DNA from: an uncultured Clostridia bacterium
GTDB taxonomy: Bacteria > Bacillota > Clostridia > Christensenellales > Borkfalkiaceae
NCBI GenBank assembly: GCA_947624445.1
Contig: CANQKF010000003.1
Location: 62,001 to 126,000, forward strand
DNA length: 64,000 nucleotides
Direction: 5' to 3'
The notes beneath the pieces are model-generated. The model had not been told where the DNA came from, ran no database searches, and saw only the letters and a list, made by a program, of their open reading frames with translations. Below, in pieces: positions 1-64,000 of this stretch. Position numbers and translations under genes: made by a program. How positions within the stretch are numbered: position 1 is the stretch's first letter; each line of letters starts with the position of its first letter.

Positions 1-1847
1 AGGGTGAGGGTCGCCTTGAGGGTGAGCGTGGTCGCCTCGGTGGGAAGTTCGCTGATCGTGACGACGTTGCCCGCAACGGACGCCCACGTGGGTGCATTCT
101 CGATCGCCCAGGAGATCTGCGCTTCATAGAGATCGACTGTGGGGATCGTGACGGAGGAAGCGTTCTTGACTTCGGAGAGCGTGATCGCTTCGACGTTCTC
201 CTTTGCGAGCGCGAGGAGATCGGTTGCGCTTGCCTTGAAGTTGCGGATCTTGAAGAAGCTGTAGGCCTCGTAGTCGCCGATCTTGTAGGTGACTTCGATG
301 TCGTAATTCTTTTCGGTCGCAACGGGATCGACGGTGATCTTGCCGCCGTCGATGGTGACGGTGGGCGCGGCGTCGGCGCCCGCAACGCGGTAGGAGATCG
401 TGACGCCCTGCTCGGAAGTGGGCATCGTGAACTCTCCCTTCGTCGTGAGGAGCGCGCCGAAGTTCTTATCGGATTCGGTCTTGACCTTTGCGACGGCCGC
501 CTTGACGGCTGCGCCGTCGGTATTGGTGCTCTCTGCGGTCGCCTTGGTGATGTCGCTCGCGAGGATGGGCTGGATCTGGAAGGCGTTGTAGTTGCCGAGG
601 AGACCGACGACGTTGATGTATTCGCCCTCGTTCACGGAATCATACCAGGCAACCAGAGCGGCAAGCTCTTCGTCCGTTCTCTGCGCATACTTGGTGATGC
701 GGACCACGATCTCGGTGCCGTTCTTTTCGAGCGTGAAGAGGTTCTGATCGGCGCCGGTGGTCTTTTCGTATGTCTTGGAGTCGCTGTTGTAGTTGCCCTT
801 GTGGAGCACTTTCCAACCGGAGAGGCTGACGAAGGTGGATTCGTGCCAGATCATGGAAGGAACGCCGGAGAGGAGATCGGTATCGAGCGCATAGACCTTT
901 TCTCTCGGGTTGATGGGAGCCGTGTCGTCCACGGTGGCCGTGCCGCCGCCGTTGTTCTCCCAAAGACCGTTATAATTCTTGGTGGTATCGCCCGTGACGG
1001 TGACGTGCGCACCGTCGACGTACTTCGCGATGTCCTCCGTATTGATCTTGACGCGGTAAGCGTAGTAGCCGCTGCAGAAGTCGTCGTCGATCATGTAGAA
1101 GGTCGCGTTGCCGTAGCTTTCGGAAGCCTCGACAAGGTGGGTGATGTAGCCGCTGAAGGTGAGCGGGTAGCTCTCGACCGAATAGTAGCGGTTGATGGTC
1201 TGCCTGTGCTCGAGTGCGGGCGCGACGTTGAAGGAATAGCTCTGCGTAGCGTTCTCGCCATTGTAGGTGAAGGTCGCCTTGATCTTGACGGCCACGAGAT
1301 CCTCGGCGGGCGTGACGATGACTTTGTTGCCTTCGATCTTGATGTATTCGGCATACTCTTCGTCGATGCTCCACGCGATCGTCGCTTTCTTGCCCTGGAA
1401 GGTCGTCTCGGTATCGAGATCGAAGTTCGCCGTCACCGCCGTATTCCTCTGCGCGAACGTATACTTCGCCATGAAGGTGTAGACGTCGAGCTTATTGACG
1501 TTGACTTTGAAATCTTTGAAGTACTCGCCCGAAGAGATCGTGAGCGTGACTTCTGTCACTTCGTCTTGAAGGGTAACGATTGCCTTGTAGTTCTCGCCGT
1601 TGTCCTCGATCGCAATGGCGTCGGTATTGCTCGACTTCCATTGGACGGCCACGGAATCGTTCTTGCCGATCCGCTTGGGCAACGTAAAGTCTGCGTCGAC
1701 AAGCGTTTGCGAGAAAATGTACATGTCGATCGCTTCTTTTGCTCCCGTGCCGCCGCCTTCGCCGCCGCACGCCGCCATGCCGAACACGAGCAGGACCGCG
1801 CACAGGATCGTCGACAGCAAGAGCGCCAATCTGTTTTTGCTTCTCAT
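1..1847 (-). CDS. Secreted lipoprotein with Ig-like/OB-fold-like modules (C-terminus beyond window)
   Basis: The reading frame is open from an ATG at 1847 to the window edge, so the C-terminus is missing. An AAGGAG-type ribosome binding site lies just upstream. The N-terminus is a lipoprotein signal peptide (hydrophobic run, lipobox MAAC, then GGEGGGTG), so the product should be anchored outside the membrane. It continues with beta-rich segments of the kind found in bacterial Ig-like repeats (repeated ITWSI/VTLTI-style strands) and a central part (roughly residues 200-400) that resembles OB-fold domains associated with secreted nucleases. I see no catalytic motif. It is the last visible gene of the ABC importer/thermonuclease operon, 16 bases after the thermonuclease gene. 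A role in binding the same extracellular substrate is an inference. The lipoprotein call is firm; the domain calls are tentative. Confidence 0.8.
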   Translation of the reverse strand, partial: MRSKNRLALLLSTILCAVLLVFGMAACGGEGGGTGAKEAIDMYIFSQTLVDADFTLPKRIGKNDSVAVQWKSSNTDAIAIEDNGENYKAIVTLQDEVTEVTLTISSGEYFKDFKVNVNKLDVYTFMAKYTFAQRNTAVTANFDLDTETTFQGKKATIAWSIDEEYAEYIKIEGNKVIVTPAEDLVAVKIKATFTYNGENATQSYSFNVAPALEHRQTINRYYSVESYPLTFSGYITHLVEASESYGNATFYMIDDDFCSGYYAYRVKINTEDIAKYVDGAHVTVTGDTTKNYNGLWENNGGGTATVDDTAPINPREKVYALDTDLLSGVPSMIWHESTFVSLSGWKVLHKGNYNSDSKTYEKTTGADQNLFTLEKNGTEIVVRITKYAQRTDEELAALVAWYDSVNEGEYINVVGLLGNYNAFQIQPILASDITKATAESTNTDGAAVKAAVAKVKTESDKNFGALLTTKGEFTMPTSEQGVTISYRVAGADAAPTVTIDGGKITVDPVATEKNYDIEVTYKIGDYEAYSFFKIRNFKASATDLLALAKENVEAITLSEVKNASSVTIPTVDLYEAQISWAIENAPTWASVAGNVVTISELPTEATTLTLKATLT

Positions 1848-1863
1848 ACCTTATCTCCTTTTT

Positions 1864-3141
1864 TTATTTGATCTTGATGTTGGAATAGCTCGGGATCGTG
1901 AGCTGATTGGATCTCGCTTCGAACTGGTAGCAGCCCGAAACGGAGAGCGTCGTCCCCTCTTGGATGGTCCCCTCGGCGTAGTCCGCGGGCACCTCGACCG
2001 TGAAGGTGTAGGAAGGCGTCTCCCCGTCGATCTTCGGGGCCGTCCCGATGAACGTGAGTTTCGTGCCTTCGAGCGTCGCGGAAGTCACCGTGACGTCGCC
2101 GTGGAAGTTGGAGGTGAGTTCCTGCGCATAGAGGCTGTTCGAAGAATCGAAGTAGAGATAGTAGGAGACCTGCGATCTCCACGTCTTTTCCTCGTCGCCC
2201 TTGGAATCGGAGTCGCTGAGCGTAACGCCCGTGATCTGCCAATTCCCGTCGTGCTTTTGCAGGGTGCCGACGATGTGATACAGATCGCCGACCCGCATGT
2301 TCGCCGTGGAGGCGACGTGCCCCGCATAGAGCGTGAGGGAATACGGCCGCTTGTTCGTTTCGTCGTACTGCGCGATCGTGAACGTGATCGCCCCATTGCT
2401 TGCGGTGTACATATCCGAAACGTAGGCATAGAGCCGCACTTTGGCATTTTCGCGGAAGTTCGCGGGGTTCTCGTTGATCTCCTTCAGGGAGAGATCGATC
2501 GCCGCCGTGTTGAAGAGCGGGTCGTCGAGCTTGGAGAACAGGCGGAGCTCGATGCTGCGGGCGAACTTCTCCGCCTTCTGGAAGTAGCCGTAGTAGCCGC
2601 TCGTGGCGCTCTCCTTGTTGAAGGAGAAGCCGTTCTCGACGAGCTCGAGGTTGAGCAGTTTGAAGTCGTCCTTCGCCGTTTTATACCAGACGTAGCACAT
2701 GGGGCGGTTGCCCGAGGTATCCCGATCGGGGACGTCGCCCGTCGAAGATTCGAGGACGATCTCCGTCGCTTCGTGCAGGCGCTCGTTGGTGAAATTGCTC
2801 GCCGCCTTGCCCCACTTTTCCCAGCCCGCGGTGCTCTCGGGGGTATCGACGCCCTCATAGCGCACGGCGATGGTGCCGCCTTCCTCGAGCTTGAAGTTGG
2901 TGGTATCGCCGTCGGTCGTGTCGCCGACAAGGGTCGCCTTGCCGATCCCGCCGCCGCCCGCCGTCATCAGCTTCTTGCCCTCGTAGCTCTTGGAGAGCTT
3001 GAGCGTCTTGGTGATCTTATCGTAGTGCTCGGTGTTATCGGCGATCTTGGCGCCGCACGCCCCGAGGAAGCACCCCGCGGCAAGTGCGGCAACCGTCGCA
3101 AAAACCAAAAATAATTTCTTTGCTCTCATGGTGTTCTTCAT
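1864..3141 (-). CDS. Secreted lipoprotein thermonuclease (staphylococcal nuclease-like) with OB-fold tail
   Basis: This 425-residue protein has a lipoprotein signal peptide (lipobox LGAC, Cys about 29). Residues about 70-180 match the staphylococcal nuclease fold: DGDT at 77-80, RYEGVDTPE with Arg94 and Glu102, and GNRPMCYVWY with Arg146. These align with the Arg/Glu/Arg catalytic triad of SNase, so an active Ca-dependent nuclease cutting DNA and RNA is likely. The rest (about 190-425) looks like one or two OB-fold beta-barrels, as in YhcR-type secreted nucleases. The ATG at 3141 overlaps the stop of the binding-protein gene (TAATG), so translation is probably coupled; an alternative ATG lies four codons downstream. 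Placement behind an ABC importer links nucleic-acid cleavage to uptake. Confidence 0.85.
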   Translation of the reverse strand: MKNTMRAKKLFLVFATVAALAAGCFLGACGAKIADNTEHYDKITKTLKLSKSYEGKKLMTAGGGGIGKATLVGDTTDGDTTNFKLEEGGTIAVRYEGVDTPESTAGWEKWGKAASNFTNERLHEATEIVLESSTGDVPDRDTSGNRPMCYVWYKTAKDDFKLLNLELVENGFSFNKESATSGYYGYFQKAEKFARSIELRLFSKLDDPLFNTAAIDLSLKEINENPANFRENAKVRLYAYVSDMYTASNGAITFTIAQYDETNKRPYSLTLYAGHVASTANMRVGDLYHIVGTLQKHDGNWQITGVTLSDSDSKGDEEKTWRSQVSYYLYFDSSNSLYAQELTSNFHGDVTVTSATLEGTKLTFIGTAPKIDGETPSYTFTVEVPADYAEGTIQEGTTLSVSGCYQFEARSNQLTIPSYSNIKIK

Positions 3142-4580
3142 TACTTACCGCCGCAGGCCAAGTAGGCGTCTTTCAGCGCCTTTTCGGGCGGTTTCGTGCC
3201 GAGCATCGCGTATTGGACGACGCTCGTCATCTGCGCACGCGCCGTGGAGGAACCGACGAACGCGGGAGAGGTGAAGAAGCGATTGGTGAGCTGCGTCGCT
3301 GCCTTGGCCGCCTTGGAGACGACAAGCGACTTGGCGGGGAGTTTATCGCCCGTTTCGGGATCCTTGCCTTCGAGGAAGATCGCATAGTCCTCGTCGTCGT
3401 AGACTTCGGTGCGCATCGGGTTGTAGCCGCTCTCTTTCGCGAATTTCGCCTGGAACTTGATGTCGAGGAGTTCTTTCACGAACTGGAAGGTCATGATCTC
3501 TTTTTCGGTGGGATCCGCCACGCTGTTTCCGCCCGAGAGCATCACGAGGGAAGGACCCTGGCTGATGCAGTTTGCATAGACCGTCTCTTTATCGTCCCCG
3601 CGGTAGGAACCGGGGATGGGCGCGACTTCCGTCGTGAAGCCCGTGCCCGCCTGGTTGCTCGCGCCGCCCGAGGAACCGATGCAGAAGATGAGGCCGCCGT
3701 TCTCGGGCCCTTTGATGAAGAGGCCGCTCGTGTAGCTGTTGTATTCCTGCTGCGTGGTGAAGTAGCCTTTCTCGTGATATTCCGCGATCTCGGCGAGCCA
3801 CGCTGCGGCACCATCGTTGTTGAAGAGGTAGTGATTTGCGGGATCGGCGCTCGTATACTCGAAGCCGCGCTGCGCCGCCATGGTGATGAACCAGTTCGCC
3901 TCGCTGTCGTAGCCGAGCGGCGTGCAGGTCTCCCATCCTTTGTGCTGCCGCGCTTCCTCGCACATCTTCCAGAGCTCGTCCCATGTTTCAGGGGGATTGT
4001 CGTAGCCGAGCGCTTTGAGCGCCGTGGGATTATAATAGAGAAGCTCGGTGGACTTGACGAAGGGAAGCGTGATGAGCGCGTCCTTGGTGAGACCCGCTTC
4101 GGCGTAGCCCGTGAAGTTCTCCGCATAGCCCTCCGCAAGGTAGCCGGGGACGAAGTTTTCTACTTCCTCTTCGGTGAAGCCGATGCGACCGACCGTTTTG
4201 TCCGTGCCGCTCGGGGAGTAGCTCTCGGCGTTCGTGAGGTACTTGCTCATGTCCACTACTTTGCCGCTCTCGATGTACTGTGCGACGTGGTCGGCATAGC
4301 AGTAGGCAAGATCGGGCTGGAGATTTCCGGTAAGATCCTTGCGGACCTTATCGAGGACCTCGTCGTAGCCGCCGGGTTGGGAATGCTCCACCTTCCAGCC
4401 GGGGTACTTCGCCTCAAACGCTTCGATCGCCTTTTCCGTCACGGTCGCGAGCGCGTCGCCCTGCGAAGAATAGAACACGATGGTGTGGTCGTAATCCGTT
4501 CCGCCGCCGCACGCCGCAAGCGCAAAGCAACCCGAGAGCGCAAAGCAGCTCGCCAGCGCAATTGTGATAAGCTTCTTCAT
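3141..4580 (-). CDS. ABC importer extracellular solute-binding lipoprotein (CUT1/UgpB type)
   Basis: This 479-residue protein has a lipoprotein signal peptide (lipobox LAAC, Cys24, followed by GGG) and the layout of family 1 extracellular solute-binding proteins: an early strand (TIVFYSSQGD), EAFEAKYPGWKVE after it, and a C-terminal helix-rich part. GGAG precedes the ATG at 4580 by six bases. The family usually binds oligosaccharides or glycerol-3-phosphate. Here the gene sits between two permease genes and a secreted thermonuclease gene, so a nucleic-acid-derived ligand such as a nucleoside or sugar phosphate is possible. The ligand cannot be read from the sequence. Confidence 0.9.
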   Translation of the reverse strand: MKKLITIALASCFALSGCFALAACGGGTDYDHTIVFYSSQGDALATVTEKAIEAFEAKYPGWKVEHSQPGGYDEVLDKVRKDLTGNLQPDLAYCYADHVAQYIESGKVVDMSKYLTNAESYSPSGTDKTVGRIGFTEEEVENFVPGYLAEGYAENFTGYAEAGLTKDALITLPFVKSTELLYYNPTALKALGYDNPPETWDELWKMCEEARQHKGWETCTPLGYDSEANWFITMAAQRGFEYTSADPANHYLFNNDGAAAWLAEIAEYHEKGYFTTQQEYNSYTSGLFIKGPENGGLIFCIGSSGGASNQAGTGFTTEVAPIPGSYRGDDKETVYANCISQGPSLVMLSGGNSVADPTEKEIMTFQFVKELLDIKFQAKFAKESGYNPMRTEVYDDEDYAIFLEGKDPETGDKLPAKSLVVSKAAKAATQLTNRFFTSPAFVGSSTARAQMTSVVQYAMLGTKPPEKALKDAYLACGGK

Positions 4581-4637
4581 GTTTTTCTCCTTTTTTTTAT
4601 TTATCTCAACCGCACGTCTGTGCGGGGAAAACCGATA

Positions 4638-5753
4638 TCAACCCTTCGTGCCGCTCTTGGAGACGCCGCGCATGATGTACTTGCGGCAGAAGATGAACAG
4701 GATAAGGAGGGGCAGGCTGACCATGCAGACCGCCGCCATCTTGAGGGTATCGAGGGTCTCGGAATTGCCGTAGTTGCCGCCGTAGATCGTCCAGTTCTCG
4801 CCCCACGGGCTCGTCGGCTGGAGGCGGTCGACAAAGCCGCCCGTGACCCAGTTGGTGATGAGCTGCCACGACTGCGCGTTGACGAGACGGGGCCAGATGT
4901 AGCTGTTCCACGTGCCGATGAATTTGAGCAGCGTGATCGAGATGAGCGTGGGCGCCGTGAGCGGGATCATGACTTTGATCAGGTACCCCATATCGCTGAG
5001 CCCGTCGACCTTGGCCGCCTGGTAGAGCGAATTGGGGATCTGCATGAAGTTGTTGCGCAGCAAATAGATGTAGTAGACGCTCACGAGAAAGGGCAAAATG
5101 AGCACCGCATAGGAGTTCGTCATGCCCGCCTTCGCGACCGTGATGTAGTTGGTGACGGTGAAGAGTTCGCCGGGGATCATCATCGTCGCGAGCATGACGG
5201 CGAAGAGGAGATTCTTTCCCTTGAAGTCCATGCGCGCGAGGGCGTAGGCCGTGACGACGATGACGACGAGCCCCAAAAACGTCGACAAAAATCCTACGAC
5301 GAGCGTGTTGATAAGGATCTGCCCGAAGGAGGCGCCGCCGCGCGTGCCCGTCACCTGATGGAAGATCATCCAATAGTTCTTCCATTGGAAGGTGTGCGGG
5401 AAGAACGTGGGCACCGATTCACGGAATTCCATCTCCGTCTTGACGGAGGACATGAGCATCCAATAGAAGGGCAGAAACGCGAGCACCGCGCAGACCGTGA
5501 GGAACAGATAGACGAACACATCCTTGACGATGCGCTTCGTCCTTTCGATCTTCTTCGCCTTCTCGGCGTCGAACCCTTCGTCGCCCGCGGAGAGATCCCA
5601 CTTCCCGATCACCGCCGCGGAGACTTCCTTGCCGAAGTGCGCGATCTTGTAGCCCAAAAAGGCGATCCCGCCGATCTCGGCGATGATCAGGAGCACGCAG
5701 AGCGCGGTCAGCCAGCCGACGCCCGTGGAAGTGATCAATAATAAACCGAACAT
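4638..5753 (-). CDS. ABC importer permease (MalG/UgpE type)
   Basis: This 371-residue integral membrane protein has about seven hydrophobic segments. The EAA loop that contacts the ATPase is visible as YQAAKVDGLSDMGYLIKVM, followed by IPLTAPTL. The protein is longer than the usual 270-300 residues because an extra transmembrane segment and a charged linker (about residues 1-80) precede the standard permease core. An AGGAGGGAA ribosome binding site precedes the ATG. It pairs with the permease encoded 16 bases upstream. Confidence 0.93.
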   Translation of the reverse strand: MFGLLLITSTGVGWLTALCVLLIIAEIGGIAFLGYKIAHFGKEVSAAVIGKWDLSAGDEGFDAEKAKKIERTKRIVKDVFVYLFLTVCAVLAFLPFYWMLMSSVKTEMEFRESVPTFFPHTFQWKNYWMIFHQVTGTRGGASFGQILINTLVVGFLSTFLGLVVIVVTAYALARMDFKGKNLLFAVMLATMMIPGELFTVTNYITVAKAGMTNSYAVLILPFLVSVYYIYLLRNNFMQIPNSLYQAAKVDGLSDMGYLIKVMIPLTAPTLISITLLKFIGTWNSYIWPRLVNAQSWQLITNWVTGGFVDRLQPTSPWGENWTIYGGNYGNSETLDTLKMAAVCMVSLPLLILFIFCRKYIMRGVSKSGTKG

Positions 5754-5769
5754 CTTCTTCCCTCCTTCC

Positions 5770-6945
5770 TCAATACGTCGTGCGCTTCTTCGTGAGTTTG
5801 TTGTTGAAGAACGTGATGACCATGATGATCACGAAGAGGATCAGCGATCCCGCATAGGCATACCCCGTCTGTCCGAGCCCGATATAATTATATAGGTACC
5901 CCACCATCGTGCCCATATCGTAGTTCATGCCCATCGTCTCGCCGAAGAGGCCTACGATCGCCGAATATTGCTTCATGCCCCCCATGATGCCCGTGACGAG
6001 CAGGTAACTGATCTGGGGCATGATCATCGGCGCCGTGATGTGCCAGAGGATGGTCCAGCGGCTCGCGCCGTCGACCTTGGCGGCGTCGTAGTACTGCTTG
6101 TTGATGGACTGCATCGCGCTGAACAGGATGAGGATCTTGAAGGGCAGCCCCGACCAGATCTCATAGATGATCGCGACGATGTATTTCGCCCACGGGATGC
6201 GTAAGTCCCCGAGATACCATACGGGCGAGTTGATCCCCACCCAATCGACGGGTTTCATGCCGAACCAGCCGAGCACGATATTGACGATGCCCACCGTCTC
6301 CGTGTTGTTCACCGTGCCGATGATCTTGAAGAAGGTCGCGAACACGGCGCCCATGGCGAGCGCGTTGGTGAGATAGGGCAGGAAGAAGATCGTCTGATAC
6401 GCCTTCTGCACCCGCTTGATCGAATTGAGCGCCACGCTGATGAGAAGCGCCAATAAAGTAGAAAGGGGCACGGAAACAAAAGTCAGAAGCAACGTGTTCA
6501 CTAAACATTGAACAAAGTTGGCTCCGCCCGTTCCCGTGTCGCCCTTCAGCACACGAATGAAATTTTCGAATCCCCATCCCTTGAATTTGCCCGTCATTCC
6601 CAAATACTCCTGCTTGAAGGAGCCGATGAACGCCGCAATGATGGGGTAGAACGTAAAGACTGCCATGAGGATGAGCGCGGGAGCGACGAACAGCCAGCCG
6701 CTCTGCGCCCTGAAACCGCGGCGGAACTTCTCCCCGCGGGAAAGTTGCGGCCCTTCCGCCGCAAGCGCCTTCTTCTCCGCACGCGCTTCTTTGCTGAACC
6801 CGTGGAAGAATTCCTTGACCGCATTGAATTTGCCGGCAAACCAGCCTTTGATGCGGGCGCCGAGGTCGATAAAATACTGCACAAATTTATTGTGCTTCTT
6901 CGGCGGCTGTGCGGGCGTAGAAACGTTGTCCTTCTCTTCCATCAT
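5770..6945 (-). CDS. ABC importer permease (MalF/UgpA type)
   Basis: This 391-residue protein has a cytoplasmic, charged N-terminal region of about 90 residues (rich in Lys and Phe, e.g. KEFFHGFSKEARAEKK) and then six to seven membrane segments. The EAA loop reads YYDAAKVDGASRWTILWHI. It forms a heterodimeric channel with the next permease. Its start overlaps the stop of the ATPase gene by four bases (ATGA), which indicates coupled translation. The long N-terminal extension is unusual for the family. Confidence 0.93.
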   Translation of the reverse strand: MMEEKDNVSTPAQPPKKHNKFVQYFIDLGARIKGWFAGKFNAVKEFFHGFSKEARAEKKALAAEGPQLSRGEKFRRGFRAQSGWLFVAPALILMAVFTFYPIIAAFIGSFKQEYLGMTGKFKGWGFENFIRVLKGDTGTGGANFVQCLVNTLLLTFVSVPLSTLLALLISVALNSIKRVQKAYQTIFFLPYLTNALAMGAVFATFFKIIGTVNNTETVGIVNIVLGWFGMKPVDWVGINSPVWYLGDLRIPWAKYIVAIIYEIWSGLPFKILILFSAMQSINKQYYDAAKVDGASRWTILWHITAPMIMPQISYLLVTGIMGGMKQYSAIVGLFGETMGMNYDMGTMVGYLYNYIGLGQTGYAYAGSLILFVIIMVITFFNNKLTKKRTTY

Positions 6946-8015
6946 CTCAACCTCTCTTCCGTCTCGGCGTCAAACAGGAACAGTTTGTAAGGTTTGATCT
7001 TGAACTTCAGCTCGGCAGCGTCGGGAGGAAGGATGACGTCACTGTCGATAATGCACCGCACCGTCGGCTTTGTGGAGCTCTCGTGCACGGAGACGACGGA
7101 TTTATCCCTGCCCATGACCTCGATGTGGTCCACCTTGAGGGTGAGGACGCCCTCGGGATCGTAGATGAAGCCCTCGGGACGGATGCCGACGAAGATCGCT
7201 CTGTCCTCGAGCGGGGTCTCCGCGATGGCCTCCCCGCCGATATACACTTTGCCGCCCGAGATCTTCCCTTTGAAGATATTGATGGGGGGCGTACCGAGGA
7301 AATTGGCGACGAAGAGGTTGCTCGGGTCGTCGTAGATCTCCTGCGGGGCGCCGATCTGCTGCACGATGCCCAGCTTCATGACGACCATGATGTCGCAAAT
7401 GCTCATCGCCTCTTCCTGGTCGTGGGTAACGAACACCGTGGTGATGCCCGTCGTGCGCTGGATGCGCTTGATCTCCTCGCGCGTCTGCAGGCGCAAACGG
7501 GCGTCGAGGTTGGAGAGCGGCTCATCGAGAAGCAAGACGTTGGGCATCTTCACGAGCGCGCGGGCAATGGCGACGCGCTGCTGTTGGCCGCCCGAGAGCT
7601 CGTTGGGCTTGCGCGACATGAGATCTTCGATCTGCACGAGCCGCGCCGCGTCGAGCGCGCGGGCGTTGCCCTCTTCCCTCTTGATGCGCATGTTGTCGAG
7701 CGGGAAACGGATGTTCTGCTCCACCGTCATGTGCGGATACAGCGCATAGTTCTGAAAGACGAGCCCGACGCCGCGCTTCTCTGCGGCGAGCGTCGTCACG
7801 TCCTGCTCGTCGAAGAGGATCTTTCCCGAGGACGGGCTCTCGAGCCCGCTCAACATGAAGAGCGTGGTCGATTTCCCGCAGCCGCTCGGCCCCAAAAGAC
7901 CGACGAGCTTCCCCGAGGGGATCTCGATGTTCATGTCCTCCACGGCGTGCACCGCTTGTTCGCCCTTGTTGCGGCTCGGGAAGATCTTGGTTAAGTGCTG
8001 AATGGATATTTTCAT
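6942..8015 (-). CDS. ugpC: ABC importer ATPase (MsmX/UgpC/MalK family)
   Basis: This 357-residue ATPase has all the core motifs: Walker A GPSGCGKST (42-50), Q-loop VFQNYALYPHM, signature LSGGQQQR (140-147), Walker B VLLLDEP, switch His198 in VTHDQ, and a C-terminal TOBE-type regulatory domain (about 240-357). It energises the two permeases encoded just downstream. It is the only sugar-type importer ATPase in the window, so it may also serve the LplBC-like permeases at 49,244-51,437, as MsmX does for several importers in Bacillus; that is inference. It overlaps its neighbours on both sides by four bases. Confidence 0.95.
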   Translation of the reverse strand: MKISIQHLTKIFPSRNKGEQAVHAVEDMNIEIPSGKLVGLLGPSGCGKSTTLFMLSGLESPSSGKILFDEQDVTTLAAEKRGVGLVFQNYALYPHMTVEQNIRFPLDNMRIKREEGNARALDAARLVQIEDLMSRKPNELSGGQQQRVAIARALVKMPNVLLLDEPLSNLDARLRLQTREEIKRIQRTTGITTVFVTHDQEEAMSICDIMVVMKLGIVQQIGAPQEIYDDPSNLFVANFLGTPPINIFKGKISGGKVYIGGEAIAETPLEDRAIFVGIRPEGFIYDPEGVLTLKVDHIEVMGRDKSVVSVHESSTKPTVRCIIDSDVILPPDAAELKFKIKPYKLFLFDAETEERLR

Positions 8016-9316
8016 AAGCGTTCGCCCTCGCGCTTTACAATTTTTATGATCGTTTCCATCCGATACCCTTCGACGACCAGGTTCTCGGGCAGATCGACGG
8101 GCGCATATGCCCGATCGATATCGATGAAAGGATTGACGTAGGTGCCTGCCTTCATGCGCAGCGTCGCGGTGTAGTTCTCTTCTTTCAGGAGGACGAATGC
8201 GAATTCCTCGCCCCCGTTCGTATACTTGATCTCCACGCTTCCGCCGAATTCGGGGACCTCCCCGAGGTCGAGCCTAAGCGTGACCATGCTGTAATAATCG
8301 TGCCCGAACACTTCGTCTTTGGGGGGCCCCTTCTTCTCTTTGTGCGGGATCCTGCACACCTTGAAGAGGAACCACTTGAAGAAGCGGATGATGTAGTGCG
8401 TGCCCAGGAGGAAGTCGGCGATGATATAGATCGCAACAAAGTAGAGGAGGACGAAGGGGATCGCCTTGTTGTTCGCGCGGCGGCTCACCTCGCGGGACGC
8501 CTCCCTGTATTCCTCCGCCTCCGCCGTGAGAGAACAATCCTTGCGCTGTCCGAGCGCTTCCTTCACGGAGGCGATGTAATCGTTGCGTTGCCCGTTGAGA
8601 TCCGCGAGCTCCTCTTGGGTGACGCCCTCCGCGGCGCACTGCGCGACCAGCTCGTTGTAGCCCTCGATATCGCCGAAGCAATCGAAGAACGCGCTTTCGA
8701 AGTTTAATGCCGCCGCGGCTTCCGCGGAAAAGACGCGCGCCCCCGTGCGGTCGGCAAAGGAGAGTTTTGTGAAGGCGGAGACGTCGCCCGCGCGGATCTC
8801 CAAGAGGACGAATCCGTTCTCGGTGAAGGTGGAGATCCCGTCCTTCCTGCCGTCCCCGTCCGCGTCGTAATCGAGGAGAGGCAGCCGCACTTCTTCGCCC
8901 TGTTCCGTCGTGACATACAGCGCCGCCGCATTGCTCTCTTTCGAGAACACGTCGTAGCGGTCTCCGACGCCGTAGAGGTACCCCGTATAGCATTTATAGA
9001 GCATGCCGTGGGTGAGCCCCGACGTTTCGCCGTCCTCCGCATCGCTGCGGTCGTAGACCTCCGTCACCGTCTCATAAAGCACCACGCCCCCGCCCGTTTC
9101 GAAGGTCTGCGCGAGCACGGGCTCCCGCAAAAATCCGATGGGCTCGGCGAGCGTGAGCGCCTTCAGAAGTTCGCCCTTTTCGAGGGAACTTGCGACGACT
9201 TCGCCCGAGACGGTAAACGCCGCGAAATACCCCGGAAGGGTCATCGCGAACACGACGCCGATGCCGAACGTGAAGATAAAATAGACGACAGCGGCAAAGA
9301 TCCTGCTCTTCTTCAT
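8012..9316 (-). CDS. Unknown two-pass membrane protein of the ABC operon
   Basis: I do not recognise this 434-residue protein. It has an N-terminal membrane segment (about 8-30), a long probably external domain (about 35-280) and a second membrane segment (about 288-310), then a basic stretch and a cytoplasmic beta-rich tail of about 110 residues. The external part contains DYDADGDGRKDG, which looks like a dockerin/EF-hand-type calcium loop. Its stop overlaps the ATPase start by four bases, and its own start overlaps the stop of the upstream small gene by four bases. Such tight coupling suggests it works with the importer, perhaps as a tethered accessory or sensor. No function can be assigned. 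Confidence 0.8.
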   Translation of the reverse strand: MKKSRIFAAVVYFIFTFGIGVVFAMTLPGYFAAFTVSGEVVASSLEKGELLKALTLAEPIGFLREPVLAQTFETGGGVVLYETVTEVYDRSDAEDGETSGLTHGMLYKCYTGYLYGVGDRYDVFSKESNAAALYVTTEQGEEVRLPLLDYDADGDGRKDGISTFTENGFVLLEIRAGDVSAFTKLSFADRTGARVFSAEAAAALNFESAFFDCFGDIEGYNELVAQCAAEGVTQEELADLNGQRNDYIASVKEALGQRKDCSLTAEAEEYREASREVSRRANNKAIPFVLLYFVAIYIIADFLLGTHYIIRFFKWFLFKVCRIPHKEKKGPPKDEVFGHDYYSMVTLRLDLGEVPEFGGSVEIKYTNGGEEFAFVLLKEENYTATLRMKAGTYVNPFIDIDRAYAPVDLPENLVVEGYRMETIIKIVKREGERL

Positions 9317-9609
9317 TCTTCACCGCGCCCGGAGGGCTTGTCCGCTTCGGGCAATGCGGTCTCTTCGGCGGGCGCCTCGGGCGTCGCGGCGGCCTGCGCC
9401 GTCGCGGTGGACCCGTCGGTCCGCCGTATATTGGATTGGAACGCCGCTTCCCTCTTTTTGAGGTTTTCGCGCTGTTCGCGGTATTGTTTTTTATTCAGGA
9501 CGGGGATCAAAAAATAAACGCCGACGCAGAGCACGGCGAGTACTCCGAGAACGATGAAAAAGATAATGTCCGTTGAACTGAGTGGATTGAGTGCCAAGAA
9601 ATCAAGCAT
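9313..9609 (-). CDS. Small single-pass membrane protein, first gene of the ABC operon
   Basis: This 98-residue protein is chosen to start at the ATG at 9609 because GAGAGGAAG lies just upstream; longer readings lack such a site. It has one clear transmembrane segment (about 14-36), then a charged Lys/Arg/Gln coiled-coil-like stretch (KKQYREQRENLKKREAAF) and an Ala/Thr/Glu-rich, probably disordered tail. It is the first gene after a near-perfect promoter and overlaps the next gene by four bases. I do not recognise a family. Confidence 0.75.
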   Translation of the reverse strand: MLDFLALNPLSSTDIIFFIVLGVLAVLCVGVYFLIPVLNKKQYREQRENLKKREAAFQSNIRRTDGSTATAQAAATPEAPAEETALPEADKPSGRGEE

Positions 9610-9702
9610 AGCTTCCTCTCTTCCTCCGCATTCGCGACCAAGCGGAACGTTTTTCGCGAGAAACGCGCATTCCTTTCCCCGCAAAGGACTTCTTCTGCGA
9701 AG

Positions 9703-9731
9703 ATTATAACATATCTGCGGGAAAGTGTCAA
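9703..9731 (-). promoter_or_regulatory. SigA-type promoter of the ABC importer/nuclease operon
   Basis: On the minus strand TTGACA (9731-9726) is separated by exactly 17 bases from TATAAT (9708-9703). Both hexamers match the consensus perfectly. The first gene starts at 9609, which leaves a leader of about 85-90 bases. Confidence 0.9.
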
Positions 9732-9831
9732 TCTTATCGCCGAAGATTTTTCTACAAATTATGACACGGCGGACGCCGATTTTCCGGGAAGCGCCGCACG
9801 CATCGGATTTTTTCGATTTGTTGCGCGAACT

Positions 9832-10968
9832 TCAACGCTTTTTGCGGAAGAGCGCCACCGCCGCCACCGTGATGCAGAGCACGAGGCATGCGCCGCCGAC
9901 GACGCAACCGATCACAATGCCGCGCCAATCGGCGGGCGTGAGCCCCTCGGAGGGCTCCCCCTCCCCGGGTTCGGGCTCGGGATCGGGTTCGGGTTCAGGC
10001 TCGGGATCGGGCTCGGGTTCGGGTTCGGGCTCGGGTTCGGGCTCGGGCTCGGGCTCGGGCTCGGGTTCGGGCTCGGGTTCGGGCTCGGGTTCGGACGCCC
10101 AGATCAGATCCACATATTCGGGATGATCGATGAAGGGGTTGCGGTTGTGCTGGATCTTGAACACTTCCTCGTTGCGCGTCGTCTCGATCGTATCCACGGG
10201 GTCGAGCTCGTTCCATTCGACCAGGAGTTGGATCGCCGCCGCCTCCGAGGAAGCCGAAACAACATTGGTAAAGTGCAGCGTGCCGAAATAGTTCGCCTTC
10301 TGACCGTCGGTGTTGCCGTTCGTCGTGCCGTGCACGTTGGAATAGGTATTATAATGGGTGTACACGTAGAAAAGAATGCGCGCGACGTCCCCCTTCACGT
10401 TGTCGAGGGGTTCAAACACGCCGCCCGCCCGATATCCGCCGAGCTGCGAATCTGTGCCGCTCGTCGTCTTGGAATAGACTGCGCTACCGTTTGTGACTTC
10501 GCCGTATTTATCGTTCTCGCGTGCGCTGTTCATCTTTACTTCCGTAGGGCGGATATGGTGAAGATCTGCTCCGCCGCCGACCGTATTGCTCCCCTTCCAA
10601 AGATTGTTGGAACAAGCCTTGGGCCAAACATGCTCGCGGTTCCATCTGCCCGCGTCGCTACCCGTCTTTGTGTATTCGATGATCGTCTCGTGCGTGTAAA
10701 ATTCGATGATGCTCTTCTCGCCCCCCTCCGCATAATCGGTGATATGACCGTAATCCCTGCAATCCGCATAGGTACTATAATAGGTGTGCGTGGTGGTGAT
10801 GAGGTCGTGGAGCTGGCCGAGCAGTTCGTCGCCGCCCTCCACCGTGATCGGCGCATAGTAATCCTCCGCCGCACGTGCCGCTGTGCCGTACGCCGAAACG
10901 CCCGCGCCCGAAACGAAAAGCAGCGCCGAGATCGCGATCGAGATCAGTGTTTTTCGGATTTTATACAT
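9832..10968 (-). CDS. endA: Surface-tethered endonuclease I
   Basis: This 378-residue protein has a signal peptide, an endonuclease I (EndA/NucM, His-Me finger) domain at about 35-285 with NREHVWP (110-116) and DLHHIRP (135-141), an (EP/DP)n spacer at about 292-334, a transmembrane segment at about 345-370 and a basic RKKR end. The enzyme cuts extracellular double-stranded DNA nonspecifically. The spacer and C-terminal anchor should hold it outside the cell on a stalk, whereas most EndA enzymes are free. The ATG at 10968 lies inside the end of tdk (ATGTATAA overlap), so translation is probably coupled. It is the last gene of the deoxynucleoside operon and supplies the pathway's entry step. 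No strong terminator follows it. Confidence 0.93.
9966..10094 (-). repeat. Hexanucleotide repeat encoding the Glu-Pro spacer of EndA
   Basis: About twenty degenerate GGGCTC/GGGTTC hexamers (plus-strand reading) run in tandem. On the minus strand they encode alternating Glu-Pro or Asp-Pro. A six-base unit can expand or contract without a frameshift, so the stalk length of EndA could vary between strains. Confidence 0.9.
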
Positions 10969-11584
10969 ATACGTCCCCCTGTTTTTCCTGTGTATTCTTG
11001 GGCCGTTGTTCCTGTTCGGCGCGCATTTTCAGCCAGCATTTGCGGCACATGGCGACGTACCTGTCGTTCCCGCCGAGGAGCACCTGCGAGCCCTCCGTCA
11101 CGATCCTGCCGTTGTCGTCGAGCCGCGCGTTGACCGTCGCTTTGGCGCCGCACGTGCACACCGACTTGATCTCGCCGATGGATTCGGCGATCTCGAAGAG
11201 CCGCTTGCTCCCCGGGAAGAGGTGGGTCGTGAAGTCGGTCGAGAGCCCGAAGCACAGCACGGGGATGTTCCGCTCGATGACGATCGCGGCGAGCTCATCC
11301 ACCTGCTCGGGCGTGAGAAATTGGCATTCGTCGACGATGATGACGTCGCAATCGGCGTACTTTTCGAGGTACAGCGCCCGCAGATCCTCCTCCGCGGAGA
11401 CGGCGATGGCGTCCTGCATGAGCCCGATCCGCGACTTCACGACGGTCGCGCCGTCGCGCGTATCGACCGCGGGTTTGAGCAGGAGCACCTTCATGTTGCG
11501 CTCTTCATAGTTGAATTTCGTGATGAGCGCCTGCGCCGTCTTGGAACAGCCCATCGCGCCGAATTTGAAGTATAATTTTGCCAT
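10961..11584 (-). CDS. tdk: Thymidine kinase (type II)
   Basis: This 207-residue enzyme phosphorylates thymidine (and deoxyuridine) with ATP. The ATG at 11584 is chosen because GAGGGAG lies just upstream. The P-loop reads GAMGCSKT (9-16), with Ser in place of the second Gly, a variant I recall from clostridial enzymes. The Walker B-like motif is DECQF (85-89). A zinc site is formed by CTC (143, 145) and CRKC (180, 183), which fits type II kinases although the first pair is CxC. It lies 19 bases after the pyrimidine phosphorylase gene and lets salvaged thymidine be used for DNA synthesis rather than degraded. Confidence 0.94.
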
Positions 11585-11603
11585 ATGGCTCCCTCTTTTG
11601 CGG

Positions 11604-12905
11604 TCATTCGATGATATCGTATACGAGCGGTTCCGCCTCGGGTTTCTCTTCGGAGAACTGCGTCGCGCCGAGGAAGCGCGCCTCTGCCGCGGCGAAGAGA
11701 TCGGGGGAATCCGCATACATGGTGGCGATCTTTTCCCCCTGTTGCACGAAGTCGCCCGTCTTTTTCCCGAGCATGATGCCCGCGGAATAATCGATCGCGT
11801 CCTCCGCCGTATTGCGTCCCGCGCCGAGGGCGAGGCTCGCGAGCCCGTATGCCTCGGTATCCACGTGCGCAATGTAGCCCGTGTGCGGACTCAAGACGTC
11901 GCGGGTGTACTTTGCCCGCGGGAAGCGCGCGGGATCCGCGATGCACTCCGCGTCGCCGCCCTGCGCCGCGACCGTCTCCATGAGCTTTTTGAGGGCGCTG
12001 CCGTCCTCGATTGCCCGCTTTGCGCGCTCTTCGCACACCTCGGGCGCCCCCATGCCCGCGAGCGAGAGCATGCGCCCCGCAAGCGTCAGGCACACCGCGG
12101 TGAGATCGGCGGGACCGCGGCCCTTGAGCGTCTCGACCGCTTCGATGACTTCGAGCGCATTGCCGATGGCATTGCCGAGGGGCATATCCATGTTTGTGAT
12201 GAGGGCGACCATCTTTTTGCCCGCGTTTTTGCCGATGTCCACCATGAGGCGGGCGAGGGCGCGGCTATCCTCCACCGTTTTCATGAAGGAACCGCTGCCC
12301 GTCTTGACGTCGAGCACGATGCAGTCGTCGTCGGCGGCGAGCTTCTTGCCCATGATGCTCGAGGCGATGAGGGGCATGCTGTCGACGGTCGCCGTGACGT
12401 CGCGCAGCGCGTAGAGCTTCTTATCGGCGGGGGCGAACTGCTTGCTCTGCCCCACGATCGTCAGCCCGATCTCGTTGACCTGACGGATAAATTCTTCGTC
12501 GGAGAGCGTCGTGCGGAAGCCCGCGATGGCCTCGAGCTTATCGACGGTCCCGCCCGTATGCCCGAGCCCCCTGCCGCTCATCTTGGCGACCTTCACCCCG
12601 AAGGAAGCGACGATCGGCGCGACGACGAGGCTGGTTTTATCGCCCACACCCCCCGTCGAATGCTTGTCGACACGGACGCCGCGGATGGAGGAAAAATCCA
12701 CCCGTTCGCCCGAATCGCGCACGGCAAAGGTGAGATCGCACGTCTCGCGCACGGTCATGCCGCGGAACCAGATCGCCATGCAGAGCGCGGAGATCTGGTA
12801 ATCGGGAATGCTGCCGTCGGTGACGCCGCGGATGAAGAAGCCGATCTCCTCCGTGGTGAGCTCGCCGCCGTCCCGTTTTTTCTTGATGATGTCGTACATG
12901 CGCAT
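11604..12905 (-). CDS. pdp: Pyrimidine-nucleoside (thymidine) phosphorylase
   Basis: This 433-residue enzyme splits thymidine, deoxyuridine and probably uridine with phosphate to base plus (deoxy)ribose-1-phosphate. The start is the ATG at 12905 behind AAGGAGGAG at proper spacing. Family motifs are DKHSTGGVGDKTSL (80-93), MSGRGLGHTGGT soon after, and VKTGSGSFMKT further on for phosphate binding. Length and motifs match the Pdp/DeoA family; whether it prefers thymidine only or both pyrimidines cannot be told from the sequence. It lies between the 5'-nucleotidase and tdk genes in the deo-type operon. Confidence 0.95.
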   Translation of the reverse strand: MRMYDIIKKKRDGGELTTEEIGFFIRGVTDGSIPDYQISALCMAIWFRGMTVRETCDLTFAVRDSGERVDFSSIRGVRVDKHSTGGVGDKTSLVVAPIVASFGVKVAKMSGRGLGHTGGTVDKLEAIAGFRTTLSDEEFIRQVNEIGLTIVGQSKQFAPADKKLYALRDVTATVDSMPLIASSIMGKKLAADDDCIVLDVKTGSGSFMKTVEDSRALARLMVDIGKNAGKKMVALITNMDMPLGNAIGNALEVIEAVETLKGRGPADLTAVCLTLAGRMLSLAGMGAPEVCEERAKRAIEDGSALKKLMETVAAQGGDAECIADPARFPRAKYTRDVLSPHTGYIAHVDTEAYGLASLALGAGRNTAEDAIDYSAGIMLGKKTGDFVQQGEKIATMYADSPDLFAAAEARFLGATQFSEEKPEAEPLVYDIIE

Positions 12906-12954
12906 CGTGCGCTCCTCCTTGGAAAAATTATAAAACGCGGGGACCTGTGGTCGA

Positions 12955-14421
12955 TCAAACGGCTCTTCCGCCGCCGCGGATGAAGTCCGCAAGGAGATCC
13001 CGCGCATAGACGGAGCCGCTCAAACGGGCGACTTCCGTGATGTTGTTCCAACGATATGTGGACGTGTAGCTGTCGACGATGATATAATAATCCTTGTCGC
13101 TTTCGACCTCGGCGGCGCCGATCGTGGAAAAGACGTGGTAATTGCTCTTGTTGGCGAGGAAATTCTGTTTGAGACTGCTGCCCTTGATCTTGCCGAGCAC
13201 AATGGCGTTGTCGAAGGGGAGCAGGGAGAAAACATCGGCATACGTCACCTTTCCTTTCGCGAGATCGTAGGGGCTGCGCGTCTTGAGATAGCCGCCGCCG
13301 AGCACGATCTCATATTCCCCGCCCCACGCTTCCACGCCCTTGCGGTAGTAGAGTTCGGCGAGTTTCTCTTCGAGCGCGTTGTCGTCCCACGTCGCGGAAT
13401 TGACGCCGAGCACCGTCTCATAGGGATCCGCGTCCGCAAAGTACTCCGCATAGAGCTGCGCCACGACGGGATCGTCCCTCAGGCTCGCGCGCGCGTATTC
13501 CGCGGGGGCGAGCAGCTTGGGCGCGACCTCGAATTTCTTCGTATCCGTGTGGAAAACGACGTCCGCATAGCTCACGCCGCGGTTCTCGCCGCCGCCCTGC
13601 AGATGGTAGACGCCGTATTCATCCTGCAAGATGTAGCTCTGGTGGGTGTGCGCCTCGAACACGAGGTCAACGTAGCCGTCGGAGAGCGACGTATCGTAAT
13701 ACGTGAGGTCCCGATCGGTGACCTGCGTCACCTTGGAAGAAGAAAAGCCCGAGCCGCCCTCGTGGATGGAGTAGACGATGAGATCGCACCCCTCCTCCTG
13801 CCGCAGGCGGGTCGCCTCCGCCTTGACGAGCGCGGTGAGTTCGCTGCCCGACGCAAAATACAGCCCCGTCTGGAACTCGCCCGAGATGGAGCCGAGGCAA
13901 TCCCCGATCGCGCCGATGATCCCCACCTTCACCCCCTTCCGCTCCACGACGGTCGAGGGCTTGCAGTAGGCGGGCGTCACGCCGCCGTCGGTCACGTTGA
14001 TCGCGAGGAAGGGGAATTCGGCGAGCGCGCTGTTGGGCCCGAGCACCGCCGCCCCCCAATCGTATTCGTGGTTGCCGAGGGTCATGGCGCAGAAGCCGAC
14101 GTCGTTCATCCACTTCGTCATGAGCGCGCCGCGGGTCGTGGAGGATTCCACCGTCCCTTGCCACATGTCGCCCGAGGAGAGCAGGATCTCTTCATGGGCG
14201 CTCTCGTCGTAGAGGAGCTTCATATACGTCGTGAATTCGTCGACGCCGGGCTGCTCCTCCGTGTCCATGAATTTGCCGTGCAGGTCGTTGACGGCGTAGA
14301 AGGCGAGCTGAACGACGTTCTCGCCATAGTTCGTCTCCCCGCCGCCGCAGCCGCAGAGAGAGGCGAGACCGAGGGTCGCCGCCAAAAGGAAAATGGAAGC
14401 TCTATATGCGAATTTTTTCAT
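12955..14421 (-). CDS. Lipoprotein 5'-nucleotidase/metallophosphatase (UshA family)
   Basis: This 488-residue protein has a lipoprotein signal peptide (LCGC, Cys about 25) and the two-domain layout of secreted 5'-nucleotidases. The metal-binding motifs are NDLHG (45-49), GDMWQG (84-89), GNHEYDWG (116-123) and a later EAHTHQS. The C-terminal domain contains GGYLKTRSPYDLAKG and ITYADVFSLLPF-like substrate-binding sequence. Family members remove phosphate from extracellular nucleotides, giving nucleosides for uptake. No good ribosome binding site precedes the ATG. Its place between cdd and pdp supports a role in nucleotide scavenging; 2',3'-cyclic phosphodiesterase activity is also possible. Confidence 0.92.
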   Translation of the reverse strand: MKKFAYRASIFLLAATLGLASLCGCGGGETNYGENVVQLAFYAVNDLHGKFMDTEEQPGVDEFTTYMKLLYDESAHEEILLSSGDMWQGTVESSTTRGALMTKWMNDVGFCAMTLGNHEYDWGAAVLGPNSALAEFPFLAINVTDGGVTPAYCKPSTVVERKGVKVGIIGAIGDCLGSISGEFQTGLYFASGSELTALVKAEATRLRQEEGCDLIVYSIHEGGSGFSSSKVTQVTDRDLTYYDTSLSDGYVDLVFEAHTHQSYILQDEYGVYHLQGGGENRGVSYADVVFHTDTKKFEVAPKLLAPAEYARASLRDDPVVAQLYAEYFADADPYETVLGVNSATWDDNALEEKLAELYYRKGVEAWGGEYEIVLGGGYLKTRSPYDLAKGKVTYADVFSLLPFDNAIVLGKIKGSSLKQNFLANKSNYHVFSTIGAAEVESDKDYYIIVDSYTSTYRWNNITEVARLSGSVYARDLLADFIRGGGRAV

Positions 14422-14442
14422 ACGTGGGTGCGGATATGCCGA

Positions 14443-14847
14443 TCAAAAGAGATCGCTCTCCGTGAAAGAATAGGGCAAGAGTTCGCCGAGGGAATGGACG
14501 GAAAGGCGCGCGGAATTTCCGAGGATCACTTTGAAGTCCTCCTTGCAGAATTCGGCCATCACCTGCCTGCAAACGCCGCATGGGGCGCAGAAGGGCGCGA
14601 CCGTCCCCCGCTTTCCGCCGACGATGGCGATGGCTTCGAAGTCCCGCTCGCCCTCGCTCACGGCCTTGAAGAACGCCGTGCGCTCGGCACAGTTCGTGGG
14701 CGTGTAGGCGGCGTTCTCGATGTTGCAGCCCGTGTAGACGTTGCCGTCCTTGGTCAGAAGCGCCGCGCCCACGCAGAAGTGCGAATAGGGAGAATAGGAG
14801 CGCTCCCGCGCCTGCTCCGCGAGCACCATGAGTTCGCGGTCCGTCAT
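14443..14847 (-). CDS. cdd: Cytidine deaminase
   Basis: This 134-residue enzyme deaminates cytidine and deoxycytidine to (deoxy)uridine, feeding the pyrimidine phosphorylase. Zinc ligands are Cys53 in NCAER and Cys90/Cys93 in PCGVC; Glu55 is the proton shuttle. Length is typical for the homotetrameric class. The ATG at 14847 follows GGGAGGTG and overlaps the stop of deoB by four bases, so the earlier in-frame extension is not needed. Confidence 0.96.
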   Translation of the reverse strand: MTDRELMVLAEQARERSYSPYSHFCVGAALLTKDGNVYTGCNIENAAYTPTNCAERTAFFKAVSEGERDFEAIAIVGGKRGTVAPFCAPCGVCRQVMAEFCKEDFKVILGNSARLSVHSLGELLPYSFTESDLF

Positions 14848-16007
14848 GCCTTCACCTCCCGCCAGAAGCTCGTTCCCGCCGTCGACGCCTGCGGCACGCC
14901 GAAGAAGTCGAGCACGGTCGCCGAGATGTCCGCAAAGCTCGCGCGCGTCCCGAGATCCACGCCCCGCTTCACGCCCTTTCCGCAGATCAGCATGGGCGTG
15001 TATTCGCGGGAGTGGTCCGTCGAAGGCGTCGCGGGGTCGCAGCCGTGGTCGGCGGTGATGAGCAGCACGTCCTCCTCCCGCATGTCCGCAAGGAACGAGG
15101 TGAGGAAGCCGTCGAACTCGGTCGCGGCGGCGGCGTAGCCCGCAACGTCGTTGCGGTGCCCGTATTTCATGTCGAAGTCGACGAGGTTGACGAAGCACAG
15201 CCCCGAGAAGTCCTGCCCCTGCAGCGATTTCGTGACCTGCATGCCGTGGGCGTTGGAGGTCGTCCTGTGGCTCTCGGAGATGCCCTGCCCCGCGAAGATA
15301 TCGAAGATCTTGCCGACCGAGACCGTCGCATAGCCGGCCTGTCGGAGGAGGTCGAGCATGGTTTCGGCGGGGGGCGTGAGGGAATAATCGTGCCTGTTCG
15401 CCGTGCGCGTGAAGGGATATTCCCCCGTGAAGGGACGGGCGATCACCCTGCCCACGTTGTGCGGCGGTTTGAGCATTTCGCGCGCGATCTCGCAGTAGCG
15501 GTAGAGCTCGGGCACGGGAACGACGTCCTCATGCGCCGCGATCTGAAAGACGCTGTCCGCCGAGGTGTAGACGATGAGCGCGCCCGTCTCGACGTGCTCC
15601 CTTCCGTAGTCCTTGATGACCTCTGTGCCCGAATAGGGCTTGTTGCAGATGACCTTGCGCCCCGTGCGCTTCTCGAATTCCGCGATGAGCTCTTCGGGGA
15701 AGCCATCGGGATAGGTGGGCAGGGGATCGGGCGAGACGATGCCCGCGATCTCCCAGTGCCCGATCGTCGTATCCTTGCCCATGGACTTCTCTGCCATGCG
15801 CGAATAACTTGCCACAGGGTCCTTCGTTCCGCCGCCCACGCCCGCGATGTTAAAGAGCCCGAGCCGTTCGAGATTGGGGCAACGGAAATTGGGGTGATTG
15901 CGGATGGCGCCGAGGGTGTTGCTGCCTTCGTCGTGCCACTTGTAAGCGTCGGGAAGTTCCCCCACGCCGAAGCTGTCGAGTACGATCAAAAAGAATCTTT
16001 TTGCCAT
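14844..16007 (-). CDS. deoB: Phosphopentomutase
   Basis: This 387-residue alkaline-phosphatase-superfamily enzyme converts (deoxy)ribose-1-phosphate to the 5-phosphate. Metal and phosphorylation motifs include LDSFGVGELPDA near the N-terminus, the phospho-acceptor Thr region GKDTTIGHWEI, and ITADHGCDP with SREYTPM near the end. GGAG precedes the ATG. It links the two nucleoside phosphorylases to deoC. Confidence 0.97.
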   Translation of the reverse strand: MAKRFFLIVLDSFGVGELPDAYKWHDEGSNTLGAIRNHPNFRCPNLERLGLFNIAGVGGGTKDPVASYSRMAEKSMGKDTTIGHWEIAGIVSPDPLPTYPDGFPEELIAEFEKRTGRKVICNKPYSGTEVIKDYGREHVETGALIVYTSADSVFQIAAHEDVVPVPELYRYCEIAREMLKPPHNVGRVIARPFTGEYPFTRTANRHDYSLTPPAETMLDLLRQAGYATVSVGKIFDIFAGQGISESHRTTSNAHGMQVTKSLQGQDFSGLCFVNLVDFDMKYGHRNDVAGYAAAATEFDGFLTSFLADMREEDVLLITADHGCDPATPSTDHSREYTPMLICGKGVKRGVDLGTRASFADISATVLDFFGVPQASTAGTSFWREVKA

Positions 16008-16040
16008 GGTTTCTCCGTCTGCGGGCGGCCCCGCGTCGAT

Positions 16041-16760
16041 TCAGGCGAGTTCGAGCGCGATCTTCATCATCGCGGTGAAGCTCGTCTCCCGCTCCTCGGC
16101 GGTCGTGTTCTCTTCGGGATGGAGGAAGCTATCGCTCACGGTGCAGATGCACAGCGCCTTTTTGCCCGCGCGGGCGGCGTTGCAGTAGAGCGCCGCGCTC
16201 TCCATTTCCACGCCGAGGACCCCCATTTTCGCCCACGTCATGCCGCTTGCCGCGTCGTCGTAGAACATATCCGAGGAAAAGATGTTGCCCACTTTGTAGT
16301 GCACGCCCGCCTTCTCGCAGAGCTCGGCGGCGCGCTTCAAGAGCCCGAAGTCCGCGATGGGGCAGAACGTCCCGGGCAAGTTGTATTGCATGGCGTAGTT
16401 GCCGTTGGTGCAAGCGCCCTGCGCGAGGATGATGTCCCGCACATGCAGGTCCTCCGCAAAGCTGCCGCAGGAGCCCACGCGGATGATGTTTTCCACGCCG
16501 TAGAAGTTGAAGAGCTCATAGGAATAGATGCCGATCGCGGGCTGCCCCATGCCCGAAGCCATCACCGAGACGCGCTTGCCGCGATAGGTCCCCGTATAGC
16601 CGTTGACGCCGCGCACGTTGTTGACGAGCACGGGATCTTCGAGGAAATGTTCGGCGATGAACTTGGAGCGCAGCGGGTCGCCCGGCATGAGCACGGTCGG
16701 GGCAAAATCGCCGTATTTTGCGGAAATGTGGGGGGTCGGTATGTTTTTCTTTTCACTCAT
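16041..16760 (-). CDS. deoD: Purine-nucleoside phosphorylase, DeoD type
   Basis: This 239-residue enzyme phosphorolyses purine (deoxy)nucleosides. It has the DeoD layout: [20 protein letters not shown] at the N-terminus, GSCGSF for phosphate binding, and VEMESAALY for ribose binding. An internal [10 protein letters not shown] matches the hexameric class. The start at 16760 overlaps the stop of deoC (ATGA) and has GGAGGAG upstream. Confidence 0.97.
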
Positions 16761-17416
16761 AGCAGGTGCTCCTCCTTTACGATCTTCACGATGCGGGAAG
16801 TCCCCAAGCGGTCCGCGCCGAGCGCGACGAACTTCTCCGCGTCCTGCACGGAGGAAATGCCCCCCGCCGCCTTGATCTTCACGTCCTTCCCGACGTGCGC
16901 CTTGAACAGGGCGACGTCCTCGCGGGTCGCGCCCGCCTTGGAGAAGCCCGTCGACGTCTTGATGAAGTCCGCTTTCGCCGCCGTCACGATCTCGCACATC
17001 TTGATCTTCTCCTCCTCGGTGAGCAGGCAGGTCTCGATGATGACTTTGAGGATCTTCCCGCCGCACGCCGCCTTCACGGCCTCGATCTCGGCTTGCAGCT
17101 TCTCATAGCGCTTCGCCTTGAGGTCGCCGATGTTGATGACCATATCGATCTCGTCGGCGCCGTTTGCCACCGCCTCCGCGGTCTCGAACACCTTCACCGC
17201 CTCCGTGTTGTAGCCGTTCGGGAAGCCGATGACGGTGCAGATGGGCAACCTGCCGCCCGCATAGCGCTTCGCCTCCGCCACATAGCAGGGCGGGATGCAG
17301 ACCGAGGCGGTGCCGTAGCGGATGCCGTCGTCGATGAGGGCGCGGATGTCCTCCCACGTCGCCGTAACGGAGAGCTGTGTGTGGTCGCAACGCTTTACGA
17401 TTTCTTTGATGTCCAT
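16757..17416 (-). CDS. deoC: Deoxyribose-phosphate aldolase
   Basis: This 219-residue class I aldolase splits deoxyribose-5-phosphate to glyceraldehyde-3-phosphate and acetaldehyde. The Schiff-base Lys153 lies in FIKTSTGF, and the DMVINIG strand carries the catalytic Asp. The ATG at 17416 is preferred over one four codons upstream because GGAG precedes it at seven bases. It is the first gene of the eight-gene operon and the last step of the catabolic route. Confidence 0.96.
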
Positions 17417-17470
17417 AGGTAACTCCATTTTTGATATTGGTCGAGCAGAGTGGATATAGATTCCGTCACT

Positions 17471-17499
17471 ATTATATACGAAACCAAACTGTTTGTCAA
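17471..17499 (-). promoter_or_regulatory. SigA-type promoter of the deoC-deoD-deoB-cdd-nucleotidase-pdp-tdk-endA operon
   Basis: On the minus strand TTGACA (17499-17494) is followed after exactly 17 bases by TATAAT (17476-17471), a perfect consensus. The leader to deoC is about 50 bases. I see no clear palindromic operator, so a DeoR-like control site cannot be named. Confidence 0.9.
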
Positions 17500-17560
17500 T
17501 AACTTACGGAAAATGTTCCCCGCGAACTTTTTTCAAGGGGCCGATGCCCCGCCGCCGCCT

Positions 17561-18418
17561 TCAATTTTGCGGCTTGCGCACGAGGATCTCGGCAAAAAGC
17601 GGGTAGACGCTATCGTTTTTTACGATCTCGCCGTAGCCGTCGGCGACGATCTTCCCCCGCCGCGGGTTCTTGACGGAGGCGACCGTGCCGCGGATCTCCG
17701 CCTCGACGTCGCTGTATTCGAAGGCGAGGTCGCACGCCTCCATCGTGCAATCCACGAGGCGCAGCCCCTCGCAATAGCAGAGCGGCTGGGTGCCGCGGAT
17801 CTTGCAGCGGACGAGGGTGAGCCCCCGAGAATACCAGCCGAGGTACTCCCCGTCGATCACCGAATCCTCCACGCGCACGTTCTCCGCATGCCAGAAGGCG
17901 TCCTTCGTTTTGAGCACAGAGCCGCGGATGACGAGGTCGCGGCAGTATTGGAAGGCGTATTTTCCCGTGAAATCGAGATCGGAAAAGCGGAGCCGCTCGC
18001 TCCCCAAAAAGGCATAATCCGAGACCACGGTGCAATTCTTTGCGGTGAGATCGCGGCAGCGCCAGCCGAATTCGGGGGAATGCGCTTCGGTATCCGCGAG
18101 CTTCACGCCGCGGCATTCGCGGAGCGCCTTGATGCCGTCCATCTTGCAGCGTTCGATCGTGACGCCGCTATCGTACCACAGCGCGGCGCGGCAATTCGGC
18201 GTCATTTCGCTCTCGCCGAGATAGAGCCCCTCCACGTGCCAAAGGGGGTAGCGTAGGTCCATAAAACACCTGCGTACCTCGATATTTCTGCTTTCTTTGA
18301 GGAAGGATTCGCCGTCCTCCTCCCCCGCGACGCGGCAATCCTCGATCACGGCGTCCACCGTGTGATAGAGCGCGCGCTCCGCGGAAAACGTTTGATGTTC
18401 GATGCGTAGTTTTTCCAT
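17561..18418 (-). CDS. DUF3737 family right-handed beta-helix protein
   Basis: This 285-residue protein closely follows the DUF3737 pattern: EEDGESFLKESRNIEV near the start, DLRYPLWH, CRAALWYD, GIKALREC, SPEFGW, KGKYAFQY-like and KDAFWH, GEYLGWYS and GTQPLCYC motifs in order. These repeats are expected to stack as a right-handed beta-helix. The biochemical role is unknown, and no secretion signal is present. It has its own promoter and is monocistronic; deoC transcription starts just downstream. Confidence 0.9.
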   Translation of the reverse strand: MEKLRIEHQTFSAERALYHTVDAVIEDCRVAGEEDGESFLKESRNIEVRRCFMDLRYPLWHVEGLYLGESEMTPNCRAALWYDSGVTIERCKMDGIKALRECRGVKLADTEAHSPEFGWRCRDLTAKNCTVVSDYAFLGSERLRFSDLDFTGKYAFQYCRDLVIRGSVLKTKDAFWHAENVRVEDSVIDGEYLGWYSRGLTLVRCKIRGTQPLCYCEGLRLVDCTMEACDLAFEYSDVEAEIRGTVASVKNPRRGKIVADGYGEIVKNDSVYPLFAEILVRKPQN

Positions 18419-18442
18419 ATCCGCCCCTTATGTTTCCGTTCT

Positions 18443-18471
18443 ATTATAGCGGAAACCGCGCCGCAGGTCAA
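18443..18471 (-). promoter_or_regulatory. Promoter of the DUF3737 gene
   Basis: On the minus strand TTGACC (18471-18466), 17 bases, then TATAAT (18448-18443). The -35 box directly abuts the U-tract of the upstream terminator, so the intergenic region is very compact. Confidence 0.8.
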
Positions 18472-18473
18472 TC

Positions 18474-18505
18474 AAAAAAGCCCCACCTTCACGGGTGAGG
18501 CTTTT
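18474..18505 (-). terminator. Rho-independent terminator of the ppx-maf-mreB-like operon
   Basis: On the minus strand AAAAGCCTCACC, a short loop, and GGTGGGGCTTTTTT form a stem (one wobble pair) with a U-tract. It lies about ten bases after the stop of the mreB-like gene. Confidence 0.88.
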
Positions 18506-18515
18506 GCGGAAAAGT

Positions 18516-19511
18516 TTATGAGGGCATGCAGATCTTCCGCATGAGCGCGGGACTTGCGACGACCCTGCCGCCGCCGAGGATGACCGCCGTCTCCACGTCG
18601 CTGCGGCAATGCACTTCCATGTGCAGGCTATCGGAGATGTAATCGGCGAACCCCGAGAGCGCGCTCACGCCCCCGCCGAGATAGATGCCGTTGCGGCTCA
18701 TCGTCGCCGAGACTTCGGCGGGCAGTTTGCGCAGGAGCAGATCGGCGTATTCGAGGATCTTATCCGCAAAGAAGCGGATGGGATAGAGGATCTCCTGCGA
18801 GGAGATCGTGACGGTGCGCGGGCGCCCCGAACTGTTGTCCTGCCCGTTGACGGGCACCGTCTGGTTGTCGTCGCGGTAGAGGCTGCCCACCGTATTCTTG
18901 AGCTTTTCGGCGGTCAGAAGCCCGATCTTGAGGTTGAATACGTCGACGATCTGGTCGATGATGCGGCTGTCCATGTTGTTGCCGCCCACGCACATCGTGA
19001 GGCCCGCGATGATGCCGTCGAGAGAGAGCACGGCGAGCGACGTCTTGCCTGCGCCGATATCCAGCGAAAAGACGGGATTCGTCTCCGAGAGCGGGAAATC
19101 CTGCCCGATCGCGGCGAGATAGGGCGTCTCCGCGAAATAGACCCGCGAGATGCCCGCCGCCTTCGCGACGCGGTAGTACCTCCTGCGCTCCTCGAGCGTG
19201 CAGGCGCAGGGGACGCAGAAGAGCGCCTCGATGCCCGTGACGGGGCGGCGCGGCACGACTTTCGAGATGAAATATTCGAGCAGGATGCCCGCATAGCGTT
19301 CGTTGCGGATCTCCCCCTCCCAAACGGGGAACACGACGTCGGTGAGCTCCGCCGTCTTGCCGAGCAGGCGCTTCGCTTCGCTGCCGTAGGCGCGGATCTC
19401 CCTCGTCTCCTTGGAAATGCTGAGCGCCGTCGCTTCGGAGAGGACGGCGCCCTCCCCAACGCGGTAGATCTTGGTGAGCGACGTCCCCATTTCGATTGCA
19501 AGCTTTACCAT
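18516..19511 (-). CDS. MreB-like actin-family protein
   Basis: This 331-residue protein has the actin/HSP70 ATPase fold as seen in MreB: an N-terminal phosphate loop (IEMGTSLTKIY), phosphate-2 SLDIGAGKTSLAVLSLDG, GGNNMDSRI after it, and adenosine-binding YLGGGVSALSG near the end. It differs from ordinary MreB in these loops, and no mreC or mreD gene is nearby, so it may be a divergent paralogue. The start at 19511 has GGAGGATACAA upstream and overlaps the stop of the maf gene. A terminator follows. A role in cell shape or division is plausible from the family and from its Maf neighbour. Confidence 0.82.
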   Translation of the reverse strand: MVKLAIEMGTSLTKIYRVGEGAVLSEATALSISKETREIRAYGSEAKRLLGKTAELTDVVFPVWEGEIRNERYAGILLEYFISKVVPRRPVTGIEALFCVPCACTLEERRRYYRVAKAAGISRVYFAETPYLAAIGQDFPLSETNPVFSLDIGAGKTSLAVLSLDGIIAGLTMCVGGNNMDSRIIDQIVDVFNLKIGLLTAEKLKNTVGSLYRDDNQTVPVNGQDNSSGRPRTVTISSQEILYPIRFFADKILEYADLLLRKLPAEVSATMSRNGIYLGGGVSALSGFADYISDSLHMEVHCRSDVETAVILGGGRVVASPALMRKICMPS

Positions 19512-20062
19512 TTGTATCCTCCGATCCTTGAAAGCAGGGCGCGCACCGTCTCTTCGGGCAGCCCCACCACGTTCGTATAGCTTCCTTCGATGTGCCCGAC
19601 GAGCGGAAACCCGTCCTGGATCCCGTAGGCGCCCGCCTTGTCGAGGGGGAGCCCGCTTTTCACATACGCCTCGATGAGGTCCTCCCCGAGGGGGTTGAAA
19701 AAGACTTTGGTCGAGACGACTTCCTCGCCGCAGCCCCCCGAAGAAAGCACACATACCCCCGTGAATACCTCGTGCATCCTCCCGCTCAAACGGCGGAGCA
19801 TGCGCGCCGCGTCCGCGCCGTCCTTGGGCTTTCCGAGGATCTCGCCGTCAAGCGAGACGACGGTATCCGCGCCGAGCACGATATCTTCCCGATGGCGCGA
19901 AAATACGTCCTCGGCTTTCCCGCGGGCAAAGGCGAGGACGGTCTCGCGCGCCGAACGCCCCGCCGCCCGTTCCTCGAACAGGGAGGGCTCGACCGCAAAT
20001 GTGAGGCGCAACGCGGAAAGGATCTCCCGCCGCCGCGGCGAATTGCTGGCAAGAATGAGCAT
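19505..20062 (-). CDS. maf: Maf family nucleotide pyrophosphatase
   Basis: This 185-residue protein has the Maf motifs ASNSPRR (5-11), ADTVVSLDGEILGKP and a C-terminal DKAGAYGIQDGF segment. Maf proteins hydrolyse dTTP/UTP or modified nucleotides and have been linked to septum formation. GAGG precedes the ATG. It sits four bases after ppx/gppA. Confidence 0.95.
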   Translation of the reverse strand: MLILASNSPRRREILSALRLTFAVEPSLFEERAAGRSARETVLAFARGKAEDVFSRHREDIVLGADTVVSLDGEILGKPKDGADAARMLRRLSGRMHEVFTGVCVLSSGGCGEEVVSTKVFFNPLGEDLIEAYVKSGLPLDKAGAYGIQDGFPLVGHIEGSYTNVVGLPEETVRALLSRIGGYKW

Positions 20063-20066
20063 CGCC

Positions 20067-21578
20067 TCAAAGGATCTCGAGGTTCTTCTTGAAGGCGCGC
20101 TTGAACTCCCCGCCCGCGTTCATCGCCTGGCGGATCTCGAGGGAGGCGTCCCCCGCGAGTTCGGTCTTCATGATGACGGAATCCCCCAGAACGTCGCAGT
20201 TGATGCCCTTGACCATGCCGAGGCCGCTGCGGTCGAAGCTCTCCGCGATGCGGAGGAGCACGCCGAGCTTGCGGACGATATCGAGATCTTCCTCGGTTAT
20301 GATGTCCTTATAGCGGTTCCAATCGGCGGGCGCGAGGTCCTCTTTCCGGTGGCATCCCGCCACGAACGCGGCGAGGACGATCTCCCTGTGCGTCGCGCCG
20401 TAGATGCCCGAATTCAGGATCATATAGCGGCTGTGCTTCTGGTTGTTGTAGTAGCGGACGCGCAGCCCGCAGTCGTGCAGGCTCGCCGCGATCTTGAACA
20501 CTTTGAGGTAGATGCGCGGGAATTTGTGCAGCACGCGCAGCTGTTTGAAGAGCTGGATGGAGAGATGCACGACATGCTCGACGTGCGCCTCGTTGCAGCC
20601 GTAGTATTTGACGAGGGTCGCCAGCGAATAGGAGAGCACGTCCGAGATGGGGCGCTCGACGGTGAGCGGGATGGCGTAGTTGAACATGATCCCCTCGCGC
20701 AGCCCGCAGCCCCCGATCGTGAAGCTCTCGATGTGCAGATAGTCGGTAAACGCCTTGATGATGGCGAGCGCGGCGGGCATGATGTCCGCGCGGGCGGGCG
20801 AGAGCCCGCGGATGCGCTTGCGCTTCTCGACGTCGAGCACCCGCACCATGCCGTAGACCGAGCGGAAATCATCCACCGCAAATTGGTAATTGTGCACGAT
20901 GTTGAGCGGATATTTGCGGATGATGCGGTTGATCTTGTAGAGATTGCGGAAAGACCCGCCCACGCCGATCATCTGCGTATCGGGTTCGACCTCCGAGAGC
21001 CATTCGATCTTCTTGAACTGCTCGGTGAAGAACTCCTCGATCTTCGCCGTCTGCTCCTCGGGGGTGCCGTCGTCGGCGAAGAGGTCGGTGAGCGTGACGG
21101 CGCCGAAGGCGAGCGTCTCGAAATGCAGGATGCTCCTGCGGTTGTAGTAGATGATCTTGGTGCTGCCGCCGCCGATCTCGAGGATGATCCCCTTGGGGAT
21201 ATCCATCGAGTTGATGACGCCGCGGTAGACAAGCGTCGCCTCCTCCTCTTCGGAGAGCACGTCGACGCGGATCCCGCAGGTCGCCTGGATCTCGTCGAGG
21301 AAGGAGCGTTGGTTTTTGGCGCGGCGGACCGCCGCCGTCGCAACGGCGATGAGGCGCTCGACGCCCGTGGCGTCGCACAGGCGTTTGAACATTTTGAGTG
21401 TCTTGATGGTTTCGGCGACGCGCTGCGGCTTCAAAAAGCCGTCCCTGTCCATGTCCTGACCGAGGCGGACGCTCTCCTTGAGCTCGTCCTCCACCATGAA
21501 GTGCCCGTCTCCGAGCATCCGCACGATCACAAGCCTCGCGGAGTTCGACCCGAGGTCGATGATGCCGATTTTTTCCAT
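20067..21578 (-). CDS. Exopolyphosphatase / pppGpp phosphohydrolase family protein with HD-like C-terminal domain
   Basis: This protein of about 503 residues has the Ppx/GppA N-terminal ATPase-like domains (IGIIDLGSNSARLVI; ILEIGGGSTKIIYY; IGVGGSFRNL) and a C-terminal helical domain with ASLHDCG and a later HRKED, like the HD domain of long Ppx proteins. It may degrade polyphosphate or pppGpp. The ATG at 21578 fits the family N-terminus, although its spacing to AAAGGA is long; a GTG at 21644 would add 22 residues. It has its own promoter and starts the operon with maf and the mreB-like gene. Confidence 0.92.
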   Translation of the reverse strand: MEKIGIIDLGSNSARLVIVRMLGDGHFMVEDELKESVRLGQDMDRDGFLKPQRVAETIKTLKMFKRLCDATGVERLIAVATAAVRRAKNQRSFLDEIQATCGIRVDVLSEEEEATLVYRGVINSMDIPKGIILEIGGGSTKIIYYNRRSILHFETLAFGAVTLTDLFADDGTPEEQTAKIEEFFTEQFKKIEWLSEVEPDTQMIGVGGSFRNLYKINRIIRKYPLNIVHNYQFAVDDFRSVYGMVRVLDVEKRKRIRGLSPARADIMPAALAIIKAFTDYLHIESFTIGGCGLREGIMFNYAIPLTVERPISDVLSYSLATLVKYYGCNEAHVEHVVHLSIQLFKQLRVLHKFPRIYLKVFKIAASLHDCGLRVRYYNNQKHSRYMILNSGIYGATHREIVLAAFVAGCHRKEDLAPADWNRYKDIITEEDLDIVRKLGVLLRIAESFDRSGLGMVKGINCDVLGDSVIMKTELAGDASLEIRQAMNAGGEFKRAFKKNLEIL

Positions 21579-21667
21579 GTTTTTGAATGTCCCGTCCTTT
21601 CTCAAAATTGCAGAATTTTCATCTGCGCGGGAGAAATCGAACACTTACCCTATTTTACGTTATCAGC

Positions 21668-21696
21668 ATTTTACCACAGCGCGGAGGGTTTGTCCA
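21668..21696 (-). promoter_or_regulatory. Promoter of the ppx/gppA-maf-mreB-like operon
   Basis: On the minus strand TGGACA (21696-21691), 17 bases, then TAAAAT (21673-21668); each box has one mismatch to consensus. Confidence 0.7.
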
Positions 21697-21726
21697 TACC
21701 CTTTTGAAAAATATTTTGCTTTTTTT

Positions 21727-22107
21727 CTAACTTTTTCCGCCGCGCGGATCTGCCGCCGCCCCGCGGAAGGAAACGAGGGAGAGGAAAATGAGAAACACGC
21801 CGAAACCCGTCTTGAGCGCCCGCGCGGGGAGCAGGGAAGCGAGCAGCGAAAAGAGCGCGGAAAAGAGCAGCGCGGGCAAAATGATCTGCACCAGTCCCCC
21901 GCGTTCGAGCAATCCCTGCCGCGCGTGCACCGAGAGCGCGAAGAGCGACATCGGCAGAAAAGCGAGAAGGTTGATCCCCTGCGCCGCCGCCTGTTCCACG
22001 CCCAGCCCCAGCGTGAGCAGCGGGATGAGCGCGCTCCCCCCGCCCATGCCCATCCCGCCGAGGATCCCCCCGAGCACGCCGCAGAGAAAACAGACGAGGA
22101 AGGACAT
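21727..22107 (-). CDS. Half-size TauE/SafE family membrane protein (second half)
   Basis: This 126-residue protein has four hydrophobic segments and the family Gly-rich start (GVLGGILGGMGMGGGSALIPLL). TauE/SafE proteins are thought to export sulfite or sulfonate-type anions; the substrate here is unknown. Full-length members have about 250 residues in two homologous halves. This gene overlaps the matching half upstream (TGATG), so the two probably form a heterodimer. Confidence 0.88.
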   Translation of the reverse strand: MSFLVCFLCGVLGGILGGMGMGGGSALIPLLTLGLGVEQAAAQGINLLAFLPMSLFALSVHARQGLLERGGLVQIILPALLFSALFSLLASLLPARALKTGFGVFLIFLSLVSFRGAAADPRGGKS

Positions 22108-22457
22108 CAGAAGAGCATCCTCGCGCCCGCGGCGAGCATGAGCAGCGCGAAGAGCAGCGAGATCGTCCGCACGGGGAGCTTCGCGAGCAGCCGCGCCCCG
22201 AGCACGCCGCCGAGCGTGACGCCGAGGGCGACGGGCAGGAGCATGGAAAGGGGCACCAGCCCGCGCAGAAGGTAGACCGCCCCGCTCACCGCGCAGGCGG
22301 GCAGGATGACGGCGATCGCGGTCGCATGCGCGGCGCGGGCGCCCTTTCCCGCGCCGCGCAGGACGGGCACGGCGATCATCCCGCCCCCGCCCCCGAACAA
22401 TCCGTTTGCCGCCCCGATGAGCGCGCCGCCCAAAAGACGGGCCGCATTCCGACGCAT
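22107..22457 (-). CDS. Half-size TauE/SafE family membrane protein (first half)
   Basis: This 116-residue protein starts at the ATG at 22457, behind a strong GGAGGGAG site, not at the longer reading. It has the same Gly-rich motif (GAANGLFGGGGGMIAVPVL) as its partner and about four membrane segments. It is the upstream member of a translationally coupled pair. A weak promoter may lie in 22510-22550, but I cannot place it with confidence. Confidence 0.87.
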   Translation of the reverse strand: MRRNAARLLGGALIGAANGLFGGGGGMIAVPVLRGAGKGARAAHATAIAVILPACAVSGAVYLLRGLVPLSMLLPVALGVTLGGVLGARLLAKLPVRTISLLFALLMLAAGARMLF

Positions 22458-22558
22458 TTTTTCTCCCTCCTTTTGCGCGCGCACCGCATTTTTGTGCGCG
22501 ATCTTCACGAAAAGTATGTGTCAGACGAAAAAAATTTGTCTACTTCCCGCGAAATTGC

Positions 22559-22587
22559 TTGCAAGGAACGGCGTTTTATATTAAAAT
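22559..22587 (+). promoter_or_regulatory. Candidate promoter of the 1220-residue lipoprotein gene
   Basis: TTGCAA (22559-22564), 17 bases, then TAAAAT (22582-22587). It gives a leader of about 70 bases before the ATG at 22664, with AAAGGTG as ribosome binding site. Confidence 0.6.
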
Positions 22588-22663
22588 AGAGGGGATTTCC
22601 AACGACAAATTTTTGACCGCGGACAAACTGCTCTGTTTTCCGCGATCGGCAAAGGTGTGAAAT

Positions 22664-25600
22664 ATGGCGAAATTCTTCAAATCGGGCAAGCGGAAAAAGA
22701 CCGTGGCGATCGCGCTCGGCGCAATGCTCTCCTTCAGCCTCTCCCTCGGGGTCATCGCGGCATGCGGTCCCACCGACACCACGAAAGAGGACGAGGAGAC
22801 CACGACCTCCGCGACCGATACCCAACTGCTCAAGAACGGCAACTTCGAGTTCTACAGCGAGAGCGAGGAGGAGGACAAGGACGCCCTCCGCAACCTCATC
22901 AACTCGCCGACCAACTGGTCGTTCTCCTCGGGATCTCCCTCTTCGGATACGACCTCGGGCATCATCGATCTCTCCCTTTGGGACTACTACGCAAAGTCCG
23001 GAAGGGCGCTGGCCGATGCCGACGACGCGCTCGCCCACTGGACGGACGACAACGTGACGGCGTACGACCGTCTCAAATTCTACGACGACAACGATATCGA
23101 TTCCTCCACAGAGTTCTCCCTCTATGGCGACTATCGCTACACCGTCGACTATGAGGACGTCCGCTATCTCGATGAGGAAGTGGGCGGGCTCAAACTGCAC
23201 GACAACGACAAGCAGGTCGAAAACGGCGATACGAGCGTGCTCATGATCCACAACCGCCGCACTTCGGACGGCGTGCGCGGCACGGCGCAGTACTACACCT
23301 CTTCGACGACGATCACCCTCTCCCCCGGCACCGCGGCGGCGGTCTCTGTTTGGGTCCGCACCGCAAACCTCTACCACTATGCGGCGGGCGGCGACGGCGG
23401 CGAGGACGCCAAAGTCACGCGCAGGGCGGGCGCCTATATCGGCGTGCGCACCACCGTCGGCGGGACGACCCTCACCGACGACGTGCAGATCAAGAACATC
23501 AACACCGACGGCGTGACCGAAAACGGCGGCTGGAAACAGTATACCGTGTATGTCCGCGCGAACACCTACGCGACGACGACCTTCCGCCTTCTGCTCGGGC
23601 TCGGGCAGGGCACCTCGGACAACCGCTATTATGCCGTCGACGGCTATGCCTTCTTCGACGACGTGACCTGCGATCTGATCTCCGACGAAGCCTACCTGAA
23701 AGCGACCGAGGGACTCGGCGCCTCCCATTCCTGCGGGCTCGACAGCAAGAAGGATGAGAAGCAGTTCGAGGCCGTCGATCCCGCGACGGGCGAGATCGTC
23801 CCCGGCGACACCTACGCCGTCAATCTCTCCGCAGATCTGAAAACGCTCACGATCGGCTCCGACTACTCCGTCGCCCTCACGCAGGAGGTCTCGGGTAGCA
23901 AGACGTACACCTCCGAGAAGATCGACCCTTCGCTCGGCGACCTCACCAACGCCGCCGACCGGACCAAGGCGAGCATCACGCAGATCATGTCGCTCGACGA
24001 GATCGCCGCGACTTCGAACGGCTACCTCAAGACCGTCTACGAGAACGACTTCAAGGATAAGTTCCCCTTCGAAAATAAAGAGGAAATTGTAATGCTCCTC
24101 TCCTCGAACGGCGCGGCGTACACCGCAACGCTCGATCTTCAGGAGTTCCGCGAGATCGCGCCCAAGTCGCGCATGCTCATCTCCTTCTTCGTAAAGACGA
24201 GCGAGATCCGCACGGGCAAGACGGGTGCGGGCGCCACCCTCATCGACGGCGAGAACAAGACCGCGATCGCCTCCTTCGATTCGACCAAGGCCGCGACGGT
24301 GGATATCGACGCGGGCGACGAACAGCTCACGGATATCTATAAAGGTTGGGTGCAGTGCTTCCTGTTCGTCGAGAACACGACGGATTCGCCCAAGTCCTTC
24401 CGCTTGCAGCTCACCTACGGCCCCACCGCCATTTCGGGCACGGATAAGAACGACTACTGCGACGGTTATGCCGCCTTCGCGAACTTCCGCACGACCGAGC
24501 TCACCCAGACGCAGTACAGCTACGGCACGACGGGTACCTACACCGCCAAGGCGTCGCTCACCGAGACGGTGAAAGATACCTCCAAGTTCGACAGCGCCTC
24601 CGCCAACGGCCCCCGTCTCGAGGAAGGGCTCGCGCTTCCCGTAAACTATACGGGCGTGCTCGCGGACAGCAACGTGCTCGTGGAGACCGAGAAGGACGCG
24701 GACGGCAACATCCTGAACGCCAATCCCGGGCGGGAACAGCTCGAGGAAGAATACGGCATCTATGCGGGCCTCCTCTCCAACGAATACGCTTCGAACTATG
24801 TCGGCGCTTCGGGCACGCTTGCGCCCTGGCAGACCTTCCTGAACGGTCAGGCGGGCACGACCGATCCCACGCTCTGGTGGCGGTATCTCTTCGGCAACAA
24901 CAGGACGGGCGCAGACGCTGCCTATCAGCCGCTCGTCATCCTCAACACGAAGGCTTCGCCCGTGAAGTCCTACGGCTTCTTCGCAAAGAACACGGCGACC
25001 TTCTCGGCGAACAGCGCGAACCTCGTCTCGCTGCGCGTCAAGCTCTCCGCGGGCGCGACCGCCTACTTCTATCTCACCGACGTCTCCGACGTGGAAAAGG
25101 GCTACAACGACCGCCTCTCCCCCAACCTTCCCAAGGTCACCTATTGGTACGATGACGACGGGAACATCGTCGCGAAGGACCCCGCAGATAAGGACTTCGA
25201 CGAGGACAAGGATCTCCTCTACACGCGCGAGGAGAACGGGCTCTATAAGAAGGCGGGCGACGCGGGCGAGGATTATTTCGCCAACCTCGCGGCGTATGAG
25301 CGCGACGACGAAGGCAACTATGTGACCAAGAGCGGCACGATCGCCTTCTACCACAACCCCAAGGACAGCGACCCCGATACCGCCTACGCCGATTACGACG
25401 AGGAGAAGGAGACCTACTCGCTGCCCGTGAAGGCGCTGCCCGCGAACGAGGGCGTGCGCTACACCGCACCCGCGGGGAACTACGATGCAGTGATCAAGGT
25501 CGAAGGCACCGCAGAGAACGCGGACCGCTGGGTGACCGTCAACTTCTATGTGCAGACAGGCAACGAGGCAAAGACGTACCGTCTTGAAATGTGGGCGGGC

Positions 25601-26326
25601 GCGCGCGAGGACGACGCGGCGACCTCCGCGGACGAAGCGCTCATCCCCGGCAACAGCTATGTGTTCTTCGACCGCTGCACGACCACGACCCTCTCCAACT
25701 ACGGCGAGCTCCTCGGGGAAACCGAGGACGCCATGCTCGGCTATAAGGACGCTTCGGGCGCCTATCCCTACCGCGCCGACGCAAAGAAGCTCAAGGAAGA
25801 ATACGCCCTCTACTACACGTTCACCTTCTTCGATTCCTCCGAATATCTCCGCTACGACGGGACGAAGGATACGGAAAACGCGGGCGATCCTTGGCGGGAC
25901 TACGTGCAATCCTCCTATGAGGAGAGCACCGTCTACCTCTTCTGCGACGACATGAAGGGCGACATCCTGAACGGCGCTCCGACCGTCTCCATGTTCATGA
26001 GCTACGCTTCCAGCGAAGTCACCGTGGAAAGAGCCGAGACCGACACGCCCGATACGGATACCTCCGACGACGATACGAACAGCGGCGGCACGAACGGCGG
26101 CATGAACATCTGGCTTGCGCTCTCCTCGGGCGCGCTCGTCATCGCATTGTTCTTCGTGATCATCGCGCTCTTGGTGCGCAGGTTCATGAAGCGCGTTAAG
26201 AAGCGTTCTTCCAAGCCCGCCAAGAAGGCGAAGGCGCGGCCGCAGATGCAGGCGAAACCTTCGGGCGAAGCGCCCGCCGAGAAGGCGCCCGCTCCCAAGG
26301 ACGACAACGATCCTTACAACGAATAA
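22664..26326 (+). CDS. Large surface lipoprotein with CBM-like modules and C-terminal membrane anchor
   Basis: I do not recognise a named family for this 1220-residue protein. It has a lipoprotein signal peptide (lipobox IAAC, about 25 residues after a basic start), then acidic, Asp/Thr/Tyr-rich beta segments. Openings such as NGNFEF and closings such as YYAVDGYAFFDDVTC, YCDGYAAFANF and SYVFFDRCTTTTL resemble CBM4/9-type jelly rolls, so three or more such modules are likely. A transmembrane segment at about 1149-1172 is followed by a Lys/Arg-rich and then Pro/Ala/Lys-rich cytoplasmic tail. Having both a lipobox and a C-terminal membrane segment is unusual. It is monocistronic, with a promoter and a strong terminator. 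Confidence 0.85.
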   Translation: MAKFFKSGKRKKTVAIALGAMLSFSLSLGVIAACGPTDTTKEDEETTTSATDTQLLKNGNFEFYSESEEEDKDALRNLINSPTNWSFSSGSPSSDTTSGIIDLSLWDYYAKSGRALADADDALAHWTDDNVTAYDRLKFYDDNDIDSSTEFSLYGDYRYTVDYEDVRYLDEEVGGLKLHDNDKQVENGDTSVLMIHNRRTSDGVRGTAQYYTSSTTITLSPGTAAAVSVWVRTANLYHYAAGGDGGEDAKVTRRAGAYIGVRTTVGGTTLTDDVQIKNINTDGVTENGGWKQYTVYVRANTYATTTFRLLLGLGQGTSDNRYYAVDGYAFFDDVTCDLISDEAYLKATEGLGASHSCGLDSKKDEKQFEAVDPATGEIVPGDTYAVNLSADLKTLTIGSDYSVALTQEVSGSKTYTSEKIDPSLGDLTNAADRTKASITQIMSLDEIAATSNGYLKTVYENDFKDKFPFENKEEIVMLLSSNGAAYTATLDLQEFREIAPKSRMLISFFVKTSEIRTGKTGAGATLIDGENKTAIASFDSTKAATVDIDAGDEQLTDIYKGWVQCFLFVENTTDSPKSFRLQLTYGPTAISGTDKNDYCDGYAAFANFRTTELTQTQYSYGTTGTYTAKASLTETVKDTSKFDSASANGPRLEEGLALPVNYTGVLADSNVLVETEKDADGNILNANPGREQLEEEYGIYAGLLSNEYASNYVGASGTLAPWQTFLNGQAGTTDPTLWWRYLFGNNRTGADAAYQPLVILNTKASPVKSYGFFAKNTATFSANSANLVSLRVKLSAGATAYFYLTDVSDVEKGYNDRLSPNLPKVTYWYDDDGNIVAKDPADKDFDEDKDLLYTREENGLYKKAGDAGEDYFANLAAYERDDEGNYVTKSGTIAFYHNPKDSDPDTAYADYDEEKETYSLPVKALPANEGVRYTAPAGNYDAVIKVEGTAENADRWVTVNFYVQTGNEAKTYRLEMWAGAREDDAATSADEALIPGNSYVFFDRCTTTTLSNYGELLGETEDAMLGYKDASGAYPYRADAKKLKEEYALYYTFTFFDSSEYLRYDGTKDTENAGDPWRDYVQSSYEESTVYLFCDDMKGDILNGAPTVSMFMSYASSEVTVERAETDTPDTDTSDDDTNSGGTNGGMNIWLALSSGALVIALFFVIIALLVRRFMKRVKKRSSKPAKKAKARPQMQAKPSGEAPAEKAPAPKDDNDPYNE

Positions 26327-26332
26327 CAGCGA

Positions 26333-26361
26333 ATCGGCGGGGTCCCCCCGCCGATCTTTTT
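26333..26361 (+). terminator. Rho-independent terminator after the large lipoprotein gene
   Basis: A perfect ten-base-pair stem (ATCGGCGGGG with its complement), three-base loop and a run of five T. It ends four bases before the start of pnuC. Confidence 0.93.
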
Positions 26362-26364
26362 GCC

Positions 26365-27060
26365 ATGAAAGCCTTCTTCCGCTCTGTCACCCCATTTGAA
26401 TATGCCCTCTGGGGCGGCGCGGTCGCGGCGATCGTCATCTCCTTCTTCGCCTGCGGCAACACCGCCTATTACAACCTGTTCGGTTCTATCCTCGGCGCGA
26501 CGGCGCTCATCTTCGTCGCCAAGGGGCACATCGCGGGACAGGTCCTCTCCGTGCTGTTTGCGGCGTACTACGGCTTTGTCTCCTTCGGCATCCGCTACTA
26601 CGGGGAGATGATCACCTACCTCTGCATGTCGGCGCCCATGGCGATCGCCGCCGTCATCGGCTGGCTGCGGCACCCCTTCGAAGGCGACAGGCGGGAAGTC
26701 GCCGTATCTTCGCCCAAACTGTGGGAATACGGCGCGATCCTCCTGCTCGCGGGGGGCGTGAGCCTCGCCTTCTACTTCATCCTGCGCGCCCTGGACACGG
26801 CGAACCTGCTCGTCGGCACCTTTTCGGTCGCGACGAGCTTCACCGCCGCCATGCTCACCCTCCGCCGCAGCCCGTATTACGCCGTCGCCTACGCCTGCAA
26901 CGACATCGTGCTCATCCTTCTCTGGGGGATGGCCGCCGCCCGCAGCACCGAATATATCGCCCTCGTCGTCTGCTTCTCGGTGTTTCTCATCGAGGACGTC
27001 TACGGGTTCATCTCGTGGATCCTGCGCGGCAGACGCCAGAAATCGCAGGAAAAACCGTGA
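26365..27060 (+). CDS. PnuC-like nicotinamide riboside transporter
   Basis: This 231-residue protein has about seven membrane segments and PnuC-type features: an N-terminal WGGAVAAIVISF, a central FVSFGIRYYGEMITYL, and CNDIVLILLW near the end. PnuC proteins facilitate uptake of nicotinamide riboside or other vitamin-like nucleosides. The ATG lies immediately after a terminator and has no ribosome binding site, so either read-through with weak initiation or a missed start is possible. A hairpin follows the gene. Confidence 0.85.
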   Translation: MKAFFRSVTPFEYALWGGAVAAIVISFFACGNTAYYNLFGSILGATALIFVAKGHIAGQVLSVLFAAYYGFVSFGIRYYGEMITYLCMSAPMAIAAVIGWLRHPFEGDRREVAVSSPKLWEYGAILLLAGGVSLAFYFILRALDTANLLVGTFSVATSFTAAMLTLRRSPYYAVAYACNDIVLILLWGMAAARSTEYIALVVCFSVFLIEDVYGFISWILRGRRQKSQEKP

Positions 27061-27065
27061 ATTGC

Positions 27066-27098
27066 AAAAGAAGTTTGCCGCATTGACAAACTTCTTTT
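27066..27098 (+). terminator. Hairpin terminator after pnuC
   Basis: A twelve-base-pair perfect inverted repeat (AAAAGAAGTTTG and its complement) with a nine-base loop, ending in TTTT. It lies directly after the pnuC stop and just upstream of the next promoter. Confidence 0.75.
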
Positions 27099-27099
27099 C

Positions 27100-27128
27100 T
27101 TGACATTTCCCCGTTTTTTTGCTACCAT
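27100..27128 (+). promoter_or_regulatory. Candidate promoter of the small membrane protein / XRE regulator pair
   Basis: TTGACA (27100-27105), 17 bases, then TACCAT (27123-27128; four of six matches). Transcription should start at about 27134-27136, almost exactly at the ATG at 27135, which would give a leaderless mRNA. Confidence 0.6.
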
Positions 27129-27134
27129 GGCGGC

Positions 27135-27380
27135 ATGAAACGCATCTCCGTGTTCTTTTCCGTGCTCCTCGCGCTCCTTGCGCTCGCCGCGGGGATCCAC
27201 ATGGCGGTCGCCTGCCGTTCGATCCTCCGCAGCATGTCGAGCGCGCCCGCATGGGTGGGGCTTCTTGTCGGGATCCCCTATCTCGCCGCCGCGCTGGCCG
27301 TCGGCGCCGTGTGGCTCGCCGTTTTTTTGCGGCGCCGTTGCAAAAACAAGAGAAATATGCGATCATCAGACCATGAATGA
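27135..27380 (+). CDS. Small two-pass membrane protein
   Basis: This 81-residue protein has two hydrophobic segments (about 5-28 and 40-66) and a basic tail (FLRRRCKNKRN). No ribosome binding site is visible upstream, consistent with a leaderless start. Its end overlaps the start of the XRE-type regulator gene by eight bases. I do not recognise a family; a regulatory partner of the tethered regulator is a guess. Confidence 0.65.
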   Translation: MKRISVFFSVLLALLALAAGIHMAVACRSILRSMSSAPAWVGLLVGIPYLAAALAVGAVWLAVFLRRRCKNKRNMRSSDHE

Positions 27381-27786
27381 CTTGGGAGAAACGCTTTGGC
27401 GGCTCCGCGAACGGGCGGGGCTCTCACAGGAGGCGCTTGCCGAGAAGCTCGGCGTGACGAGGCAGACCGTCTCGAATTGGGAAAACGGGCGCGCGACGCC
27501 CGACGCGCACAAGCTCGCGAAGCTCTGCGAAGTGCTCGGCGTGGGGGCGGACGAACTGCTCGGCCTGCCCGCGCGGCCCTCTGCACCCAAACGGAAGTGG
27601 CTCATTGCGGCAGCGGCGGCGCTCCTGCTTGCGGCGGTGGCTGCCGTCCTTCTCGCCGTGTTCTCGGGCGGCGGAGAAATGACCTCCACCGTCATCCTCA
27701 CCCCCGCGTTTCTGTGGAGTGCGCTCGCGGCGGTGGCGGCCGTCTGCGGCGCGGTCTGCCTCGTCCTCTTTTTCCGCAAAAAATGA
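27373..27786 (+). CDS. Membrane-tethered XRE-family transcriptional regulator
   Basis: This 137-residue protein has an N-terminal helix-turn-helix (about 5-60: LRERAGLSQEALAEKLGV, TRQTVSNWENGRATPD) typical of Cro/CI-type regulators, a short basic linker, and two C-terminal transmembrane segments (about 75-97 and 110-132). The start at 27373 overlaps the preceding gene, so translation is likely coupled. Regulators of this layout stay at the membrane and may respond to envelope or ligand signals; the targets are unknown. Confidence 0.85.
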   Translation: MNDLGETLWRLRERAGLSQEALAEKLGVTRQTVSNWENGRATPDAHKLAKLCEVLGVGADELLGLPARPSAPKRKWLIAAAAALLLAAVAAVLLAVFSGGGEMTSTVILTPAFLWSALAAVAAVCGAVCLVLFFRKK

Positions 27787-27808
27787 TGGCGTCCCCGCTT
27801 CGGACGCC
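27778..27808 (-). terminator. Terminator of the serS-exonuclease-rRNA methyltransferase operon
   Basis: On the minus strand a perfect seven-base-pair stem (GGCGTCC with its complement, seven-base loop) is followed after four bases by TTTTTT. It overlaps the stop region of the convergent regulator gene. Confidence 0.7.
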
Positions 27809-27841
27809 GACCGTACCCCAAAAAACAACAGCGTGGTGCTG

Positions 27842-29128
27842 CTAATTGATCTTCCGAAGTCCCTTCGGGAGATGATTTTTTATGACGCCGCGGACGCATT
27901 TGCCCCAGCCGAGCGGGAATCCTTCGGCGCAGACGACGCACCAACCCTCGGGGAGCACGGCTTCGATCGTCTCGCCGCGGAGGTACTTCTCCGCCGCCGC
28001 GCGGGAGAACGAAACTTTCCGCTTCGCCCCCTTCCCGTATGCCATGGCGAGGGCGTGGGCGGGCTTAAAGAACTTGCCGTCCCATTCCCCGAGCTCCACG
28101 CCGAGGCGCAAAAGACTTACGCCCTCCAACTCGGGCATGCCCGCGGGCACGAGGAACATGCGGCCGTCTCCGAGGGTGTGCAGCGTCCCCGCGAAGGGCG
28201 CCCCGAAGCACTCCGCCCAAAATGCCGAAAAAGCGTGCTCCGCCCGCGCGTTGCGGATGGCGGAAAATGGTTTTTTCGATAACGTCCCCCCGCTTTTTCG
28301 TTCGAGCAGGGCGCAGTAGTGCCCCTCGCCGCGGACAAGGTGCGGATAGAGCTTCTTTTCTTCGAGGAGGGAAAATTCGGGGTGCCACGCCAAAAATCCC
28401 GCGATCTGCCACTCGTCCTCCTCCTCGGCAAAGGTGCAGGTGGAATAGATCAGCCGTCCGCCGCAGGCGAGCATCGCGGCGGCGTGCTCCAAGATCTCCC
28501 TCTGCCGCGCGGCGCAGCGGGCGACGTTCTCCTCGCTCCATTCGGGAATGGCGTTCTCCTCCTTTTTGAACATCCCCTCCCCCGAGCAGGGCGCGTCGAC
28601 CAAAATCAAGTCGAAATAGGCGGGGAATCTTGCGGCGAGGCTCTCGGGCCGGGCGCTCATCACGGCGCAGTTGGGAATGCCCATGCGCTCGACGTTCTGC
28701 GCCAAAACTTTCGCCCGCGCGTAGTTGATCTCATTCGAAAGAAGTACACCGTCCCCCGACATCTGCGCGGCGAGCTGGGTCGTTTTCCCGCCGGGCGCGG
28801 CGCAGAGATCGAGCACCCGCGCTTTTGCACAGCCCGCGGCAAGTTCGCCCACCGCCATCGCCGAGGGCTCCTGCAAGTAGTAGAGCCCCGCGAAATGATC
28901 GACGTCCGCCCCCGGCTTCTCTTCGCGGATGTAGAAGGCGTTCTTCTCCCAGGGGACGCTCTCCCCGAGCGGGAAAGACGCGCGCGCCGCGAATTCCTCC
29001 GCGGAGAGCTTCAGCGTGTTGACGCGCAGCCCCTTCTCGGGCGGTTTCCCGTAAGACGCCAAAAAGGCGGGGAAGTCCGTCCCCAGCCTTTTTTGCATGC
29101 GGTCTATGAATTTTTGCGGCAAATTCAC
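27842..29128 (-). CDS. 16S rRNA cytosine-C5 methyltransferase (RsmF/NOL1-NOP2-Sun family)
   Basis: This 428-residue protein has the family SAM-binding motif LDLCAAPGGKT, the DAPCSGEGMF motif and the catalytic STCTF (nucleophile Cys), plus a C-terminal RNA-binding region as in RsmF. It methylates a cytosine in 16S rRNA with S-adenosylmethionine. The GTG at 29128 overlaps the stop of the exonuclease gene (GTGA) and has GGGAGG upstream. Confidence 0.93.
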   Translation of the reverse strand: MNLPQKFIDRMQKRLGTDFPAFLASYGKPPEKGLRVNTLKLSAEEFAARASFPLGESVPWEKNAFYIREEKPGADVDHFAGLYYLQEPSAMAVGELAAGCAKARVLDLCAAPGGKTTQLAAQMSGDGVLLSNEINYARAKVLAQNVERMGIPNCAVMSARPESLAARFPAYFDLILVDAPCSGEGMFKKEENAIPEWSEENVARCAARQREILEHAAAMLACGGRLIYSTCTFAEEEDEWQIAGFLAWHPEFSLLEEKKLYPHLVRGEGHYCALLERKSGGTLSKKPFSAIRNARAEHAFSAFWAECFGAPFAGTLHTLGDGRMFLVPAGMPELEGVSLLRLGVELGEWDGKFFKPAHALAMAYGKGAKRKVSFSRAAAEKYLRGETIEAVLPEGWCVVCAEGFPLGWGKCVRGVIKNHLPKGLRKIN

Positions 29129-30075
29129 GTCAGTTCCTCCCGCAGCGTATCGAGCGGAATGAACGCCGCGCCCTGTTGCATGGCACTCTCGTAGCGCATT
29201 CCCCCCTCGCTCCGCGCGATATACACGTTGCAATCGGCGGGATGGGAGGTGTATTTCCCTCCCGAATTGAAGATCGAGGCCACCAGCTTGACCGACATGG
29301 GCACATCGGTCTCGACGTCCTTGGCGAAGCAGAACACCTTGCCTTCGAGGGCGCCGCCCTTCTTGCGCCTGTGCATGTATTTATTGACGTAGCGGTAGAA
29401 TTCCTCGTGGGCGCGGTGATACTCCTCCCGCTCGCGCGCGCGGTCGGCAAGGTACTGCTTGAGCCCCGCCGAGTTCTCCTTGAGGATCCTGTAATCGGCG
29501 ATCTTCCCGCCGCGGATGCGGTAGCGCGCGATGAGCCCCTTGACGTCCACGCCCTCCCGCTTGCAGAGCGCCTCGCACACGCGCATGGTGGCATAGGCGT
29601 CGTCCACCGCCCTGTGCGGGGTGAAGTCGACGGCGAGCGCCTCCGCCATCACGCCCAGCCCCACCTGCCGCGAGAAATCGTGCTCCGTGTTCATCCAGAA
29701 GAACTGCGTATCGTGGAATTCGAAGCGGAAGGAAGGGAGCTTGTAGCGCTTTGTCTCGAGGTTCAGATAGTTGACGTCGTTCATCGTCGCATGCCCGAGC
29801 ACGATGGCGTCCGCGTCCTCGAGCAGGGCTTTGATGCGCTTATATTCGGCGGGAAAGACGGGGTACTTCTTGAAGTCCTCGTATTCATAGGGGAGCACGA
29901 GCCCCTCGCCGCCCTTGCGCCCGGTGAGGTGGAACTTCCCCTTGGGGTTGAGCAGGATATCCTCGCGGGCGAGGACATTGAACTTTTCATCGGTGACGAC
30001 ATATCCGAATGCGCACATCTTCGCCACGTTCCTGTATACGCAGGCGCACTCGATGTCAAAAAAGACGTACTTCAC
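29125..30075 (-). CDS. DEDDh 3'-5' exonuclease (DnaQ-like)
   Basis: This 316-residue protein starts with FFDIECACVY (Asp-x-Glu) and has HATMNDVNYL and HRAVDDAYATM (His and Asp), the DEDDh set of Mg-dependent 3'-5' exonucleases. The C-terminal part (about 215-316) contains HPADCNVYIAR-type sequence that looks like a BRCT-like or other binding domain, but I am not certain. It is longer than the DnaQ domain alone. The GTG start at 30075 overlaps the serS stop. The substrate, DNA or RNA, is not clear. Confidence 0.87.
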   Translation of the reverse strand: MKYVFFDIECACVYRNVAKMCAFGYVVTDEKFNVLAREDILLNPKGKFHLTGRKGGEGLVLPYEYEDFKKYPVFPAEYKRIKALLEDADAIVLGHATMNDVNYLNLETKRYKLPSFRFEFHDTQFFWMNTEHDFSRQVGLGVMAEALAVDFTPHRAVDDAYATMRVCEALCKREGVDVKGLIARYRIRGGKIADYRILKENSAGLKQYLADRAREREEYHRAHEEFYRYVNKYMHRRKKGGALEGKVFCFAKDVETDVPMSVKLVASIFNSGGKYTSHPADCNVYIARSEGGMRYESAMQQGAAFIPLDTLREELT

Positions 30076-31358
30076 TGCTTGGGCACGATCTCCTTGCAGC
30101 CCCCCATGTAGGGGCGTAAGACTTCGGGAATATCCACGCTCCCGTCGGCGTGCAGGTGGTTTTCGACGAATGCGATGAGCATGCGGGGCGGTGCGACCAC
30201 CGTGTTGTTGAGGGTGTGGGCGAACTTGTTGCCGCCCTCGCTCTTGTAGCGGATGCCCAGCCTTCTCGCCTGCGCGTCGGTGAGGTTGGAACACGAACCC
30301 ACCTCGAAGTATTTCTTCTGGCGGGGCGACCATGCCTCCACGTCCACGCTGCGGTATTTGAGGTCGGCAAGGTCTCCCGAGCAGCACTCAAGGGTGCGGC
30401 AGGGAATGCCCATCGAGACGAAGAGCTCGACGGTGTACTTCCACATCTTCTCGTACCACGCTTCGCTCTCCTCGGGCTTGCAGATGACGATCATCTCCTG
30501 CTTCTCGAACTGATGGATGCGGTAGATGCCCCGCTCCTCGATGCCGTGCGCGCCCTTCTCCTTGCGGAAGCAGGGCGAATAGCTCGTGAGCGTTAAAGGC
30601 AGCTCCTTCTCCTCGAGGGTGGTATTCATGAATCTGCCGATCATGGAGTGTTCGCTCGTGCCGATGAGGTAGAGATCCTCCCCCTCGATCTTATACATCA
30701 TGCCGTCCATTTCCTCGAAGGACATGACGCCCGAGACGACGTCCGAACGGATCATAAACGGGGGGATGCAGTAGATAAAACCCTTTCCGATCATGAAATC
30801 CCGCGCATAGGCGAGCACGGCGGAATGCAGGCGGGCGATATCCCCCGTGAGGTAGTAGAAGCCCTGCCCGCTCGTGCGGCGGGCGCTGTCGATATCGATG
30901 CCCGCGAGCTTTTGCAGGATATCGAGATGATAGGGCACCTCGAAATCGGGCACCTTGGGCTCCAAAAAGCGCTCCCGCTCGACGTTCTCCCCGTCGTCCT
31001 TTCCGATGGGCGTATCGGGAGAGATCAGGTTGGGGATGCGCATCATGACCGCCTTGAGCTTCGCCTCGACTTCGGGCGTCTCCGCCTCGATCTCGGCAAG
31101 GCGGGCGGCGTTTTGCGCCACTTGCTTTTTCACTTCCTCCGCCTCGGCGGACTTCTTTTCGCGCATGAGGCTCCCGATCTGCTTGGAGAGGGCGTTGCGG
31201 GAAGCGCGGAGGGCGTCTCCCTCCGTCTGGAGCGCGCGGCGCTTTTCGTCGAGGGCGAGCGCCTCGTCGACGAGCGGAAGTTTGTGCTCCTGGAACTTTT
31301 TGCGGATGTTTTCGCGCACGCGCTCGGGTTCGGCGCGCAGCAGTGCGATATCGATCAT
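30072..31358 (-). CDS. serS: Seryl-tRNA synthetase
   Basis: This 428-residue class II synthetase has an N-terminal coiled-coil arm (about 30-105, rich in Glu/Lys/Ala) that grips tRNA-Ser, then the catalytic domain with motif 2 (SPCFRKEKGAHG, ERGIYRIHQFEK) and motif 3 (NNTVVAPPRMLIA). GAGGTG precedes the ATG. The leader is only about 20 bases, so there is no room for a T-box. Confidence 0.97.
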   Translation of the reverse strand: MIDIALLRAEPERVRENIRKKFQEHKLPLVDEALALDEKRRALQTEGDALRASRNALSKQIGSLMREKKSAEAEEVKKQVAQNAARLAEIEAETPEVEAKLKAVMMRIPNLISPDTPIGKDDGENVERERFLEPKVPDFEVPYHLDILQKLAGIDIDSARRTSGQGFYYLTGDIARLHSAVLAYARDFMIGKGFIYCIPPFMIRSDVVSGVMSFEEMDGMMYKIEGEDLYLIGTSEHSMIGRFMNTTLEEKELPLTLTSYSPCFRKEKGAHGIEERGIYRIHQFEKQEMIVICKPEESEAWYEKMWKYTVELFVSMGIPCRTLECCSGDLADLKYRSVDVEAWSPRQKKYFEVGSCSNLTDAQARRLGIRYKSEGGNKFAHTLNNTVVAPPRMLIAFVENHLHADGSVDIPEVLRPYMGGCKEIVPKQ

Positions 31359-31385
31359 CTTGCACCTCGGGTCGTTGTTTTCCTC

Positions 31386-31414
31386 ATTATAGCGCATTTT
31401 TGCGCAAAAGGCAA
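31386..31414 (-). promoter_or_regulatory. Promoter of the serS operon
   Basis: On the minus strand TTGCCT (31414-31409), 17 bases, then TATAAT (31391-31386). The spacer contains a GCGCA/TGCGC inverted repeat of unknown meaning. Confidence 0.75.
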
Positions 31415-31474
31415 GCCGCAACGCCCCCCAATCGCGGCATCCGGCAAAAAAATCGCAAACTTGCCCCCGTTTTT

Positions 31475-31503
31475 TTGACTTCTCCGCGCATCCGTGATAT
31501 AAT
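31475..31503 (+). promoter_or_regulatory. Promoter of the P-type ATPase gene
   Basis: TTGACT (31475-31480), exactly 17 bases, then TATAAT (31498-31503). It diverges from the serS promoter. Confidence 0.87.
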
Positions 31504-31524
31504 AAGGGAAAAGGAGGAGACATC

Positions 31525-34101
31525 TTGAACCAGCAATCCCAACCGACGCCCGAAGAGACGCAGGAACCGCAGCCCAAGCAGCGTTTCTCCTCCCGCGTGC
31601 TCGGAAGCATCATGCCGAACAAGAAAACGCGCCCCCGCAAGCGGCTCATGAATCGCTTCAAACGCGCAAAGAACATCCCCGACGCGAGCGACGTGGAGCG
31701 CTTCCGTCCGCCCCTCGACGAAGGGCTCAGCGAAAAACAGGTGGAGACCCGCTTCTCCCAATTCCTCTTCAACGACGTCAACCGCAAATATACGAAGTCC
31801 TACGCGAGCATCTTCTTCGGCAACATCTGCACCTTCTTCAACCTGCTCTGCGTGCTCGTCGCCGTCGCCCTCGCCTATGCGGGCGCGGAGGTCTCGCAGT
31901 TCCTCTTCGTGGCGATCTTCGCCGCCAACCTCTTCATCGGCATCTTGCAGGAGCTGCTCGCCAAGCGGCAGATCGATAAACTCTCCTTGCTCATCTCCTC
32001 GACCGCCAAAGTCATACGGGGCGGCGTCAAAACGGAGATCCCCGTGAAGGAGATCGTGCTCGACGACGTGCTCATCCTTGAAGCGGGGCAGCAGATCCCC
32101 GCCGACTGCATTCTCGCCGACGGCAACGCCGAAGTCAACGAGTCCCTGCTCACGGGCGAATCGGTCCCCGTCAAAAAACAGGTCGGGGAGACCCTCTATG
32201 CGGGCTCCTACGTCTCGAGCGGCTCCTGCCGCGTCCGCGCGGACAAAGTGGGCAGCGCGACCTATCTCAACTCCCTCACCTCCAAGGCCAAAAAATATAA
32301 GAAGCCGAAATCGGAGATCATGAACTCCATCCGCCTCTTCATCCGCGTGATCGGCGTGCTCATCATCATCGTCGCCGTGCTCATGTTCTGGCGGAATTGG
32401 GAGACGATCAAAGACGAGATGATTGCGGCGACGGGCACCGTCGACGCGTGGGAGCGCATCTCCCGCACCATCCAGGCGACGGGCGCCGTCATCATCGGCA
32501 TGATCCCCTCGGGGCTGCTGCTCCTCACCTCCTTCGCGATGGCGATGGGCGCATGGCGGCTCGCCAAAAAGCGCACCCTCGTGCAGGACATGAACTCCCT
32601 CGAAATGCTCGCGCGCGTCAACGTGCTCTGCCTCGATAAGACGGGCACGATCACCGACGGGCGCATGACCGTGAACGACTGCATGATCCTCAACAACTAC
32701 GTCGACTATTCGCTCGACGAGATCATGGGGAGCATGCTCTCCGCCCTCGACGACAACAACCAAACGTCCATCGCCCTCTACAACCGCTTCGGGCACAGAA
32801 ACACGCTCTCGCCGACGGCGACCGTCCCCTTCTCCTCCAAGCGCAAGCTCTCCGCCGTGACCTTCGAGGACGTCGGGACCTTCGTGATGGGCGCGCCCGA
32901 ATTCGTCCTCCGCCCCATGTCGCCCAAGATCGAGAAGATCGTGAAGCAGTATGCGCAGGCGGGGCTCCGCGTGCTCGTCGTCGCCTATTCGCCCAACGCC
33001 ATCAACGGGGAACGCATCCCCGCGATCCTGCGCCCCGCCGCCATCATCACCCTGGCCGACAACATCCGCGCGGACGCCGTCGAGACCATCAAGTGGTTCC
33101 GCGAGAACGATGTGGATATCCGCATCATCTCGGGCGACAACCCCGTGACCGTCTCCGAAGTCGCGCGGCGGGTGGGCGTGAAGGACGCGGGCAAATATAT
33201 CTCGCTCGACGGGCTCACCGATCTCGAAGTCGAGAACGTCGCCTCGCAGTACACCGTGTTCGGCCGCGTGACGCCCGAGCAGAAGGCAACCCTCGTGAAG
33301 GCCCTCAAAAAACAGGGCAGTACCGTCGCAATGACGGGGGACGGCGTCAACGATATCCTCGCCTTGAAGGAGGCGGACTGTGCGATCTCGGTCGCCTCGG
33401 GCGCCGAGGCGGCGCGCAACGTGAGCCATCTCGTCCTCATGGACAACAACTTTTTGAACCTCCCGAGCGTCGTCTATGAGGGGCGGCGGGTCATCAACAA
33501 CATCAAATCCTCCGCCTCCCTCTACATCATGAAAACGCTGTTCATCACGATCCTCGCGTGCATCTGCATCTTCATCGGGCAGACGTACTTCTTCAAGACG
33601 AACAACATGCTGCTCTTCGAGATGTTCGTCGCGGCGCTCCCCTCCGCGGTCGTCACGATTTTCCAGCCCAACACGGCGCGCGTCAAAGGGCGATTTATCC
33701 CCTACGTCCTCTCGCGAAGTTTCCCGGGCGCCTTCACGCTCATCCTGTGCATCATGGCGGTCTACATCGCCTCGCTGAACCTGCCCGAGGTCTACGGCTT
33801 CTCGGGCGATACGCTCGGCGCGATGTATCTTCTGGCGCTGACGTTCGGCGGGCTCGTGATGCTGTTCCGCATCCTGCAACCCTTCAACCTGCTCCGCTTT
33901 GCGGTCTACGCGGTCTCGGTGGGGATCTGCATCATCGTGCTCTCCTTCCCCGTGCTCGGCAACCTCGTGTATACGGGCTGGGGGGACATCACGTTTACCT
34001 TCCCGCAGCTCCTCTACATCGCATGCGTGCTGCTCGCTGCGTTCCCCGTCTCGGGGGCGCTGGTGCGGGGGTGCGACCTTCTGAACCGCACGAGCGATTA
34101 G
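31525..34101 (+). CDS. P-type cation-transporting ATPase (CtpE-like)
   Basis: This 858-residue pump starts with TTG at 31525 behind GGAGGAG. It has TGES (210-213, actuator), the phosphorylated Asp371 in DKTGT, TGDGVND (604-610) and about ten membrane segments, six of them after the hinge. Heavy-metal CPx motifs are absent, so a Ca, Mg or K/Na-type substrate is more likely; similarity is closest in style to mycobacterial CtpE. The first about 70 residues are a long basic and Pro-rich cytoplasmic extension. A hairpin terminator follows. Confidence 0.92.
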   Translation: MNQQSQPTPEETQEPQPKQRFSSRVLGSIMPNKKTRPRKRLMNRFKRAKNIPDASDVERFRPPLDEGLSEKQVETRFSQFLFNDVNRKYTKSYASIFFGNICTFFNLLCVLVAVALAYAGAEVSQFLFVAIFAANLFIGILQELLAKRQIDKLSLLISSTAKVIRGGVKTEIPVKEIVLDDVLILEAGQQIPADCILADGNAEVNESLLTGESVPVKKQVGETLYAGSYVSSGSCRVRADKVGSATYLNSLTSKAKKYKKPKSEIMNSIRLFIRVIGVLIIIVAVLMFWRNWETIKDEMIAATGTVDAWERISRTIQATGAVIIGMIPSGLLLLTSFAMAMGAWRLAKKRTLVQDMNSLEMLARVNVLCLDKTGTITDGRMTVNDCMILNNYVDYSLDEIMGSMLSALDDNNQTSIALYNRFGHRNTLSPTATVPFSSKRKLSAVTFEDVGTFVMGAPEFVLRPMSPKIEKIVKQYAQAGLRVLVVAYSPNAINGERIPAILRPAAIITLADNIRADAVETIKWFRENDVDIRIISGDNPVTVSEVARRVGVKDAGKYISLDGLTDLEVENVASQYTVFGRVTPEQKATLVKALKKQGSTVAMTGDGVNDILALKEADCAISVASGAEAARNVSHLVLMDNNFLNLPSVVYEGRRVINNIKSSASLYIMKTLFITILACICIFIGQTYFFKTNNMLLFEMFVAALPSAVVTIFQPNTARVKGRFIPYVLSRSFPGAFTLILCIMAVYIASLNLPEVYGFSGDTLGAMYLLALTFGGLVMLFRILQPFNLLRFAVYAVSVGICIIVLSFPVLGNLVYTGWGDITFTFPQLLYIACVLLAAFPVSGALVRGCDLLNRTSD

Positions 34102-34113
34102 CCTCCGAAAACC

Positions 34114-34143
34114 AAAAAAGTGCCACCATGTGGCACTTTTTTT
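34114..34143. terminator. Bidirectional terminator between the P-type ATPase and alpha-galactosidase genes
   Basis: AAAAAAGTGCCA, a five-base loop and the perfect complement end in T-runs in both directions. It lies between convergent genes and can serve both. Confidence 0.93.
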
Positions 34144-34162
34144 GTGGAAAATTGCGGCGCGG

Positions 34163-36298
34163 TCACGCTTCGGCGACAAGATGCCACGCCCATGTGGCGC
34201 AGTCGCCGAGGGAGGGAAGCGGGAGCCCCGCGTGCATGAGCGTCCCGCCGCCGCAGGTGAGCCCGAGCTCCTCCACGCGGTACTTCTTCGCCCCGTCCAG
34301 CCCCGCGAGGCGGATCCTGCGGGGGAAATCCGCGGGGACGGCATGCACCGTCATCCCGACGACGTACGCCGTTTTTTTGTCCTTCGCGACGAGCATCTCC
34401 GCAAAATAGTTGCCCGTGAAGGGATCGAGCAGGCGGTAGAGGTCCCCCGTCTGCACGAGCGCCGCGACGCGCCGATAGGCCGCGATCTGCGCCCTGACGG
34501 CCTCGCGCTCCTTTTCGGTGAGTTTGCCGAGGTCGAGCTCGTAGCCCGTCGCGCCGAGCGAGGCAATGTGCCCGCGGGAGGAAAAAGGCGTCACGCGGCC
34601 CGTCTGGTGGTTGGGACAGGCGGAGACGTGGCAGCTCATCGCCGAGACGGGATAGGCATAGGACGTCCCCCATTGAATGCCCGCGCGGGAGAGGCTGTCG
34701 GTGTTGTCGCTCGTCCAGATCTGCGGGAAATAGGCGAGCATGCCCGCGTCGAACCTGCCGCCGCCCCCCGAACAGCCCTCGAAAAAGACTTCGGGGAAGT
34801 CCTCCGTGAGGCGCCGCGCGAGGGCGTAGACGCCGAGCATGTAGCGGTGTTGCAGTTCCCCCTGCCGCGCGGCGGGAAGTCCCTCCGAGAAGAACTCCGT
34901 CATGTGGCGGTTCATATCCCACTTCACATAGGAGATCTCGTGGGCGCGGAGGATCGCCGCGACCTGCGCATAGACGCATTCCACGACTTCGGGACGGGAG
35001 AAATCGAGAATGTATTGGTTGCGCCCCGTGCAGCGCGGCGCCCTGCCGATCGCGTAATCGGGGTGGGCGCGGTAGAGATCGGAATCCTCGGAGACCATCT
35101 CGGGCTCGAACCAAATCCCGAAGCGCATGCCGTGCGCCTTGCACCGCGCGACGAGGGGCGCGAGCCCGCCCTCGAGCTTTTTGAGGTTGACGTACCAATC
35201 GCCCAGCCCTGTCGTATCGCTGTCCCGCTTGCCGAACCAACCGTCGTCGAGCACGAAGGTGTCGACGCCGAGCGGGGCGGCCGCGTCGATGAGGGCAAGG
35301 AGCTTCCCGCGGTCGAAATCGAAGTAGGTCGCCTCCCAATTATTGGCGACGATGGGGCGGGGCATATGCAGATATTTCTCCGCGATGACGCTCGAACGCA
35401 GGAAGTCCGCGAGGGCGCGGGACATGCCGCCGAAGCCCGAATTTGTGTAACAAAGGGCGACCTGTGGTGTATAAAACGCTTCGCCCACCCCGAGCTGCCA
35501 AGAAAAGTTGGTGTCGTCGACGCCCCCTGCGATGCGGACGGTCTCCGTCTGCGACCGCTCCGCGACGAGCGTGAAGGAGCCGCTGTAAAGCAGCTCGAAG
35601 CCGTAGACCTCCCCCGTCTCCTCACCCGCGCCCTGCGCATAGAGCGCGAGGAAGGGATTCATCTGGTGGGAAGAGGCGCCCCTGCGGGAGCCGACGGAGA
35701 GCGCCCCGTGGCCGAGCGGCCGCTTCTCGGGCGTGCGCTCCGCGGCGTGCCGCCCGTGTAGAACGAGCGTCCCGTAGTCACCCGCGGGAAGATCGACCGA
35801 GAAGGAATAAGCCCGTTTTATCGATATACGCTCCCCCGCTTCGATCTTCGCCCAGCGCACGAGCACCGCATCAAAGACGGCGTAGAATAGCGCAATGCGG
35901 ACCTTCGCGCAGGCGTCCTCCAAATAGATTGTGAGCAGTTCGCCGCCCCGCGCCGCGGGGAGCCCCTGCGGCAGTTCGCCGCCGAGCGCATAGCCCGCAT
36001 AGCGGAACCGGCTCGCGATCCCGCCGTCGGAACGGGTATACATCGCCGACGGGGTGCGAAAATCGCCCTGCCCGTAGCCCGCATACTCCTGCGGCGACGT
36101 ATCGAGAGAGAAAATCTTCGCGTCGGGCGGAACGGGCGCAAAGCTGAGCTCCCGCGCCGCGGCGAGATAGCCGAGGTCGTCCTCCCCGACGGGCGCGCCG
36201 AAGTGCAGGTGCTCGAGGTAGCCCCATTCGTTCACCCGCATGACGTAGCTATACGTTTTTCCCTGCAAATAAAAGGTATTGTTTTTGTGTAGGATCAT
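34163..36298 (-). CDS. Alpha-galactosidase, GH36 family
   Basis: This 711-residue enzyme removes terminal alpha-1,6-galactose from oligosaccharides such as raffinose or galactomannan. The catalytic domain shows DDGWFGKRD (substrate binding), the nucleophile Asp461 in YVKWDMNRH and the acid/base Asp517 in CSGGGGRFD. A beta-sandwich N-terminal domain (about 1-330) and a short C-terminal domain complete the GH36 layout. No signal peptide is present, so it acts on imported sugar. The start overlaps the epimerase stop by four bases. Confidence 0.96.
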   Translation of the reverse strand: MILHKNNTFYLQGKTYSYVMRVNEWGYLEHLHFGAPVGEDDLGYLAAARELSFAPVPPDAKIFSLDTSPQEYAGYGQGDFRTPSAMYTRSDGGIASRFRYAGYALGGELPQGLPAARGGELLTIYLEDACAKVRIALFYAVFDAVLVRWAKIEAGERISIKRAYSFSVDLPAGDYGTLVLHGRHAAERTPEKRPLGHGALSVGSRRGASSHQMNPFLALYAQGAGEETGEVYGFELLYSGSFTLVAERSQTETVRIAGGVDDTNFSWQLGVGEAFYTPQVALCYTNSGFGGMSRALADFLRSSVIAEKYLHMPRPIVANNWEATYFDFDRGKLLALIDAAAPLGVDTFVLDDGWFGKRDSDTTGLGDWYVNLKKLEGGLAPLVARCKAHGMRFGIWFEPEMVSEDSDLYRAHPDYAIGRAPRCTGRNQYILDFSRPEVVECVYAQVAAILRAHEISYVKWDMNRHMTEFFSEGLPAARQGELQHRYMLGVYALARRLTEDFPEVFFEGCSGGGGRFDAGMLAYFPQIWTSDNTDSLSRAGIQWGTSYAYPVSAMSCHVSACPNHQTGRVTPFSSRGHIASLGATGYELDLGKLTEKEREAVRAQIAAYRRVAALVQTGDLYRLLDPFTGNYFAEMLVAKDKKTAYVVGMTVHAVPADFPRRIRLAGLDGAKKYRVEELGLTCGGGTLMHAGLPLPSLGDCATWAWHLVAEA

Positions 36299-37152
36299 TC
36301 TGCGTCCCCGCTTTGATAGATGATTTTTTGCTCGAAGCTCGCGCGCTCTCCCCGTTTCAGGCAGACCACGCCCGCCTTTTCGCGGAATTCCGCATGCTCT
36401 CCCGCACGGTCGGGCAGGGTCAGCCACGGCTCGATGCAGATCATGTTCGCGCCCTCCGGGCGCCACAGAAGGAGGTGCGGAAAGCCCGCAAACCCGATCT
36501 CGGCGCGCACGCCCCGCTTTGCCGAACACAGCGTGACGCTCCGCGAGCGCAGATCCCCGAAAATGACGGTACGCCCCTCCGCAAGACCCTGTTCGGGGAG
36601 CGGAAAGACCTTCCCGCCGCCGTAGTTTACGCGCTCGCCCGTAAGCCGCCCCGCCCCGTCGTGCACGAGCGCGGAGAACTCTTCTGCCTGCGGAAAGACG
36701 AGCATGTGGTCGAACACGTTCCCGAAGAGGCGGTAGGATGTGTGCATGCCGCACGAGAAGGGCAGCTCTGCGCCGCGGCAGACGACCTCATAGCGCGTCG
36801 TGAGCGCGCTGCCCGCTATGGTATAGGTGACATAGAGGGCGAACGGAAAGGGAAAGATCTGCAGCGTCTCCCCGCTTTCCCGCAAAAAGAAGCGCAGAAA
36901 GTTCTCGCCCTGCCCGTCGAGCGCGAACTGCATCCGCCGCGCAAACCCGTGGCGGGGCATGGCGTAGTCGGCGCCGCCGAGCCGCATGCCGCAGTTGCCG
37001 CAGACGGGGAAAAGCACGGGGGCATGCCCCGCCCAGGCGCCGTTTTCGTTCTGCCAGAGCTGCTCCCTGCCCGAGAGCTTCACGCTGACGAGCTCGGCGC
37101 CCAACGTATCGGCTTCCACCTTCAAGTCGTCGTTTTTGATCGTGTATCGCAT
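36295..37152 (-). CDS. Aldose 1-epimerase family protein (LacX-like)
   Basis: This 285-residue protein has the mutarotase fold, with HGFARRM, FLRFFLRES and GMHTSYRLF motifs and an N-terminal sequence (IKNDDLKVEADTLGAELVSVK) typical of LacX/YeaD-type proteins. It may interconvert alpha and beta anomers of galactose released by the next enzyme. GGGGGA precedes the ATG, only a few bases after a terminator hairpin. Confidence 0.9.
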   Translation of the reverse strand: MRYTIKNDDLKVEADTLGAELVSVKLSGREQLWQNENGAWAGHAPVLFPVCGNCGMRLGGADYAMPRHGFARRMQFALDGQGENFLRFFLRESGETLQIFPFPFALYVTYTIAGSALTTRYEVVCRGAELPFSCGMHTSYRLFGNVFDHMLVFPQAEEFSALVHDGAGRLTGERVNYGGGKVFPLPEQGLAEGRTVIFGDLRSRSVTLCSAKRGVRAEIGFAGFPHLLLWRPEGANMICIEPWLTLPDRAGEHAEFREKAGVVCLKRGERASFEQKIIYQSGDAE

Positions 37153-37160
37153 AGTCCCCC

Positions 37161-37191
37161 GAAAAAACGCACCCGAGGGGCGCTCGGGTGC
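37161..37191 (-). terminator. Terminator or attenuator between the Gfo/Idh and epimerase genes
   Basis: On the minus strand a perfect nine-base-pair stem (GCACCCGAG and its complement, five-base loop) is followed by GTTTTTTC. It lies after the Gfo/Idh stop and right before the epimerase ribosome binding site; no promoter is visible in between, so it may only reduce downstream expression. Confidence 0.85.
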
Positions 37192-37217
37192 AAAAATATG
37201 GTCGGAAAGTCCCCCGT

Positions 37218-38471
37218 TCAGTTTTCGTGGACGAGAACGCGCTCCCCGCCGCTCAGGCGGGATTCCTCCGCCGCAAACGCCATAAGATGGCTCTCGATGG
37301 ACGCCGCGAGGGAAGTCGCCTCCGTCTCATTGCCCGAAAGCACTTCGTAGAGCATCTTGCACAGCCCCGCGTCGCCGCCGCCGTGCCCGCTCGCCACCGC
37401 GCCGAGGTCGGAGATGCGGAACGTCTCCTCCTTGCCGCCGAAGGGGCAGAAGCGCACGGTATCGGCGAGCTCATCGAGGACGATCTCCCCGAGCGTGCCG
37501 TGGAAGCGCATGATCCTGCCGCAGCCCGCGGTGAAGCCCATCATCGTGAGCGACGCCTTCACGCCGTTCTCGAAGGCGATCTCGACGATCTGGTGGTCCA
37601 CGACGTCGTTATCGCAGGCAAAGACGCACCGCCCGTAAGGCCCCGCTTCGAGCGCCTCGTAGAGCGCCTGTTCGGTGAGCGGATAGGCGGACGTGATCTG
37701 GATGTGGGGCCAGACCGAGGGCAGACAGCCGCCCTCTTTCCATGTGTCGATGTAGATGCGCTTCGCGCTGTAAGGGCAGGTCTCGATGAGCGGGCAGCAC
37801 AGGCAGCGCTTTGCCGCATGCGCGGGGGCGTTCCCGCACTTGAAGTAGGCGAGATCGCCGACGGAGGCGACGCTCTTTGCGCGGGACCCCGCATAGTACT
37901 GCAAGAGATCGAGGTCGTGGCAGCACTTCGCGAGGATCATGGGCGCGGTCTCTTCGCGGCGGCGCCAATTCCCGCGGACATAGCTGTGCGCAACGTGCCA
38001 ATAGGCGACCTGCTCGAGCGCCTGGATCTCGATGAGCTGCCCGATCTTCCCCGCGCGGAGGAGTTCATCCACACACACGAAGGCGGGCGCATAGCGCAGG
38101 ACGTGGCAGACGAGCACCTTGCCGCCGCTGCGCTTCTGTGCCGCAAGGAGCGCCTCGCACTCCTCGCGGGAATCGGAGATGGGCTTTTCAAGGAGCAGGT
38201 CGTAGCCGAGTTCCAGCCCGCGGATGCCCTGCCGCACATGGTCGCGGTCCATCGTCGCGACGACGAGCACGTCCGCGCGCCTCTTTGCGAAGAATTCCTC
38301 CTCATCGGAGAACGTCTCTCCGCCGAAGCGGGCGCCGTAGTAGGCGAGGCGATCGGGATCGCGGTCGCAGAGCGCCGCGACCGTGAACTTCCCGCTCTCG
38401 GTGAGAAGATTTCCATAGGTCTCCCCGCCGCGGTTGCCGCAGCCGAGGATCGCCACCGTAAACTTTTTCAT
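37218..38471 (-). CDS. Gfo/Idh/MocA family oxidoreductase
   Basis: This 417-residue protein has an N-terminal NAD(P)-binding fold (VAILGCGNRGG), the EKPISDSREEC motif with the family Lys-Pro, and a C-terminal Gfo/Idh-type domain. A Cys-rich CLCCPLIETCPYSAKR sequence (about 225-245) recalls a metal- or structure-binding insert seen in some members. Such enzymes oxidise sugars or sugar acids; the neighbour NanE hints at amino-sugar or sialic-acid-related use, but the substrate is not known. It overlaps nanE by four bases. Confidence 0.9.
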   Translation of the reverse strand: MKKFTVAILGCGNRGGETYGNLLTESGKFTVAALCDRDPDRLAYYGARFGGETFSDEEEFFAKRRADVLVVATMDRDHVRQGIRGLELGYDLLLEKPISDSREECEALLAAQKRSGGKVLVCHVLRYAPAFVCVDELLRAGKIGQLIEIQALEQVAYWHVAHSYVRGNWRRREETAPMILAKCCHDLDLLQYYAGSRAKSVASVGDLAYFKCGNAPAHAAKRCLCCPLIETCPYSAKRIYIDTWKEGGCLPSVWPHIQITSAYPLTEQALYEALEAGPYGRCVFACDNDVVDHQIVEIAFENGVKASLTMMGFTAGCGRIMRFHGTLGEIVLDELADTVRFCPFGGKEETFRISDLGAVASGHGGGDAGLCKMLYEVLSGNETEATSLAASIESHLMAFAAEESRLSGGERVLVHEN

Positions 38472-39184
38472 TCTGCCGCCTCTTTTTCCGCGGCGAAGCC
38501 TTCATGGCTCTCCACGACGCCGACGAACATCCGCGTGATGTTCTGCGGGCGGGTGATCGCGCCGCCGATGATGACATGCCGCGCGCCCGCGTCGAGCACA
38601 TCGCGGAGCGCCGCAAAGCTCGTGATGCCGCCCTCGGCGACGACCACGGAATCTTTGATGTTCTCCATGAGCAGACGGCAAAATGCCGCGTCGGGGATCT
38701 GAATGTCCTTGGTCTCTTCGGTGTAGCTGCGTAGCGTCGTCGAGATGTAGTCGAAGCCGAGCGCTTCGGCGTTTTTCGCCTCCTCGAAGGTGGCAATGTC
38801 CGCCATGATCTCCTTGTCGCAGTGGTCGCGCACATACTTCACGAGCGTCTCAAGCGAAGCCCCCGCGGGGCGCTTCCGCAGCGTCGCGTCCATCGCGATG
38901 ACGTCGCACTTGGATTCGATGAGCGCCTTGATCTCCTTGAGCGTGGGCGTGATATAGACGGGGGAATCCGCATAGTCGCGCTTGATGAGTCCGATGATGG
39001 GAAGGGTGCCGTCGAGATGACGGTAGATCCCGTTGATGTCGCGTACGGTGTTCGCGCGGATGCCGACGGCGCCGCCGAGTTTTGCCGCGACTGCCATTTT
39101 CGGGATGGTGTCGCCGCCGTAGAGCGGTTCATCCTTCAATGCCTGGCAAGAAACGACCAAGCCTCTCGGTAAAACTTTCTTCAT
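38468..39184 (-). CDS. nanE: N-acetylmannosamine-6-phosphate 2-epimerase
   Basis: This 238-residue TIM-barrel enzyme turns ManNAc-6-P into GlcNAc-6-P. Motifs are GLVVSCQAL, GAVGIRANTV, IGLIKRDY, VIAMDATLRKRP, MADIATFEEA, and VVAEGGI, which match NanE. The ATG at 39184 is chosen over an upstream TTG because AAGGAAGG sits ten bases before it. Genes for sialic acid lyase or ManNAc kinase are not in the window. Confidence 0.94.
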   Translation of the reverse strand: MKKVLPRGLVVSCQALKDEPLYGGDTIPKMAVAAKLGGAVGIRANTVRDINGIYRHLDGTLPIIGLIKRDYADSPVYITPTLKEIKALIESKCDVIAMDATLRKRPAGASLETLVKYVRDHCDKEIMADIATFEEAKNAEALGFDYISTTLRSYTEETKDIQIPDAAFCRLLMENIKDSVVVAEGGITSFAALRDVLDAGARHVIIGGAITRPQNITRMFVGVVESHEGFAAEKEAAE

Positions 39185-39275
39185 ATAGACCAAACCTTCC
39201 TTGTCTTTTTCGCGTGAGCATTTGCGCGCGCTCTGTGCGGGAGCGCGGACATTTTTTCATTGGTGGAGCGCGGTC

Positions 39276-41189
39276 TTATCCGCGTTTTGCATTGCTGAAC
39301 CCTTCGCGGAACGCCTCCCACGTCTGCCCGAGGTCGGAATAATCCTCGCCCTTATCGCCCGTGCCCGCATCGGTGAAGCGGAAACGGTTGGAGACGAGCT
39401 CGCCCGCGTAGTCGTTGCAGTTGAACCAGATGAGCCCCTTGATCTGCTTGACGTAGGGTGCGGGATCCTCGGCGTTGAGCTCCTCGAACATCCCCTTCAC
39501 CCACTCCGCCTGCGCGGCGGCGTTCCTGCCGATCTTGCCCGAAGCCGCCCCGCCCGAGCCGCATGCGAATTCGCCGACGATCATGCTCCATTCGCCGAAA
39601 TAGGGGCGGTTTTTCTCATACAGGGTGGCGTAATGCTGCCGGAATGTGACGAGCTGGCGCATCGCGTCGCCCGTGTAGTTGTTGGCCTCGTAGCTCGTGC
39701 CCCCGAGCAGTTGCACGCAGTCGGTGCCGGGGAAGTAACAGAGGTCCTCCCCCCAGCCCGAGAACGGGCAGGACCGCGCGATGGGATTCCAGACCCAGAT
39801 CACGTTGTCGACGCCGTTTTTCAAAAAGATCTCGTAGAGCCGCCGCCAAGTCATCGTGAAGATGTCGGGGTCGAGCAAAGTCATGATGCCCGAGTAACTC
39901 GTCCAGTCCGAATTCATCTCGTTGTTGAGGCGGAACATCACGGGCTTTGCGTAGGCCTTGATGTCGCGGGCGAGGCGGGTGAAGTAGTCGTCGTACCTGC
40001 CGCGCATGATATCGAACATGGGCGTGAGTTCTTCGTCGACGAGGTTGTTGTTCGTCGTGTATTGGAAGGTGAACTCGAGGGTGGGCCTCTCATCGAAGCC
40101 GCTCCCATGGGCGAGCGCGATGCTCATATCCACGGGATAATAGTGCGGGACGCGCGTTTTATCGCCCCACGCCCCCCTGCCAAGGTGGGTGTACGTCATG
40201 TAGACATCGTACTTTTTTCCGCCCCAGACCTTCTCTTCGATGAACTTCTGCATCGCGACGCTGTTGCGGTAGAATTTATCGTAATTCCCGCCGCCCGCGT
40301 GCAGGCTCTCTTCCTCGCCCGGCATCGAATAACTGAACACGCCCCAGCTCTTTTGGGTCTGCGTCGTGAACTTGCGGAAGAAATCCCGCGTCTCTTCGCT
40401 CCAATGCGGGTCCTCCTTCGCGGCGCCCGGGGCGAAGTAATTCTTTGCCGTGCCCGTGCCCGCGAACTGCGTGTAGCTCATCACGATCCCGTCCATCACG
40501 GCGGCGCGGTCCTCTTTGGACTTCATCACGAACAGCCCGAAGAAGGCGAGCTCGCCCTGCTTGCGGATGATCCCGATGTTGTAGTAAGGGCGCTCGATGC
40601 CCTCCGCGTCGTCGATGCGGATATCGAAGCGGAAGATCTCGTAGCCCTTCCGCATCGCCGTGTTTCCCTCCTTCACGGTGGGGTACGGGCGGGTGCCGTC
40701 GGACGTGCCGTCCGCGCCCACGGGGGTGATCCCGAAGCCGAGACGGTCGGCGTTCAGAAGGGTCAGCCCCTGGTTTTTGTAGTACGCGGGATTCACGAGG
40801 TGGCGGATCGTCCATTCGTTGATGTGGATGAACCACCCGTTCTCGAGGTCGGTGTAGGGATTCTTGGTCTCCGCCGAGGCCGTGAGGACGCTGTCGCCGA
40901 AGCGGTACTGCGTGCGGTAGGCGGCGAGCGTGTAGTCGACGGCGACCTCTTCGGCGGGGACCGTGAACGCCATGCCCGCGGCAAGGTCGATGAACCGCGC
41001 CGCGCCGCCCGCGTAGAATTCGAGCTTGGTATCCTTGCCCGTCTGCGCGGCATAGGCGCCGTCGGAGAAGCACCTTGCGGCCGCGGGAACGCCCGAGAAG
41101 CCGTTTGCGGGGTCTGCCGCCGCGCCGCCCGCGCACGCCCACAGGCGCCCGAGGACGGCGGGATCGGTGATACGGTCGTACTGTTTCAT
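39276..41189 (-). CDS. GH26-like glycosidase, cytoplasmic copy
   Basis: This 637-residue protein has a C-terminal GH26-like (beta-mannanase clan A) catalytic domain. The probable acid/base Glu424 lies in FRLNNEMN and the probable nucleophile Glu540 in IVGEFACGSGG, 116 residues apart. NVIWVWNP between them fits the family. The N-terminal about 200 residues are beta-rich. The ATG at 41189 follows GGGAGGGG and there is no signal peptide, so the enzyme should stay in the cytoplasm, unlike its near-identical layout neighbour just upstream. It may finish degradation of imported oligosaccharide. The family call is from motifs; substrate specificity is not certain. Confidence 0.82.
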   Translation of the reverse strand: MKQYDRITDPAVLGRLWACAGGAAADPANGFSGVPAAARCFSDGAYAAQTGKDTKLEFYAGGAARFIDLAAGMAFTVPAEEVAVDYTLAAYRTQYRFGDSVLTASAETKNPYTDLENGWFIHINEWTIRHLVNPAYYKNQGLTLLNADRLGFGITPVGADGTSDGTRPYPTVKEGNTAMRKGYEIFRFDIRIDDAEGIERPYYNIGIIRKQGELAFFGLFVMKSKEDRAAVMDGIVMSYTQFAGTGTAKNYFAPGAAKEDPHWSEETRDFFRKFTTQTQKSWGVFSYSMPGEEESLHAGGGNYDKFYRNSVAMQKFIEEKVWGGKKYDVYMTYTHLGRGAWGDKTRVPHYYPVDMSIALAHGSGFDERPTLEFTFQYTTNNNLVDEELTPMFDIMRGRYDDYFTRLARDIKAYAKPVMFRLNNEMNSDWTSYSGIMTLLDPDIFTMTWRRLYEIFLKNGVDNVIWVWNPIARSCPFSGWGEDLCYFPGTDCVQLLGGTSYEANNYTGDAMRQLVTFRQHYATLYEKNRPYFGEWSMIVGEFACGSGGAASGKIGRNAAAQAEWVKGMFEELNAEDPAPYVKQIKGLIWFNCNDYAGELVSNRFRFTDAGTGDKGEDYSDLGQTWEAFREGFSNAKRG

Positions 41190-41211
41190 CTTCGCCCCTC
41201 CCGGCATCCCG

Positions 41212-43326
41212 TCAGGCGCGCGCCGCTTCGGCGGCGAAGCCGTCGCGGAAGGCCTGCCACGTCGCTGCGAGGTCGCTGTAATCCTCGCCCGGACGGACGA
41301 GCGGATCATTGGGCGCGTTGGCGAATTTCAGGCGGTTGGTGATGCCGAATTTGCCCGTGCCGCCGTAGTCGTTGCAGTTGAACCAGATGAGGCCCTTGAT
41401 CTGCTTGACGTAATCGGCGGGGTTCTCGGCGTTGAGCTCATCGAACATGCCCTTCACCCATGCAGCCTGTTCGGCACGGTTCCTGCCGAGTTCGCCCGTG
41501 GCGTCGCCGCCCGAGCCGCACGCGAATTCGCCGATGATCATGCTCCATTCGGAGAAGAACGGCTTGTTCTTGGCGTAGAGGTTGCTGTAATACGTCTTGA
41601 AGGACTTGATCTGCGAAGCGACGTCGCCGTTGTAGTTGTTGAACTCATAGCACGTTCCGCCGAGCAGCTGCACATAGTCCACGCCCGGGAAGTAGGCGAG
41701 GTCCTCGCCCCAGCCCGAATACGGCGCCGAGTCCGCGATGGGGTTCCACACCCAGATCACGTTGTCGCAGCCCTGTTCGATGAAGATGTTGTAGAGGCGG
41801 ATCCACGTTGCGGTAAAGATATCGGGATCGAGCAGGTTCATCATGCCCGAGTAACTCGTCCAGTCGGTGTTCATCTCGTTGTTGAGACGGAACATCACGG
41901 GCTTTGCGTAGGCCTTGATATCGTCGCCGAGGCGCCTGAAATATTCATCGTATTTGCCGCGCATGATATCGAAGAGCGGCGTGATCTCCTCGTCGACGAG
42001 GTTGTTGTTGGAGGTGAATTGGTAGGTGAATTCGAGCACGGGATTCCCGTCGAATCCGTTGCCGTGGGCGAGCGCGATGCTCATATCCACGGGGTAGTAG
42101 TGGTGATTGCCCGAGACGGCCGCGTAGTTGGAGCCCCAGCCGAGGTGGGTATACGTCATGTAAATATCGTACTTCTTGCCGCCCCAGACTTCATCTTCGA
42201 TATACTGCTGGATCATACGGCTGCTGTTCAGATATCTGTCGTAATCTTCCTGCCCGGGATGCAGTTTGGAGGCTTCGCCGGGCATCGAATAACTGAACAC
42301 GCCCCAGCTCTTCTTGGACTGCGTGGTGAACTTACGGAAGAAGTTCAGGGTCTCTTCGTTCCAGTGCGGGTCCTCCTTCGCGGCGCCCGGTTTGAAGTAG
42401 TTGCGCTGCAAACCCTTCGAGGAGATGGGCTTCCAGCTCATCATGATCTTATCCATCATCTCGGACCGGTCGGTCGCGGATTTCAGCACGAAGAGGCTGA
42501 AGAACTTCGCGTCGTCCTTCTGGTGGATGAGCCCGATGTGATAGAAGGGGCGGGTGATGTCGCCCGGGTCGTTGATCTGGATATCGAAGCGGTAGATCTC
42601 GTAGCCGGGGCGCATCTTCGTGTTGCCTTCCTTCACGGTGGGATAGGCGCGGGTGCCGTCCGAAGTTTTGGTGACGGGATCGACGGGCGTGATCTCGAAG
42701 CCGAGGTCGTCCTCGTTGAGGAGGGTGAGATTCTGGTTGTCGTAGTATTTCATGTTGACGAGGTGGCGGATCGCCCACTCGTTGACATAGACATACCAGC
42801 CGTCGGACATGTTCGTGTAGGGGTTTTTGGACTCCGCCGAAGCGGTGAGGATGCAGTCGCCGAATTCATACTGCACGCGGTAATCGGCGATGGTGTAGTC
42901 CACGTTGAGGGGCTCGCTCGTGGGGATGGTGAACTCCATGCCCGCCGAGACGTTGACGATGCGCGCCGCTTGCTCGTTGTAGAGCTCGAAGCGGATATCC
43001 TGCCGCGAACCGATCTTGGTGAACGACTTCACATAGTTGCCGTTGACGAAAAATCTCCCGCCCGTGATATCCGCAGCCGTTTCGAAACCGTTCTCCTTAT
43101 CGACGAGCGCGTTCTTGTTGTAGAGGTCGTTGAACACATATTCGAAGGTGGCGTTATCGGTCTGGATCTCATCCCCCGCGACCTCGAGCGTGGCGTCGCC
43201 GGGCGTGGGACCGGGGTCGGGGTCGGGGTCGGGGCCGGGACCGGGCGTATTGGGATCCGTGCATCCGACGAGGCAGGTCGCACCGAGCATGCAGATGCCG
43301 AGAAGCGCTGCAAGAAATTTCTTCAT
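41212..43326 (-). CDS. GH26-like glycosidase, secreted lipoprotein copy
   Basis: This 704-residue protein has a lipoprotein signal peptide (LVGC, then a Pro/Asp/Gly-rich linker PGPGPDPDPDPGP), a beta-rich N-terminal module and the same catalytic domain as its neighbour, with probable acid/base Glu484 in FRLNNEMN and nucleophile Glu600 in IIGEFACGSGG, also 116 residues apart. It should act on mannan-like polymer outside the cell. It precedes the cytoplasmic copy by 22 bases, an obvious tandem duplication. Confidence 0.85.
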   Translation of the reverse strand: MKKFLAALLGICMLGATCLVGCTDPNTPGPGPDPDPDPGPTPGDATLEVAGDEIQTDNATFEYVFNDLYNKNALVDKENGFETAADITGGRFFVNGNYVKSFTKIGSRQDIRFELYNEQAARIVNVSAGMEFTIPTSEPLNVDYTIADYRVQYEFGDCILTASAESKNPYTNMSDGWYVYVNEWAIRHLVNMKYYDNQNLTLLNEDDLGFEITPVDPVTKTSDGTRAYPTVKEGNTKMRPGYEIYRFDIQINDPGDITRPFYHIGLIHQKDDAKFFSLFVLKSATDRSEMMDKIMMSWKPISSKGLQRNYFKPGAAKEDPHWNEETLNFFRKFTTQSKKSWGVFSYSMPGEASKLHPGQEDYDRYLNSSRMIQQYIEDEVWGGKKYDIYMTYTHLGWGSNYAAVSGNHHYYPVDMSIALAHGNGFDGNPVLEFTYQFTSNNNLVDEEITPLFDIMRGKYDEYFRRLGDDIKAYAKPVMFRLNNEMNTDWTSYSGMMNLLDPDIFTATWIRLYNIFIEQGCDNVIWVWNPIADSAPYSGWGEDLAYFPGVDYVQLLGGTCYEFNNYNGDVASQIKSFKTYYSNLYAKNKPFFSEWSMIIGEFACGSGGDATGELGRNRAEQAAWVKGMFDELNAENPADYVKQIKGLIWFNCNDYGGTGKFGITNRLKFANAPNDPLVRPGEDYSDLAATWQAFRDGFAAEAARA

Positions 43327-43377
43327 GTTTTTACTCCTTGATTTTTTATCGCTTGCCTTGCGGCAAATTTCCGTGGT

Positions 43378-45138
43378 TTATGCGACGGTGACGTCGATAA
43401 GCTCGCTGTAAAGCCCGAAAACCGTGCCGTCCTGCGCCTTTTGTTTGAGGTAATACAGCACTTTCGCGGTGCCCTCGCCCTCGGAGACGACGATGATCTC
43501 GCACTCCTGTTCGAGTTTCCAGCCGTTGTACGTCGTGCAGGGCGCCATGACCTTGCCCGCTTCGAGCTCGGCCTCGGTGAGCTGCGTCTTGCCCTCGATG
43601 GTCTTTACGAGCATCGCGCATTGCTCGGCGGCGTTGGTCGTCGCGATGTTCGCCTTGTAGGTGAAGTGCGAGGTATCCTCGAACGTCCACGTGTTCTGCG
43701 TGTAGCCGCGGGCGAGGAAGTTCTGCGCCGTCGTGTTGGTGGAGGTGCCCATCATCTCATCCAGCCCGACGTTGAAGCTGCGGATGTGCTTGATCTTTCC
43801 GCCGATGTTCGTCATGGCTACGTCCGTCCCGTGCCAGCCCTTTTGGTTGAGCGCGCTCTCCTTGCCCGAAGTCGCGGCGCCGAGGGTGGCGCAGGGGATC
43901 TCGGGCAGCACGCGGCGCATCTCCTCGGCGAAGGGACCGTAGAAGGTGATCGTGAACCAATGCCCCTTGATCTCGGGATATTTCTCCATGGTCTCCTTCA
44001 ACACTTCGATGGCTTTGAGCTCGTCGACGGCCTTTGCCGAGCCGGCGTCGAGCTTGAGCTCGACGATGAGGATGACCCCCGTGCGCGCCATCGTCGTGAC
44101 GATCTCGTCGAGCGAGGCGAAGCTGTCGCCGTACTTCTGCGAGTAGTTGTTGAGCTGCATCTTCTGCAACTGCGCGTAGGTGGCGTTGATGAACTGCCCC
44201 GCCGAGCCCGTGACGCGGTGGACGTCCGAATCGTGCCCGCTGACGATGCGCTGATCGGCCGTGATCTGGATATCGATCTCGGCGTGCGTCGCGCCCTCGT
44301 TGGCGGACGCCATGATGCCCGTGAGGGATTGCTCGTTGGCGTAGCTCGTGATGCCGCGGTGCGCCGCGATGAACTGCGCCCGCGCGAAGCCGTCCTTTTG
44401 GAAGGGCTTCACGGCGTCGAGGAGCGTCGTGCGGTCCTTGGCGACGACGCCGTAGCACCCCGCCGCGATCGCCGCGACCCCCTCTTCCGCGTTCTCGACG
44501 TACGCCCAGCAGACCTTGGTGAGCGCCTCGACGTATTCCGCCGCGACGGGAAGATTTTCATCCGATCCGTCGTACATGAGGATGTTGCAGCCCGCCTTGT
44601 TCGCCGCGCCCACGTGGTCCCATTCGGCGTAGCGGTCCGCGGAGAGCTTGGTCGCCGTGAGGTCGTAGACGGTGTTCACGAGGTAGCCCGCTTCGTCGGC
44701 GTAGATCTTCTCGATGACCGAGATGTCGTCGGAGACCGCCATCATATCCGAGATGGCGTAGGTCGTTTTGAGCCAGCCGAGGAAGGGCTCTACCGTCGTC
44801 CCGTCGAGGCGGACGATGGGGATGAATCTGTTTTTGAGATAGGTATCGTAAAACGAGGCGAGCGTGGAGGTCTTGCCCCCGACCGTCACGTTCATCTTGC
44901 TGTCGGGCGTGAGGATCGCCGAAGCGGGGCGGGGATCTTTCGCCTCTAAATCGGCCGTATCCTGCGGCTCGACGACGAGCGTGGGCTCGATCTTGAGCTT
45001 GCTGCCCGGGGAGACGACGTTAAAATATGCCGTGTTGCTCTGTCCCGCCGCCACCGCCGTCTCGGGCGGGAGCGCGGTCATGGCGACCGCCGCGGCGAGC
45101 AGGACCGCCGCACTTGCGATGCAGAATAGTTTCTTCAT
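43378..45138 (-). CDS. Secreted glycerophosphodiester phosphodiesterase family protein
   Basis: This 586-residue protein has a cleavable signal peptide (no clear lipobox). The second half is a GDPD-type barrel, with HRG at His260, HAEIDIQITADQ and VSGHDSDVHR metal-binding motifs. The usual PENT after HRG is replaced by ANEQS. GDPD enzymes cut glycerophosphodiesters, including teichoic acid; the first half (about 30-255) looks like a degenerate second barrel (FLGWLKTTYAI, ADEAGYLVN). AAGGAGGG precedes the ATG. Confidence 0.87.
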   Translation of the reverse strand: MKKLFCIASAAVLLAAAVAMTALPPETAVAAGQSNTAYFNVVSPGSKLKIEPTLVVEPQDTADLEAKDPRPASAILTPDSKMNVTVGGKTSTLASFYDTYLKNRFIPIVRLDGTTVEPFLGWLKTTYAISDMMAVSDDISVIEKIYADEAGYLVNTVYDLTATKLSADRYAEWDHVGAANKAGCNILMYDGSDENLPVAAEYVEALTKVCWAYVENAEEGVAAIAAGCYGVVAKDRTTLLDAVKPFQKDGFARAQFIAAHRGITSYANEQSLTGIMASANEGATHAEIDIQITADQRIVSGHDSDVHRVTGSAGQFINATYAQLQKMQLNNYSQKYGDSFASLDEIVTTMARTGVILIVELKLDAGSAKAVDELKAIEVLKETMEKYPEIKGHWFTITFYGPFAEEMRRVLPEIPCATLGAATSGKESALNQKGWHGTDVAMTNIGGKIKHIRSFNVGLDEMMGTSTNTTAQNFLARGYTQNTWTFEDTSHFTYKANIATTNAAEQCAMLVKTIEGKTQLTEAELEAGKVMAPCTTYNGWKLEQECEIIVVSEGEGTAKVLYYLKQKAQDGTVFGLYSELIDVTVA

Positions 45139-45154
45139 CTTCTTCCCTCCTTGT

Positions 45155-45721
45155 TTACTTGCCGACGATGAGCTTGAAGCTCGCCCTGTATCCGCCGAAC
45201 TCGACGGAGATCGTGCACTCCCCTCTGTTCTCCGCCTTCACGCGGACGAGGAGCCCCTGCGCTTCGACGGTGCCGATCGTCTCATCCGAAGAGGACCACA
45301 CGGGTTCGCCCTGCGCGGTCCCGTCGAAATAGGCGCGGACCGAGGCGGTGACGCCCTTCTTCAACACGAGCTTGCCGAGGGGCAGATTGATCTCGAGCGG
45401 GGAAGCCTCCACCGTGACGACGCACTCCGCGATCGCCTCGTCGCCCTTGTAGAGGGTGACCGTCGCCGTGCCGACGCTCTTCGCCGTGACAACGGCCGTC
45501 GCGCCGTCCGTTTCGAGCGTGAGGACGGATTTCTCCGAGACCTCCCAGTCGACGTCGTCGCCCGTGACGTTCGCGTTGAGGGTGTATTGCTGGCCCACGG
45601 TGAGCTTGAGCTCGGTCTCCTCGAGCGGAGGCGCCGAGGGACCCGTAGACACGCACGCCGCCGCGATCAGGCAGACCATGCAGACGATTGCCGTCAGCAG
45701 AAATGTAAACCGCTTCTTCAT
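45155..45721 (-). CDS. Small lipoprotein with bacterial Ig-like domains
   Basis: This 188-residue protein has a lipobox (IAAAC, about Cys23) and then two BIG2-like Ig repeats: LTVGQQYTLNANV...ATVTLYKG...CVVTVE, and LKKGVTASVRAYF...SSDETIGTV...FKLIVGK. Such domains usually mediate binding or spacing at the surface. It lies between the GDPD and GH31 genes and has a strong AAGGAGG site. Confidence 0.87.
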   Translation of the reverse strand: MKKRFTFLLTAIVCMVCLIAAACVSTGPSAPPLEETELKLTVGQQYTLNANVTGDDVDWEVSEKSVLTLETDGATAVVTAKSVGTATVTLYKGDEAIAECVVTVEASPLEINLPLGKLVLKKGVTASVRAYFDGTAQGEPVWSSSDETIGTVEAQGLLVRVKAENRGECTISVEFGGYRASFKLIVGK

Positions 45722-45745
45722 GGTTTCCTCCTTATGTCTTGTTGT

Positions 45746-47728
45746 TTATGCCTCTTTGGGGATGACATAGATCTTATCCTGTTCGATGCGCAGCACGCGG
45801 AACGAGGTATTCAGCTTGTTTTTGCGGGTGAAGCAATCCCTGTGGTTCCAGCCGAGCGCGATGGAATTGCCGAAGTCGTCGGTGAAATCCCAGCTGCCCT
45901 CCCCCGCGACGAGGAAGGTGAGTTCCTCGTATTTCGTGAGGTCGTTGCCGACGTCCGTGCACAGCCGCCCGCCCTTGAGGTTGAGCGCCACGCAGGTGTT
46001 GTCGCGCATGAACACGGGGATATGGTCGTGTTTTAAGGGGATCTCGTGCCAGCCGCCGCCGAACACGTTGCCCGTGTAGAGATCGTACCACCGCCCCCGC
46101 GGGAGATAGACCTTGCGGGTCGCCGTGAAGTCTTTGAGGACGGGGGCGACGAGGAGCGACGGCCCGAGCATGAATTCGTCCTCGACGCCGTAGACCGCTT
46201 CGTCCTCGGGGAATTCGAGCACGAGGTGCCGCATCATGGGCACGCCCGTCTTGGCGGAATCCCGCATCAGGCTGTAAAAATAGGGGTTGAGGTTGTAGTG
46301 CAGGAAGAATTGCAGGCGCAGAAGACCGAGCAGGCTCTCATTCTTGTGGAAGGCGGCGATATTCCACGGGCTGCGGTCGTTGATCTGCCATGCGCCCGTA
46401 AAATCGCACCTGCCGTTGGAGACGGGATCGCTGTGCCACTGCATCACGGGGACGAACGCCGCCGCCTGCACGGCGCGGAGATACAGCTCCTCCGTGGGGA
46501 GATATCCCGAGAAGCCCGAAATATCGAAGCCCCAGCAGTTGACGCCGCAGATGCCCGCGGAGAGCCCCGCTTTGAGCACCGCCGCGAACTCCGCCCACGT
46601 GGACTCCTGATCGCCCGCCCAGAGGACCGAGCAGGTCGGGAGCAGCGGGCCACCCGCGCGGGAGAACACGACGCCCTTCTCCCCCACGAAGTCGGCAAAC
46701 GCCTTGGCGTAGAGATCGGGATAGCGGTTCTGCCCCTCGAGCCCCGTCGTGCCGTCCGCAAACTTCACGGTGGGATCGTGGATGAACTCGCCGCCGTCGG
46801 TCTTGAAGCCGTCGATGCCGACTTCCTTGAGATATTCGAAGCGCCCGAACCAGAACTTCGTCGCCTCCTCGCCCGTGAAATCGGGCACCATGCTGCCGAT
46901 GCACCATGTGTGCGGGATCTCGTAGGGCGTGCCGTCCGCGTTCATCACGCAGTAGCCCTTTTGCTTGACGTATTCATCCTCTTTGAGGCAGAGCTCGGCG
47001 TTGCACTTCGTTTGGAGATCTTCCTTCTGCGCGTAGATGGGAACGACCCAGAGGAGCACCTTGATGCCGTCGGCATGGAGATCGGAGACGAGCTGCTTGG
47101 GATCGCTCCACGGCGCCGCGAAGTTCATCTCGTAGTAGGGCACCGCGAAGTCCTCCTTCTCGGGCACCGAACAGCTGTGGAAGAGGTAGTGCGTCGTGAG
47201 GTCGCTCCACGGCTCGATGACGAGCACGCTGTGCGGGAAGTTGTGCTTCTTGGTGAGGAGGCGCTGCTCCTCGACCTCCGCTTGCGTATGCCAGCGGTTG
47301 CCGCTCATCCAGGCGCCGAGCGCCCACTTGGGGAAAATGCGGGGCCTGCCTGCGAGCTTACGGAATTCGCCGAGGATCTCCTTGGGGGTCCCCTCGAAAT
47401 ACCACACGTCCGCCTGTTCGCCGCGGCTGCCCGCGGGGAAAGAGATGGTCAGCTCGCCGCGGGTACGGAAGTCGAAGTCCACTTCGACGTAAGTATCCAC
47501 ATAGATGCCGAACCCGTCGGGCGTGAGGAAAAACGGGACAGAGTAGTATGTAAATTCCCCTTGGCGGAAACATTTCTCCCGCACGCACGCGCGAACGAAA
47601 TTCCCCTTCTGGTTGACGGTATCGAACTTCTCGCCGAAGCCGAACACCGCGCGGTATTCGCGGGACAGCGTGAGCGTAAACCCGCCGTCCTGTGTGCGTT
47701 TGATGTGTTTCGCGTTGATTTTCTTCAT
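45746..47728 (-). CDS. GH31 family alpha-glycosidase
   Basis: This 660-residue enzyme has the GH31 barrel, with nucleophile Asp311 in FKTDGGEF and acid/base Asp373 in WAGDQEST, plus a C-terminal beta domain. The N-terminus begins inside the usual N-terminal beta-sandwich (REYRAVFGFGEKFDTVNQKG), so that domain is short. The enzyme removes alpha-glucose or alpha-xylose from non-reducing ends. No signal peptide is present. A GTG nine bases upstream, overlapping the stop of the DUF4127 gene, is an alternative start. Confidence 0.93.
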   Translation of the reverse strand: MKKINAKHIKRTQDGGFTLTLSREYRAVFGFGEKFDTVNQKGNFVRACVREKCFRQGEFTYYSVPFFLTPDGFGIYVDTYVEVDFDFRTRGELTISFPAGSRGEQADVWYFEGTPKEILGEFRKLAGRPRIFPKWALGAWMSGNRWHTQAEVEEQRLLTKKHNFPHSVLVIEPWSDLTTHYLFHSCSVPEKEDFAVPYYEMNFAAPWSDPKQLVSDLHADGIKVLLWVVPIYAQKEDLQTKCNAELCLKEDEYVKQKGYCVMNADGTPYEIPHTWCIGSMVPDFTGEEATKFWFGRFEYLKEVGIDGFKTDGGEFIHDPTVKFADGTTGLEGQNRYPDLYAKAFADFVGEKGVVFSRAGGPLLPTCSVLWAGDQESTWAEFAAVLKAGLSAGICGVNCWGFDISGFSGYLPTEELYLRAVQAAAFVPVMQWHSDPVSNGRCDFTGAWQINDRSPWNIAAFHKNESLLGLLRLQFFLHYNLNPYFYSLMRDSAKTGVPMMRHLVLEFPEDEAVYGVEDEFMLGPSLLVAPVLKDFTATRKVYLPRGRWYDLYTGNVFGGGWHEIPLKHDHIPVFMRDNTCVALNLKGGRLCTDVGNDLTKYEELTFLVAGEGSWDFTDDFGNSIALGWNHRDCFTRKNKLNTSFRVLRIEQDKIYVIPKEA

Positions 47729-47733
47729 AAATT

Positions 47734-49242
47734 TCACCGTTTGAGCTGGAGGACGAGATCGATCTCGAAGGTCCTGTTCCACGGGCTCGAGACGTCGACG
47801 TCCGCGACGAGCGCCGCCAGCGAGGGATACTTCTCCCCCATGTAGCGCATGAGTTCCTCTTTCGCCGCCTGCACGCATTTGCCGCGCGGGCCGTCGAGCA
47901 CGAACACCGTGCATCCGTTCGCGGGCACGGCGTGGATATCCGTCCACGTCCGCGCGTGCGAGCAATAGCCGACGTCGTCGTAGTAGCGGTGCAAGAGGAA
48001 ATAGCGGTTGCCCGCGTCGTCGTGCCCCGCCAGATACAGGCAGGATTCGCAGATGACCGTCCCGAGCGTGTTGGAGGAAGTGTTCCAACCCGCATAGGCG
48101 TGGATCTTGAGCAGCAATCCGCGGTCGCGGAGCAGTTCGCAGAGCTCGAGATCGTTGTGGGTGGGATAGGCGACGTCCGCCACCGCCACCACTTTGCCGA
48201 GGGAGAGCGCATACTCGATCTCCTCAATGTATTCGGCAAGGCTGCGCTCGACATCGTAGGCGGCCGTCAGCTGCTCGAAGGTGCCCTCGTAGAACATCTC
48301 GGAGCCGATATTCACGGCGAGCAGGATATCGGCCTCGGGGAGGCTGTATACCCTTCTGCAACCCGCCGCGCGGATCTGGCATTTGACGGTCGCGTCGATG
48401 GAGCGGTCCTCAAACGACGGGGTGACGAACTGCCCCTGCGCCGAGGCATAGTAGACGTAAACTTTGGGGGTCTCCCCGCGCATCTCGTTCACGGCGCGGG
48501 CGAGCATGGTCATGCCCGTATCGTCCGCCGCGGGATACACGGGAACGGTGAGCTGCAAACCGTGCTCCTTCAAATAGCGGATGACGCGCTGGCGGTCGAG
48601 CGAGGTGAAGCCGTAGGGGGCGCTGTCGTCCTGCGGGACGATGAACCCGTCCACGATCCCCTCTCCGACGAGCCCGAGCGTGTGGAAGAGCACTTGCAGG
48701 TTGGTCTCCCGCCGCGCCGTGTAGTCAAGGAGCGCCTCGGGCGGGATGATGTTTTGCACGGCCTCGTAGTCCGCCCGCTCCTCCTCGGTGAGGATGCCCA
48801 GCCGCTCCTTGTGGAGATACCGCCCGTAGCGGTGGATCTCCGCGCCGCACACGCCGTAGTAATCGGGCTCTTCGTCGGCATTGGTGAAGCGGGGGCAGCG
48901 CATCACGGTCTGGAACGCGTAGATCTTGAGCGCGGGATGCGCCGCGCGGAGTTTGCGCAGAAGGTCCACCCGCGCGCACAGCGTCTGCTCCGTCTCGCAG
49001 TGGAGGCGGGAGGGAATAAGCCCGCCGTAGACGAGCGTATCCATTGCGAGGATGAGGATATCCGCCTCCCCCGCGTTTTCCTCGAGCCATGCGGCGAGTT
49101 TTCCGACGTCCGCAGGGCGTTTTTTGCGCCCCATGTACGCATACGGCGCCATTGTGAGCTCGAAGTCCGCGCGCGGCATGATCGCGGGGAAGCGATAGTT
49201 GCACGGGCGCTCGTCGAGCGGGATCATGAGGATCTTTTTCAT
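47734..49242 (-). CDS. DUF4127 family protein
   Basis: This 502-residue protein matches DUF4127: the N-terminal MIPLDERPCNY, LAMDTLVYGGLIPSR, PQDDSAPYG, YPAADDTGMTMLAR and AYAGWNTSSNTLGT motifs are in the family order. The function is unknown; conserved Asp, His and Asn residues suggest a hydrolase-like activity. No signal peptide is seen. The gene is in the importer operon, so a role in breaking down the imported compound is an inference. AAAGG precedes the ATG. Confidence 0.9.
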   Translation of the reverse strand: MKKILMIPLDERPCNYRFPAIMPRADFELTMAPYAYMGRKKRPADVGKLAAWLEENAGEADILILAMDTLVYGGLIPSRLHCETEQTLCARVDLLRKLRAAHPALKIYAFQTVMRCPRFTNADEEPDYYGVCGAEIHRYGRYLHKERLGILTEEERADYEAVQNIIPPEALLDYTARRETNLQVLFHTLGLVGEGIVDGFIVPQDDSAPYGFTSLDRQRVIRYLKEHGLQLTVPVYPAADDTGMTMLARAVNEMRGETPKVYVYYASAQGQFVTPSFEDRSIDATVKCQIRAAGCRRVYSLPEADILLAVNIGSEMFYEGTFEQLTAAYDVERSLAEYIEEIEYALSLGKVVAVADVAYPTHNDLELCELLRDRGLLLKIHAYAGWNTSSNTLGTVICESCLYLAGHDDAGNRYFLLHRYYDDVGYCSHARTWTDIHAVPANGCTVFVLDGPRGKCVQAAKEELMRYMGEKYPSLAALVADVDVSSPWNRTFEIDLVLQLKR

Positions 49243-49243
49243 A

Positions 49244-50395
49244 TCAACCTTTCACGGAGCCGATCTGCAGCCCGCCCTTGATGTACCGCACGACATAGGG
49301 ATACATGCAGAGGATGGGAATGATGCTGAGGATCATCATCGCGGCGCGCACGTTCTCGAAGTTCTGCTGCATCCAGCCATCGTTCTTGAATTCGGCGAGG
49401 CTTCTGTTCATGAAGTAGTAGATGTAGTAGGCGAGAGGCATCTGCGAGACGCTCGAGGGCGAATCGTGGATGAAGAGCAGCGCCGAGCCGTAGCCGTTCC
49501 ACGTGCCGACGATCGTAAAGAAGCAGCAGCTCCCGATGATGGGCAGCGACATGGGAATGATGATGCGGAAGAAGAGCTGCCATTCGCTGGCGCCGTCGAG
49601 CCGCGCCGCCTCCTCGATATCCGCGGGGATGCCCTCGAAAAACGTCTTGAAATAGAGCAGGTGGGTGACGTTGCTGATCGAGATGAGAACGACCGACCAC
49701 AGGCTGTCGATGAGGTGGAAGGTGTTCATGAGCAGGTAGATCGGCATGATGCCCGCCGAGAAGAGCATCGTGATGATGAAGTACATCATGATGCCGCTGC
49801 GGAAGGGGCAATCGGACTTGGAGAGCGGGTATGCCGCCATCGCTTCGACGAGGTTGGAGCCGATCGTGATGATGAGCGTGATGAGCACGGAGTTGCCGAA
49901 GGCGCGCCAAAAGTCCGCCGCTCCCTTGCCGAACAGCACATACTCGAACGATTTGAGCGAGAACACTTTGGGGACCAGCACGATGTCGAGATTGAATGCG
50001 CCGTTGTTGAAGGCGAGCGAGAAATATTGCAGAAGCGGAAGCACGATGATGACGACGCCCGCGAGCAGGAGCACGATGTTGAGCACGGAGAGCGAAGTAT
50101 CGAGCACGCTCTCGCGGATGTGGTTGGGATCGCGCAGGAAGAGCCCCTTGCGCTTGGGGGGATCCTCCGTCTCGGCGTCCATCCGTACCCAAATGGAATT
50201 GCGGATGGGGAAATACAGCCAAAGCACGAGCGCCGCCCCGCCGAGGAGCAACACGCCCATCCACCAGATCTTGCCGAACAGCACGAAGATCGAGATCGCG
50301 ACGGCGACGAGCAACGCCGCGAGCAGCGGGATCAGGATGCGGAACAGGAGCAAAAGGACGGGGAGTGTAGTATTTCTTTCATACTTTTTCGTCAT
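49244..50395 (-). CDS. ABC importer permease (LplC/YtcP type)
   Basis: This 383-residue protein has about seven to eight membrane segments. Two N-terminal segments and a short loop (about 1-115) precede the usual six-segment core, which holds the EAA loop (DIEEAARLDGASEWQLFFRI). AAGGAGG precedes the ATG. It pairs with the permease encoded upstream, and no ATPase gene is in this operon. Confidence 0.93.
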   Translation of the reverse strand: MTKKYERNTTLPVLLLLFRILIPLLAALLVAVAISIFVLFGKIWWMGVLLLGGAALVLWLYFPIRNSIWVRMDAETEDPPKRKGLFLRDPNHIRESVLDTSLSVLNIVLLLAGVVIIVLPLLQYFSLAFNNGAFNLDIVLVPKVFSLKSFEYVLFGKGAADFWRAFGNSVLITLIITIGSNLVEAMAAYPLSKSDCPFRSGIMMYFIITMLFSAGIMPIYLLMNTFHLIDSLWSVVLISISNVTHLLYFKTFFEGIPADIEEAARLDGASEWQLFFRIIIPMSLPIIGSCCFFTIVGTWNGYGSALLFIHDSPSSVSQMPLAYYIYYFMNRSLAEFKNDGWMQQNFENVRAAMMILSIIPILCMYPYVVRYIKGGLQIGSVKG

Positions 50396-50408
50396 TTCCG
50401 TGCCCTCC

Positions 50409-51437
50409 TTACCAAAGCCCGCGCTTGAGCGTTTTGGTGGTGATCTTGTTGCCGATGAGCATCAGGGCGAGCGCGATCGCGCCGTTGACGACGCCGACCG
50501 CCGTCGCGAACGGGATGTCGTCCGCGCCGTGCCCGATGGAAATGTTGTAGATGTAGGTATCGAGCGTGATCTGCGAATCGATGAGATCGGTGCTCGCCTT
50601 CATCATCGTCCAGACCTGCTCGAAGCCGACCGACATCATGCCCGAAATGTTGAGTACGAGCGTGAGCGCGATCGTCGGGATGATCGAAGGAATGGTGAGG
50701 TACCACATCTTCTGCAAGCGGTTGGCGCCCTCGAGCGTCGCCGATTCGTAGTACGTCTTATCGATCGACGCGATCGCGGAATAGTAGAGGATGCACCCCC
50801 ATCCCGCGCCCTTCCATGCGGAGAGGAAGATGACGAGCGTCTTGAACCACGAGGATTCCCGCATGAGGTTGCCCGTGAACCTGCCGATGAGCCCGAAGTC
50901 CGTGGCGAACATGCCCGACCAAATGCCGATGACGATCGCCCACGAGAGGAAGTTCGGGATCGTGATGATGATGAGGATCACTTTCGCAAACGTCTGCGAT
51001 TTGAGCTCGGAGAGCATCACCGCGATGATGATCGAGAGCGGGAAGCAGAGCCCGAGGCGGATGACGTTGATGATCAGCGTATTCACGACGGCGCGCCCGA
51101 TCTCCGCATTGCGGAAGATCTCGGCAAACTTCATGATCGTCCAGGGCTGGTGGAACAGGTTCCAGATCGGATCACCCAGGGACGTATAGTTTTCTTTGAA
51201 GGCGAACAGCACGCCGAGCATGGGCACATACGAAAAAACCAGTGAGAACAAAGCCGCAGGAAGGATAAACCATAAAACGTAACGGTACTTCTTGACGCGC
51301 TTCCACTGGTCTGCCCAAAATCCGTTGTGTTTCTGCTTCTGCCCTGTCTCTGCGGCTTCGGCCGCCGCCTGACGGGAGGGAGCGAGCTCCCCTGCCGAGG
51401 TTTCGGCAGGGTCGCTCATGTTCTGCAAATTCTTCAT
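50409..51437 (-). CDS. ABC importer permease (LplB/YteP type)
   Basis: This 342-residue protein has a charged, Ala/Gln-rich cytoplasmic N-terminus of about 50 residues and six membrane segments. The EAA loop reads YYESATLEGANRLQKMWYL. It is the first permease of the LplBC-type pair. GAGGTG precedes the ATG. Confidence 0.93.
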   Translation of the reverse strand: MKNLQNMSDPAETSAGELAPSRQAAAEAAETGQKQKHNGFWADQWKRVKKYRYVLWFILPAALFSLVFSYVPMLGVLFAFKENYTSLGDPIWNLFHQPWTIMKFAEIFRNAEIGRAVVNTLIINVIRLGLCFPLSIIIAVMLSELKSQTFAKVILIIITIPNFLSWAIVIGIWSGMFATDFGLIGRFTGNLMRESSWFKTLVIFLSAWKGAGWGCILYYSAIASIDKTYYESATLEGANRLQKMWYLTIPSIIPTIALTLVLNISGMMSVGFEQVWTMMKASTDLIDSQITLDTYIYNISIGHGADDIPFATAVGVVNGAIALALMLIGNKITTKTLKRGLW

Positions 51438-51451
51438 TTTGCACCTCGATT

Positions 51452-51465
51452 GTCCCCGCGGGGAC
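51452..51465. other. Perfect 14-base palindrome between binding-protein and permease genes
   Basis: GTCCCCGCGGGGAC sits in the 83-base gap between the two genes. As RNA it gives a short GC hairpin without a T-run, which may stabilise the upstream transcript part or reduce read-through, as is common after abundant binding-protein genes. Confidence 0.6.
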
Positions 51466-51520
51466 TTGGACCGATAGCGATCTCTTGGGGTTCGTGTCCT
51501 TTCTTTCGGATCTGTGGGAT

Positions 51521-53695
51521 TCAGTTCTCCCGACCCAGCTTGACCTCTTTATACCAATCGGTGAGCTCTTGCTTGATGGCGTCGTTCCAATACTTCTTCT
51601 GGATCGCGCCTTCGCGGACGGTCGTGAGCGCTTTCAGGCATCTGCCTTCCGCGGCGTCGATCGCCGAGCAAATGCCGTTTTTGAGCAGCGTGCGGCAGTC
51701 GATGGAGTGCTTCGCCCAGAGCTTCAAAGGGGGCGACATCGCCATCGGGTTCAGAATGAGCGTATCGTCGGTGGGGGTGACGACGCGCCATGCGTTGAAG
51801 CCCGTCTCGCGGAGGTGGAAGAGGATGCGCGCCGAAATCGCGTTCGTGCCGTTGCAGTACTGCGAGTTATCGGCGAGGACGTCCTGATATCTCTTGGTGA
51901 GCTGGACCCACATGCCCGGCTTGGAATAGGTGACAAGTTCCTGGTCGAGCTGCGATTCGTCCTCGGTGAAGGTGCTCTTGGCGGCGCCGCACTGCGGGCA
52001 GACGAAGGTCTCGGGAAGTTGCCCCCATCTGGTCCCCGCCGGGATCTTTTCCTGCGTTTCGGTCGCGGGAGCGCCCGCTTTTTCATCGTAGACGTATCCG
52101 CACTTGCAGACGTGATCGATGTGGAGGATATTCCCTTGGGAAGGATCTTTGTTAGTATACTTGATATAGGAGAAGGAGTAGGGGCGGAGGAAGATCTTCT
52201 TCGCGCCGAGATCCTCGTATTGGTTGTAGACTTCGCTCTCGATGAGTTCGCCGATCATGCGCTCATCCGTGTAGCCCGCCGCCTTGTATTCTTCGACGTA
52301 CGTCGCATAGTCGTCCTTGGTCGGCGCGCCCTCGGGGGCGTCGATCTCGTACCAATGGGTGTCCTCCGGGAGGTTTTTGGGATCGCCGCCGTAGTCCTGT
52401 TCGATCTGCTCCTTGGAGTAGCCGTTGCCGCCGTAGAAATCGCCGAAGTATTCCATCTTCTTGGCGAGGAAATCGATGACGTACAGCGCCTGATCCTGCA
52501 TGTAGGCGGGGATACAGGTATAATACGAGACGCCCGCTTCGCCGCCCTCGATGCGCGCCTTTGTCTGCGTTCTGCAGGAGTGCTGCTCGCCGTCGTCGCC
52601 GAGGAAGGTGTAGCCGTCGCCGCGGACGCGGAGCTGCCAGCCGATCGCATTCGCCTTGACCCATTCATACTTCTCGGCGTCGGTTGTTCCGATGGCATCG
52701 ACGCTCGCGCCGAGGTGCTTGATGATCGTCTGTTGCGAGACGATGGTCTGGAGCAGGCCCTCGATGTTCCAATAGGGCAGGAACACGCACGAATACAGCT
52801 CGGCTGCGAACTTCTCGTTGATGCCCGAGGCGCTCTCGCTCTGCCAATCCTTCGAAAGGACATTTTCCTTGCGGAGCATGTTCATATACATCGCGTAGTC
52901 CGTCGTATTGTCGCTGTAGACGTACTGCATGATGTCGCCGTTGTCATCGACATAGAAGGCGAACGGGACTTCGAAGGCGCCCTTGAGCTGGGTGACCTCG
53001 ACGGAGTTGCTGCCCGGGAGCCCGAACGCGTGATAGCCCGTTGTTTCGCCGAAATACTTCTGGCATTCTTCGAGCGCCCACGTGACCTCGGTGACCGTCT
53101 CGGGGAGCCCGCTCACATTCTCGGGGAACTGCTTTGCAAACCCGATGATCTCGAGGTGTTGCGTGTTCCAGATCATCGCCGAATCCGTCATGGAGACGTA
53201 GCCGAAATCGGGGACCCCGTAGATGTGTTCTTTGCCCGCGTCGTCCACATAAGTGACGGCGTCCCAGCCGTAATTCATGAGGTCGATGAGCTGATAGAGG
53301 ATCCTGCCCGCCGTCGTCGTGTGCAAGAGCTCCGTGAGATCGCAGAGCTCCGCCTTTTCGAGATGCGCGTGATATTCGGCCTCGGTGAGCTTCATGAAGT
53401 GAAATTCCGCGTGCGTATTCAGATAGTTCGTGACGTCCGAATCCGCATTCGAACCGAGCTCTTTATATTCGATGTCGTACCCTGTGGTTTTTTTAATGAT
53501 CTTTGCGGTATCGTCCGTGCCGAATTCGCCGATGCCCGTCTCGGGGTAGAGCCCCTTGAGCTTGATCGGTTTCGAGAGATCGACGTTCCAATCGATATCG
53601 CCCTCATATAGCTTGCCGCAGCCAGCAAACGCCGCCATACCCGAAAGCAGCATCATGCTTGCGACTGCAACGGATACGAACTTTTTCATGGTCAT
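51521..53695 (-). CDS. ABC importer solute-binding lipoprotein with inserted rubredoxin-like domain
   Basis: This 724-residue protein has a lipoprotein signal peptide (FAGC, about Cys26), then an LplA-like solute-binding fold: KGLYPETGIGEFG, a typical DLTELLHTTTAG, VPDFGYVSMTD and later FHLRETGFNAWR and WYKEVKLG. It is longer than usual binding proteins. Residues about 525-580 form a rubredoxin-like insert: HVCKCGYVYDEKAG with Cys530/Cys532, then IPAGTRWGQLPETFVCPQCG with Cys566/Cys569. The first pair is CxC, one residue short of rubredoxin's CxxC. GGAGGAAAT precedes the ATG. A structural Zn or Fe site is likely; electron transfer outside the cell is unproven. Confidence 0.9.
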   Translation of the reverse strand: MTMKKFVSVAVASMMLLSGMAAFAGCGKLYEGDIDWNVDLSKPIKLKGLYPETGIGEFGTDDTAKIIKKTTGYDIEYKELGSNADSDVTNYLNTHAEFHFMKLTEAEYHAHLEKAELCDLTELLHTTTAGRILYQLIDLMNYGWDAVTYVDDAGKEHIYGVPDFGYVSMTDSAMIWNTQHLEIIGFAKQFPENVSGLPETVTEVTWALEECQKYFGETTGYHAFGLPGSNSVEVTQLKGAFEVPFAFYVDDNGDIMQYVYSDNTTDYAMYMNMLRKENVLSKDWQSESASGINEKFAAELYSCVFLPYWNIEGLLQTIVSQQTIIKHLGASVDAIGTTDAEKYEWVKANAIGWQLRVRGDGYTFLGDDGEQHSCRTQTKARIEGGEAGVSYYTCIPAYMQDQALYVIDFLAKKMEYFGDFYGGNGYSKEQIEQDYGGDPKNLPEDTHWYEIDAPEGAPTKDDYATYVEEYKAAGYTDERMIGELIESEVYNQYEDLGAKKIFLRPYSFSYIKYTNKDPSQGNILHIDHVCKCGYVYDEKAGAPATETQEKIPAGTRWGQLPETFVCPQCGAAKSTFTEDESQLDQELVTYSKPGMWVQLTKRYQDVLADNSQYCNGTNAISARILFHLRETGFNAWRVVTPTDDTLILNPMAMSPPLKLWAKHSIDCRTLLKNGICSAIDAAEGRCLKALTTVREGAIQKKYWNDAIKQELTDWYKEVKLGREN

Positions 53696-54088
53696 ATTTC
53701 CTCCCTGTAAAATAGTTTCCCCCCGTTCTTCCCCTGACTCCCCTTCGCGAGAAGGGGAGAAAGAGGATCTGCTCCTGCCATGTGGGGGGGATACACGGCA
53801 GGGTATCGGTATTTTCTTTGGTGCTTCTTCGGTATGCTCGCCTCCCTCCTGCGCCGCAATGCGCCGCGGAAGGGCGTTGGATCTTGGCGTGCGCCTCGCT
53901 GTTTTGCGCGGACGTGCCGCGTGCGGGGCGGCCTCCCCTCCCCGTACCCTCCCCCGCGCGGGGTGAGGGTAGGGTAAAGGTATGGAGGAATGGAACCTTC
54001 CCTTTTTGGGGGGAAGGACAAAGGCTTGGTTCCCCTTTACGGGGTTTCCCTTCCCGCAGACCGCGGGAAGGGAATGGATCGGAATCGC
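53696..54088. repeat. Gene-free region with a cluster of GC-rich palindromes
   Basis: This 393-base gap between the 1516-residue lipoprotein gene and the binding-protein gene holds no credible gene or clear promoter. It has at least four perfect or near-perfect inverted repeats: 53738-53759 (CTCCCCTT arms), 53946-53970 (ACCCT...AGGGT around CCCCGCGCGGGG), 53996-54017 (CCTTCCC arms) and 54046-54074 (TTCCCTTCCCGC arms, 12 base pairs). A short CCCCTTTACGGGG hairpin lies at 54032-54044. The layout recalls REP/BIME-type arrays. None has a proper T-run. Confidence 0.7.
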
Positions 54089-57000
54089 TTATTTCACGGG
54101 TTCGGAGATCGCTGCCTCAATGCCCATCATGTTGTCCTCGGGCGCGGCATCCGAATTATATTTCAGGTTCGTTGCGCCATATTTCTCAACGAGATAGGTG
54201 ATGACCTGCTTCTGGAAATCTACGAATTTGCCAGAAATGCCGAAGTATACCTGATAGCCCTTTCCGTGCCATGCAGTGACGTCGTTAATAAAGGCACCAT
54301 CGTTGGTATACGCCCACGCAAATCCGCCGTTCTTGAATACGTTCTTCCCGACAAGATTGCTGTTGACCATCTTCACTTCTTCAGCGGTCAGAACATGGTT
54401 GGGATCGGCTGCGAGCGCCTTTGCGACCGTCATGATGGTTACGATGTAGCGCACATCTTCCTTGATCGTATCGTCGTTCAGCTCTGCGAGCTTCGCGGAG
54501 ATAGCGGTGGGAACGGTGACGCCCATCATTTCAAGCTGATAGAGGAAGTAGTATGCACGGAAGGACGTATGAGCCGCAATGCCGTTATCGAAATCAAAGA
54601 TAAACCCTGCTGCTTTCACCGTGTTTGCAACGACAATGAGCTCGCCGAGCACTTCGCCTACGGTGTAGGTTTGAGCGGTCGCCTCTGTCCTGTCGGTGGC
54701 CTTGACGGTAAGTTCGAGCTTATCGCCAATCGCGTCAAACTCCTCCGTGAACGTCTTCCAAGCCGTCCAATTCGCGCTGCTGGCTACAGTCGCTTTCGCC
54801 TGCTCGCCTGCGTCGAGCTTGTTGTAGGCCTCGAAGATCGTCTTAAAGAGCGTGATTTCGCTGAAGAGGTAGCCCTTCTTATCCGCACCGAGCGTCGTCC
54901 AACCCTTGTAGGTGTACTGCGCCATGTTGTTGGTGATGTCCGAGAGACGGACAAACTGCGTGTTGACGTCCTCTGCGGTCTCGATGGGATCTTCCACGAC
55001 GGGAGCCTCGATCGTGGCGTCGGTGACGCCCCAACCGTTTGCATTGACCGTGTAGCCGCTGCCCTTGAGGAACTCGGCGACGATCTCGAAGTACTGATAT
55101 GCCTTATAAGGTTCGGGCGTTTCGCCCTCGGTCATGATCGTGCCGCCCGCATAAGCCGTCATCGTAGCGGCGACTTCGCCGATCCACGCCTCGAACTTAT
55201 TGCCGTTGCCGTTCCACTGTGCATCGAGGAACGAGGAGGTATAGCTGTTGACCCAATACTTGTTGAGGAACTTGAGATCGTCCTCGGAGAGCTCGGAGAT
55301 CTTGGTGTATCCGCCGTTGTGGATGTGCATCGCAACCTTCACGGTGCCGACGATGGGAAGCCATGCGTCATCGTAGAAGCTCTGGAACTTGATGTTCTCA
55401 AGCAAGGTCTTTACAAACCCGGGAAGCACGAAGCCATCCGCATTTTCCATGAGAGCATCGTAGAGCAAGCAGAGGTAAGGAGACGGGAACATCGCACCGC
55501 TGAAGTCTGCGATCCCCGTACCGGTACGGGTGGGATCGTTGTATTCGCCGAAGCTGCCGCCCATTTGGATCTTGTATGCCCAGTAGAGGAAGTGCTCGAA
55601 AAGTGCCTCGCCGTTGTAGGTTTCTTTCGTTTCCATATCCTTCGGGTTCGCATAAAGTTCAACGGAAACGCCGTTGAGCGCCGCATAGCTTTCGGAGATG
55701 TCGGTCTCTGCGGCGAGCGCCATCCAAGCCTCGAAGGAGGTCTTGTTCACGATGCGCAAAACTTCCGCCTGCTTGGTTTCGTCGAGCACGTCGTACTTCG
55801 CCTTGACGTCGCTCTTAAACTTCTGAAGTTCGGAATAGAGGTATCCCTTGACGTCCGCGCTGTCTTTCGCGATCCAGCCCTTGAACTCATACTTGGGCAT
55901 GACCGAGAAGGGCTTGAAGGCGTTCATGACGGCCTTGGCTTCGTCGGAAGCGCTCTCTCTCGGGTCGGCTGCCGCCTTGACCTGCGAGGTGTAGCCGTAG
56001 CCGAGTTCATTGAGCTCCGCGTCGGGCGCATACATCGCCACGATATCTGTGATGTATGCCAGGTTCGCCTTGAGGTTCGCGGCGTCCGGGAGACCGAAGT
56101 AGATCTCGTAGTAGGTGTTGCCGTCACGAAGGTCATACGGCGACCGCTTGGAGTTCCAGTTGAAGCCGCCTTCACGGAACGTGAAGTTCTGCATGTTGGT
56201 GTTGATGACGTTTGCAAGCTCTTCGTCGAGCCAAACGAGTTCACCTTGCTGTTGCAAATTGTAGATCCTCGCGACCTGCGTCATCACGGGATAGATGTAT
56301 TCGTCGAAGTCCAAAACAAAGTTCTTGGAGCGTTCGGTCGAAGTGATCGCAGCGAAGAACACGTCGGTGAAGATCTCGGGGATCTCGACCTTTTCTTCCT
56401 TCATCTTCGCCATGAGGAAGAGAAGGTGGAAGCTATCCTGATAGCACGCCGTATCATCCGAGTCGAGGGTGCCCTTCTCATTTGTGGGAACACCGGTATA
56501 CGTCGTCGTGTGGATCTTGTTCGCGAGCTCGAAGAGCTTCACGAGCGCGTCGGTGCCGCTGTAGGTCACCGTGCCGCTCATCGCGATGTTGCCGATAGTG
56601 TAAGTCTTTGTGGTGTATGCCGAATTATCGAGATACGCCTTGATGCCGTTGTAGGCCTTCGACCAGCGGTCGAACTCCGTCTGCCCGCCGTTCCAGCGGC
56701 GGAGGATGTTGGCCTTATCGACGGGATTGGTGAGCGCGTTGTACTCCGCGAGCACCTTGCCGAACTCCTGCGCTTCGCTCCAGAGGTAGCCCATCGGATC
56801 GGTGGTGCCTGCGGGGACCGTCCAGCCCTTATAGTCGTAATTCTCGAAGAGGGAGAACTTCTCGAGCTTTTCGAGCACGGCCAAGCCCGCATCGGTCAGT
56901 TCGATAGAGCTCTCGTAGACCTTCTTCGCCGCGAGATAATTCGTCCAGTCGAGGAGAAGGCGATACTGTTGCAGGATGCCCGTGCTGCCCGTGTGCTCCT

Positions 57001-58639
57001 CGTCCTTGCCGTACCAGGCCGCGACTTCGTCGAATACCGCCTGATATTGGGAGACGTTATCGACCGTCATATCTTTGAGGCTGTCGATCTTATCCTGATA
57101 GGTCTTGAGCTGGCCGCCGATCTCGTTCTCGGAGACGGGGCTGCCGTCGAAGCAGAAGTTATAGACGTCGGTGCCGTCCTTCGCTTCGTACGACGTGCAC
57201 ACATAGTTCATGAGGTAGGTGTAGTCGAACAAGGCGCTGTCGCCGTCGTCGTCGACGGTCGCGACGTCGTTCGCCATGAGCGCGTCGTGCTGCTGGCCGC
57301 GATACTCGGGCTCGATGTCCGCGATCGCGTAGTCGAGGTCGCTGCACTCCTCTTCGGTGGGAACATACACCGAGGCGTCGGTGATCGTGAAGCCCTCGAA
57401 CTTGGCGCCGTTGAAGAAGTCGACGTTGGAGACCGCGGGTTTGCTCACGACCTCATTCTTGATATCGAGACCCGCGATGAAGATGATCGCGTTCTCGGCT
57501 TTCACTTGGTAACCGGGGAACAGGCTCTCGACCGTTTCGTCGTTGATGACGATCTGATGGGTCTTTTCGGGTTTGCCATCGAAGGTGAAATCGATGTGGT
57601 CCTCCCAATATTCCTCGTCGTTCAGCTCGTCGTAGCAGCGGACGGTCCGCGCGACCATCTCCACCGTCTTGACGTCGGGAGTGAAGTAGCCGCCGTCGTT
57701 CTCCTTGTGCCACGTCGAGGTGATCACAGGCTTCTCCTGGCGATCGACATGATAGACGATATCCGAGAAGGAGTCGTCGCGCGAGGTGCCGCGGAAGGTG
57801 TACCAATCGCCCGTCCGCGTGTCGCAGGCAAGACCCGTCGCCACGACGTAGTAATCCTGCCATGCGTAGACGCCGAAGTAGGCATAGACGCCCTCGTCGA
57901 CCTCTTCGTCCTCGCCGATCGTGTACTTGCCGTCGTACAGACCCTTATAGGGCGGGGTGATCTTGACGTTCGAGAAGTCCATCGTGTAGTTGAGGCCGTT
58001 GACGCCCGCTTTCCGCTTCGGGAACGCGATTATGCCCGCGTCCATGGGCTTGGAGAATTCCCACGAAGGCGGAAGCGTTTTGGAAGCGGGGATCTCTTGC
58101 CCGTAGATATCGAGGAGCCCGTAGCCGTTCCATGTCTGCATGGAGACGGTGCCCATCGAGCCCGTCTGGTGCGCGATGACCTTCTGGTTCTGAAGGATCT
58201 TGATGCCTTCGGTGGCGTCCCAGCAGTTGAACGCCGTGAGTTCGGTGCCGTTTTCATAGTACCAGAAGCAGTCGGAGTTGCCCGTGCCGAACCCCTTGCG
58301 GTTCTCGAAGAGCTTCCGCGTGCCGCCCTTCTTTTTCACGTAGCCGCCTACGGCGCCCGCTTCGGTGGCTTCGTCCTCCGTGAAGTCGAGATCGGCTTCG
58401 ACCGTGGCGTTGATGGCGTCTGCAATCGTCTTATAGGAGCCGACTTGATTTCCTTCGTAGTCGTACGCCTCATAAGCGTCCGCCGCCCGCGGATCTTCGC
58501 GGAGCGTGGCTTTGCTACCGCCGCCGCCTCCGCCGCCTCCGCCGCCGCCACCGCCGCTACCGGGCCCGCATGCCACGAGCCCCGCGATCGACGTCGCCAT
58601 CATGGCGGAACCGAGTAATAGCGCTACCAGCTTTTTCAT
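54089..58639 (-). CDS. Very large lipoprotein with three repeated helical modules
   Basis: I do not recognise a named family. This 1516-residue protein has a lipoprotein signal peptide (LVAC) and a long poly-Gly linker (GGGG...S). Residues about 50-600 form a mixed N-terminal part. Three modules then begin with the same motif: YDYKGW at about 601, YEFKGW at about 917 and YTYKGW at about 1242, each followed by GYLWSE/GYLYSE/GYLFSE and a Lys/Glu-rich helix. Modules are about 316-325 residues long; the last is about 275. Paired FREGGFNW and FKNGGFAW with EIYFG/QVYFG recur near module ends. It has a near-perfect promoter and AGGAGG before the ATG. A role in substrate capture near the importer is a guess. 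Confidence 0.88.
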   Translation of the reverse strand: MKKLVALLLGSAMMATSIAGLVACGPGSGGGGGGGGGGGGGSKATLREDPRAADAYEAYDYEGNQVGSYKTIADAINATVEADLDFTEDEATEAGAVGGYVKKKGGTRKLFENRKGFGTGNSDCFWYYENGTELTAFNCWDATEGIKILQNQKVIAHQTGSMGTVSMQTWNGYGLLDIYGQEIPASKTLPPSWEFSKPMDAGIIAFPKRKAGVNGLNYTMDFSNVKITPPYKGLYDGKYTIGEDEEVDEGVYAYFGVYAWQDYYVVATGLACDTRTGDWYTFRGTSRDDSFSDIVYHVDRQEKPVITSTWHKENDGGYFTPDVKTVEMVARTVRCYDELNDEEYWEDHIDFTFDGKPEKTHQIVINDETVESLFPGYQVKAENAIIFIAGLDIKNEVVSKPAVSNVDFFNGAKFEGFTITDASVYVPTEEECSDLDYAIADIEPEYRGQQHDALMANDVATVDDDGDSALFDYTYLMNYVCTSYEAKDGTDVYNFCFDGSPVSENEIGGQLKTYQDKIDSLKDMTVDNVSQYQAVFDEVAAWYGKDEEHTGSTGILQQYRLLLDWTNYLAAKKVYESSIELTDAGLAVLEKLEKFSLFENYDYKGWTVPAGTTDPMGYLWSEAQEFGKVLAEYNALTNPVDKANILRRWNGGQTEFDRWSKAYNGIKAYLDNSAYTTKTYTIGNIAMSGTVTYSGTDALVKLFELANKIHTTTYTGVPTNEKGTLDSDDTACYQDSFHLLFLMAKMKEEKVEIPEIFTDVFFAAITSTERSKNFVLDFDEYIYPVMTQVARIYNLQQQGELVWLDEELANVINTNMQNFTFREGGFNWNSKRSPYDLRDGNTYYEIYFGLPDAANLKANLAYITDIVAMYAPDAELNELGYGYTSQVKAAADPRESASDEAKAVMNAFKPFSVMPKYEFKGWIAKDSADVKGYLYSELQKFKSDVKAKYDVLDETKQAEVLRIVNKTSFEAWMALAAETDISESYAALNGVSVELYANPKDMETKETYNGEALFEHFLYWAYKIQMGGSFGEYNDPTRTGTGIADFSGAMFPSPYLCLLYDALMENADGFVLPGFVKTLLENIKFQSFYDDAWLPIVGTVKVAMHIHNGGYTKISELSEDDLKFLNKYWVNSYTSSFLDAQWNGNGNKFEAWIGEVAATMTAYAGGTIMTEGETPEPYKAYQYFEIVAEFLKGSGYTVNANGWGVTDATIEAPVVEDPIETAEDVNTQFVRLSDITNNMAQYTYKGWTTLGADKKGYLFSEITLFKTIFEAYNKLDAGEQAKATVASSANWTAWKTFTEEFDAIGDKLELTVKATDRTEATAQTYTVGEVLGELIVVANTVKAAGFIFDFDNGIAAHTSFRAYYFLYQLEMMGVTVPTAISAKLAELNDDTIKEDVRYIVTIMTVAKALAADPNHVLTAEEVKMVNSNLVGKNVFKNGGFAWAYTNDGAFINDVTAWHGKGYQVYFGISGKFVDFQKQVITYLVEKYGATNLKYNSDAAPEDNMMGIEAAISEPVK

Positions 58640-58694
58640 AATTTTCCTCCTGGAATCCCCTATTCAATCGACAGAGAATACTTTTTGTAGTGCC

Positions 58695-58723
58695 ATTGTA
58701 CTCCTTCTCCCCCGCTTTGTCAA
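58695..58723 (-). promoter_or_regulatory. SigA-type promoter of the 1516-residue lipoprotein gene
   Basis: On the minus strand TTGACA (58723-58718), exactly 17 bases, then TACAAT (58700-58695). The leader is about 50 bases. Upstream is AT-rich (about 58724-58805), like an UP element. Confidence 0.88.
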
Positions 58724-59153
58724 TAGATTTTGAAAAAAATTTTTATTTTTCACAAAAAATTTTCCTTTTCCTACTTTTTAATTGCTGCGCTTTTTCATCA
58801 TTTGAAAAAAATTTTATCCTTTATCCAAAAGTGAAGCAGTTGCCGCCCGCGTGAAACGCTCCCCCCGATATTGTCATGTCGCCCGCCGCGCAACGGCGCA
58901 CATAATAGCGTAGTCGCCCCGCGCGCGGCTTCTATTTGTACACCAGGCGCGGCACGAGCACGAAGTGCGAAGTAAGGATCCCGAAGTATGGAGTCCGATT
59001 TCCAACATCGACCATCGGGATTCTTCGGGGGCTATGCCCCCTCTGAATGACAAGGAAACAGGGCCCCTCTGAATGATGTGTGTGCTCTCTGCGGTTTCTG
59101 CCGTCCCCGCCCCCCACCACCGCCGCGCGGCGATCGCGTGGTTTTTTGTAGAC
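58724..59153. other. Gene-free region with AT-rich tract and short repeated sequence
   Basis: The part 58724-58805 is AT-rich, with repeated AAAAATTTT-type runs. From about 58960 the sequence changes to GC-rich text with GGGATTCTTCGGGGGC and two copies of CCCCTCTGAATGA (about 59037 and 59064), which looks like remnants of a dispersed intergenic repeat. I see no convincing gene; a plus-strand reading through 59173-60039 is only the shadow of the regulator gene. Confidence 0.55.
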
Positions 59154-59178
59154 AAAAAAACCACCCCGAAGGGTGGTT
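59154..59178 (-). terminator. Terminator of the RpiR-type regulator gene
   Basis: On the minus strand an eight-base-pair stem AACCACCC with a TTCG tetraloop and its complement is followed by TTTTT. It lies just after the regulator stop. Confidence 0.92.
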
Positions 59179-59196
59179 GGAAAAGCGGTTTCTCGC

Positions 59197-60033
59197 TTAA
59201 ATCAGTTTTCCGACGGTGGCGCGGCTGCTCTTGGCGTAGTAGGAATCGAAGCGCGTCTGGTCCACGCGGTGGAGCCCCGTGCAGAGCGCGTCCACCATAA
59301 AGAGCTGCATGACCTTGCCCGTCATGGCGCCGGGCTGCATGGGCGAATCCATGGGCGCCGCCGAGAGCACGAGGTCGGCATACTTCGAGAGCGGGGATTT
59401 TTCGTAGCAGGTGATGACGAGCACCTTCATGCCGCGCGAGCGCGCGATCTCCGCCGCCTCCACCGTATCTTTCGAGGAGCCCGAGACCGAGAAGATGATC
59501 ATGAGGTCGTCCTCCCCGCGCGAGGAGAGCAGGACGTTCTGGAGGTGGGTATCGCGCTCGCAGAAGGTCACCATGCCCATCATCATGAAGCGGTTGTGCA
59601 GCTCGAGCGCCGCGAGATAGGAGTGCCCCACGCCGAAGCAGCAGATCGTATTCGCCGAGAGGACGAGATCGAACGCCGCGCGCAGCTGCTCCTCGGTGAG
59701 CCCGCGCCTGCAATTATCCATGGCAATGCGGTAGTTATCCGCGATCTCCGCGATATAGCCCGTGCCGCGGCCGTCGTCGGGTTCTTCCTCCGCGACGACC
59801 GAGCCCTGCGCGAGGTTCAGGCGGAATTCCTGGTACCCGTTGTATCCGAGCGAACGGCAAAAGCGGAGCACGGTGGCTTCGGCGACGTCCGTCGCGGCGG
59901 CGAGGTCGGTGATAGACATGTAGATGACGCGGCGCAGATCGACGTTATCGAAATAGTCCACAAGTTTCTTCTGGCTCTTCGTGAGCTTTCCCTCACGGAG
60001 CTGTGCGATCTTGTTGCGGATCATGCTCGGCAT
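59197..60033 (-). CDS. RpiR/MurR family transcriptional regulator
   Basis: This 278-residue protein has an N-terminal helix-turn-helix domain (about 1-80: SITDLAAATDVAEATVLRFCRSLGYNGYQEFR) and a C-terminal SIS sugar-phosphate-binding domain (about 125-255: ICCFGVGHSYLAA, IIFSVSGSSKDTVEAAEIARSRG). RpiR proteins sense sugar phosphates such as GlcNAc-6-P. The ATG at 60033 has GGGGAC upstream. It has its own near-consensus promoter and terminator. It is likely to control the surrounding glycan genes; NanE supplies one possible ligand. Confidence 0.93.
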   Translation of the reverse strand: MPSMIRNKIAQLREGKLTKSQKKLVDYFDNVDLRRVIYMSITDLAAATDVAEATVLRFCRSLGYNGYQEFRLNLAQGSVVAEEEPDDGRGTGYIAEIADNYRIAMDNCRRGLTEEQLRAAFDLVLSANTICCFGVGHSYLAALELHNRFMMMGMVTFCERDTHLQNVLLSSRGEDDLMIIFSVSGSSKDTVEAAEIARSRGMKVLVITCYEKSPLSKYADLVLSAAPMDSPMQPGAMTGKVMQLFMVDALCTGLHRVDQTRFDSYYAKSSRATVGKLI

Positions 60034-60138
60034 AATTGATCGTCCCCTTTTCCCATTTATCCGTAGCATCTCCCGCGGTGCGGGAGAGAACTGCACAGAA
60101 CGGGCGCTTTCCCCATTTTGCGCAGCGTATATGCCTTT

Positions 60139-60167
60139 ATTCTATCTTAAATAGGAAACGGTGTCAA
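60139..60167 (-). promoter_or_regulatory. SigA-type promoter of the RpiR-type regulator gene
   Basis: On the minus strand TTGACA (60167-60162), exactly 17 bases, then TAGAAT (60144-60139). The leader is about 100 bases. Confidence 0.85.
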
Positions 60168-60187
60168 TAATTTTCCGCGATAAGCTG

Positions 60188-60215
60188 AAAAAAGTTTTCA
60201 CATGTGAACTTTTTT
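60188..60215. other. Inverted repeat upstream of the regulator promoter
   Basis: AAAAAAG and CTTTTTT arms flank a perfect TTCACATGTGAA palindrome, with a two-base shift on one side. It lies about 20 bases upstream of the -35 box and about 40 bases after the stop of the acyltransferase-like gene. It can be a terminator of that gene (T-runs in both directions) or an operator. Confidence 0.6.
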
Positions 60216-60253
60216 ACATTTTTTTACTTGATTTTACGAAATATTTCAATTAT

Positions 60254-61048
60254 TTATTGAAAATCGTTTCCAATCAACATTCCGCGGGCCGTCCCGAACT
60301 TCCCGCCCCGCAAGAGGTGCGCTTTCAGCGCGCGTTGGAGCGACGTATCCTCGGGCAGATCTTCGGTGTTTTGCTTCTTTCTGAAAATAAATGCCAACCC
60401 GTCGGCGGTTTCGTAACGGGCGAGCAGGCGGAAGCGCGCGGCAAAGGCGAGGATGCGCGAATCCGCGGGGAGCAGGTCTTTGAGCGTGGGTTCGAGCATC
60501 CACGAAGTGCAGGTCATGGGCGCGTCTGCATACGCGGGATAGAACGCCGCGAAGAACGCCCGCGCCGCCGCCATGGAGGCGTCCACCGAGGGTGCGGAGA
60601 GATCGGCCCGCAGTGGGATGTGCACCGAGAGCTCCCGCCCCGTCTCCTCGACGCACATCTCATACTCGAGGGCGCCGATGCGGAAGAGGGAGAGCGACGT
60701 CTGCCGCCCCGCCCAGCCCCACGTCTCGAAGCCGTATTCCCCGTGCGCGAGAAAATATTCCTCGACGAAGCGGGAAAAGGCGCCCATGGTATCGAAATAA
60801 ACGGCCTCGGGAATGCCGCGGCGCGCATACTCCGCATGGGCGAGCACGGCGGCGTCGAGCATGGCGGAGAGGATCTTCGCGCCGTCGGGATCGGGCGCGA
60901 GCCCCGCATGGAGGGCGTTTGCCGCGGCGGCGTAGTGTTCCCGCTCGGTCAAAAGGGCGATCTCCCGCGAAAAACCCGCGACCTGTGGTAGTTTATTCAC
61001 CATTTCCGCGGGCATGCCGATACGGGAGACCAGGAGATTTTTGTCCAT
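60254..61048 (-). CDS. GNAT-like acyltransferase (NAT_N/GNAT_C family)
   Basis: This 264-residue protein fits a family of two-domain proteins named for an N-terminal N-acyltransferase-type helical part and a GNAT-like C-terminal part. Seen motifs are ARRGIPEAVYFDTM, LSLFRIGALEYEM, SVHIPLRADLS, FYPAYADAPMTCTSW and DLLPADSRIL. The substrate is unknown. It starts one base after the stop of the GH31 gene, so it belongs to the GH20-GH31 operon. Confidence 0.75.
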   Translation of the reverse strand: MDKNLLVSRIGMPAEMVNKLPQVAGFSREIALLTEREHYAAAANALHAGLAPDPDGAKILSAMLDAAVLAHAEYARRGIPEAVYFDTMGAFSRFVEEYFLAHGEYGFETWGWAGRQTSLSLFRIGALEYEMCVEETGRELSVHIPLRADLSAPSVDASMAAARAFFAAFYPAYADAPMTCTSWMLEPTLKDLLPADSRILAFAARFRLLARYETADGLAFIFRKKQNTEDLPEDTSLQRALKAHLLRGGKFGTARGMLIGNDFQ

Positions 61049-61049
61049 G

Positions 61050-63044
61050 TCAGGGCGCCACGATGACCGTCTCGAAGGTGCCGAGCGAGGACTTCGTTTC
61101 GCCGTCGTCGCGGGCGACTTCGTATTCGGTGGGGCGGTCGATGAAGCGCAGGAAGTAGAGGTGCTGTTCGTCGATCGATGCCACGTTCATGGCGGGCTTG
61201 GCGAGCGGGACGACCTTCCCTTCGCGGAGGAAGAACACAACTTCGTCGAGCGGGACGTTGATGTAGTAATCCCCCTTTTCGTAGACGCCTTCCTCGACGT
61301 AGACCCCCTCTTTCATGCGGATGAGCTTCATGCGGGCGGGGAAATAAACATAGCGTCCCCTCGCGTTTTGCTCGACGACGGGCGCGATCATGATGCTCTC
61401 GCCGATGAAGAGCTGATCCTCGACCTCGCGCGCGCGTTTATCTTCGGGGTAGTCGAACGCCAGCGGGCGGGAGAGCATCTTCCCGCGGAGGGCGCACTTG
61501 ACGAACTCGCTGTAGAGGTAGGGCATCAGGGCGTAGCGCATGCCGAGGATGTTGTGGAAGGCCATCCTGTCCTTAAAGACGTAGCACTCCTGGTCCCGCG
61601 TGCCGAGCGAGGCATGGTTGCGCATGAGTGGCGTGAAGATGCCGAAAGCGAGCCAGCGGAGCATGAGCTCCTCCGTCGTATCGTGGCCGTGCCCGCCGAG
61701 GTCGGCGCCCGCATAGAGGAAGCCGCACATGTCGAGCCCGGGCATCATCGTGAGGTTGAGTTTCAAGTGCGACCACCACGAGCAGTTGTCCCCCGTCCAG
61801 ATGCCGCCGTAGCGGTGGTGCCCGATGTAGGAGGAACGCGAGAAGAGCAGGAATCTGCGGTCGGGCGCGTATTCCTCGAAATACTCCGCCGCGCCGCGCG
61901 TCATGTTGTAGCCGTAGAGGTTGTGCGCCTTCTTGTGGACGTGCCGCCCGTCGGGGGCGTTGTGGTAGAAGGAAGCGTAGTCGTCGGGATTGTTCGCGAG
62001 CTCGTGGAATTTGCCCGTGACGTCGTAGAACGCGTCGAGATCGAGATTCTTGCCCTGCGCCGCGGCGACGTAGGAGATCGCCTCCGAGAGCCGCCCCTTG
62101 CTGTAAAAGATGCCCGGCTCGTTCATATCGTTCCAGAAGCCCTCGATGCCCTGGTCGAGCAACGCCTTATACTGTGAACCGAACCAACGGCGCGCCTCGG
62201 GATTCAGGACGTCGGGCAGCACGCTGTCGCCCGGCCAGACGCCGACGACGAAGGGCTTCCCCTCCGCGTCCGTGCAGAAGTACCCCTTCTCGACGCCCTC
62301 ATCGTAGACCGGATAGCCCTCCTCGACCTTGACCGCCGCGTCGATGATGGGCACGAGGTGCACCCCGCCGCGCTTCATGCTCTTGGCGAGCTTGGGAAGA
62401 TCGGGATAGCGCTCGGGATCGACCGTGAAATCCTTGTAGTCCTTCATGTAGTCGATGTCCATGTAGATCATGTCGAGGGGAAGCTCGGCCTTGCGGTAGC
62501 CGTCGTAGACGGCGCGGATATCCGCCTCGCACTTGTAGCCCCACTTGGACTGCGCGAAGCCGAACGCCCACTTGGGCGGGATGTAGCTCGGGCCGATGAG
62601 CGCGCGGAATTCCTCGACGATCGCGACGACGCTCTCCCCCTCGAGGATGTAGACGTCGGCGTCCTCGCTCGTCACGGTGAGCATGTCGCGGTCGGAATAC
62701 CCGATGTCGAACACGACCTCGCCCGCGCAATCGAAGAAGGCGCCGAAGGTCTTTTCCCCGAACACGACGATGAAATTATGTGCACCGTATAGCGACTTCC
62801 TGCCCTCGTGGATGATGGGGTCGTCGTAGTTCCAGCTCTTATAGATCCAGCCGCGCTTGTTGATGCCGCGGACCTGTTCGCCCAGCCCGTAGACGCAATC
62901 CTCCGCGCCGAGCGGATACGAAAAGATGAATTTCCCCTCCTCTTCCGTGAGGGTGAACGGGGCGATCTCGCCCGCCTCGCGGGGGACCTCCCGCACCGTC
63001 GCGTCCGTCTTGACAGGAACGCCGTAGGTGTACTTCTTGATCAT
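61050..63044 (-). CDS. GH31 family alpha-glycosidase
   Basis: This 664-residue enzyme has an N-terminal beta domain (VYGLGEQVRGINKRG), the GH31 barrel with nucleophile Asp306 in FWNDMNEP and acid/base Asp419 in WTGDNCSWW, and a C-terminal beta domain. The motif style is that of alpha-glucosidases or related enzymes; alpha-galactosidase or xylosidase activity cannot be excluded. The ATG at 63044 follows AAGGAG; a longer start at 63062 has no better site. No signal peptide is present. Confidence 0.94.
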   Translation of the reverse strand: MIKKYTYGVPVKTDATVREVPREAGEIAPFTLTEEEGKFIFSYPLGAEDCVYGLGEQVRGINKRGWIYKSWNYDDPIIHEGRKSLYGAHNFIVVFGEKTFGAFFDCAGEVVFDIGYSDRDMLTVTSEDADVYILEGESVVAIVEEFRALIGPSYIPPKWAFGFAQSKWGYKCEADIRAVYDGYRKAELPLDMIYMDIDYMKDYKDFTVDPERYPDLPKLAKSMKRGGVHLVPIIDAAVKVEEGYPVYDEGVEKGYFCTDAEGKPFVVGVWPGDSVLPDVLNPEARRWFGSQYKALLDQGIEGFWNDMNEPGIFYSKGRLSEAISYVAAAQGKNLDLDAFYDVTGKFHELANNPDDYASFYHNAPDGRHVHKKAHNLYGYNMTRGAAEYFEEYAPDRRFLLFSRSSYIGHHRYGGIWTGDNCSWWSHLKLNLTMMPGLDMCGFLYAGADLGGHGHDTTEELMLRWLAFGIFTPLMRNHASLGTRDQECYVFKDRMAFHNILGMRYALMPYLYSEFVKCALRGKMLSRPLAFDYPEDKRAREVEDQLFIGESIMIAPVVEQNARGRYVYFPARMKLIRMKEGVYVEEGVYEKGDYYINVPLDEVVFFLREGKVVPLAKPAMNVASIDEQHLYFLRFIDRPTEYEVARDDGETKSSLGTFETVIVAP

Positions 63045-63068
63045 AGGTATAGCTCCTTGCATGGTATT

Positions 63069-64000
63069 TTATTCGTTGACGTTGACCGACGTCATGCGGC
63101 GCCAGCGCCATTCGCACTGGTCGTAGTCCTTCTCGAAGTCCTCGTTGTGCCCCATGAAATCGAGGAGTTTCTCCTCGAGCTCGGGGACGGAGGGCGCCGT
63201 GCCGCCGAGGTAGGCGCGGACCTTGCGGATCGCGGTCTGCACCCGCTGTTTGAGGGCGCCGATGCGCAGATCCTGCACGTCGAACCCGTTGGGGCGGTTC
63301 TCCCGCTCCCACTGCGCGCGGAACGCCTCGTAGAACGCTTCAATCAGCGCGGGCAGCTGTTCGAGGCGCGCGAGTTCGCCCTCGAGCGCCGCTCTGTCGC
63401 CCGAGGCATAGGCGCGGCGCAGGGTGACGCCGATCTCCGATTTGACCGAAAGAAGCTCGGCGAGCGTGCGCTGCGTTTTGAAAAGATATGCCCACGTCCC
63501 CCCACGTTTTTCCGCTGCGGCGAGTTTTTCGGCGTGCTCCGCATAGAGCGCGCCCAGCCCGTCGTCGATCGTCGTATCGAGGGTGCCGAGCAGGATGTCG
63601 TTGAACAAGAGATATTTGTTCGCGCTGTTCTTTTCCTCCACGTCGTCGTGCCGCGTGACGCGGTTGCAGAGGTCGATCGTCATGAAGTCGCCGAGCGTCA
63701 TCCCCGTCAGGGTGAAGAACGCCCGTTCGAAGTCGGCGTCCTGCCCGAATTCTCCGAAGTTCATGCGCCCGCAGGCGAGCAGGGCGGGAAGGACCGCAAA
63801 CTGCGCGCAATCGGCGCCGTTATCCCCCCATCCCGTGACGATAAACCGCTGCACGCCCTCCTTGATGCAGGCGCGCGCGGCCGCTGCGTTGCAGGCGAAT
63901 GCATAGCGGTTATCGGGCGTGTAGCCCAGCCACTTCCATGCCGCGCCCGCGAAGCCGATACGGTTTTGGAAGCGCTTGTGCTTGCGAATCATCTCCGTGT
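63069..64000 (-). CDS. GH20-type beta-N-acetylhexosaminidase, C-terminal part (start beyond window)
   Basis: The frame is open to the window edge, so the N-terminus with the catalytic Asp-Glu pair may be missing. The visible 310 residues have AAWKWLGYTP, the VTGWGDNGADCAQFAVLPALL motif of the end of a GH20-type barrel, and then a helical C-terminal domain like that of GH20 group C enzymes. It would release N-acetylglucosamine or N-acetylgalactosamine. It is the first visible gene of the GH20-GH31-acyltransferase operon. The family call rests on this C-terminal part only. Confidence 0.75.
   Translation of the reverse strand, partial: TEMIRKHKRFQNRIGFAGAAWKWLGYTPDNRYAFACNAAAARACIKEGVQRFIVTGWGDNGADCAQFAVLPALLACGRMNFGEFGQDADFERAFFTLTGMTLGDFMTIDLCNRVTRHDDVEEKNSANKYLLFNDILLGTLDTTIDDGLGALYAEHAEKLAAAEKRGGTWAYLFKTQRTLAELLSVKSEIGVTLRRAYASGDRAALEGELARLEQLPALIEAFYEAFRAQWERENRPNGFDVQDLRIGALKQRVQTAIRKVRAYLGGTAPSVPELEEKLLDFMGHNEDFEKDYDQCEWRWRRMTSVNVNE

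Follow-up and report, generated by a model that had tools for sequence, protein, structure and literature searches.

Two adjacent gene units of an uncultured Clostridia bacterium suggest a system for feeding on extracellular nucleic acids

The window analyzed here is a stretch of 64,000 nucleotides from a contig of an uncultured Clostridia bacterium. It carries eight genes in the order deoC-deoD-deoB-cdd-NT5-pdp-tdk-endA, all on the minus strand from 17416 to 9832. The leading gene, deoC (16757..17416), encodes a deoxyribose-phosphate aldolase (TIGR00126, 235 bits, cut-off 117); its start at 17416 is preceded by GGAG, and an alternative start at 17428 is possible. It is followed by deoD (16041..16760; purine-nucleoside phosphorylase, NF004489, 329 bits, cut-off 230), deoB (14844..16007; phosphopentomutase, NF003766, 507 bits, cut-off 256), and cdd (14443..14847; cytidine deaminase, NF004064, 150 bits, cut-off 74). 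NT5 (12955..14421) encodes a putative lipoprotein of the UshA/CpdB-like nucleotidase superfamily (PF02872, PF00149). Then come pdp (11604..12905; pyrimidine-nucleoside phosphorylase, NF004747, 577 bits, cut-off 559), tdk (10961..11584; thymidine kinase, NF003300, 231 bits, cut-off 195), and finally endA (9832..10968), which encodes a nuclease of the Endonuclease I family (PF04231, E 5e-38). The initial annotation had named these eight genes and all were found where it placed them, six with NCBIfam matches above curated cut-offs and EndA and NT5 with Pfam matches above cut-off. With deoC-deoD-deoB-cdd and pdp in a single gene string, the arrangement has the gene content of a deo operon. The gaps between consecutive genes are -4, 33, -4, 21, 49, 19, and -8 nt, and neither RNA families nor tRNA genes were detected in the window.

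EndA consists of a signal peptide, the nuclease domain, a PE-repeat linker, and a C-terminal membrane segment. It scores 131.6 bits against PF04231 (cut-off 25) and 34.5 bits against the NCBIfam deoxyribonuclease I model, below the cut-off of 372. Residues N110, R111, E112, H113, and N147 are invariant across 19 relatives, and we take E112, H113, and N147 to be catalytic. NT5 lies slightly above the Pfam cut-offs (Metallophos 24.4 bits, cut-off 21.5; 5_nucleotid_C 34.4 bits, cut-off 23.6) and under all curated NCBIfam cut-offs. An assignment to UshA proper was rejected because the protein reaches only 97 bits against the UshA model NF007109, which has a cut-off of 600. The closest solved structure is nevertheless the 5'-nucleotidase UshA (1ush, E 7.7e-15), and D46, H48, D85, N117, H220, H258, and H260, presumably the metal ligands, are invariant across 16 relatives. 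Export signals were predicted for most sequences of EndA (35/45) and NT5 (101/105), and for the nuclease (32/33) and solute-binding protein (51/52) of the adjacent unit described below; among the intracellular enzymes the counts were 2/35 for DeoB, 0/36 for Pdp, 0/29 for Tdk, 0/35 for DeoC, and 0/36 for Cdd.

Upstream of deoC lies a promoter box, TTGACA-17-TATAAT (17471..17499, minus strand), that matches at 12 of 12 positions. A box of 11 to 12 matches with 17-nt spacing precedes deoC in all 20 of the scored loci in which the deo genes are fused with NT5 and endA; at locus L033 the box is 12/12 once the gene start is corrected. Such a box is not distinctive alone, since the same 11 kb holds another 12/12 box, that of the next unit, and an 11/12 box at a DUF3737 gene. 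Nor is it universal, as the unfused deo operons of relatives score between 8 and 12 of 12. Given the tight gene packing and the promoter boxes, the eight genes are likely to be transcribed as one predicted unit.

The functional neighborhood extends past the end of this operon, to position 1864. The next transcription unit (9731-1864, also on the minus strand) has its own box at 9703..9731 (12/12, with TG before the second hexamer) and encodes an ABC importer, a binding lipoprotein, and a lipoprotein of the staphylococcal nuclease (SNase) type. It opens with a small membrane protein (9313..9684) and a larger one (8012..9316), both conserved upstream of the importer and both lacking a Pfam match; similar ORFs occur in 12 and 15 loci, respectively, the window included. 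The importer itself comprises an ATPase (6942..8015; PF00005; UgpC, 348 bits, cut-off 432), permease A (5770..6945; PF00528; UgpA, 50 bits, cut-off 335), permease B (4638..5753; PF00528; UgpE, 109 bits, cut-off 297), and a solute-binding lipoprotein (3141..4580; PF13416, E 2.8e-33; UgpB, 36 bits, cut-off 411). Ugp models are the best NCBIfam matches of all four subunits, every one below its cut-off, so that we call the importer Ugp-like only. The last gene (1864..3141) encodes the SNase-type lipoprotein (PF00565, E 3.8e-9, 37.4 bits, cut-off 21), which aligns with staphylococcal nuclease 1syb at DGDT, R, DTPE, and R (E 8.3e-5); a strict active-site pattern is satisfied by 24 of 33 relatives. 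The unit lies downstream of endA in 20 of 20 full-operon loci.

Several single observations were made around these genes in relatives. A deoxynucleotidase-guanylate kinase fusion is encoded beside the importer unit or NT5 at L119, L135, and L155 (by Pfam) and at L130 (by likeness), and SurE and DHH-DHHA1 genes occur there as single cases at L118, L160, and L161. Against the P68 surface lipoprotein model, the binding protein of L135 gives a weak match under the cut-off (E 1.2e-7), and L095 carries NT5 and an SNase relative on a 10-kb contig with no importer.

The fused gene order was found in 17 distinct genomes, the present one counted, with tdk absent from two of them, and conservation on this scale excludes a chance arrangement. 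In relatives with an unfused deo operon, endA and NT5 are located elsewhere. Among 297 genomes of the order, EndA is present in 38 and NT5 in 29, and all 29 of the latter have EndA (Fisher 1.2e-32; by genus 2.6e-9); the genome-level statistics are inflated by relatedness, with 15 of the 38 EndA genomes belonging to one genus. The initial annotation had proposed a search of relatives for endA and the nucleotidase gene with deo genes, and this association is borne out both by position and by co-occurrence over the order. Nine genomes have EndA without NT5. The importer follows the same distribution: 28 of the 31 genomes that carry it have EndA and 26 have NT5, and permease B tracks both proteins across the order, also where the genes are scattered. 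Within the genus of the present genome, the EndA domain, NT5, DeoB, and the importer are jointly absent from 6 of 13 genomes examined. The EndA query included the PE-rich tail and matched 36 genomes; the 19 with a nuclease-domain match were counted and the other 17, in which the match was confined to the tail region, were dropped as false. The NT5 search matched 26 genomes, of which 18 with E <1e-60 were counted and 8 weak ones dropped. Judging by their titles, all genomes are assemblies from metagenomes, and the titles of the relatives' records name rabbit, ruminant, and other herbivore guts.

In most relatives EndA, NT5, and the importer are unlinked; the distance from the importer to NT5 or EndA is at most 10 kb in only 6 of the 22 importer-bearing genomes of the order set that lack the fused operon. 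Alternative linkages nevertheless recur. EndA adjoins NT5 in G132, G262, L149, L150, and L119, the importer unit adjoins deoC in G080, G095, and G114, and it adjoins NT5 in L096, L114, L130, and L135. Where they were included in the NT5 tree, the NT5 sequences from these linkages sit on separate branches. The tree was built with a quick method with SH-aLRT support only, and it omits sequences below 400 bits or 350 aa, L170-L172 included, and 12 duplicate, fragment, or doubtfully independent loci (L042, L077, L079, L082, L088, L090, L114, L123, L137, L142, L143, and L148).

The two adjacent units appear to form one extracellular nucleic-acid feeding system, a reading to which we assign a probability of roughly 0.7. 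DNA, and probably RNA too, would be cut extracellularly by a tethered EndA together with the SNase-type lipoprotein, and the NT5 lipoprotein would strip phosphate off the released nucleotides. The Ugp-like importer would then bring in the products, which are most likely nucleosides. In the cytoplasm, Cdd would deaminate cytidines, Pdp and DeoD would cleave nucleosides using phosphate, DeoB would shift the phosphate, and DeoC would yield glyceraldehyde-3-phosphate and acetaldehyde, with Tdk sending part of the thymidine to salvage. What was observed directly is the gene content, its packing, the promoter boxes, the conserved order, and the co-occurrence; we infer the enzyme activities, the common expression, and the importer substrate.

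The eight genes had been thought to cover every step of such a route. This went too far: no importer is among them, and an endonuclease and a 5'-nucleotidase alone do not take oligonucleotides to mononucleotides. Both absent parts, the importer and the oligonucleotide-to-mononucleotide cleavage, probably sit in the next unit. The proposal of a dedicated extracellular-DNA nutrient system fared better. Its core, joint function, agrees with the gene order, the co-occurrence of the genes when unlinked, and their joint absence, and only the restriction to DNA is probably too narrow. Nucleases of the Endonuclease I and SNase families often cleave RNA as well, and Pdp, DeoD, and DeoB also act for ribonucleosides, which is why we speak of nucleic acids. 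Mycoplasma SNases, too, are reported to cleave RNA (PMC9740415).

We further infer that the products serve as a carbon and energy source and not merely as precursors or phosphate. It is quite possible, though we favor it less, that a small-genome gut bacterium collects bases, thymidine, or phosphate for salvage, and that DeoC merely clears surplus deoxyribose. The genome size of 1.84 Mb and the presence of tdk within the operon would suit this, and mycoplasmas are described as using comparable parts for precursors. However, deoC and deoB lead the operon, and all 20 full loci retain them, which points to sugar use.

It seems unlikely to us that the importer unit transports sugars or glycerol phosphate and is a mere neighbor, with EndA and NT5 alone belonging with the deo genes. 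The nearest curated family names are indeed glycerol-3-phosphate and sugar: the Ugp models match all four subunits best, and the binding lipoprotein is closest among solved structures to a sugar-binding protein and UgpB. The unit also has its own promoter box, and three genomes carry it with neither EndA nor NT5. On the other hand, the cassette terminates in the secreted SNase gene in 38 of 57 loci, the remaining 19 stopping at an edge, whereas no SNase was found in a sister Ugp-like group. The distribution of permease B and the several arrangements in which the unit adjoins deo or NT5 genes likewise speak for a role in nucleic-acid feeding. Across the phylum (295 genomes), importer orthologues above 450 bits were found in the own genome only; five others scored 264-340 bits, and no SNase was seen around these in the stretches examined, one of which spans only 3.7 kb. 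A bolder reading, which we consider unlikely, is that the unit represents a distinct Ugp-like ABC class of walled Clostridia that has its own SNase and imports nucleotides or short oligonucleotides besides nucleosides; the deoxynucleotidase-guanylate kinase fusion and the SurE and DHH-DHHA1 genes of relatives would suit it. Nucleoside importers of the BMP (PF02608) or CNT (PF07662) type were found in none of nine genomes with operon genes, in a search of 15 genomes for which controls were positive in 6 (BMP) and 4 (CNT) of 14 reference genomes. One BMP importer was found in G111, a genome without the operon.

Separate transcription of the secreted enzymes and the deo genes, and hence no single operon, appears improbable. 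A possible internal promoter (12927..12954, minus strand, 10/12) precedes pdp in the window, and a box of at least 10 matches at this position is absent from the other loci scored. Boxes of 12/12 and 11/12 precede endA itself in L086 and L154, and in G042 the operon is divided into two parts. Yet the gaps in the window measure just -8 to 49 nt, the remaining scored loci hold no box of at least 11 within the eight genes, and the joint function proposed here could be served by several transcripts. We consider it very improbable that EndA and the SNase act mainly in defense, biofilm dispersal, or transformation DNA uptake, with the deo linkage just recycling debris: such roles are reported for secreted nucleases of other bacteria, but feeding better accounts for their association with NT5, the phosphorylases, and an importer.

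If feeding on nucleic acids is the correct reading, little-studied gut Clostridia would consume DNA that derives from food, lysed microbes, and shed cells, by a polymer-to-glycolysis route encoded within roughly 16 kb. A group of Ugp-like importers that curated models would name glycerol-3-phosphate transporters would gain a substrate open to testing, and an importer followed by an SNase gene would be a simple metagenome marker for nucleic-acid feeders. With the gene set conserved side by side, DNA feeding by such bacteria becomes directly testable.

Classical deo operons include deoCABD of Escherichia coli and dra-nupC-pdp and drm-pupG of Bacillus subtilis. The present operon resembles them in uniting the catabolic core of deoC, deoD, deoB, cdd, and pdp; it differs in that a secreted nuclease, a nucleotidase, and tdk join the string, and a nupC-type importer was not found. 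A mycoplasma deo operon is described as deoDAC (PMC13274396). In the literature searched, no title or abstract opening described a deo operon that also contains genes for a nucleotidase and a secreted nuclease. For the importer unit, the best curated counterparts are the UgpBAEC glycerol-3-phosphate importers, from which it differs by the SNase gene after the binding-protein gene.

Closer parallels come from organisms for which nucleic-acid use has been reported. The mycoplasma SNase lipoprotein genes Mhp379, MAG_5040, MHO_0730, and Mpn133 adjoin ABC transporter operons (PMC9740415), and by gene content both systems pair the gene for a surface SNase lipoprotein with an adjacent ABC importer, which in mycoplasmas is thought to import nucleic-acid precursors. 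There the nuclease gene is described as lying upstream of the transporter, and the accessible text does not mention deo genes; here it ends the transporter unit and stands near deo genes, NT5, and EndA. In Mycoplasma bovis, the UgpE-type importer MBOVPG45_0747-0751 was annotated for glycerol first and then found to take up nucleosides, and it also acts in extracellular DNA use (PMC12838404). By its description, it shares with the present unit the order membrane protein, ATPase, permease, UgpE-type permease, and lipoprotein; the available part of that report names no SNase gene in the operon, unlike the unit described here. Izemoplasmatales loci combine secreted nucleases, phosphohydrolases, and ABC transporters (PMC8289736; strain zrk13, PMC8397711), and DNA feeding was shown there by isotope probing and culture (PMC8289736, PMC8397711). 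Compared by description, the likeness lies in the nucleases, the nucleotidase or phosphohydrolases, and the ABC importer. Those loci also hold phosphate transporters and other nucleases, with deo genes not named in the accessible text, and no phosphate transporter was seen within the two units here.

The eight genes that the initial annotation had read as a DNA-feeding operon are all present in the place assigned to them, on the minus strand: deoC (17416-16757), deoD (16760-16041), deoB (16007-14844), cdd (14847-14443), NT5 (14421-12955), which encodes a lipoprotein of the UshA/CpdB-like nucleotidase superfamily, pdp (12905-11604), tdk (11584-10961), and endA (10968-9832), encoding an Endonuclease I family nuclease. 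From deoC to endA, the intergenic gaps measure -4, 33, -4, 21, 49, 19, and -8 nt. The near-perfect promoter ascribed to the operon exists as a 12/12 match at 17499-17471 (minus strand), but such boxes are not unusual here: the following unit has its own 12/12 box (9731-9703, minus strand) at its start, and a box of 11/12 (18471-18443) precedes a DUF3737 gene. The genome assembly of the window comprises 1.84 Mb in 68 contigs and is 93.9% complete. Elsewhere in the window, a 1220-aa exported-looking ORF without Pfam match (22664-27060, plus strand) directly precedes a PnuC-family gene (NMN_transporter, PF04973) for a vitamin or possibly nucleoside permease, and a 705-aa ORF (51521-53638, minus strand) has a rubredoxin domain (residues 510-557), which is unusual in such a setting.

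It had been proposed to check whether endA and the nucleotidase gene co-occur with deo genes in relatives; we made this comparison and found the order conserved and the genes co-occurring. All 20 loci that have deoC, deoD, deoB, cdd, NT5, pdp, and endA keep the seven in this order and on a single strand. Three of the 20 (L077, L079, and L088) duplicate contigs already counted, so that 17 genomes, that of the window included, carry the fused operon. Two full-operon loci (L086 and L154) lack tdk. Incomplete copies in the genomes G009 and G047 are explained by contig ends, and in G042 deoC-deoD-deoB-cdd are on one contig and NT5-pdp-tdk-endA on another. An 11-12/12 box with 17-nt spacing stands upstream of deoC in 20/20 loci scored, and within the eight genes boxes of at least 11 occur only before endA of the two loci without tdk; promoter boxes of non-fused deo operons of relatives range from 8 to 12. 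In other genera of the family, the deo operon is deoC-deoD-deoB-cdd-pdp, sometimes with tdk, and NT5 and endA occupy other places in the same genome. In an NT5 tree made by a quick method, the 23 deo-linked rows all group together (SH-aLRT 98), and inside this group L153 and L154, which belong to another family, f32, are nested together with L086 (100). From the unfused operons and this nesting we infer a single fusion, in which an existing deo operon gained NT5 and endA, and a later transfer of the fused operon between families, as far as the quick tree indicates. Most named relatives found through the NT5 alignment bear titles of uncultured Clostridia or Clostridiales/Oscillospiraceae bacteria from the guts of animals, including rabbit.

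In the family set (n = 121 genomes), the EndA nuclease domain is present in 19 genomes; 18 of these also have NT5, which occurs nowhere else in the set, and DeoB is present in 19/19. Seven of the 13 genomes of the window's own genus have EndA, NT5, DeoB, and the importer; the other six (G027, G055, G075, G092, G105, and G111) lack every one of them. In the order set (n = 297 genomes), EndA occurs in 38 genomes and NT5 in 29, with EndA in 29/29 NT5 genomes. The Fisher value of 1.2e-32 is inflated at genome level by relatedness, since one genus holds 15/38 EndA genomes; collapsed to 125 genera, it is 2.6e-9. DeoB is found in 28/29 NT5 genomes vs 141/297 overall, and nine EndA genomes lack NT5.

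The claim that the operon covers every step was not supported, as there is no importer among the eight genes. The window's genome and eight others carrying operon genes were searched for nucleoside importers of the BMP and CNT types, and none was found. Downstream on this strand follows a unit (9684-1864) for two uncharacterised membrane proteins, an ABC ATPase, two permeases, a solute-binding lipoprotein (SBP), and a lipoprotein with a staphylococcal-nuclease-type (SNase) domain. The last of these can be aligned to staphylococcal nuclease across DGDT, R, DTPE, and R (E 8.3e-5). The cassette order ATPase-permease-permease-SBP-SNase is constant in 57 loci (52 without second copies); SNase is visible in 38/57, and the other 19 stop no more than 239 bases after their last visible cassette gene. 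In 20/20 full-operon loci the cassette follows endA; elsewhere it stands divergently beside deoC in G080, G095, and G114, and adjoins NT5 at L096, L114, L130, and L135. An RDD-family membrane protein gene, Pfam-confirmed for two members, lies upstream of the importer ATPase in 44 loci, the window not among them (e.g., L064, 6553-7314). A small lipoprotein, not found in the window, is conserved between endA and the cassette in 15 loci (e.g., L077, 15977-16570); two members tested had no Pfam match.

Orthologues of permease B, the second permease (at least 464 bits; next match down in the order set, 373), occur in 31/297 order genomes, 28 of them with EndA and 26 with NT5. In the family set they occur in 17/121, all 17 EndA-positive and 16 NT5-positive; the two NT5 genomes without permease B are 61% and 84% complete. 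Among 22 order-set cassette genomes without the fused operon, six (G132, G201, G236, G262, G323, and G379) have the cassette no more than 10 kb from NT5 or EndA and 16 do not (binomial 1.9e-5 under a simple model taking no account of relatedness or contig breaks; 0.0025 counting four arrangements). Three genomes (G337, G347, and G368) have the cassette without EndA or NT5. No genome of the phylum set (n = 295) except the window's own exceeded 450 bits for permease B. A sister Ugp-like importer group (L183-L188, L193, L198, and L199) scores about 340-373 bits for permease B, and the stretches examined around it show no SNase.

A simple N-terminus rule, applied to rows including second copies, called exported-looking N-termini for EndA in 35/45, NT5 in 101/105, SNase in 32/33, and SBP in 51/52 rows, and among deo-side proteins for DeoB in 2/35, Pdp in 0/36, Tdk in 0/29, DeoC in 0/35, and Cdd in 0/36. 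EndA is lipoprotein-like in 10/45 rows and has a C-terminal hydrophobic segment in 16/45, so that EndA seems to be tethered by more than one route. Its PE-repeat linker and C-terminal membrane tail (9832-10100) are also found in ORFs of the family that are otherwise unrelated, and are possibly a common surface anchor; 17 genomes matched the EndA query in this region only.

Judged by protein families, EndA and SNase would cut nucleic acid, NT5 would dephosphorylate the products, the importer would take up nucleosides, and the deo enzymes would lead to glycolysis, for carbon feeding or precursor salvage, with Tdk salvaging thymidine. The specificity of NT5 matters because SNase leaves 3'-phosphates, whereas the ends left by Endonuclease I are 5'-phosphates. 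The metal-site residues are retained in NT5, but it has an H-x-H motif where UshA has H-x-Q; on this difference it may have 3'-nucleotidase or cyclic phosphodiesterase activity.

The four importer subunits of the window score best against Ugp (glycerol-3-phosphate) models, all below cut-off, and the solved structures nearest to the binding-protein profile are a sugar-binding protein (7c0x) and UgpB (6x84). In Mycoplasma bovis, an ABC operon of the UgpE type that had been annotated for glycerol is reported to act in nucleoside uptake and extracellular DNA use, its order being membrane protein, ATPase, permease, permease, lipoprotein (PMC12838404). Two reviews place mycoplasma SNase lipoprotein genes next to ABC transporter operons (PMC9740415; PMC12115388), and the title of a paper cited there describes the Mycoplasma gallisepticum lipoprotein MslA as a polynucleotide-binding protein. 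The substrate is most likely nucleosides; nucleotides or oligonucleotides are possible. Neighbour genes at other loci agree with this substrate reading, namely a deoxynucleotidase (NT5C)-guanylate kinase fusion, SurE, and DHH-DHHA1 proteins. The fusion (L135, 8301-9410; L155, 7944-9056; L119, 12028-13176; by likeness L130, 7193-8308) adjoins NT5, and the cassette is also there in 3/4 loci. Genes for oligonucleotide processing lie close to NT5 or the cassette in individual genomes: SurE and two DHH-DHHA1 proteins (L161), a DHH-DHHA1 gene (L118 and L160), and a 5'-3' exonuclease gene (L118 and L156).

The DNA-feeding interpretation was largely right, yet it covered only part of a larger system, which has a probable importer and second nuclease just outside 9832-17499. 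The accessible portions of the literature searched contain no description of a deo-operon fusion with nuclease and nucleotidase or of the order-wide three-part co-occurrence. The nearest known kinds, as far as the available excerpts describe them, are the DNA-degradation loci of Izemoplasmatales (PMC8289736; PMC8397711) and the nuclease-ABC operons of mycoplasmas.
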